Shown here: positions 1 to 25,642 of the stretch, one piece after another
Position numbering within the stretch: position 1 is the first letter of the stretch
Layout: each line of letters opens with the position of its first letter
Source of the DNA: Vulcanimicrobiota bacterium
GTDB lineage: Bacteria; Eremiobacterota; Eremiobacteria; Baltobacterales; Baltobacteraceae
Assembly: GCA_030042755.1 (NCBI GenBank)
Contig: JASHZC010000025.1
Span: 1 to 25,642, forward strand
Length of the DNA stretch: 25,642 bases
Direction of reading: 5' to 3'
Translations under genes and position numbers: made by a program
Notes under the pieces: generated by a model
Database searches by the model: none
The model's input: the letters and a program-made list of their open reading frames with translations, nothing else
What the model was told of the DNA's origin: nothing

Positions 1-2
1 CC

Positions 3-680
3 GACCGCGGGTCCCCGCTAACGCGTTGTCTCGACCCGGCAGCACTTCTGACGCCGCTCGCGGCGGAGGAAGCCGTGCGTCGAACGGTTGCGCGCTCGCT
101 GGGTGCGATGTGCGGGTATATTGGAGAAGCGTTGACGCCGGCACATAATGGAGCACCCGTTCGCGGCAAGAATCATGCCTTGTCGCTAACGGAAGCCGGC
201 GACGCGCTGCGCCAAGCGCAGGAATTCATCTCGGACGCGAGCGGTCCACCCGAATCGGAAGAGGAGCAAGAGCGACTCACGCGCACGATGCACGCCCTCG
301 ACCACGCGTCTCGCATGGCCGAGGTCGCGGGCGATGCGAGCGAATTCGGGTCGTTGCCCATCGGATCTGAAGACGTGCGCGCCGCGGAGCTGTGCGCGGA
401 GGCGATGCGTAACACGGTCGTGATAGCCGATGAAGTCGGCGCTCTTCCCGACGCGCCCGATCGGATTGCGCCGGCTGATGCCCTCGATGCAATGGCCCAA
501 CTTGAACGCAGCGCGAAAACGCTTGACGAGCTGCAACAGGCATACCGTAAAGTGACGCTCGGCTCGGTGGCGAGCGGAGCGCTCAGTGCCGACGAGGCGA
601 TAGCCCGCGTCGACACGGTCCGACGGCTCGAAGCGCTCGCGCATCATTCCTGGCGTTCCGCAACGTATCTCGCCGAATGA
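3..680 (+). CDS. Na/Pi-cotransporter family protein, C-terminal PhoU-like part (5' end outside window)
   Basis: The reading frame is open from the first bases of the window to the TGA at 678-680, so the gene starts upstream. The GTG at 75, although preceded by GGAGGA, is more likely an internal valine: the residues before it (PLTRCLDP at about 15-38, then LAAEEAVRRT) read like the linker between the membrane domain and the cytoplasmic tail of Na/Pi-cotransporter II proteins. The visible 225 residues are helical and hydrophilic, with the PhoU-like phrase LTRTMHALDHASR, as in the tail of these transporters. The family imports phosphate with sodium; the membrane part is not in this window. What is seen is only the tail, so the family call is inferred from these motifs. 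A stand-alone PhoU-like protein starting at 75 is the alternative. Confidence 0.6.
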   Translation, partial: DRGSPLTRCLDPAALLTPLAAEEAVRRTVARSLGAMCGYIGEALTPAHNGAPVRGKNHALSLTEAGDALRQAQEFISDASGPPESEEEQERLTRTMHALDHASRMAEVAGDASEFGSLPIGSEDVRAAELCAEAMRNTVVIADEVGALPDAPDRIAPADALDAMAQLERSAKTLDELQQAYRKVTLGSVASGALSADEAIARVDTVRRLEALAHHSWRSATYLAE

Positions 681-788
681 CGACGCTATGTGCCGGCTTC
701 CACCGCCCTCGGTGACTCGACCCTGGTGTTGATGGTATGCTGCCCGCCGTATGTCCAGGACACGGCCACAGAAAATCAAGGGCAGCTG

Positions 789-794
789 TATAAT
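789..794 (+). promoter_or_regulatory. Candidate -10 box (TATAAT) in the 681-913 gap
   Basis: The 233-base gap between the transporter tail and the MgtC gene holds no convincing gene. It contains a perfect TATAAT preceded by TG but no good -35 hexamer. If used, it would give the MgtC gene a leader of about 110 nt, long enough for a regulatory leader, although I see no recognisable one. Weak evidence from one hexamer. Confidence 0.3.
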
Positions 795-913
795 CGACAC
801 TTAAGGCGCATGTATCTTAGCGTTCGACGAGCTGTGGTGAATAGCAGATCGGTGTCGCGGTTGACGAAGATTACTGTCGATACGACTCGTGTTTTGAGTG
901 TGACCGGAACGCG

Positions 914-1366
914 ATGACATCGCAGGTGCATCACGCGCTGCCCTTGGTGGTATTCTTAAGCCGCGTGATAATCGGCGCAGTCATCGGGCTCGTGATAGGC
1001 ATCGAACGAGCGCTGAAGGGGCGCCCAGCGGGCGTTCACACTGCCGGATTGGTGGCGATGGGAGCAGCGATCTTTACGGCAATCCAGCCGGCCGCGGGCG
1101 CAACCAGCGATCGTGTTATCGCGAACATCGTTACGGGGATTGGCTTTCTTGCAGGCGGCGTTATTCTGCGCGAGGGAGCCAGCGTGAGCGGGCTCAATAC
1201 GGCGGCGACGCTGTGGGCGACTGCGGCGGTTGGCGCGCTCTGCGGCCTCGGCCTCTTCCGCGAGGCGATCATTGCCGGCTTAGCGGTCGTCTTGATCAAT
1301 GTGCTCATGGATCGTTTGGTTGCGGCGATCGGGCCGCGCGGTGGCCAACGCTCAGAACCTCTTTGA
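914..1366 (+). CDS. MgtC/SapB family membrane protein
   Basis: A 150-residue, strongly hydrophobic protein. It carries the MgtC/SapB signature: GIERALKGRPAGVHTAGLV (about residues 30-48) in the first part, then a glycine-rich membrane segment GIGFLAGGVILREG and the conserved GLNTAATLWATAAVG stretch. Roughly four membrane spans fit the length of the N-terminal MgtC domain; the C-terminal cytoplasmic ACT-like domain of Salmonella MgtC is absent, which is usual for short family members. The family is tied to growth at low magnesium and to acid or phosphate stress, with no settled biochemical activity. The start is the ATG at 914; its ribosome site is weak (CCGGAA). The gene stands alone between the phosphate-transporter tail and a tRNA. 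A larger relative (DUF4010 type) begins at 24492. Confidence 0.85.
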   Translation: MTSQVHHALPLVVFLSRVIIGAVIGLVIGIERALKGRPAGVHTAGLVAMGAAIFTAIQPAAGATSDRVIANIVTGIGFLAGGVILREGASVSGLNTAATLWATAAVGALCGLGLFREAIIAGLAVVLINVLMDRLVAAIGPRGGQRSEPL

Positions 1367-1453
1367 TGTCGCGTTCCAGCGCGCCCCAGCGATCGGCCCG
1401 CGGAGTGTGAATCCGAAAAGGGTCGGAGAGTTCGCTACCAAATCTCTGGACGA

Positions 1454-1483
1454 TTGTGCGAAATCCCCCGCGAATGCTACTTT
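1454..1483 (+). promoter_or_regulatory. Possible promoter of tRNA-Ser
   Basis: TTGTGC (1454-1459) and TACTTT (1478-1483) are 18 bases apart and would start transcription a few bases before the tRNA. A 7-bp hairpin, CCGCGAA/TTCGCGG (1468-1474 and 1482-1488), overlaps this stretch; no T-run follows it, so I do not call it a terminator. Confidence 0.3.
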
Positions 1484-1493
1484 CGCGGTGCGC

Positions 1494-1581
1494 GGAGAGG
1501 TGGCAGAGCGGTTGAATGCAGCGGTCTTGAAAACCGCAGAACGTGATGAGCGTTCCGGGAGTTCGAATCTCCCCCTCTCCT
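1494..1581 (+). tRNA. tRNA-Ser (anticodon UGA)
   Basis: A full cloverleaf can be drawn. The acceptor stem is GGAGAGG (1494-1500) with CCTCTCC (1574-1580). The D arm begins TGGCAGAGCGGTTGAATGC. The anticodon stem GCGGT/ACCGC (1521-1525, 1533-1537) encloses CTTGAAA with anticodon TGA at 1528-1530. A long variable arm (AACG...CGTT, about 1540-1554) marks a class II tRNA, and the T arm is GGGAG TTCGAAT CTCCC (1557-1573). The long arm plus UGA anticodon gives serine, reading UCA and other UCN codons. CCA is not encoded. The discriminator base would be T at 1581, where bacterial tRNA-Ser normally has G. A T-rich stretch (1581-1592) follows and may help termination. Confidence 0.95.
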
Positions 1582-1590
1582 TGTTTTTCT

Positions 1591-1610
1591 TTGGCAATCC
1601 ACATTGCCAA
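1591..1610. promoter_or_regulatory. Perfect inverted repeat, candidate operator for the MarR-family repressor
   Basis: TTGGCAAT (1591-1598) and ATTGCCAA (1603-1610) form a perfect 8-bp inverted repeat around CCAC. It overlaps the putative -35 box of the marR gene, the usual place for autorepression by MarR proteins, which bind palindromes of about 16-20 bp. No T-run follows, so it does not look like a terminator. Assignment to this regulator is inferred from position. Confidence 0.5.
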
Positions 1611-1633
1611 GTCCAGCCTTAGTAGTTTATACT
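1604..1633 (+). promoter_or_regulatory. Promoter of the marR-MFS operon, probably leaderless
   Basis: TTGCCA (1604-1609) and TATACT (1628-1633) are separated by 18 bases. The expected start of transcription falls at or next to the A of the ATG at 1640. No Shine-Dalgarno sequence precedes that ATG, so the message is probably leaderless. TTAGTA occurs twice (1619-1624, 1633-1638) around the -10 box. Confidence 0.5.
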
Positions 1634-1639
1634 TAGTAC

Positions 1640-2074
1640 ATGTCCCAGACCCTTGGTGTCGATCGGGTAGCGGAGGCGCTCTTCCCGAGCATTAGTCTGC
1701 TCGTTCGCCGAATGCGGCAGACGCGTGACGAGACGCTCACCATGCCCGAAGCATCGGCGCTCGCGCGACTCGAGCATGGCGGAAGCAGCACGGTCACCGC
1801 TCTCGCGAAGCTCGAGCAGATCAGCGCACAATCGCTCGGAGCGACGCTTAACGCGCTGGAAGAGCGAGGTCTGATCAAGCGAAATCCTGACCCGAGCGAC
1901 GGGCGCCAATCGCTCATATCGATCACGAAGACGGGGAAAGATACCTTGCGCAGCCGGCGTAGTGCGCGAGCAAAGCAGCTGGCTCGAGCGCTCGCCGCTG
2001 GCTTTACGCGCGCCGAAATCGATCAGCTGCTCGCCGTTGCGCCTTTGCTGGAACGATTGGCCCACAACATTTAA
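1640..2074 (+). CDS. MarR-family transcriptional regulator
   Basis: A 144-residue protein of typical MarR length. It has a central winged helix-turn-helix: TVTALAKLEQISAQSLGATL is the recognition region, and NPDPSDGRQSLISIT (about residues 87-101) is the wing with the family's conserved DxR-type turn. Flanking helices form the dimer interface. It has no cysteine, so a thiol-oxidation switch of the OhrR type is unlikely; a small-molecule ligand is expected. It overlaps the downstream efflux gene by one base (TAATG at 2072-2076), a standard arrangement for a repressor and the pump it controls. It probably also represses itself through the inverted repeat at 1591-1610 (inference). The start is fixed by the first ATG after the -10 box; no ribosome-binding site is present. 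Confidence 0.9.
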   Translation: MSQTLGVDRVAEALFPSISLLVRRMRQTRDETLTMPEASALARLEHGGSSTVTALAKLEQISAQSLGATLNALEERGLIKRNPDPSDGRQSLISITKTGKDTLRSRRSARAKQLARALAAGFTRAEIDQLLAVAPLLERLAHNI

Positions 2075-3774
2075 TGCAGGCTAGTAATCCCCGCTACAAG
2101 TGGATCGCGCTCACAAATACGACGCTGGCGATCTTTATGTCGGCGCTCGACGGTTCGATCGTCATGATTGCAATGCCGGCGATCTTTCGCGGCATTCATT
2201 TAGATCCGCTCGCCTCGCAGAATTTTGGCTACTTGCTGTGGATGATCATGGGCTACATGCTCGTCCAGGCCGTGCTCGTTGGAACGCTCGGCCGTTTGGG
2301 CGACATGTACGGTCGCGTCAAGGTATACAACTACGGCTTCGTGGTCTTCACGGTTGCGTCGGTTCTGCTCTCGTTCGACCCGTTCGCAGGACAGGGCGGC
2401 GCCTTGTGGTTGATCGGATGGCGTCTGCTGCAGGCGCTTGGTGGATCGATGCTCACGGCAAACTCCGCAGCAATTCTCACCGACGCGTTTCCACCCACGC
2501 AACGCGGCCTCGCGCTCGGCATCAATCAAATCGCCGCTCTCGGAGGCCAATTCATCGGCTTGGTTGCAGGCGGCGTACTCGCGATCTTCGATTGGCGGGC
2601 CGTCTTCTGGGTCAACGTGCCCGTCGGCATATTCGGAACCATTTGGGCCTACCAAAATCTACGCGAAACGCCGCACCACAATCGGGAACGCATCGATTGG
2701 TGGGGAAATGCTACGTTTGCGATCGGGCTTGCTGCCGTTTTGATCGCGATCACCTTCGGCATTCATCCCTACGGCAATCACGCGATGGGCTGGACGAACC
2801 CGCTCACCTATTGGCCGCTGCTCATCGGTACCGCGTTGCTTATCGCGTTCGTCATCATCGAAGAGAATGTCGCGGAGCCCATGTTCGACCTTGGTCTCCT
2901 GCGAATTCGTGCATTCACCGCCGGAATCGTTGCCGTTCTTGCATCGGCTGTCGCGCGAGGCGGCCTGCAGCTCGTCCTCGTCATTTGGCTGCAGGGTATT
3001 TGGCTGCCCCTGCACGGGTATAATTTCACCGACACGCCGCTCTGGGCCGGTATTTTTCTGCTGCCGCTCTCGTTCGGGTTTTTGATAGCGGGACCGGTGT
3101 CGGGCTTTCTATCCGATAGACTCGGTGCGCGAATGTTTTCGACGGCGGGATTGCTCGTGTTCGCCGCAAGTTTCGTCGGGCTGATGTTTCTGCCGATCGA
3201 CTTTCCATATTGGGTTTTCGCGCTGCTCATCGCAGCGAACGGCATTGGTTCGGGAATGTTCGCCGCGCCGAACACATCCGCGATCATGAGCAGCGTGCCG
3301 GCGCAACGGCGAGGCGTTGCATCGGGCATGCGCGCTACGTTCCAAAACTCCGGCAACCTGCTCTCGATCGGTGTGTCGTTCTCGCTCATGATCGCAGGGC
3401 TCGCACAAACCTTGCCCGCTACGCTTATGCGCGGCCTCGAGGCCCAAGGCGTGCCGAGCAACGTGGCGGCGAACGTCGCGGCATTACCGCCGGTGTCGTC
3501 GATTTTCGCCGCGTTCCTTGGCGTGAATCCGATGGAGTATCTGCTAACGCCGAGCGGCGTCTTGGCAAAGCTCCCCGTCGCAAACCAGCAAACGATCACG
3601 GGCAAGACCTTCTTCCCGAATTTGATCTCGCAGCCGTTTCATCACGGACTCATCATCGTATTCACGCTGTCCGCGGTACTCTCGCTACTTGCCGCGGTCG
3701 CATCGCTCGCGCGCGGCGGACGTTACCTTCATTCATCCGCAACCGCACCGGCAATTGCAAAGGAGATCTCGTGA
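2074..3774 (+). CDS. DHA2-type major facilitator superfamily drug-efflux transporter
   Basis: A 566-residue protein with about 14 membrane segments, the size and layout of EmrB/QacA-type proton-driven multidrug exporters. Visible motifs are the N-terminal LDGSIVMIAMPAI segment (acidic residue in the first span), motif A LGRLGDMYGRVKVY in the loop after the second span, and a PxxRGxALG-like stretch (TQRGLALGINQ) around residues 147-157. A PAQRRGVASGMRATFQNSG segment lies in the second half, at the matching repeat position. It is co-transcribed with the MarR regulator upstream (start codon overlapping the marR stop) and the isochorismatase-fold gene downstream (GTGA overlap). The substrate cannot be read from sequence; regulation by the neighbouring MarR protein is the natural inference. 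The periplasmic adaptor (EmrA) and outer-membrane partners are not encoded nearby. Confidence 0.92.
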   Translation: MQASNPRYKWIALTNTTLAIFMSALDGSIVMIAMPAIFRGIHLDPLASQNFGYLLWMIMGYMLVQAVLVGTLGRLGDMYGRVKVYNYGFVVFTVASVLLSFDPFAGQGGALWLIGWRLLQALGGSMLTANSAAILTDAFPPTQRGLALGINQIAALGGQFIGLVAGGVLAIFDWRAVFWVNVPVGIFGTIWAYQNLRETPHHNRERIDWWGNATFAIGLAAVLIAITFGIHPYGNHAMGWTNPLTYWPLLIGTALLIAFVIIEENVAEPMFDLGLLRIRAFTAGIVAVLASAVARGGLQLVLVIWLQGIWLPLHGYNFTDTPLWAGIFLLPLSFGFLIAGPVSGFLSDRLGARMFSTAGLLVFAASFVGLMFLPIDFPYWVFALLIAANGIGSGMFAAPNTSAIMSSVPAQRRGVASGMRATFQNSGNLLSIGVSFSLMIAGLAQTLPATLMRGLEAQGVPSNVAANVAALPPVSSIFAAFLGVNPMEYLLTPSGVLAKLPVANQQTITGKTFFPNLISQPFHHGLIIVFTLSAVLSLLAAVASLARGGRYLHSSATAPAIAKEIS

Positions 3775-4355
3775 GCAACACGCTTCCAATCGACGCGAAA
3801 TACACGGCGCTGCTCGTCATGGATTATCAAAATGGAATTCTCGGGATGGTGACCGATGCGGACGCGCTCCTTGGTCGAGCGGCCGAAGCGATCGCGACCG
3901 TGCGCCGTCACGGCGGACATATCGGCTACGTGCGCGTCGCATTCGACGATGCCGACATCGCTGCCATGCCGCCGCGCAACAAAATGTCCGCCCGCGTAAA
4001 GGCGGGCGGACCTGCGCTGCGCAGCGACTCACCGACAACGGCGATTCACGAGAGCATCGCACCGCAACCGGGTGACATGGTCGTGCGCAAGACGCGCGTC
4101 GGTCCGTTCCTGACGACGGATCTTGCCCAGCAGTTGGCGGCGCGCGGCATTACGACGCTCATTCTTGCCGGGATCAGCACCAGCGGCGTCGTTCTCTCCA
4201 CCGTCCGCGATGCCGCCGACCGCGACTTCGAAATCTTCGTTCTCGCGGATGCGTGCGCCGACCCCGAGCCCGGCGTACACGAGTTCCTGACTGAGAAGAT
4301 CTTTCCGCGTCAAGGCGAGGTCATTACGGTTGCCGATCTCGAGGGTCTGCTATAA
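3771..4355 (+). CDS. Isochorismatase-family hydrolase-like protein (cysteine replaced)
   Basis: A 194-residue protein of the isochorismatase fold. The frame is open far upstream inside the transporter gene, but the start is the GTG at 3771: AAGGAG at 3760-3765 lies five bases before it and it overlaps the transporter stop as GTGA. Asp18 (LLVMDYQNG) and Lys107 (VVRKTRVGPF) match the first two catalytic residues of the family. The third, the nucleophilic cysteine of nicotinamidases and N-carbamoyl amidohydrolases, should be near residue 140 but reads AGISTSGVVLSTVRDA, with valine at that place. True isochorismatases also lack the cysteine, so this may be a non-amidase hydrolase or another branch. 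In this operon it may act on, or be induced by, the efflux substrate (inference). Confidence 0.85.
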   Translation: MSNTLPIDAKYTALLVMDYQNGILGMVTDADALLGRAAEAIATVRRHGGHIGYVRVAFDDADIAAMPPRNKMSARVKAGGPALRSDSPTTAIHESIAPQPGDMVVRKTRVGPFLTTDLAQQLAARGITTLILAGISTSGVVLSTVRDAADRDFEIFVLADACADPEPGVHEFLTEKIFPRQGEVITVADLEGLL

Positions 4356-4356
4356 T
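4330..4356 (+). promoter_or_regulatory. Possible promoter of the DUF190 gene
   Basis: A perfect TATAAT (4351-4356) overlaps the stop codon of the preceding gene and lies 15 bases before the DUF190 ATG. The best upstream hexamer, TTGCCG at 4330-4335, gives a short 15-base spacer, so the promoter is tentative. The preceding gene ends only 16 bases before the DUF190 start, so read-through is equally possible. Confidence 0.35.
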
Positions 4357-4371
4357 CGTCGCGGAGGCGAC

Positions 4372-4749
4372 ATGCAGACTACGCAGACGTTCCAAGATGG
4401 GAAGCTCTTACGCATCTTCGTTGACGAGCGCGACCGGACGGGGCTCCAGCCGACCTACACGGCGATCGTCGATTTTCTGCGTAAGCGCGGTGTTGCCGGC
4501 GCAACGGTATTCCGTGGGATCGAGGGCTTCGGCGGCCACAGGGAAGTGCACATCGCAAAGGTCTTCTCGTGGCTTCCAAACTTGCCTATTCTCATCGAGG
4601 TCGTCGACGATTGGTCCGTGCTCGAGCCAATTATCGACGAGCTCGAAGAAATGATCGGCGAGGGTTTGCTCACGGTGGAGGCTGCGCAGTACCTTCGTCT
4701 CTCGAAGAAAGCTGCGGCCTCTGGACGCGCGCAAGGGCGATCAGACTAA
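4372..4749 (+). CDS. DUF190 family (PII-like) protein, copy 1
   Basis: A 125-residue cytoplasmic protein of the DUF190 family, whose fold resembles PII signalling proteins. Key stretches are GKLLRIFVDERDR, TYTAIVDFLRKRGVAGATVF, RGIEGFGGHREVH and LPILIEVVDD. DUF190 genes are commonly found beside crcB fluoride-channel genes, so a role in fluoride or ion homeostasis is plausible, but no activity is established. The start is the ATG at 4372, with GGAGG at 4363-4367; the frame also runs upstream, where no ribosome site exists. A second copy, about half identical by eye, lies directly before crcB at 20511. The 3' end overlaps the convergent membrane-protein gene by 80 bases. The C-terminal tail after residue 108 is charged and unique to this copy. 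No fluoride riboswitch is visible upstream. Confidence 0.85.
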   Translation: MQTTQTFQDGKLLRIFVDERDRTGLQPTYTAIVDFLRKRGVAGATVFRGIEGFGGHREVHIAKVFSWLPNLPILIEVVDDWSVLEPIIDELEEMIGEGLLTVEAAQYLRLSKKAAASGRAQGRSD

Positions 4750-5029
4750 GACCGCACGCGATAAGCAAAGCGCCGGGCGCGCCCGTACTCGCCATCGATG
4801 ACCAAAGTATTCCGCCGGCGATCGCGGCGCCGACAAAAGCCGATTGCACGAGACGATACCGTGGCACGGAGCTGGGACGTTCGAACGCCAGCAATGCAAT
4901 CATGTAGCTTACTGGAATCAGAAGCGGAACCCCGAAGGCGCGCGTGAGTGAGAACATGGTCACGACACCGAGAAGGAAAGCGCCGCACGCGCTCATGATC
5001 TCGCGGCACACAGACCGGTGTGAGTTCAT
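4670..5029 (-). CDS. Small membrane protein of unknown function under a fluoride riboswitch
   Basis: A 119-residue protein I do not recognise. It has a short charged N-terminus, then three or four hydrophobic segments (about residues 12-30, 33-50, 62-80 and 85-100), and a hydrophilic, proline-ending tail. It does not show the CrcB signatures (no GGxxRY, no TTFSTF). The start is the ATG at 5029-5027, with AGGAG placed seven bases upstream on the minus strand. That AGGAG lies inside the hairpin of a fluoride riboswitch (5036-5127), so translation should rise with fluoride. This makes a role in fluoride tolerance likely, but its biochemical function is unknown. The 3' end overlaps the convergent DUF190 gene by 80 bases. 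An internal ATG (SACGAFLL start, about residue 12) is a less likely alternative because the ribosome site fits the upstream one. Confidence 0.75.
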   Translation of the reverse strand: MNSHRSVCREIMSACGAFLLGVVTMFSLTRAFGVPLLIPVSYMIALLAFERPSSVPRYRLVQSAFVGAAIAGGILWSSMASTGAPGALLIACGLSLIALARVQRPQLSSRDEGTAQPPP

Positions 5030-5035
5030 CGGAAT

Positions 5036-5127
5036 CTCCTGACAGCGACTGCTACGCAGTGTCAGGAGTCATTGGCCGTCCGGCACTTCGCGACGCTTGC
5101 GCGGCGCGGGCGAACTCCTCCGCCTAT
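5036..5127 (-). promoter_or_regulatory. Fluoride riboswitch (crcB motif), translational type
   Basis: Read on the minus strand. P1 is GGCG/CGCC (5124-5121 with 5112-5109), with loop GAGGAGUU carrying GGAGU. A longer GC-rich P3 region follows, then the box AAUGACUCCUGACA (5073-5060), whose ACUCC can pair with GGAGU as the aptamer pseudoknot. The expression platform is a 9-bp hairpin, CUCCUGACA (5068-5060) with UGUCAGGAG (5044-5036), around a smaller CUGC/GCAG helix. The AGGAG in its 3' arm is the ribosome-binding site of the membrane-protein gene at 5029. Fluoride binding ties up ACUCC and frees the site. No T-run follows, so control is at translation. The loop reads GAGG instead of the usual AUGG, making this the least canonical of the four copies. 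Confidence 0.72.
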
Positions 5128-5200
5128 TCATTCGGTTCTCAGCGATTGGGAGCGCCTCCTTGCGAGAGGATCGCTGCTAGCCGCTGCGAACGCAGTAACC

Positions 5201-5281
5201 ACGGCGATGGAGCACCGCCTCGAACTGCCGCTTTGCGGATGATGGCTCCTATTCGAAGGGAAACGATCGGATGGGATCATC
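5201..5281 (+). promoter_or_regulatory. Fluoride riboswitch (crcB motif) upstream of the Nudix-MutS operon
   Basis: P1 is GGCG (5203-5206) with CGCC (5216-5219), enclosing AUGGAGCAC. P3 is CCGC/GCGG (5228-5231, 5235-5238). It is followed by AUGAUGGCUCCUAUU; GCUCC (5245-5249) pairs with GGAGC (5209-5213) as the pseudoknot. There is no terminator before the ATG at 5282. A possible alternative helix pairs GAUGAU (about 5238-5243) with AUCAUC (5276-5281), covering the weak ribosome site GGGA (5273-5276), which would again make this a translational ON switch. The platform is inferred; the aptamer matches the motif well. It lies divergently back to back with the minus-strand copy. Confidence 0.85.
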
Positions 5282-5722
5282 ATGAACGACGCTGAAAAGT
5301 ACCGCGTACGCGTTTCAGCCGCGGTTATCCGTCCCGGCGACGAGCTGCTCGTCGTACGCGAGTCGCGCCGCGCGATTGCCGTCGTCAATCTTCCGGGAGG
5401 GAGCCCGCACATCGACGAGACGCTGCAGCAGGCTGTTGCTCGAGAAGTTTTGGAAGAAACCGGATATGAGGTAATTCCGACGGAAATCGCCTTCGTTGCG
5501 GAACGCCGAAACGATCGCTGGGATTCGTCGGTGTTGGAGATCTGTTTCTACGCGCAGATTGCTTCCCAAGTTTCGAAGGTGCCGATGTCGGGCGATGGAA
5601 CGCAAATCGTGGAGTGGCTTCCGCTCGATCATCCCGACGTTCGAGGGCGACCGTACGGCACGGTATTTCGCGCTCGCAGGCGGGGACGTTTTGTCGACGA
5701 GAGATTGCACGCGAGGAGATGA
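5282..5722 (+). CDS. Nudix hydrolase, fluoride-operon copy 1
   Basis: A 146-residue Nudix-fold protein. The Nudix box is complete at about residues 38-60: GSPHIDETLQQAVAREVLEE followed by TGY, matching Gx5Ex7REUxEExGU, so Mg-dependent hydrolysis of a nucleoside-diphosphate-linked substrate is expected. The substrate is not predictable. It is the first gene behind the fluoride riboswitch at 5201-5281 and overlaps the next gene as ATGA (5719-5722). A paralogue at 20087 shares the framework YRVRV...LPGG...EETGYE.IPT.IAFV.ER and sits in the other fluoride-regulated operon. The start is the ATG at 5282; the ribosome site GGGA is weak, consistent with control by the riboswitch. The C-terminus is arginine-rich. 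A MutT-like clean-up role for damaged nucleotides would fit the MutS-like genes downstream, but that is inference. Confidence 0.9.
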   Translation: MNDAEKYRVRVSAAVIRPGDELLVVRESRRAIAVVNLPGGSPHIDETLQQAVAREVLEETGYEVIPTEIAFVAERRNDRWDSSVLEICFYAQIASQVSKVPMSGDGTQIVEWLPLDHPDVRGRPYGTVFRARRRGRFVDERLHARR

Positions 5723-6033
5723 GTTCGGATCTTTCGGACCGGCTTCGGGTCAGCGAGCAGCGATTGAAAGAGCGCAGCGAACGGCTCTACGAGCTACAGC
5801 AGCTCTATTCGAGCGAGCACTTCGCCCTGCAAAAGTGCATGCGCGATCTTAAAACCGAGCGGCTGCGCAACGCGGGCGCTTACGGGCAGCTCGAGAACGT
5901 CATCGATCGAATGCGGGAACTACAGGTTCGCATTGCGGAGTTGAAAGTTCGACTTCGGCGCTACGAGTCAGTCGAGGATACGTATCTCGACACGGAGTCG
6001 ATTCGAGTCGAGCGGATCGATGACGTTCCATAG
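5719..6033 (+). CDS. Small coiled-coil protein of unknown function
   Basis: A 104-residue, highly charged protein that I do not recognise as a named family. From residue 5 to about 85 it is a near-continuous heptad-like helix (SERLYELQQLYSSEH, LENVIDRMRELQVRIAELK), so a coiled coil is expected; it ends in an acidic tail. The start is the ATG at 5719, overlapping the Nudix stop (ATGA), with GAGG immediately upstream. The frame continues upstream within the Nudix gene, but without a suitable start context. It overlaps the first MutS-like gene by 14 bases. By position it may be an adaptor or clamp-like partner of the MutS-like pair; this is inferred only from the operon. Confidence 0.7.
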   Translation: MSSDLSDRLRVSEQRLKERSERLYELQQLYSSEHFALQKCMRDLKTERLRNAGAYGQLENVIDRMRELQVRIAELKVRLRRYESVEDTYLDTESIRVERIDDVP

Positions 6034-7564
6034 CATTCTGTTTCGCAACCCTCAAGACGAACCCGTCGCGTGGAAAAACGAACCGCCGCCTTTCTTCGCC
6101 GACCTTAACCTCGACCAAGTTTCGGATGCCCTTTTCACCGGACGAGAGGAGTACGATCTCAAGCCGATCTTCCACGCGCCGCTGAGAAGCGGCGAGGCCG
6201 TACGTTATCGTCACGAAGTTTTTCACGACCTCGAGGATCCCCGCACCTTCGAGACGATTGCGGCCTTCGGCAAGGCGATGCGTTCGGTGCGCAAGCAGTT
6301 GGAAACGGCATCGAAACTGTATTATCAGCACGAACGCGAGCGTTGGATCCTGGATGCCGCAGCCGTATACTGCGAAGAGGTGCAACGATTGCACCAGGCG
6401 CTTTTTGGCGGAAAGAACGAGTCCGAGGGCTTGCGCGCCTTCTGCGAACATCTGGGCCGCTATCTCAATTCTCCATCGTATGTCACGCTTGCAGCGTGTG
6501 TGGCTACATTGCGCGCGAAGCTTTCCGAAATCGAGTACTCCGTTCTCGTTGACGGCAATCGGCTAACGGTGCGGAATCCCCGCGGGGAGGCCGATCTCGT
6601 CGTTTCGGTCCAAGAGACGTTCGAGCGCTTCCGCGTGGGTGCGACCAAGAGCTACCTCTTGCAGTTCGCCGATCGCGGCGGCATGAATCACATCGAGGCG
6701 AAAGTCCTCGAGTTCGTGTCGCTGTTGCATCCCGAGGCGTTTGCGGAGCTCGACCGATTCTGCGAAGATCGGGCTTCCTTCATCGACGAATCCATTCGCC
6801 GCTTCGACCGCGACGTGCAATTCTACATGGCGTGCATCGAATATTCGCGCAGCCTCGAGCGAGCGCGTCTACCGACGTGCTATCCGTCGATCGCGGAGGA
6901 GAAGTCCGCGTTCGCGCGCGACGCCTTCGACGTCGCGCTGGCGAATCGTCTCATTGCAACAAACGGTAGCGTAGTCTGCAACGATTTTCGCCTAACTGGA
7001 CCGGAGCGCGTCTTGGTGGTTTCCGGGCCAAATCAGGGCGGCAAGACGACGTTCGCGCGTACCTTTGGACAGGTCCAGTACATGGCGGCGCTGGGGTGCC
7101 GGGTCTCCGGAAGCGCGGCTTCGGCATATCTATTCGACGAAATATTCACGCACTTCGAGCGTCAGGAAGATCCAACCGCACTGCGCGGTAAGCTTGAAGA
7201 CGACGTCGTCCGGATTCACGAAATACTCGAGCATGCGACGCCAAGCAGCATCATTATCCTCAACGAGATCTTTGCTTCGACCACTGCGCGCGATGCCGGC
7301 ATCCTCTCTCGCAGAATCATGGATCGTATTCTCGCGCTCGACGTACTGTGCGTTTGGGTCACCTTCATCGACGAACTGGCATCGCTGAGCGAAAAAACGG
7401 TCAGCGTCGTGGGATTGGTCGATCCGGCTAATCCGGACGTGCGAACGTTCAAGCTCGAGCGCCGGCCCGCAGATGGCCTCGCGTATGCCTTGTCGCTAGC
7501 AGAAAAGTACCGTCTCACGTATGGAGCGCTTCACGGGCGTCTGGTCAACGGGAGGGGCGGGTGA
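6020..7564 (+). CDS. MutS-like ATPase, first of a tandem pair
   Basis: A 514-residue protein with the MutS clamp/core helices (about residues 50-310) and the C-terminal MutS ABC-type ATPase domain. Walker A is GPNQGGKTT at 336-344. The Walker B region is SSIIILNEIFAST, with Asn415-Glu416 in place of the usual Asp-Glu. It lacks the N-terminal mismatch-reading domain (no FxE motif) and the MutS2 Smr nuclease domain, so it is not canonical MutS1 or MutS2. The ATG at 6020 overlaps the coiled-coil gene; the 3' end overlaps the second MutS-like gene as GTGA. The pair, each with its own ATPase site, probably forms a heterodimer. Under a fluoride riboswitch it may recognise a DNA or nucleic-acid structure, or may be a MutS-fold ATPase with another job. 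mutS-type genes have been reported before behind crcB-motif RNAs. Confidence 0.88.
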   Translation: MTFHSILFRNPQDEPVAWKNEPPPFFADLNLDQVSDALFTGREEYDLKPIFHAPLRSGEAVRYRHEVFHDLEDPRTFETIAAFGKAMRSVRKQLETASKLYYQHERERWILDAAAVYCEEVQRLHQALFGGKNESEGLRAFCEHLGRYLNSPSYVTLAACVATLRAKLSEIEYSVLVDGNRLTVRNPRGEADLVVSVQETFERFRVGATKSYLLQFADRGGMNHIEAKVLEFVSLLHPEAFAELDRFCEDRASFIDESIRRFDRDVQFYMACIEYSRSLERARLPTCYPSIAEEKSAFARDAFDVALANRLIATNGSVVCNDFRLTGPERVLVVSGPNQGGKTTFARTFGQVQYMAALGCRVSGSAASAYLFDEIFTHFERQEDPTALRGKLEDDVVRIHEILEHATPSSIIILNEIFASTTARDAGILSRRIMDRILALDVLCVWVTFIDELASLSEKTVSVVGLVDPANPDVRTFKLERRPADGLAYALSLAEKYRLTYGALHGRLVNGRGG

Positions 7565-9060
7565 AAGCGCTGCTGATGTATCGCGATCGCGATTTCGACG
7601 TGCAGCAGCCCATGCCGCCGAACGCCGACGATCTCGTGCAGGATTTGGGCTTGAACGAGCTCTTTTCCGCGATGGCGTCCGGAGATCGGTTGATTCTCGA
7701 GGTCGCGCGTTCGGCAGTTCTCAATTCGCTCTATGACGTCGACGCGATTGTCTATCGGCAGAACGTGTTGCGCGACGCGCTTGCCAATCCGCAGGTCGTT
7801 CGGAACCTCTACGCGCTTGCAGGCAAGGCGATCGAAAGTGAAAGCCGCAATTTTTGGGGGCTCCGAATTCGCCATGCCGCCTCGATTTTGCGACGGGCTA
7901 AGGACGTGCTCTGGATGTTTCTCGACAGCCTGCGCGAGCTGCGTTCAATTGCGCAGGATCACGGTAAGGCTTTCGAATCCGAAGGCTTCTCGCGCTTGTT
8001 TGCGATGCTCGAAGACCAGCTCGACGACCAATACTTGATGCGCCTTCGCGATCATCTGCAGCAGGTCGAATTCCCCGGCGGCATCCTCATGAGCGCGCGG
8101 CTCGGCGGCGGAAACCACGGCACCGACTACGTCCTGCGCGAACGAAACGATCCGAGCCGCAGCTGGTTCGAACGACTGTTTCCGGCAAGGGATGCTGGAT
8201 ACACGTACGAGGTGCACCCGCGCGACGAGAGCGGTGCGCGAGCCCTCTCGGAGCTGGGAGATCGCGGCGTCAATTTGGTAGCCGATGCTCTCGCGCAATC
8301 CGCCGACCACATCCTTGGGTTCTTCACGATGCTGCGGACCGAGATCGCGTTTTACGTCGGCTGTATCAACGTACGCGATCGGCTCGTGGCGATGGGCCAG
8401 CCGATCTGCTTGCCCGACGTATCGGAAGCTGGTACAGGTGTTCGCCGCTGCGAGGATATGTACGATCCCGTTCTGGCTCTTTCGGTCGCCGGACCGGTCG
8501 TAGGGAACGACTGCGATGCGAGCGGGAAAGCCACGATCGTAATAACCGGAGCCAACCAGGGCGGCAAATCGACGTTTCTGCGCGGCATTGGGTTGTCGCA
8601 ATTGATGCTGCAGTGTGGCGTGTTTGTGCCGGCAGCCTCGTACGCGGCGAGCCTGTGCAGCGGGATCTTTACGCACTACAAGCGTGAAGAAGACGACACG
8701 ATGCAAAGCGGAAAACTCGACGAGGAGCTTCGCCGGATGACCGTACTGGCAGACCGCCTACGGCCGAATGCGCTGGTGCTTTTCAACGAATCGTTCGCGG
8801 CAACCAACGATCGCGAAGGATCGGAAATTGCATACCAGATCGTATCCGCGCTCGCCGATTCGAACGTCCAGGTTGCTTTCGTCACGCATTTGTACGAGTT
8901 CGCTCATCGCATCTTCGATGAACGCGCAGAACAGAGCATATTTTTGCTCGCGCAACGGCGCGAGGATGGCCGACGAACGTTCAAGCTCTTGGAAGGCGAA
9001 CCGTTGCCGACGAGTTACGGCGAGGATATCTACGGGCGCGTTTTTGCGAATCGAGGCTGA
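7561..9060 (+). CDS. MutS-like ATPase, second of a tandem pair
   Basis: A 499-residue paralogue of the preceding protein with the same layout: helical core, then the MutS-type ATPase domain. Walker A is GANQGGKST at residues 330-338. The Walker B region is ALVLFNESFAATNDREGSE, with Asn409-Glu410 where most MutS proteins have Asp-Glu. The catalytic glutamate is kept and the magnesium-side aspartate is replaced in both copies, so this is a feature of the subfamily rather than random decay. The start is the GTG at 7561, overlapping the previous stop (GTGA). No mismatch-binding N-terminal domain is present. It is the last gene of the riboswitch operon and converges, with a 31-base overlap, on the minus-strand gene ending at 9030. 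No terminator is visible between them. Confidence 0.88.
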   Translation: MKALLMYRDRDFDVQQPMPPNADDLVQDLGLNELFSAMASGDRLILEVARSAVLNSLYDVDAIVYRQNVLRDALANPQVVRNLYALAGKAIESESRNFWGLRIRHAASILRRAKDVLWMFLDSLRELRSIAQDHGKAFESEGFSRLFAMLEDQLDDQYLMRLRDHLQQVEFPGGILMSARLGGGNHGTDYVLRERNDPSRSWFERLFPARDAGYTYEVHPRDESGARALSELGDRGVNLVADALAQSADHILGFFTMLRTEIAFYVGCINVRDRLVAMGQPICLPDVSEAGTGVRRCEDMYDPVLALSVAGPVVGNDCDASGKATIVITGANQGGKSTFLRGIGLSQLMLQCGVFVPAASYAASLCSGIFTHYKREEDDTMQSGKLDEELRRMTVLADRLRPNALVLFNESFAATNDREGSEIAYQIVSALADSNVQVAFVTHLYEFAHRIFDERAEQSIFLLAQRREDGRRTFKLLEGEPLPTSYGEDIYGRVFANRG

Positions 9061-9608
9061 GCGAAACAACGGCATCCGGGGTGAAACGGCGGAATCCATC
9101 GCTCCAAACGCGGTCGGATCCCCCACTGCATCGTACAACGCGAGCACGCCTCGTCATACCCGTGAACTTCGTAGCCGCTCGGCGTGAGATCGCGCGCTAC
9201 GCGATCGGCGTGATCGAGCATGCGTAACCAATGAGCGATGATCTCGATGAGATGCAAATCGACCGCGAGTTCCTGCGGCCCGGCAATCTCGCTCAGCGAA
9301 CCGGCTCGCATTCGCGTGATTCGCATGTCGAGCGGTAGCGATCGCCATGTTGCACTCGGCCACGCTCCGGACGGACCAAACGCAAAGTCCCAAAGGTGCG
9401 GCCGTTCTCCCGTAGCCTCTACGTACGAGCGAAACTCGCGCAGCGGAGGAAACCACAGATCGCCTCCTAGTAGCGCAGCGCCGACGTCTTGCTTTGCAAA
9501 CGGTCGTGCGACGCTTCGTCGCACAAACGCGCGAAGGTTACGATCGGTGGGGACGATCAGCTTCAGCGCGTCGTGCAAACGGCTAGTCGAATGCAGCCAC
9601 AATTGCAT
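9030..9608 (-). CDS. Protein of unknown function with CxxC and HPxCRC motif
   Basis: A 192-residue protein of no family I can name with confidence. The frame is open further upstream within the dynamin-like gene; I chose the ATG at 9608-9606 because the earlier part is read in the dynamin frame and the protein-like composition starts at MQLWLHSTSRL. The C-terminal third has CSRC, then PPFHPGCRCF near the end. This PPFHPxCRC pattern is typical of phage minor-head / SPP1 gp7-type domains and of some toxin-like domains, where it probably binds a metal. No other phage genes are nearby, so the resemblance may be shared metal-site chemistry. It overlaps the dynamin-like gene's 3' end by 26 bases and is therefore the third gene of that fluoride-riboswitch transcript. 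The ribosome site is weak. Confidence 0.6.
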   Translation of the reverse strand: MQLWLHSTSRLHDALKLIVPTDRNLRAFVRRSVARPFAKQDVGAALLGGDLWFPPLREFRSYVEATGERPHLWDFAFGPSGAWPSATWRSLPLDMRITRMRAGSLSEIAGPQELAVDLHLIEIIAHWLRMLDHADRVARDLTPSGYEVHGYDEACSRCTMQWGIRPRLERWIPPFHPGCRCFAQPRFAKTRP

Positions 9609-11214
9609 CGAGGATTCGTTCGTCGCGCTCGATTTCTCGAACGCGCAACCCAGCTTTGGTCTCGTCGCTGCTGTCGCTCGCATCCGCAAATGCGTCCTCG
9701 ACGAGTTTTCGCGCACCTGCGAGACGATCCCGGACGAGGCCGACGTTGGCCAGTCGCCATTCCAGCAAATAGCGCACGGCAGCCGAACGAATGCGGCCCT
9801 TCGATCGATCGAGCAATTCTATTGCGAGCGCATGAAATCGCTTGCGCAACGCTCGGGAGCGCAGCGGACCTGGAAGCGTTGCAAGAATGCCGCCGGTTAC
9901 GAGTTCCAGTCCCGTTGTGGGAACGGGCCCGCTCATGCGCGTCGCAGCTTCGCGCGCGCCGAATTCTTGTCGGTCGTCGTCGCTCGTTTCATCCCATTCC
10001 AGCCCCAATGCCTTGTTGCCGGCCTCCACAAAGCGCCGCTCCAATTCCGTCAGTAGCCGAAGCATCGAACGCTTGCGTTTGTCGATGCGGCGCTCCAGGC
10101 ACGAGGAGACTTGCGCCGACCACTCTCCCTCGTGCTGGGCAATGCGCGCGTGCAGTTCGCGCTCGCCTTGCGCTGGGCCACGAGCGACGAATCCTTCGAT
10201 CTCTCCGCGCATGACGGGCGCCGCCTGTTCGACGAGCGTGTCCAGTAACGCGTCGATCGAGACGAGCTCCTCTGAGGGAAACTGCTCGATCGCGCGGATG
10301 AGGTCGGCGCCGCGCTCGTCGATTTCGTCGGCAAGTTCTGCGAATACCGCGCGGGCGCGGTTACGCTTTTCTACCGGAAGCAGCGCGGCCGCTCGCCGAA
10401 GCTCCATGCTGCTGCGGATGCGAGACGCGAGGCGCTGCACGCGACGCGCACGCGATCGCCGCGCAAGCATTCGTCCGTTTTCGGTAACCGCTTGCGTAAT
10501 TGCCTCGCGTAAAGCGTCGACGCGCTCGTCAGGGAGCGTTCCGTTGACGGCGTGAAGCGGAACGTCGTGATGCAACGCGTCGCTCACCACGCTCCGCGTG
10601 AACGCGAGAACCTCCGGCTCTGCATCCGGCACGACGTCGATCTTCGCAACGACGACGATCACGCGATCTGCCAGGCCTTGCACTTCTCGTAGGAAGGTAA
10701 GTTCTTCGCTGGTGATCGGAGGCTCCGGGCCGGTGACGAAAAGAGCTAGATCGACGCGCTCGCTGGCTTCTTGCGCCGTTCGCGTATTGTGCGTCAGCGT
10801 CGAGCCGATACCGGGGGTGTCGATCAGCAGCATGTCATGAAGCAATGGAAGAGGGAGCGCAACGTCGACGTACGCAACGCCGAGTCTATTTCTCGGATTG
10901 CGCTCTTCCGTAACGTATGTCGAGATATCGGAGAGGTCCGCTGCGACCTCACGGCCGTCGTGATAATGAACGGTCAACGACGCGGTCTTTCCGTAACGGA
11001 TCCGCGTCGTCACACCCGTAAGCGGAAGACGTCCCGTCGGGAGCACGTTCTCGGCGAGAAGCGCATTGAGAAGCGTACTCTTTCCTCGCTTGAACTGACC
11101 GAGCACGGCAACGCTAGCGGTTTCGCCGACCGCCTGTTCGGTAACGAATGCAGCGTCTTGCTGCAGCAATGCGTCGCCGTAGATCCGAGCCAGCGCGGCG
11201 AGGTCGTCGCTCAT
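9583..11214 (-). CDS. Dynamin-like GTPase
   Basis: A 543-residue protein with an N-terminal large GTPase domain of the bacterial dynamin type. The G1 P-loop is GQFKRGKST (residues 39-47), G2 threonines are at TGVTT (66-70), G3 is DTPG (132-135), and G4 reads VVVAKID rather than NKxD. The rest is long, mostly helical and arginine/glutamate-rich, like dynamin stalks; there is a short hydrophobic, glycine-containing patch about 400-430 residues in (VTGGILATLPGPL) that could be the membrane paddle. Bacterial dynamins remodel or protect membranes and often come as pairs. Here the partner may be the unknown protein encoded upstream, whose stop overlaps this start as ATGA (11211-11214). It is controlled by the fluoride riboswitch before that gene. 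Confidence 0.88.
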   Translation of the reverse strand: MSDDLAALARIYGDALLQQDAAFVTEQAVGETASVAVLGQFKRGKSTLLNALLAENVLPTGRLPLTGVTTRIRYGKTASLTVHYHDGREVAADLSDISTYVTEERNPRNRLGVAYVDVALPLPLLHDMLLIDTPGIGSTLTHNTRTAQEASERVDLALFVTGPEPPITSEELTFLREVQGLADRVIVVVAKIDVVPDAEPEVLAFTRSVVSDALHHDVPLHAVNGTLPDERVDALREAITQAVTENGRMLARRSRARRVQRLASRIRSSMELRRAAALLPVEKRNRARAVFAELADEIDERGADLIRAIEQFPSEELVSIDALLDTLVEQAAPVMRGEIEGFVARGPAQGERELHARIAQHEGEWSAQVSSCLERRIDKRKRSMLRLLTELERRFVEAGNKALGLEWDETSDDDRQEFGAREAATRMSGPVPTTGLELVTGGILATLPGPLRSRALRKRFHALAIELLDRSKGRIRSAAVRYLLEWRLANVGLVRDRLAGARKLVEDAFADASDSSDETKAGLRVREIERDERILDAIVAAFD

Positions 11215-11822
11215 GCCAAGCTCCAGAAGGCAAGATCGAGCCGCGTCTTGATGATTCCCATCCGCTGCGATCCCGACGTAAGCACACGATCGAGAGCGAC
11301 GTCGATTCGCGCGACGAGTTCACGACGGACGCTTACGTGCAGGGTTTCGGTCCAAACCGCGATGTCGGAGTTGTTCTCCGGAGGCGCGGGCAGCGCACCA
11401 TCGTCGAACTCGAGGTGCACGATCGCAAACATCCGCGGTAAGGGATGTTTGGTCCGAATCGGATGCAGAGCCACCAGGTCCGAAGCGATTCCGGCCTCGG
11501 CGATACCAAGAAGGTTCGTGTACTCTCTGAAGCGGGCGCGTATACGCAGGTCGGCATTGGCGAAAACGCTCTGTGCGCACGTCGAAGCGATGCGCTCGAA
11601 TGCTTCGCGCCACAACGATCTTGCTAGATCTGCATCGAGAATAGAGCCGAAACCGCCGGCAAACTCCAGCGCCTCGCGCCGGGCTCGGTCGAGTGGCCGC
11701 GAGAGGAATCGTTCGATGTTGGCAGCGTCATCGGCGCAGCCGGCGACGAGCTGCGCGCGCGCGGTCCACTCTGCAGTGCGCAGACGCGCGAAAAGGGTTT
11801 CGACCTGGGCCATGTGCGACAT
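11211..11822 (-). CDS. Unknown protein, first gene behind a fluoride riboswitch
   Basis: A 203-residue soluble, mainly helical protein. No family is recognised. Features seen are an N-terminal helical half, a loop PIRTKHPLPRM, a short beta-like stretch MFAIVHLEFDDGALP, and a C-terminal helical segment. The start is the ATG at 11822-11820: AGGAG, ten bases upstream, is the 3' arm of the riboswitch terminator. A TTG six bases upstream and an ATG nine bases downstream are alternatives with poorer spacing. It overlaps the dynamin-like GTPase gene by ATGA, so the two are translated together and probably interact; it could be the regulator or membrane adaptor of that GTPase. This is a guess from position only. 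Confidence 0.75.
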   Translation of the reverse strand: MSHMAQVETLFARLRTAEWTARAQLVAGCADDAANIERFLSRPLDRARREALEFAGGFGSILDADLARSLWREAFERIASTCAQSVFANADLRIRARFREYTNLLGIAEAGIASDLVALHPIRTKHPLPRMFAIVHLEFDDGALPAPPENNSDIAVWTETLHVSVRRELVARIDVALDRVLTSGSQRMGIIKTRLDLAFWSLA

Positions 11823-11826
11823 TAAC

Positions 11827-11862
11827 AAAAAACTCCTGACCGCTTCGAGCGCTCGTCAGGAG
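11827..11862 (-). terminator. Riboswitch-controlled rho-independent terminator
   Basis: On the minus strand, CUCCUGAC (11862-11855) and GUCAGGAG (11840-11833) form a perfect 8-bp stem, with a loop that itself contains GAGCGCUC. Six U residues follow (11832-11827). The 5' arm shares GCUCC with the fluoride aptamer pseudoknot, so the two folds exclude each other. The 3' arm contains the AGGAG used as ribosome site for the gene starting at 11822. Confidence 0.9.
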
Positions 11863-11909
11863 CCATCAGCCATGTTCTCGGCGTTCCACGGGGAGCTCCA
11901 TCCCCACTC
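11827..11909 (-). promoter_or_regulatory. Fluoride riboswitch (crcB motif), transcriptional ON switch
   Basis: Read on the minus strand. P1 is GGGG (11905-11902) with CCCC (11893-11890), around AUGGAGCU. Next come AACGCC and a short P3, GCC/GGC (11882-11880 with 11871-11869), and then UGAUGGCUCCUGAC. GCUCC (11863-11859) pairs with GGAGC (11899-11895) as the pseudoknot. All core elements of the fluoride aptamer are present. Without fluoride the GCUCC strand enters the terminator at 11827-11862; with fluoride the aptamer holds it and transcription continues. The aptamer starts only about 37 bases after the stop of the HAD gene on the same strand, so it may be reached by read-through from that gene. 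UAGAUU at about 11915-11920 is a possible own -10 box. Confidence 0.92.
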
Positions 11910-11945
11910 AATCTACTTCTCAGCCTGAGCGCCACCGCCCTCCGG

Positions 11946-12560
11946 CTACCATCGTGCCGGAGGCCACCGCTCCAGGATGTCGACGAATTTTCGGAACGAT
12001 CGAAATGAACGCTTTCCCGAAAGGAACGATTCGAGTTCGCTCGCGCTCTTTGCGTACACGCTGGTTGCAGCGAGTGCAGCTTCGAAGTCCGAGCGATCGT
12101 CGCCGATCACGATCGCTTTCACTCCTCGTTGGAGCGCTCGTTCGACGTATCCCCGCTTGTCGATCCCGGCCGGACTTTCGTCGCGAAAATGAACGCGCCA
12201 GCCGTTCGTGTCGAACTCGGCGGCATTCCCAATGACCGGTACGTAGACGCCGCGTCGAGCGAGATAGCGTTCGACCAACTCCTCGATGCCCGACGTCAGT
12301 ACCAAAAGTTCGATGCCGGCGTCCTCGCATGCGCGTTGAAAGTCCGGGAACGTTTCATCGAATTTCAGGCCTTCCTCGACGCAACGCTCTGCTTCGTCGC
12401 GATCGAAGCGCACCGCCCGCGCGCGCCGCGCGATTTCGCTGCGATATCCGCGGTCGCTGCCCGATCCGCTTCCAAGCTCCGCATCAGAAACGGCGACGAG
12501 GTAATCCAACATGTCGCGGTCGACGATGGTCCCGTTGAAATCGCAAAGCGCCACGATCAT
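11946..12560 (-). CDS. HAD-superfamily phosphatase-like protein
   Basis: A 204-residue HAD-fold protein, similar in size to MtnX/phosphoserine-phosphatase-type enzymes. Motif I is DFNGT at residues 7-11: the nucleophile Asp7 is present, but the second aspartate, normally the acid/base, is Asn9. Motif II is the serine/threonine of LLVLTSGIEE, motif III the lysine of GIDKRGYVE, and motif IV GDDRSDFEAA. The helical cap lies between residues 15 and 75. The Asn suggests slow or altered phosphate-ester hydrolysis, or another reaction type; the substrate is unknown. The start at 12560 has GAGG eight bases upstream. It lies between two fluoride riboswitches, antisense to the one at 12620 and upstream of the one at 11909, so it may be the first gene of the dynamin transcript. 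Confidence 0.85.
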   Translation of the reverse strand: MIVALCDFNGTIVDRDMLDYLVAVSDAELGSGSGSDRGYRSEIARRARAVRFDRDEAERCVEEGLKFDETFPDFQRACEDAGIELLVLTSGIEELVERYLARRGVYVPVIGNAAEFDTNGWRVHFRDESPAGIDKRGYVERALQRGVKAIVIGDDRSDFEAALAATSVYAKSASELESFLSGKRSFRSFRKFVDILERWPPARW

Positions 12561-12619
12561 CGTGCCAACCTCAGAAGGGATCTCTTCTCCAACGTGCGAA
12601 GGGGCGCCTCAATTAAACC

Positions 12620-12697
12620 ACAAAGCGATGGAGCTCGCTTAATGCCCTGAGGGCTGATGGCTCCTACTCACTACTGCTGAGTATGGGAGCCTTTTTT
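12620..12697 (+). promoter_or_regulatory. Fluoride riboswitch (crcB motif) heading the Ehr-like complex and crcB operon
   Basis: P1 is AGCG (12624-12627) with CGCU (12636-12639), around AUGGAGCU. P3 is GCCC/GGGC (12644-12647, 12651-12654). Then comes UGAUGGCUCCUACUCA, whose GCUCC (12660-12664) pairs with GGAGC (12630-12634). This matches the fluoride aptamer consensus closely, including the ending GGCUGAUGGCUCCUAC. The platform is the terminator at 12659-12697, making it a transcriptional ON switch. The same operon ends in the fluoride channel gene crcB. The AATTAA at 12611-12616 is the only -10-like element upstream; I see no clear -35. Confidence 0.95.
12659..12697 (+). terminator. Riboswitch-controlled rho-independent terminator
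   Basis: GGCUCC (12659-12664) plus ACUCA (12666-12670) pair with UGAGU (12678-12682) and GGAGCC (12686-12691), with a small internal loop. Six U residues follow at 12692-12697. The 5' arm is the aptamer's pseudoknot strand. The 3' arm holds GGGAG (12685-12689), eight bases before the GTG at 12698, so read-through also exposes the ribosome site. Confidence 0.9.
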
Positions 12698-13648
12698 GTG
12701 GTAACGCCGTTCGCGCTCAACGCGGCTCAGGTCGCCTTCGTTCTGCTGCTTTCTCCGCTTTTTGCCGGCATTCTGTCAAAGAGCAAAGAACTCGTCCAGT
12801 CCAAGCGCGGCCCCAGCATCTTCCAGCCGTATCGCGATTTGCGCAAGCTGTTCGGCAAAAACGAGCGCGTGCCCGACGAGAGCAGCTGGATCTTTCGTGC
12901 CGCGCCCTATTTTGTATTTATCGTTCCGCTCGTCGTAACGTTGCTCATTCCGGTCCTAACGAATTTCCCGCTCTTTTTTGCCTTCGCCGGCGACATGTTG
13001 GCGGCGGGTTTCATCTTCGCGATCTCGGGCATGTTTTTCACGCTGGCGGCCATCGATGCCGGGAACCCGTACGGCGCGATGGGAGCCAGCCGCACGCGCA
13101 TGGTCGGCTTCCTTGCCGAACCGGTGATCATCATCGTGCTCTTCACGGTCTCCTTTGTTGCGAACTCGACGATCCCGTACATCGTGCAGCAACACTGGGT
13201 GCACCCCGTTTCCAACTTCTTTGCGCCGTCGCACGTGTTGCTGCTGATCGCGTTCTTCATGGTGCTGCTGGCGGAAACCGGCAGGCTTCCAGTCGACAAC
13301 CCAAGCGGCCACTTCGAGCTTGCGATGATCGACGAATCGAAAGCGCTGGAGTTTTCGGGACCGTCTGCAGCACTTATCAAGTACGGCGGCTACATGAAGT
13401 TCGTGGTGCTGTCCATCGTATTCTTAAACGTGCTCGCGACGCCGTGGGGTCTGGCGGGCAGCGCTTCCGTGCCGGACATCGCACTCGCGATCGTTCTCGT
13501 CGCGATCAAGATCCTCGTTTTGATCGCGGCGATCGTCGCCGTGGAATCATCGTTTTCAAAATTGCGCCTCTTCCGAATCTCTGAATTCCTGGCCGCAGCG
13601 TTCGTCGTATCGGTCACCGCCATGATCACGGAGATGCTGCATCTATGA
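12698..13648 (+). CDS. NuoH/HyfC-like membrane subunit of an Ehr-type complex
   Basis: A 316-residue protein with about eight membrane spans, the HycD/HyfC/NuoH family that anchors the soluble arm of hydrogenase-4 and complex I in the membrane. Typical features are KRGPSIFQPYRDLRKLFGK (about residues 37-55) in the first cytoplasmic loop, DAGNPYGAMGASRTRMVGF in the second, and LAETGRLPVDNPSGHFELAM with conserved Glu and Asp residues in the third. I chose the GTG at 12698 over the ATG at 12683: the ATG is inside the terminator hairpin and has no ribosome site, whereas GTG has GGGAG eight bases upstream, and the N-terminus then matches HycD in length. It is the first gene of the fluoride-riboswitch operon and overlaps the next gene as ATGA. 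Confidence 0.92.
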   Translation: MVTPFALNAAQVAFVLLLSPLFAGILSKSKELVQSKRGPSIFQPYRDLRKLFGKNERVPDESSWIFRAAPYFVFIVPLVVTLLIPVLTNFPLFFAFAGDMLAAGFIFAISGMFFTLAAIDAGNPYGAMGASRTRMVGFLAEPVIIIVLFTVSFVANSTIPYIVQQHWVHPVSNFFAPSHVLLLIAFFMVLLAETGRLPVDNPSGHFELAMIDESKALEFSGPSAALIKYGGYMKFVVLSIVFLNVLATPWGLAGSASVPDIALAIVLVAIKILVLIAAIVAVESSFSKLRLFRISEFLAAAFVVSVTAMITEMLHL

Positions 13649-14310
13649 CGCCGCTGCTGCTCGAGCTCAATGCGCTCGTCCTAGGGCTTTTCATCATCAG
13701 CACTATCGCGATGACCGTGACGCGCCAGATCGGCGCATGCATGCAGGTCTTCATCGTGCAATCTCTGCTGCTAGCGGCGTCGGCATTTCTGCTTGGAGCG
13801 TCCCCATTTTCGTGGCATCTCTTCGCACTTGGATGCGTCACCGTCGCGTCAAAGGCGATCGTCATTCCTTGGTTGTTGCGGGTGCTGGTGCCGCGGGAGG
13901 TTCACTACCAGCGCGAGCTCTCGCAAGCCATTGACGTTCCAACCACGTTACTCATCGCGCTCGGCCTTACGTTCGCCGGATACGCTTTCGCGCAGCGCAT
14001 CGTGCACGTTGCGCCCAACCTCTCGACGGGCAATATCTCGATGGGCGTTGCCGGTTTGCTCGTCGGACTGCTGCTCCTTGCAGTACGCATCGAAGCGGTT
14101 CCGCAGCTCCTCGGCATTCTTGCGATGGAAAACGCCGCCTTTCTGGCAGGCATCGCGATCGCTCCGGATTTCCCCTTGATCGCCGAACTGGCGATCGCGT
14201 TCGACGTGCCGCTTCTGACCTTCATCGTCGCGCTACTCACGCGGATCGCGTATCAAAGCATGGGAACGACCGAAGTTGGTGCGCTCGCATCGCTGAGGGA
14301 ACGCTCGTGA
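13645..14310 (+). CDS. HyfE-like membrane subunit of the Ehr-type complex
   Basis: A 221-residue protein with six to seven hydrophobic segments. HyfE of E. coli hydrogenase-4 has the same size, and the N-terminal span is related to NuoK-type subunits. Recognisable features are QIGACMQVFIVQSLLLAASA near the N-terminus, a charged cytoplasmic loop VLVPREVHYQRELSQAIDVP (about residues 81-100), and ILAMENAAFLAGIA with the membrane glutamate conserved in the HyfE/NuoK family. It belongs to the membrane arm, probably on the path of ion movement. Both ends overlap neighbours (ATGA at 13645, GTGA at 14307), so it is translated together with them. The family call rests on length, topology, these motifs and position. 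Confidence 0.85.
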   Translation: MTPLLLELNALVLGLFIISTIAMTVTRQIGACMQVFIVQSLLLAASAFLLGASPFSWHLFALGCVTVASKAIVIPWLLRVLVPREVHYQRELSQAIDVPTTLLIALGLTFAGYAFAQRIVHVAPNLSTGNISMGVAGLLVGLLLLAVRIEAVPQLLGILAMENAAFLAGIAIAPDFPLIAELAIAFDVPLLTFIVALLTRIAYQSMGTTEVGALASLRERS

Positions 14311-15740
14311 CGATGCTCGCTATTCCACTGGCCGCGCTGACCGGGGCGCTTTGGTGCGCGCTACCTCGGAGTGGGCGGATCGCACCCGCGATTACGTTCG
14401 CAGCGTCGCTTATTGCGTTCGCCCTTTCATTGCACGTCGCATGGACACTGCGACTGGGCGGCACGCTGACGCTCGCACCTGGCTGGGTGGAGGTCGATGC
14501 ACTCGGGGCCTTCCTGTTGGCGTTGATTGCGTTTGTGTACCTGACCGCCGCGCTCTATTCGTGGGGATACCTCGATGTCGGGGAGCACGCGCAGGGTCGT
14601 ATACGCCTCTATCACGCGAATTTTAACCTGTTCGCATTCTCGATGCTAAGTATTCCACTGCTCAGCGAGCTCGGCTTGGTCTGGATCTTCGTCGAGCTAA
14701 CGACGTTGCTCTCGGTCTTGCTCGTCAGTTACGCACTTACGCCTCAAGCGGTAGAGGCTGCGTGGAAATACATGGTGCTGACGTTACTCGGAGCTACCAT
14801 TGCGGTGCTCGGCATTCTCGTCTTGTTCTGGGCGTTGCACACCGCTGGGAGCACCGACTTTACCTGGAACGGCCTTCGCGCCGCCGCGTCGCACATGCCG
14901 CGCGCGTTATTGGGGACCGCCTTCGTGCTGCTGCTCGTCGGCTACGGAGCAAAGATCGGGTTAGTTCCGCTGCATTCTTGGTTGCCGGACGCGCACAGCC
15001 AGGCGCCCTCACCGGTCTGTGCGATGCTCTCGGGAATCGAAACGAGCGCAGTGCTATACGTGTTGCTGCGCCTCCGGAGCGTGTTCACAGTCGACACCTC
15101 GCTGCACGTCGGAACGTGGTTTGCGATTGCCGGCCTGGTCTCGGTCGGCGTCGCGGCGCTCCTCATCGTACAAGCTCACGACTACAAGCGACTCTTTGCG
15201 TTCTCAACCGTCGAACATATGGGCATCATACTTGCGGCTGCGAGCATCCTCACGCCGTTCGGCGACATCGCGACGCTGTGGCAGATGCTCGCTCACGCGG
15301 TGACCAAGTCATTCTGTTTCTATGCCGCGGGAATCGTCCTCGTTGTGACGGGATCGCGCGATATCTCCGACGTACGGGGCTTGCTAGGCATAAGCCGGGT
15401 TGCCAGCTCGGCGCTTCTCTTTGCTTGCCTCGCGATCGGCGGTGCTCCGCCGATGGCTGTCTTCCCGAGTGAACTCGCAATCCTGCGCGCAGCATTGCTC
15501 GCTCACGGGTATGTCATCGCCGCCCTTCTCGCCCTGTTTATCGTGATCGCCTTCTTCGGAATGCTTTGGCACGCCAACTCGATGCTCGCGGGAACTCCGA
15601 GCATGAAGATACGGCAACGCATCCCGGCGGCGTGCGCGCTCGCACTTAGTTTGGCAGCGGTCCCCGTTTTCGTTTTTGGCATATGGCTGCCGCCAAGCGT
15701 ATCTCAGGCTCTTGAGAGCGCTGCGAAGGTGCTCGGATGA
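14307..15740 (+). CDS. HyfF-like antiporter-type membrane subunit
   Basis: A 477-residue protein of about 13-14 spans, of the proton-conducting (Mrp/NuoN/HyfF) family. It shows the family's membrane charges: a glutamate in WIFVELTTLLSVLL (about residue 130), the lysine in GYGAKIGLVPLHSWLPDAH (near 215), SPVCAMLSGIETSAVLYVLL after it, and KRLFAFSTVEHMGIIL near 300. HAVTKSFCFYAAG is also typical of HyfF-type subunits. These residues line ion pathways in complex I-like enzymes, so coupling of redox or conformational energy to proton or sodium movement is expected. It starts with GTG, overlapping the HyfE-like stop, and overlaps the large-subunit start as ATGA. Confidence 0.92.
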   Translation: MTMLAIPLAALTGALWCALPRSGRIAPAITFAASLIAFALSLHVAWTLRLGGTLTLAPGWVEVDALGAFLLALIAFVYLTAALYSWGYLDVGEHAQGRIRLYHANFNLFAFSMLSIPLLSELGLVWIFVELTTLLSVLLVSYALTPQAVEAAWKYMVLTLLGATIAVLGILVLFWALHTAGSTDFTWNGLRAAASHMPRALLGTAFVLLLVGYGAKIGLVPLHSWLPDAHSQAPSPVCAMLSGIETSAVLYVLLRLRSVFTVDTSLHVGTWFAIAGLVSVGVAALLIVQAHDYKRLFAFSTVEHMGIILAAASILTPFGDIATLWQMLAHAVTKSFCFYAAGIVLVVTGSRDISDVRGLLGISRVASSALLFACLAIGGAPPMAVFPSELAILRAALLAHGYVIAALLALFIVIAFFGMLWHANSMLAGTPSMKIRQRIPAACALALSLAAVPVFVFGIWLPPSVSQALESAAKVLG

Positions 15741-17239
15741 TCGCCATTTTTGACGATTTCGTCGAGACGCTCCGCTCGATTTGGCCCGCGCTTGAATGGC
15801 ACGCGGGGAACGGATCGATTTTCGCGCAACTCGAGCCGCGGTTTCTGCGCGCGGTCGTGACCGTTTTCCGCGCGCAGGAGTGGCGAATAGGAACGATCGT
15901 CGCGCGGGAAGACGGGGATCTCGAGGTACGCTATTTTCTCTACGCCTCCCGGCATCCCGGATGGGCGGAGCTGCGCGTGCGCGTGAATCCATCGGAGAGA
16001 ACGCTTCCGAGTCTTACCGGTGTGACCATCGCCGCGGATTGGTTCGAGCGCGAAATCGAAGATTTGTACTCGATTCACTTTCTCGATCATCCGCGATTGG
16101 GAGATTTCGTCATTCACGATGCAGCGCGGACCGACTGGCATCCCAAGCGCGTTCTGGAAGAAGAAGGCGCGTTCATGATGACGGTCGGGCCCGTGTACTC
16201 CGGCGAGGCCGAATCGGCGCTGTTTCTGCTCGAAACCGTTGGCGAAGACGTCGTTCGCTCGGTTCCGCGGTTGTTCTTCAAGTATCGGGCGATCGAAACG
16301 ATCGCGCAAGGGCGCAACGTGTCCGATGTGCTCTTACTCGCCGAGCGCTGCAACGGAACTTCGGCGATCGGTAACGGCTTGGCTTTCTGTCACGCCGTGG
16401 AACGCGCGCTCGGTCTGCACGTGCCCGATCGCGCATCGGCGTTGCGCGCATACTTTGCCGAACTGGAACGACTACGTCATCACATGACGTCGATTCGTGA
16501 GATCTGCGCCTCGACGTCGCTGACCGTTGCCGCCAGCCAGGCGCTTTGGTTGGAGGAGCAACTGCTTCGGATTAGCGGTGAACTCGCCGGGCATCGCTAT
16601 CTATTCGGTGTGCTTGCAATCGGCGGATTACTACGCGATTACGGCACCGATGCGCTGCGCGCATCCCTCACGGCGACCGATGCACTTCTGAAGGTCGTTG
16701 AGTCGTTGCGCGCAGCGCTCGAAAATACGAGCAGCTTTCTCGACCGTATCGAACAGATCGGCATCGTCTCGCAGGATGCAGCGCGCACGTTCGATGTCGT
16801 AGGACCTTTTGCGAGGGCGAGCGGAGTCGCGGCCGATATGCGTATCGTCCAACCGTACGGCGCGTATCCGACCCTCCGATTCGATGTGCCGACGGAGAGC
16901 GAAGGCGACGGATACGCCCGTTTGCGCGTACTCTTCTCGGAGATGACGCAGTCCGCGAGCATCATGCGCACGTTGCTCGACGAGCTTCCCGATGGTCCGG
17001 TTATCGCGGGCGTTCCGAAGGGGGAAGGAAGCGGCATCGGATGGAGCGAGGCGCCACGCGGCGCGTCGGTGCAGTGGGTCGAAGTCGATAAAGACGGAAC
17101 CGTCGCGCGTTACCGGCTCACGCCGCCGTCATTTCGAAACTGGCACGCATTTCACGTCGCAACGGAAGATTTCGCATTCCAGGATTTTCCAATCGTGCTT
17201 GCGACGCTCGACCTTTCCGTTGCGGAGAACGACCGATGA
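15737..17239 (+). CDS. NuoC-NuoD/HycE-like large subunit lacking all Ni-Fe cysteines
   Basis: A 500-residue fusion, as in HycE/HyfG. Residues 1-145 are a NuoC-like 30-kDa domain (DWFEREIEDLYSIHFLDHPR), and residues 160-500 are a NuoD/hydrogenase large-subunit domain (RLFFKYRAIETIAQGRNVSD, LERLRHHM). In Ni-Fe hydrogenases the metal is held by RxCGxC and DPCxxC. Here the first site reads LAERCNGTSA, with Asn206 and Ser209 at the cysteine positions. The C-terminal one reads LDLSVAENDR, with Ser494 and Glu497. All four ligands are gone, so hydrogen chemistry is excluded. No C-terminal extension for protease maturation is present. This is the pattern of Ehr complexes and complex I. The real electron acceptor or donor, perhaps a quinone, is unknown. 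Confidence 0.9.
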   Translation: MIAIFDDFVETLRSIWPALEWHAGNGSIFAQLEPRFLRAVVTVFRAQEWRIGTIVAREDGDLEVRYFLYASRHPGWAELRVRVNPSERTLPSLTGVTIAADWFEREIEDLYSIHFLDHPRLGDFVIHDAARTDWHPKRVLEEEGAFMMTVGPVYSGEAESALFLLETVGEDVVRSVPRLFFKYRAIETIAQGRNVSDVLLLAERCNGTSAIGNGLAFCHAVERALGLHVPDRASALRAYFAELERLRHHMTSIREICASTSLTVAASQALWLEEQLLRISGELAGHRYLFGVLAIGGLLRDYGTDALRASLTATDALLKVVESLRAALENTSSFLDRIEQIGIVSQDAARTFDVVGPFARASGVAADMRIVQPYGAYPTLRFDVPTESEGDGYARLRVLFSEMTQSASIMRTLLDELPDGPVIAGVPKGEGSGIGWSEAPRGASVQWVEVDKDGTVARYRLTPPSFRNWHAFHVATEDFAFQDFPIVLATLDLSVAENDR

Positions 17240-17958
17240 ACAACTGGTTTGTGCGCGGCGTGCTTGCCGGAGTTCGCACCGAGTCGCCGCCGGCCGGCGA
17301 CGACGTCTCGAGCGCGCTCTCGCCCGGATTGCCGAAGACGACACAGCTCGCTTCGGATGAGGAGGCACGAGCGCTGAGCGACGTCTGTCCGGCCGGCGCC
17401 ATCGAGGCAACGTCTTCGGTCGCTCGGATCGACGAGGATCGGTGCGTGCTGTGCATGCGCTGCTCCGCAAACGGCGCGCTGGAATGGCGGCGTGACGTAG
17501 CGTGGGCTCATGCCACATCGGCCGAGCTCGCGCCGCTAGATTCGCGTTTCGTCCGTTCGCTGCACGTGCGTGTCGTGGACGCCGGCGATTGCGGATCGTG
17601 CCTCAACGAAATCGCGCAGATGAATGGCCCGTCATACAACCTCCACCGGTTTGGAATCTTCATCACACCGACGCCGCGCCAGGCGGACGTGCTTCTCGTT
17701 GTGGGGCCGGTGACGAACCAAATGCGCGAGGCGCTGAAGACGGCGTACGACGCAATGCCCGAGCCCAAGCGCGTCGTCGCCGTCGGTGTCTGCGCCGCGA
17801 GCGGCGGAATCTTCGGCCCGTCGTTCATGTCGTCAGGCGGCGTTTCAGACGTTATTCCGGTCGATGTCGTGGTTCCGGGGTGCCCGCCGCCGCCGCACGC
17901 GATCGTCGATGCCCTTCGGTTTGTTTGCGGGCAATCGCCGCGTAAGGAGCGGACATGA
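17236..17958 (+). CDS. Ferredoxin-NuoB/HyfI-like small subunit fusion
   Basis: A 240-residue fusion. Residues 45-90 hold a one-cluster ferredoxin domain: Cys70, Cys73 and Cys76 (DRCVLCMRC) with Cys51 (VCPAGAIE) can bind a single [4Fe-4S]; the second cluster of HyfH/NuoI ferredoxins is missing. Residues 108-235 are the NuoB/HyfI small-subunit domain, with Cys119 and Cys122 (GDCGSC), Cys186 (GVCAASGG) and Cys216 (VVPGCPPPP), the four ligands of the proximal cluster next to the large subunit. So the electron relay survives although the Ni-Fe site does not. In E. coli the two parts are separate proteins (HyfH and HyfI). ATGA overlaps on both sides tie its synthesis to the neighbours. Confidence 0.9.
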   Translation: MNNWFVRGVLAGVRTESPPAGDDVSSALSPGLPKTTQLASDEEARALSDVCPAGAIEATSSVARIDEDRCVLCMRCSANGALEWRRDVAWAHATSAELAPLDSRFVRSLHVRVVDAGDCGSCLNEIAQMNGPSYNLHRFGIFITPTPRQADVLLVVGPVTNQMREALKTAYDAMPEPKRVVAVGVCAASGGIFGPSFMSSGGVSDVIPVDVVVPGCPPPPHAIVDALRFVCGQSPRKERT

Positions 17959-20090
17959 CGGCGCTGCCGCTCTCGCTCACGCTCATTGCCGTCGCGCTCT
18001 GCGCAATCGGCGCATGCGTTGCGTTGGTGCTCGACGAGCGCTTTTCCCCGGGCATTCTCGCAGCGACGTGCTGCTCGGCCGCGGCTCTCGCGTTCGTGGG
18101 TGGAGCGATCTGCCTTGCAGCGGGGCCGAGCGGCGACGTTGCGCTCTGGACGTTCCCGGTACTCGGTTCGATCTACATCGGTACGACAACGATCGCAGCC
18201 TGGTTCGAATGCGTTGCGGCCCTCGTGTACGTTCCAACGTCGCTCTTTACGCTTCGCTACCTCGATCGCTACGCGCGCGAATATTCTCTGCGCGGTTTTA
18301 CCACGTGGTATTGCATATTGCTCGGCGCAATCGTGGGGCTTTTCGTCTGTCGCGACGTCATATCGTTCTTCATCGTGTGGGAGGTCATTGCGATTGCAAG
18401 CGCACTGCTCGTCGCCTTTGAATGGCGTCGTGTCGGAAATGCGCGCGCGGCATTCCTGATGCTCGGCATGAGCGAAGCGGGTACCGTGGCGGCGCTCGTC
18501 GCTTTGCTGATCGCACGTGGCGGTTCTCTTGCTTTTGGAGCCCCATCTCCCGCGCTGAGTGCGCCGCTATCGTGGGTGGTATTTCTACTCGCGTTCTTCG
18601 GGTTCGGAGTGAAGGCCGGGATTCTCCCGATAAATTCGTGGCTGCCTCGCGCGCATCCAGTTGCACCGGGCAATATCTCGGCATTGCTCTCAGGCGTTAT
18701 CTTGAATGTCGGCGTCTACGGCATCGTGCTCGTCGAGATGGTGCTCGCGCCGTCGCGCATCGCCGCACAGGGACTCGTCGTGATGGTCGTGGGAGCCGCA
18801 TCTGCGCTCGTCGGTATCCTCTACGCGACGATTGCGGATGACATCAAAACGATGCTCGCATATAGCTCGATCGAGAACGTCGGTATCGTGCTCACGGCGC
18901 TTGGGGCGAGCTTTGTGTTCGCCTCGGAACATCTTCCGCTCTTTGCCGGCATCGGCTTCGCTGCGGGAATGTATCACCTTGCGAATCACTCTTCGTACAA
19001 AGGGCTCCTATTTCTCGGAGCCGCGACGGTCGATTCCAAACTGGGCACGCGCTCGATGGATGCGCTCGGCGGCGTCATCCGCGTGCTTCCGATAACGACC
19101 GCGCTGTTCTTCGTCGGCGTCTTTTCGATTGCGGCCATCCCGCCGCTCAACGGGTTCGTCAGTGAGTGGATGACGTTTCAAGCGTTACTCCGCAGCGCCG
19201 CGCTAAGTTCGCTCACGTATCGCGCAATCTTTGCGCTTTGCGGCGCGACGCTCGCCCTCACGGCCGCACTTACCGTAACCTGCTTCGTGAAGGCTTTCGG
19301 TATGACGTTTCTCGGACTGCAACGTTCGCCGAGGCCGCGACCTTCAGAGGCATCGCGAAGCATGCTCGCGGGTATGGGGCTGCTCGCGTTGGAATGCCTG
19401 GCGTTGGGCCTGCTTCCGACGTACGTACTTCCGCTCATCGGAAGCGCGTCACGCTCGGCGTTCGGTGTGGACACGGTCACCGGAACGCTCGTACCGCCGT
19501 TTTTCCATCCCGACGCACCTCCGGCGCCGTTGCCCGCCGATTTCGTCGCTACATTTCACGCGCTTGGCGCGCAGATCGGACAATGGCTGCCCGGAAGGGG
19601 CCTGGTCGTAATGCTGCGCGGCGCGTCGGCGAACCCGGTCGTCTTCGCGATGTCGACGACGTATCTGTGCGCGATCGTCGTCGTGCTGCTTCTTGCGACC
19701 TACGGCGTCGTTCGCTTCCTAACGCGATCGCGCCGGGTCGTGCGCTCGAAAGTATGGGCGGGCGGCATTACCTCACTCTCTGCGGAAATGACGTACACCG
19801 CAACCGGATTTTCGAATCCCGTCCGAGTCATCTTCGATGCGATCTTCGACCCGACCGAAGTCGAGAACAGCCGCGAAACGATTCACCAGCATTTCCGCGC
19901 CGCAATTCGTCGCGCGCGTGAGGATGTGTTCGTCGCCGATCGCCTCCTGAGCGACCCGTTGGCCAAAGTCGTTCGCAACGCGGCGAATCTCCTCGCAAGG
20001 ATCCACCATGGGAGACTTTCTGCGTACGTCGGATACGCGCTCGGAACGCTGTTGGCTGCGCTGACGATCGTCTGGTGGACCCAGCGATGA
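17955..20090 (+). CDS. HyfB-like antiporter-type membrane subunit
   Basis: A 711-residue protein with about 16 membrane spans and a soluble C-terminal segment, the size of HyfB/HycC. Family features are FFIVWEVIAIASALLV (membrane glutamate, about residue 143), GFGVKAGILPINSWLPRAHP (membrane lysine and following proline, near 220-240), GNISALLSGVILNVGVYGIV, and MLAYSSIENVGIVLTALG. In the C-terminal part GGITSLSAEMTYTATGFSNP precedes the last long helix and span, as in HyfB. It should be the distal ion-pumping unit of the membrane arm. Gene order here (NuoH-, HyfE-, HyfF-, large, small, HyfB-like) differs from E. coli hyf, where hyfB comes first. It starts as ATGA on the small-subunit stop and ends as ATGA on the Nudix start. 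Confidence 0.93.
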   Translation: MTALPLSLTLIAVALCAIGACVALVLDERFSPGILAATCCSAAALAFVGGAICLAAGPSGDVALWTFPVLGSIYIGTTTIAAWFECVAALVYVPTSLFTLRYLDRYAREYSLRGFTTWYCILLGAIVGLFVCRDVISFFIVWEVIAIASALLVAFEWRRVGNARAAFLMLGMSEAGTVAALVALLIARGGSLAFGAPSPALSAPLSWVVFLLAFFGFGVKAGILPINSWLPRAHPVAPGNISALLSGVILNVGVYGIVLVEMVLAPSRIAAQGLVVMVVGAASALVGILYATIADDIKTMLAYSSIENVGIVLTALGASFVFASEHLPLFAGIGFAAGMYHLANHSSYKGLLFLGAATVDSKLGTRSMDALGGVIRVLPITTALFFVGVFSIAAIPPLNGFVSEWMTFQALLRSAALSSLTYRAIFALCGATLALTAALTVTCFVKAFGMTFLGLQRSPRPRPSEASRSMLAGMGLLALECLALGLLPTYVLPLIGSASRSAFGVDTVTGTLVPPFFHPDAPPAPLPADFVATFHALGAQIGQWLPGRGLVVMLRGASANPVVFAMSTTYLCAIVVVLLLATYGVVRFLTRSRRVVRSKVWAGGITSLSAEMTYTATGFSNPVRVIFDAIFDPTEVENSRETIHQHFRAAIRRAREDVFVADRLLSDPLAKVVRNAANLLARIHHGRLSAYVGYALGTLLAALTIVWWTQR

Positions 20091-20518
20091 GCGTTGCCTC
20101 GATCTACCGCATTCGCGTGCGTGCGGCCATACGGAGGCCGCCGGATGAGGTGTTGGTCGCCATCGAATCGCAAGACGGGCGGGCGTCGATCCGTTTGCCC
20201 GGTGGAGTGCCGCGAACGGGCGAGACGCTGGAATCGGCGCTGATTCGTTCCGTACGCGAAGAGACGGGCTACGAGACCATCCCGACCGACATTGCGTTTG
20301 TGACCGAACGCGGAAGGCGCGATGAGAAGGAGCGGGCTCTCGACGTCGTTTTTTATGCAGAGATCGTTGTCGGCAATCCGAGCGCTCCGCCGAGAGGTGC
20401 CGCGTCGGCGAACCTGACGTGGCTCGGGTACGACGATCCACGCCTAATACGATTCGTTCCGGAAGCGAAGGACTTCACGGCTAGCCGCAAAGGACGATAC
20501 AATCGGTCAGATGCCTGA
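20087..20518 (+). CDS. Nudix hydrolase, fluoride-operon copy 2
   Basis: A 143-residue Nudix-fold protein paralogous to the one at 5282. The Nudix box, about residues 41-63, reads GVPRTGETLESALIRSVREE then TGY: the final EE pair and the first glutamate are kept, but the glutamate after the arginine (RE in REUxEE) is serine. Activity may be weaker or directed to another substrate. I start at the ATG at 20087, which overlaps the HyfB-like stop as ATGA; an ATG twelve bases upstream lies inside that gene and is less likely. It sits between the membrane complex and DUF190-crcB in one transcript. The presence of a Nudix gene in both fluoride-controlled operons suggests a shared substrate problem under fluoride, but which one is unknown. 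Confidence 0.88.
   Translation: MSVASIYRIRVRAAIRRPPDEVLVAIESQDGRASIRLPGGVPRTGETLESALIRSVREETGYETIPTDIAFVTERGRRDEKERALDVVFYAEIVVGNPSAPPRGAASANLTWLGYDDPRLIRFVPEAKDFTASRKGRYNRSDA
20474..20503 (+). promoter_or_regulatory. Possible internal promoter for DUF190-crcB
   Basis: TTCACG (20474-20479) and TACAAT (20498-20503) are 18 bases apart, inside the end of the Nudix gene. Transcription would start near 20510, next to the DUF190 ATG at 20511, giving a leaderless message. It would supply basal DUF190 and CrcB without passing the riboswitch. Confidence 0.35.
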
Positions 20519-20520
20519 CC
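20505..20520 (+). repeat. Perfect hairpin holding the DUF190 start codon in its loop
   Basis: GGTCAG (20505-20510) and CTGACC (20515-20520) form a perfect 6-bp inverted repeat; the four-base loop is ATGC, the DUF190 start codon plus one base. The nearest ribosome-like AGGA is 16 bases before the ATG in linear distance. It may regulate initiation or couple it to translation of the Nudix gene, or be an operator at the internal promoter. Confidence 0.5.
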
Positions 20521-20852
20521 GAACCACGGGAAAACTTTTACGTATCTTTGTCGACGAGGAGGATCGCTACCAGGGGCAGCCGCTCTACATGGCGATCGTC
20601 GACGCGCTTCGAGCGGCAGGATTCACGGGAGCCACGGTGCTCAAAGGCATCGAGGGCTTCGGGACCCACAACACCGTGCATGCTGCGCGCGTCTTCGACA
20701 TGTCGACGAACCTGCCGATCCTAATCGAAGTGATCGAAGAGGAAGGGAAAGTTCTCGCGTTCATTCCGACCCTTCGCGAGATGATTGCTGAAGGGTTGAT
20801 CACGCTGGAAAATCTCGAACTCATGCGGATCTCGCGAGGCCGCGACGCGTGA
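20511..20852 (+). CDS. DUF190 family (PII-like) protein, copy 2, next to crcB
   Basis: A 113-residue cytoplasmic protein of the DUF190 family, with GKLLRIFVDEEDR, LYMAIVDALRAAGFTGATVL, KGIEGFGTHNTVH and LPILIEVIEEE. It is the typical length for the family, shorter than the copy at 4372. DUF190 and crcB are frequent neighbours across bacteria, so it may modulate the fluoride channel or sense a related signal; no activity is proven. It begins inside the end of the Nudix gene (8-base overlap) and its stop overlaps the crcB start as GTGA. Its start codon lies in the loop of a perfect hairpin (20505-20520). Control comes from the operon's fluoride riboswitch and perhaps from an internal promoter. 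Confidence 0.88.
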   Translation: MPDRTTGKLLRIFVDEEDRYQGQPLYMAIVDALRAAGFTGATVLKGIEGFGTHNTVHAARVFDMSTNLPILIEVIEEEGKVLAFIPTLREMIAEGLITLENLELMRISRGRDA

Positions 20853-21235
20853 TCGACTGGAGAGCTGTGGTCGCTGTCGCAATCGGAGCGGCGATCGGTG
20901 GCGTACTGCGCTACGTCGTCGGTCAGTTCTTCTTGCAGCGATTCGGCGCGGGCTTTCCGTTTGGGACGCTGTTCATCAACGTGACCGGCAGCTTTTGTAT
21001 CGGAGTCATTGCGGAACTCGCCGCAACCCGTGCGCTGGGCATGACGCCGATGCTACGCATGTTTTGGGCCGTCGGTGTGCTAGGCGGCTATACGACGTTC
21101 TCGACGTTCTCGCTCGACGAGCTCACGATGCTCCAGGAAGGGCTCTTTCCTGCCTTCATCTATATGGCTGCGTCGGTGGGCCTCGGCCTTGCCGGTGCAG
21201 CAGCAGGCATCATCCTCGTGCGCCTCGGAAGATAG
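20849..21235 (+). CDS. crcB: CrcB/Fluc fluoride ion channel
   Basis: A 128-residue protein with four membrane spans, the standard size of Fluc channels, which work as antiparallel dimers and let F- leave the cytoplasm passively. Conserved features are GGVLRY (residues 17-22), GTLFINVTGSFCIG (39-52) with Asn44, and GGYTTFSTFS (79-88). Phe84 and Phe87 are the Phe-box residues that line the fluoride pore, and TTFST also holds the central sodium-site region. The start is a GTG overlapping the DUF190 stop (GTGA). It is the last recognised gene of the operon headed by the fluoride riboswitch at 12620, which fixes the physiological signal for the whole set. No terminator is evident directly downstream. 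Confidence 0.96.
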   Translation: MIDWRAVVAVAIGAAIGGVLRYVVGQFFLQRFGAGFPFGTLFINVTGSFCIGVIAELAATRALGMTPMLRMFWAVGVLGGYTTFSTFSLDELTMLQEGLFPAFIYMAASVGLGLAGAAAGIILVRLGR

Positions 21236-21268
21236 CGGTTAATAGATGCCTTCGATGGAGAAAAGGCA

Positions 21269-21448
21269 ATGGTGAAAGATGTTGCCGCCGAGATGATTCG
21301 GGCTTACGGCACTGCACCTGGTCTGCTGATGCGGACGGATTATCGCGTGCAGAAGCTTCGCGAGCTGCGCGATCGGGAAGAGGTCGAGCGCCCGTTTAGA
21401 TATGCTCCCGTCCTGCGGGTATCTCGAGGTACTGTAACGGTCCGATAG
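21269..21448 (+). CDS. Possible small protein downstream of crcB
   Basis: A 59-codon reading frame starting ATG at 21269, with GGAG (21257-21260) eight bases upstream, ending TAG at 21446-21448. The first 40 residues (such as DVAAEMIRAYGTAPGLLM and YRVQKLRELRDREEVE) look like one or two amphipathic helices, a protein-like composition; the rest overlaps the end of the opposite-strand reductase gene. It follows crcB by 33 bases and would belong to the same transcript. No family is recognised. It may equally be a chance frame. Confidence 0.4.
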   Translation: MVKDVAAEMIRAYGTAPGLLMRTDYRVQKLRELRDREEVERPFRYAPVLRVSRGTVTVR

Positions 21449-22307
21449 GCACGATGCGCGTCGGATTGATGTCATCGTGCGTGTAGTAATAGTGACGCTT
21501 GATGTGATCGAAATCGACCGTCTGCGCCACGCCCGGATATTGGTAGAGGTCGCGTAAATACCCGTAGAGATTCGGGTAGTCCACGATCCTGCGCAAATTG
21601 CACTTGAAGTGGCCATAATAGACCGGATCGAACCGAATCAACGTTACGAACGTTCGCCAGTCGGTTTCGACCGGTTTCTTTCCGAAGAGAAACCGCGACG
21701 TGGCGAGACGAGATTCCAGGCGATCGAGAAGGGCGAAGACCCGGTATGCGGCCTCCTCGTACGCAGTCTGGCTCGTGGCGAATCCTGCCTGGTAGACGCC
21801 GTCGTTGAGATCGTGAAAGATCTCCTGGTTCAGCACGTCGATTTCGGGCCGAAGTTCGACGGGGTAGAAGTCCGGCACCGGATCGCCGATCGCATTGAAC
21901 TCCGTTTCGAACATTCGCAGGATGTCGTCGTCCGAGTTGCTGACGATGCGTTTTGTTTGCATGTCCCACAGCACCGGTACCGTAACGCGATCGTTGTATA
22001 CCGGGTCGCTCGCTATGTAAAGCTCGCTCAAAAAATGCGTGCCGTAATGCCAGCCGCGTTCGTCGCGTATCGGATCCACGATCGTCATCGGAATCGCAGC
22101 CTCGAGGCGTTTGAGCTTGCGCATGATGATCGTGCGATGCGCCCACGGACATGCGAGCGACACAAAAAGTTGATAACGGCCTGAGACTGCCGGAAATCCT
22201 GTGTGCCCGTCGGCTGAAACCCATCCGCGGAAATGGTCTTCTTGACGGACAAAGCGTCCGTCGTCGCTCTGCTCTTGCGGGAATTGTGCTTTTACGTGCG
22301 TATCCAT
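21396..22307 (-). CDS. Glutathionyl-hydroquinone reductase (Xi/omega-type glutathione S-transferase)
   Basis: A 303-residue glutathione-transferase-fold protein of the Xi class (YqjG/PcpF/ECM4 type). The thioredoxin-like N-terminal part carries SLACPWAHRT with Cys53, the cysteine that attacks the glutathionyl group of quinone conjugates. Family-specific stretches are DPIRDERGWHYG, RVTVPVLWD (the cis-proline), SNSDDDILRMFETEFN (glutathione binding), and RFDPVYYGHFKCN with YPNLYGYLRDLYQYPG in the C-terminal helical domain. The expected reaction is reduction of glutathionyl-hydroquinones using glutathione in the cytoplasm. The frame is open upstream to 22580, but that part overlaps the cytochrome gene; I chose the ATG at 22307-22305. 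It converges on the crcB operon and diverges from the cytochrome gene. Confidence 0.92.
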   Translation of the reverse strand: MDTHVKAQFPQEQSDDGRFVRQEDHFRGWVSADGHTGFPAVSGRYQLFVSLACPWAHRTIIMRKLKRLEAAIPMTIVDPIRDERGWHYGTHFLSELYIASDPVYNDRVTVPVLWDMQTKRIVSNSDDDILRMFETEFNAIGDPVPDFYPVELRPEIDVLNQEIFHDLNDGVYQAGFATSQTAYEEAAYRVFALLDRLESRLATSRFLFGKKPVETDWRTFVTLIRFDPVYYGHFKCNLRRIVDYPNLYGYLRDLYQYPGVAQTVDFDHIKRHYYYTHDDINPTRIVPIGPLQYLEIPAGREHI

Positions 22308-22368
22308 CGTGTCTACCAAAATAGGAGAACCTACGGGAAGGTTGCCGGCCCATTCGAATTGAGGAATC

Positions 22369-22947
22369 GTGCTTAAGGGTTTCTTGCTCGGCATACTGAC
22401 CACCGTCGTCGTGGCGCTTATCGTTACGTTCGTCGGGATCACGCAGGGCTTTCTGATACCGGCGAATGCCGACGCGCGGCCGTCGGCGCTCGAGCGCTGG
22501 GCCGCGTCGAGGTCGCTGCACGCGGCCATCGCACGCGGCATGCCCACGGAGCCGAATCCGGTTGCCGCGACGGACGCCAACTACAAGGCCGGTATCAAGC
22601 TGTACGCACAGAACTGCGCCGTGTGCCACGGGACCGCGGGGGAGCGGCCTTCGACAATCGCCATCGGACTCTATCAGCACGCTCCGCAGCTTCCAAAACA
22701 CGGCGTGGAAGACGATCCGGAGGGTGAGACCTTTTGGAAGATCAAGCACGGCATCCGGATGACGGGCATGCCGTCCTACACGCGCTCGCTCTCGGACGCG
22801 CAAATTTGGACGCTCGCGCTCTTCCTCAAGCACATGAATGCATTGCCACCGGGACCGGAAAAGTATTGGAAATCCGTAAAGAATCCGGTCGCGCTTGCGC
22901 CGGCGTCGGCATTACCGCCGCCGCGAGGGAGTACTTCCGACCGTTAG
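22369..22947 (+). CDS. Membrane-anchored cytochrome c
   Basis: A 192-residue protein with an uncleaved-looking N-terminal membrane segment (about residues 5-30) and a periplasmic cytochrome c domain. The heme site is CAVCH at 83-87 (KLYAQNCAVCHGTAGE). The distal ligand is a methionine in GIRMTGMPSY, in the usual MxxMPS context, and a C-terminal helix IWTLALFLKHM closes the fold. It is a single-heme class I protein, likely an electron carrier in a respiratory or denitrification-type chain. The start is the GTG at 22369 with GAGGA four bases before it. The CRP-like regulator begins 19 bases downstream, so the two are probably one transcript. The 61-base gap to the divergent reductase gene must hold both promoters; no clear boxes were seen. 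Confidence 0.9.
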   Translation: MLKGFLLGILTTVVVALIVTFVGITQGFLIPANADARPSALERWAASRSLHAAIARGMPTEPNPVAATDANYKAGIKLYAQNCAVCHGTAGERPSTIAIGLYQHAPQLPKHGVEDDPEGETFWKIKHGIRMTGMPSYTRSLSDAQIWTLALFLKHMNALPPGPEKYWKSVKNPVALAPASALPPPRGSTSDR

Positions 22948-22966
22948 CGAGAAACGCAAAGACGAT

Positions 22967-23899
22967 ATGGAATCACCACGCCTGGATTTGCGCGCTCTAC
23001 CCGTGTGGGAGCGCCCGGCGAAGGTCTTCGACGTGTTCGACACTCTGCCGCCCGGCGAAACCCTCGCATTCATTACAGAAAACGAACCCCGCGGGCTCTC
23101 TGGCCGCATCGAGCTCGGACGCAGGCATCAACTGATCGTTGACGCGCGGCGTACGGGCGAGCGCGAATGGATCGTCTATCTTACGCGTGCCAATCATGAA
23201 GTCGACGCTCCATCGCCGCTTGGCATTATCAGCCGTTGCCCGGCATTCGCGGGGCTCGACGAAGATGCTCGCAACCACCTCGCGTCCGATGCGACGCTCC
23301 ACGTCGTTCGTCGCGGACAAGCAGTTGTAACGGAAAACACGGACTGGCCGTTCGTCGGCGTCGCGTTCGAGGGCGTTCTTGCGCTCACGAGTGGAAGCGA
23401 GAAGGCTCGTCCGCGCATCTTTCATCACATCTTTCCGTACGAGCTGTTCGGTGAGACCGAACTTTTTGACGAAGCGCCGGCTGCGGGGCGCGTAGTCGCG
23501 CTTTCGAAAACGGCACGCGTGTTGCGAATCCCGCGGCCGTCGATCGTCGAAGCGGCGACGGGCAGGCCGGAGTTGCTGCTCGCCATCGGACGTGTCGCGT
23601 CGCAGCGAGCACGCGACCTTCAGCAGATGCTCGCGACGCAAACCACGTTACCGATCGTCGCGCGCATCGCGCAGGTGTTGCTGCCGTTTGCGATGCCGGA
23701 GCGCGGTCTGAGCCAAGCGCTGCCGCCGCTCACGAACATGACGCAGGCGCAGATCGCCGCGGCTGCCGGCACGGTCAAGGAAGTCGCGGCGCGCGCGATT
23801 GCCGACCTGGAAGGCCGCGGACTGCTCAAGCGCGAGCGCGGCCACATTCGTTACCTCGACCGTCAAAGGCTGATCGATCTTATCAGGGAAGCCGGATGA
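22967..23899 (+). CDS. DUF2249-CRP/FNR fusion transcriptional regulator
   Basis: A 310-residue fusion. Residues 5-75 form a DUF2249 domain (LDLRALPVWERPAKVFDVFD, LPPGETLAFITENEPRGL); residues about 90-205 are a cyclic-nucleotide-binding-fold sensor (ISRCPAFAGLDEDARNHLA, FPYELFGETELFDEAPAAG); residues 215-305 are a CRP-type winged helix (MTQAQIAAAAGTVKEVAARA as helix-turn-helix). There is no FNR-type cysteine set and no obvious heme ligand. DUF2249 domains occur mostly with nitrogen-oxide and anaerobic respiration genes, so sensing NO or redox state is a reasonable guess. The frame extends upstream, but I start at the ATG at 22967 because the extra residues are arginine-rich and overlap the cytochrome gene; the ribosome site is weak. 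Its stop overlaps the next start as ATGA. Confidence 0.88.
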   Translation: MESPRLDLRALPVWERPAKVFDVFDTLPPGETLAFITENEPRGLSGRIELGRRHQLIVDARRTGEREWIVYLTRANHEVDAPSPLGIISRCPAFAGLDEDARNHLASDATLHVVRRGQAVVTENTDWPFVGVAFEGVLALTSGSEKARPRIFHHIFPYELFGETELFDEAPAAGRVVALSKTARVLRIPRPSIVEAATGRPELLLAIGRVASQRARDLQQMLATQTTLPIVARIAQVLLPFAMPERGLSQALPPLTNMTQAQIAAAAGTVKEVAARAIADLEGRGLLKRERGHIRYLDRQRLIDLIREAG

Positions 23900-24495
23900 T
23901 CCTGACGTTCTTGCGTCACGGGAGTAACGCCGTTATTCCGCTCGCGCTCGCCGGAGCGGTCGTAGCGTTTGCGGCGGGATGGGTCGCGTTCTCGGTCACT
24001 GCCGCTCTTATCGGGGCGGCAATATTTTTTGTATCGGAGTACACGACGCACCGGTTTCTGTTCCACGCTCCGCCGTCGAAGATTCCATGGCTGCTCAAGA
24101 TGCAGCACCGCCTGCATTACGATCATCACATCGATCCGCCCAAGCTCGATCTGCTGTTTTTGCCGCTCTGGTTCGTCATCCCGACGACGTTACTGTACTA
24201 TTGCGTGTACTACGCTATCACGCGTAATACGGGCATTGCGCTTTCGCTCGCGTTCGGCAGCGTCTGCGCGCTCTATTATTACGAATGGGTGCACTACGTA
24301 GCGCACATTCCGTTTACGCCGAAGACGTCATTGGGGCGATACGTCAAGAAATATCACCTTTGGCATCACTACAAGAACGAGCATTTCTGGTACGGCGTTA
24401 CGAATCCGTCGATGGACTTCGTCGGCGTAACCTACCGCGATCAGAGCGCGGTAGAGCGCAGCACGTCCGTGCGCGAAATCTGGCGTAGCATGTGA
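23896..24495 (+). CDS. Fatty-acid hydroxylase / sterol desaturase superfamily protein
   Basis: A 199-residue membrane protein of the di-iron fatty-acid-hydroxylase superfamily. All histidine clusters are visible: HRFLFH, HRLHYDHH, HYVAH and HLWHHY, spaced along four hydrophobic segments (about residues 13-50 and 85-125). These histidines bind two irons that activate oxygen to hydroxylate or desaturate a lipid; the substrate is unknown, and short members like this one include carotenoid- and ceramide-type hydroxylases. The start ATG overlaps the regulator stop (ATGA), so it is translationally coupled to the CRP-like protein. Its stop overlaps the GTG of the next gene. Confidence 0.9.
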   Translation: MILTFLRHGSNAVIPLALAGAVVAFAAGWVAFSVTAALIGAAIFFVSEYTTHRFLFHAPPSKIPWLLKMQHRLHYDHHIDPPKLDLLFLPLWFVIPTTLLYYCVYYAITRNTGIALSLAFGSVCALYYYEWVHYVAHIPFTPKTSLGRYVKKYHLWHHYKNEHFWYGVTNPSMDFVGVTYRDQSAVERSTSVREIWRSM

Positions 24496-25642
24496 GTTAC
24501 GCCGTCCTTTTGGCGCTCGCTCTCTTCTTCGGATTTGCATTCGAGGAATTTTATGGTGGCGAGAATGCCAAGGCCCCCGGCGGCGTACGCACCCTTCCGC
24601 TCCTCGCTCTTCTTGGCGCAGCACTCTACCTGATCGAGCCCACGCATGCCCTCGCGTTTATCGCCGGCCTTCTGATTGTCGGCTCGTGGGTCTTCATCTA
24701 CCTTCGCACGACGCTCGCTTCCGATCCAAAGACCGACGGCTCGTTCATCGTGCCGGCGTGCATCGTAGTAGCCTACTCACTTGGGCCCATCACGATGACG
24801 CAGCCGCTTTGGCTTCCGGTCGCGCTCGTCGTTGGTACGGTGCTACTGGTGGGATCGCGTAAAGGATTGCACGCGTTGGTCGCGCGCGTCCCAGAGCCGG
24901 AAGTCCTTACGGTCGGCCAATTTCTGTTGCTGGTCGGCGTGGTGCTGCCGTTGCTGTACAACGCGCCGCGGATTCCGTTCACGCAGATCACGCCGTTTAG
25001 CGTGTGGCTGGCCGTAGTGGCGATTTCTGCGCTGTCGTATGCAAGCTACTTGCTGCAGCGCTACGTTCTGCCGCAGAGCGGCATCTTGGTAGCCGCGGCG
25101 CTCGGCGGGCTCTATTCTTCGACCGCAACGACGGTAGTGCTGGCTCGCACGGCACATGACGAAGGCGTCACCCCCGTGGTCACAGCGGGTATCACCGCCG
25201 CGACGGCGATGATGTACCTGCGCATGGTCGTCATCGTCACGATCTTCAACGTCGCGCTTGCTCGCGCGCTGGTCGTGCCGCTCGTCGTGCTCGCCGTCGT
25301 GGCGATGATGGTTGCGGCATTCTTTGCGCACCGAGGTGCGGGCGCAAAAACGCCCGTCGTTGCTCCATCGAACCCGCTACGCTTGGGAACCGCGCTGATC
25401 TTCGCATTTCTGCTCGTCGCCATCTCGCTGATTTCGAAATGGGTGCAGTCGCACGCCGGTGCGCACGGCATCCTCGCGCTGGCGGCAGTCGTGGGCGTTA
25501 CGGACATCGATCCATTCGTACTCAGCCTCGCACAGGGCGGCGCGCAGACCGTCGGTCTTTCCATCGCCTCCATCGCAATCGTAATCGCAGCTTCCTCGAA
25601 CAATCTATTGAAGGCCGGCTACACCATCGCATTTTCGCGCCG
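24492..25642 (+). CDS. DUF4010/MgtC-type multi-span membrane protein (3' end outside window)
   Basis: The frame runs from the GTG at 24492, overlapping the previous stop as GTGA, to the window end without a stop: about 383 residues. The beginning, FFGFAFEEFYGGENAKAPGG followed by VRTLPLLALLGAALYLI, is an MgtC-like first domain with Glu in place of the usual ER. The second half has GLYSSTATTVVLARTAHDE and a long hydrophobic DUF4010-type part ending near VGVTDIDPFVLSLAQGG. About twelve membrane spans are expected in the visible part. The function of DUF4010 proteins is unknown. It belongs to the cytochrome-regulator-hydroxylase gene run and is unrelated in position to the small MgtC gene at 914. 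Confidence 0.85.
   Translation, partial: MSYAVLLALALFFGFAFEEFYGGENAKAPGGVRTLPLLALLGAALYLIEPTHALAFIAGLLIVGSWVFIYLRTTLASDPKTDGSFIVPACIVVAYSLGPITMTQPLWLPVALVVGTVLLVGSRKGLHALVARVPEPEVLTVGQFLLLVGVVLPLLYNAPRIPFTQITPFSVWLAVVAISALSYASYLLQRYVLPQSGILVAAALGGLYSSTATTVVLARTAHDEGVTPVVTAGITAATAMMYLRMVVIVTIFNVALARALVVPLVVLAVVAMMVAAFFAHRGAGAKTPVVAPSNPLRLGTALIFAFLLVAISLISKWVQSHAGAHGILALAAVVGVTDIDPFVLSLAQGGAQTVGLSIASIAIVIAASSNNLLKAGYTIAFSR

What the first reader, a model, noticed from the sequence alone, without database searches (positions are those of the whole stretch)
12620..21235. Fluoride-induced Ehr-type respiratory complex in one operon with crcB
Seen: nine overlapping genes run without a gap from the riboswitch to crcB: six subunits of a hydrogenase-4-like membrane complex, Nudix, DUF190 and crcB. 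Known: formate-hydrogenlyase-like genes have been noted behind crcB-motif RNAs, with no explanation; Fluc is a passive channel, so F- exit depends on membrane potential. Inference: the complex may maintain the ion gradient or handle redox stress while fluoride inhibits metabolism, or may couple electron flow directly to ion export. This would be an undescribed link between a complex-I-like machine and fluoride resistance.
Basis: partly seen in the sequence, partly recalled or inferred. Interest (0 to 1): 0.92.

Follow-up and report, generated by a model that had tools for sequence, protein, structure and literature searches.

The report
Fluoride-switched relative of respiratory complex I
Bacteria of many phyla place a complex-I-like membrane machine, usually labelled formate hydrogenlyase, behind a fluoride-sensing RNA switch, and this machine lacks the metal site that a hydrogenase needs, so fluoride defence may include a kind of ion pump that has not been recognised.

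Summary
Confirmed and enlarged. A fluoride riboswitch (12615-12673) runs into a terminator and precedes nine overlapping genes: a six-subunit Ehr-type complex, Nudix, DUF190 and CrcB. The window holds two more fluoride riboswitches; roughly 4.3-21.2 kb reads as a fluoride island. Among 81 loci (window plus the 80 closest of 177 genome matches; 15 named phyla) a riboswitch heads the operon in 68 of the 70 that hold its 5' end. None was found at 55 loci with other Ehr, group-4 hydrogenases or complex I. None of 80 resolved large subunits has the four NiFe cysteines, so the literature's 'formate hydrogenlyase' is, for these loci, not one. A sister subfamily (Ehr-2), also riboswitch-linked, has lost the N2 cluster cysteines. 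crcB is not a constant partner: 18 of 81 loci, 27 of 50 genomes, and 2 of 13 Ehr-1 genomes in the window's phylum. Best reading: a fluoride-induced ion-translocating complex that offsets the proton and charge load of HF entry. Its energy source is unproven; a redox-independent antiporter and direct fluoride coupling remain open.

The parts
12615..12673 (+). Fluoride riboswitch aptamer that heads the Ehr operon
   Evidence: RF01734 40.0 bits, E 5.3e-8; own covariance model R1 54.9 bits, but this site was in its training set
12659..12697 (+). Intrinsic terminator (expression platform); its 5' arm is the aptamer's pseudoknot strand GGCTCC, its 3' arm GGAGCC is followed by TTTTTT: fits an ON switch
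   Evidence: Sequence, fold, complement test (window 0 mismatches)
12698..13648 (+). Ehr subunit C (HyfC/NuoH-like, PF00146), 316 aa from GTG 12698
   Evidence: HycD 7z0s_D E 3e-39; start moved from 12683
13645..14310 (+). Ehr subunit E (HyfE-like)
   Evidence: NCBIfam hydrogenase 4 membrane subunit 1.3e-12, below its cut-off
14307..15740 (+). Ehr subunit F (HyfF-like antiporter-type, PF00361)
15737..17239 (+). Ehr large subunit L (NuoCD/HycE-like, PF00329+PF00346), no NiFe cysteines
   Evidence: AF2 model pTM 0.86, best fold match 7z0s_E
17236..17958 (+). Ehr small subunit I (ferredoxin-type domain + NuoB/HycG-like)
   Evidence: C51/C70/C73/C76 and C119/C122/C186/C216
17955..20090 (+). Ehr subunit B (HyfB-like antiporter-type, PF00361), Asn251 in place of the usual Lys
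20075..20518 (+). Nudix hydrolase
   Evidence: PF00293 1.3e-11
20511..20852 (+). DUF190, P-II-like
   Evidence: PF02641 4.9e-35, PF00543 2.1e-5
20849..21235 (+). CrcB/Fluc fluoride channel
   Evidence: PF02537 6.4e-25; TIGR00494 81.6 bits over cut-off 80.45
11850..11914 (-). Second fluoride riboswitch, divergent, ahead of an unknown gene (11211-11828) and a dynamin-like GTPase
   Evidence: RF01734 35.4 bits
9583..11214 (-). Dynamin-like GTPase (PF00350), recurrent in these islands
   Evidence: 24 of 81 loci
5194..5258 (+). Third fluoride riboswitch, ahead of Nudix (5282-5722) and a MutS-domain-V pair
   Evidence: RF01734 46.8 bits; Nudix PF00293 1.7e-14
6020..9060 (+). Two MutS-domain-V-type genes (6020-7564, 7561-9060), recurrent in these islands
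   Evidence: cluster assignment; PF00488 on the cluster members in L044; 8 of 81 loci

Best explanation
The operon encodes fluoride-Ehr, a six-subunit ion-translocating membrane complex of the complex I / group-4 hydrogenase superfamily, made when fluoride binds the riboswitch and blocks the overlapping terminator. Shown by sequence: the riboswitch-terminator-operon layout in the window, conservation of riboswitch and operon, the subunit make-up, the absence of NiFe ligands, and the retention of the ferredoxin-type cluster and of charged residues of the ion channels. Inferred: HF enters uncharged, releases H+ and F- inside, and F- leaving as a charge dissipates the membrane potential. The complex exports H+ (or exchanges it for another cation) and so restores cytoplasmic pH and potential while fluoride inhibits ATP-dependent and glycolytic enzymes. 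In the window's subfamily (Ehr-1) the likeliest drive is electron flow from a low-potential donor through the ferredoxin-type cluster and a modified N2-type cluster to an unknown acceptor. In the sister subfamily (Ehr-2) that path looks broken. It is most unlikely to be a hydrogenase or a formate hydrogenlyase.
For: Riboswitch in front of the operon in 68 of 70 loci. RF01734 at E <= 1e-3 in 38 of 40 and 40 of 40 of the loci's genomes; one genome is in both lists, so 77 of 79 distinct; control genomes 4 of 14. Phylum sample: 13 of 13 Ehr-1 genomes against 49 of 135 others, and 22 of 22 Ehr-1/Ehr-2 genomes against 40 of 126 others. One clade: large subunit, 80 rows, SH-aLRT 100; subunit C, Ehr-1+Ehr-2 99. 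Ion-channel residues kept: B E143 67/69, K220 69/69, E404 69/69; F E130 55/60, K216 60/60, E389 60/60. Ferredoxin-type Cys all four in 76 of 81 loci, 4 unresolved or partly so, 1 with CCAC. Island neighbours fit fluoride and its targets: enolase, CrcB, phosphoesterases, Nudix. [quoted passage not shown]
Against: No expression, transport or growth data. The fourth N2 ligand is Cys in only 35 of 81 Ehr-1 loci, and Ehr-2 keeps at most one N2 Cys, which weakens a complex-I-type redox drive. The usual channel Lys of subunit B is Asn in 68 of 69, so pumping may be altered. CrcB, whose work the pump would support, was not found in 23 of 50 Ehr genomes (metagenome assemblies of unknown completeness). 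No electron donor or acceptor gene appears among the recurrent neighbour clusters that I annotated.
Confidence: 0.45

Rival explanations
1. A redox-independent cation/H+ antiporter, like Mrp: the antiporter-type subunits exchange Na+ or K+ for H+ to defend cytoplasmic pH, and the hydrophilic arm is a vestigial or regulatory gate.
For: Ehr-2 has lost 3 or 4 of the 4 N2 cysteines in all 13 loci examined while keeping the membrane subunits and mostly the riboswitch (subunit E was not detected in L081 and L103); the fourth N2 ligand is not Cys in 46 of 81 Ehr-1 loci; antiporter-type residues kept; Na+/H+ antiporters are common fluoride-riboswitch genes (PMC11139923 passages).
Against: Three N2 ligands are Cys in 81 of 81 Ehr-1 loci and the ferredoxin-type four in 76 of 81, hard to explain without electron transfer there.
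Confidence: 0.25
2. The complex itself expels fluoride: the former NiFe/quinone pocket binds F- (or HF) and proton flow through the membrane arm drives it out.
For: Fluoride control in nearly all members (68 of 70); CrcB rarer in Ehr-1 genomes of the phylum sample (2 of 13 against 71 of 135, Fisher p 0.017); CrcB not found in 23 of 50 Ehr genomes; channel changes specific to the two fluoride subfamilies.
Against: No known path for an anion across such a complex; at the changed channel positions a Lys is lost and mostly a Glu gained, which does not favour an anion; Glu497 is shared with complex-I-like NuoD, so the pocket is not unique; incomplete assemblies and kinship can explain missing CrcB. 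The motif test for fluoride-type CLC stand-ins was uninformative (3 of 30 fetched loci with the fluoride-type motif, none with the chloride-type one).
Confidence: 0.07
3. An electron sink: the complex re-oxidises ferredoxin-like carriers when fluoride blocks enolase and carbon flow, and ion pumping is secondary.
For: Ferredoxin-type cluster conserved in Ehr-1 (76 of 81) and Ehr-2 (13 of 13); enolase in 12 of 81 loci.
Against: Ehr-2 lacks N2; no recognisable acceptor site; charged residues of the membrane subunits are under strong constraint.
Confidence: 0.12
4. A true formate hydrogenlyase or hydrogenase serving a fermentative shift, as the literature's label implies.
For: Source annotations say 'formate hydrogenlyase subunit 5' for many homologues; Weinberg 2010 and a 2024 review use that name.
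Against: No locus has the four NiFe cysteines: 0 of 80 resolved, while four-Cys homologues do occur in the same phylum without a riboswitch (20 of the 32 regions); no formate dehydrogenase among the annotated recurrent neighbour clusters.
Confidence: 0.02

Closest known systems
[quoted passage not shown]
   Same: Subunit make-up, large subunit without NiFe cysteines, antiporter-type subunits; function untested or unknown in print (PMC6349859, PMC10284858 passages)
   Different: Fluoride riboswitch; order C-E-F-L-I-B instead of B-C-E-F-L-I in most other Ehr loci mapped; Asn for channel Lys in B; Glu instead of Gly at the fourth NiFe Cys position; N2 ligand relaxed or lost
Formate hydrogenlyase / hydrogenase-4 (E. 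coli 7z0s)
   Same: Best-scoring solved homologues of large subunit, B and C
   Different: No NiFe ligands; no formate dehydrogenase among annotated recurrent neighbours
Respiratory complex I
   Same: Fold of NuoCD/NuoB/NuoH and antiporter-type subunits; Glu497 shared with NuoD-like proteins
   Different: No NADH module in the operon; the quinone-site His motif GPLHPG (7q5y_B) reads GPVYSG
Fluoride-riboswitch-controlled fluoride regulon (crcB motif)
   Same: RF01734 and neighbours already named in print: mutS and 'formate hydrogen lyase', enolase
   Different: The 'formate hydrogenlyase' seen here is a distinct Ehr clade; no paper with 'fluoride riboswitch' and 'dynamin' was found in the held library

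Membership tests
Fluoride riboswitch (RF01734) | Score at or above Rfam gathering threshold | tested here: met
   40.0, 46.8 and 35.4 bits against 34
Fluoride riboswitch (RF01734) | Fluoride binding and induction | not testable with these tools
   needs in-line probing or reporter assay
Ehr complex | Six-subunit Hyf/Ech-like set with antiporter-type subunits | tested here: met
Ehr complex | Large subunit lacks the NiFe-binding CxxC pairs | tested here: met
   0 of 80 resolved loci with four Cys; 4 have one or two Cys at these positions
Group-4 [NiFe] hydrogenase / formate hydrogenlyase | Four Cys ligands of NiFe | tested here: not met
Respiratory complex I | NADH-dehydrogenase module (NuoEFG) | tested here: not met
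   absent from the operon and from the annotated recurrent clusters
Respiratory complex I | Quinone-site His in the GPxHP motif (role recalled) | tested here: not met
   window GPVYS; His at this place only in L059 and L079
Redox-driven pump with N2-type cluster | Four Cys of the N2 cluster | tested here: inconclusive
   window CCCC; 35 of 81 Ehr-1 loci keep the fourth; none of 13 Ehr-2 loci keeps more than one
Mrp-type antiporter | Cation/H+ exchange activity | not testable with these tools
   only channel residues compared

The most novel reading that the evidence does not exclude
Fluoride-Ehr is itself an active fluoride extruder: a complex-I-derived machine whose emptied catalytic pocket binds fluoride or HF and whose proton-conducting arm drives export. 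That would explain why it tracks the fluoride riboswitch rather than crcB, and why its redox centres decay.
Probability: 0.07. Interest if true: 0.95.

Novelty: new variant of a known kind. Interest (0 to 1): 0.72.

Why it matters
Two open puzzles meet here: why fluoride riboswitches precede 'formate hydrogenlyase' genes (noted in 2010, read in a 2024 review as a shift to fermentation) and what Ehr complexes do. The data give a sharply bounded, testable Ehr clade with one inducer, and show that the fermentation reading does not fit the loci examined. They also show complex-I-type machines that keep their membrane arm while losing redox centres, which bears on how electron transfer and ion movement can be uncoupled.

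Tried and rejected
Regex for riboswitches missed many and hit false sites; replaced by covariance model R1 and by RF01734. R1 missed five operon riboswitches that RF01734 found, one of them just under its gathering score.

Terminator test: only 24 of 68 riboswitches could be parsed, 5 positive (window, L004, L064, L067, L072) against a mean of 0.73 in shuffles; so transcriptional control is claimed for the window only. The tool's terminator scan did not list the window's terminator, probably because of its loop and bulge limits.

I first took Glu497 for a mark of the fluoride clade. Six NuoD-like homologues also have Glu there, so it is a complex-I-like feature that other Ehr lack; the odds of the direct-export reading were lowered from 0.08 to 0.07 for that reason. 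Plasmid search: 246 records, all under 60% identity, at most 34% among the 40 listed; relatives, not this clade. In one search I grouped L037_2209p with Ehr-2; its C-terminus (no Glu497) and long branch argue against that, and it is not counted later. A fluoride-type CLC as stand-in for CrcB was looked for by recalled motifs: fluoride-type in 3 of 30 fetched loci, chloride-type in none, so the test says little. Of the 18 CrcB loci, L012 and L014 rest on short ORFs that Pfam's CRCB does not support in those genomes. Structure prediction of the large subunit added only fold confirmation; residues 121-179 are unreliable. Paper searches without a relevant hit; two searches gave one unrelated E. 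coli paper (passages). Baker 2012 is not held.
Full report
What is in the window. Rfam finds three fluoride riboswitches: 5194-5258 +, 11850-11914 - and 12615-12673 +. The third runs straight into a terminator whose 5' arm is the aptamer's own pseudoknot strand (GGCTCC) and whose 3' arm (GGAGCC) is followed by TTTTTT, the layout of an ON switch. The first ATG of the first ORF, 12683, sits inside that hairpin; GTG 12698 yields 316 aa, the median length of 72 homologous ORFs. Nine genes then overlap by 4-16 nt up to 21235 with the families listed. A scan of 12600-21450 found 14 terminator-like sites on both strands, near the shuffled mean of 11.6, so it gives no sign of an internal stop. The other two riboswitches head a Nudix + MutS-domain-V pair and, divergently, an unknown gene + dynamin-like GTPase.

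Relatives. The large subunit has 2494 homologues at E <= 1e-3 among 7998 scored. One scan of bacterial and archaeal genomes with alignment A1 gave 177 relatives; the best 80 were kept as L001-L080, so the set is chosen for closeness to the window. L069/L071 carry identical large subunits and L033/L064 lie in one genome. NCBI phyla read from record titles: 15 named phyla; 11 of 80 loci unassigned. ORF clustering shows the order C-E-F-L-I-B wherever the genes were called.

Riboswitch link. Of 81 loci (window included), 70 have a called start of subunit C with at least 100 nt before it. Model R1 (E <= 0.01) puts a riboswitch on the same strand within 400 nt of it in 55 (four slightly overlap the called start), and farther upstream with crcB, DUF190 or a dynamin gene between in 7. 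Of the remaining 8, RF01734 finds one close by in five: L012, L014, L065 and L070 over the gathering score, and L042 at 33.9 bits, just under it (place mapped from the contig; it lies inside the over-long ORF called there). L043 has one 3.2 kb upstream before a dynamin gene. L011 (also by RF01734) and L075 (161 nt of upstream DNA) have none in front. Total 68 of 70, 60 within 400 nt. R1 was built from 11 sites of this set, so RF01734 is the independent check: 38 of 40 and 40 of 40 genomes, 77 of 79 distinct, with a match at E <= 1e-3; 4 of 14 named control genomes also have one.

Specificity. In 32 of these genomes the hits of the fluoride clade are at least 50% identical, other long hits at most 35% (some short partial hits 38-39%). 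Twenty regions of the latter were fetched: R1 found riboswitches only at L081 and L082, which proved to be a sister subfamily. Five of twenty further regions (L110-L113, L116) carry other homologues and have none. For these 23 control loci RF01734 at its gathering score also finds none. Thirty-two more homologues from the window's phylum are 20 with four NiFe Cys, 2 probably so (alignment shifted), 4 other Ehr and 6 NuoD-like; R1 finds no riboswitch in those regions (stretches of 6.5-10 kb, so some may stop short of the operon's start; R1 missed five of 68 known cases). In 118 Nitrospirota genomes only two carry the fluoride clade, both behind a riboswitch; comparing the listed places by eye (the homologue list is cut at about 150 rows, and the riboswitch search used strict filters), none of the other listed homologues lies within 10 kb of a riboswitch. 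In 148 genomes of the window's phylum, 13 carry Ehr-1: all 13 have a riboswitch, against 49 of 135 others (Fisher 5.4e-6). Ehr-2 was found in 13 genomes among the hits listed at E <= 1e-40, which were classified one by one except a contig-end fragment in G017 (for L110-L113 and L116 by the small subunit only); with Ehr-1, 22 of 22 genomes against 40 of 126 (3.6e-10). Neither p value is corrected for kinship.

Two subfamilies, one clade. Ehr-2 (L081, L082, L101-L109, L114, L115; about 33% identical in the large subunit) shares the order C-E-F-L-I-B, whereas most other Ehr loci mapped start with B (L088 has I first). Ten of the 12 with upstream DNA have a riboswitch in front, one of them, L108, only weakly (R1 E 0.0085, not seen by RF01734 at gathering); L114 has only a divergent one and L115 none; L109 has no upstream DNA. 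The subunit C tree joins Ehr-1 and Ehr-2 with SH-aLRT 99; the large-subunit tree gives Ehr-1, 80 rows, 100, but does not join Ehr-2 to it. Both trees used the quick method and have long branches.

Active sites. Against HycE the four NiFe cysteines correspond to residues 206, 209, 494 and 497. None of the 80 resolved Ehr-1 loci (one unresolved) has all four; 4 have one or two. Position 497 is Glu in all 80 and in all 13 Ehr-2 loci, Gly in the other Ehr, and Glu again in 6 of 6 NuoD-like proteins. The quinone-site His motif is changed in all Ehr-1 loci but L059 and L079; its role is recalled. Small subunit: the ferredoxin-type cysteines are all present in 76 of 81 loci (two unresolved, two partly, one CCAC); N2 ligands 119, 122 and 186 are Cys in 81 of 81, but ligand 216 is Cys in 35 and N (24), H (7), Q, D, A, S, G, F or T in the other 46. 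The other Ehr, hydrogenase and complex I small subunits that could be read keep it, except L088, which has lost three of the four N2 cysteines. Ehr-2 keeps the ferredoxin-type four and at most one of the N2 four. Which residues bind N2 is inferred from alignment.

Ion channels. Glu, Lys and Glu of the antiporter-type subunits are kept. The Lys seen in 14 of 16 non-Ehr-2 B-like homologues (one Glu, one gap) is Asn in 68 of 69 Ehr-1 and in both Ehr-2 B subunits tested. Subunit F gains Glu (49 of 60) or Lys (11 of 60) nearby. That these are central proton-channel residues is recalled from complex I.

Neighbours and CrcB. Within the fetched stretches: dynamin-like GTPase 24 of 81 loci, DUF190 22, CrcB 18 (two doubtful, see Tried and rejected), MFS 13, metallophosphoesterase 13, enolase 12, MutS_V 8, Nudix 8 (many stretches are short; of 36 loci of at least 19 kb, 28 have at least one of six marker families). 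CrcB genome-wide: 27 of 50 Ehr genomes (50 of the 79 were searched), 10 of 14 control genomes. In the phylum sample 2 of 13 Ehr-1 genomes against 71 of 135 others (p 0.017); Ehr-2 5 of 13 against 68 of 135 (p 0.56). The genome with the closest Ehr-1 found there (G293) has no CrcB match, although its operon keeps DUF190. Missing genes in metagenome assemblies are weak evidence.

Literature. Weinberg 2010 (PMC2864571, passages) reports crcB-motif RNAs before mutS, K+ or Cl- transport and formate hydrogen lyase genes. A 2024 review (PMC11139923, passages) lists formate hydrogen lyase among the commonest fluoride-riboswitch enzymes in its section on metabolic acclimation. Ehr papers were seen in passages only: PMC6349859 (searched for Ehr alone), PMC6688271 and PMC10284858 (searched for Ehr, crcB and fluoride; the last two terms 0 times). 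Searches for papers that join the two fields (five terms, at least three of 'fluoride', 'Ehr', 'hydrogenase-related', 'crcB') gave none. The library lacks most subscription papers, including Baker 2012.

Judgement. The identity and fluoride control of the complex are well supported (about 0.95, my estimate). The mechanism is inference: an ion-translocating complex that offsets the H+ and charge load of fluoride, redox-driven in Ehr-1 (0.45), or a redox-independent antiporter (0.25), an electron sink (0.12), or a direct fluoride extruder (0.07).

Noticed in passing
window 9583-11214 (-), 11850-11914 (-): A dynamin-like GTPase behind a divergent fluoride riboswitch; such GTPases recur in 24 of 81 loci, in L006, L030, L041 and L043 directly behind a riboswitch. 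No held paper has both 'fluoride riboswitch' and 'dynamin'.
   Followed up: partly
window 20511-20852 and 4330-4749: DUF190 proteins, P-II-like by Pfam (PF00543 2.1e-5 and 5.8e-4), share the fetched stretch with crcB in 16 of 81 loci; by analogy with P-II control of AmtB (recalled) they could gate the channel or, where crcB is absent, act on the Ehr complex.
   Followed up: no
window 17236-17958; Ehr-1 loci: The fourth N2 cluster ligand is not Cys in 46 of 81 Ehr-1 loci (24 Asn), unlike the other homologues read except L088; cluster type unknown.
   Followed up: partly
L088: A non-fluoride Ehr small subunit that also lacks three of the four N2 cysteines, without a riboswitch in the fetched region; a group II intron match at 9669-9739.
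   Followed up: no
window 6020-9060: A tandem pair of MutS-domain-V-type proteins behind a fluoride riboswitch, in 8 of 81 loci and beside several Ehr-2 operons; role in fluoride stress unexplained.
   Followed up: partly
window 5614-6033 and 9030-9716 (-): Two unknown families (clusters 16 and 20) that, among the loci seen, recur only in Vulcanimicrobiota islands.
   Followed up: no
window 11946-12560 (-): A HAD-type hydrolase (PF12710) lies between the two divergent riboswitches but behind neither.
   Followed up: no
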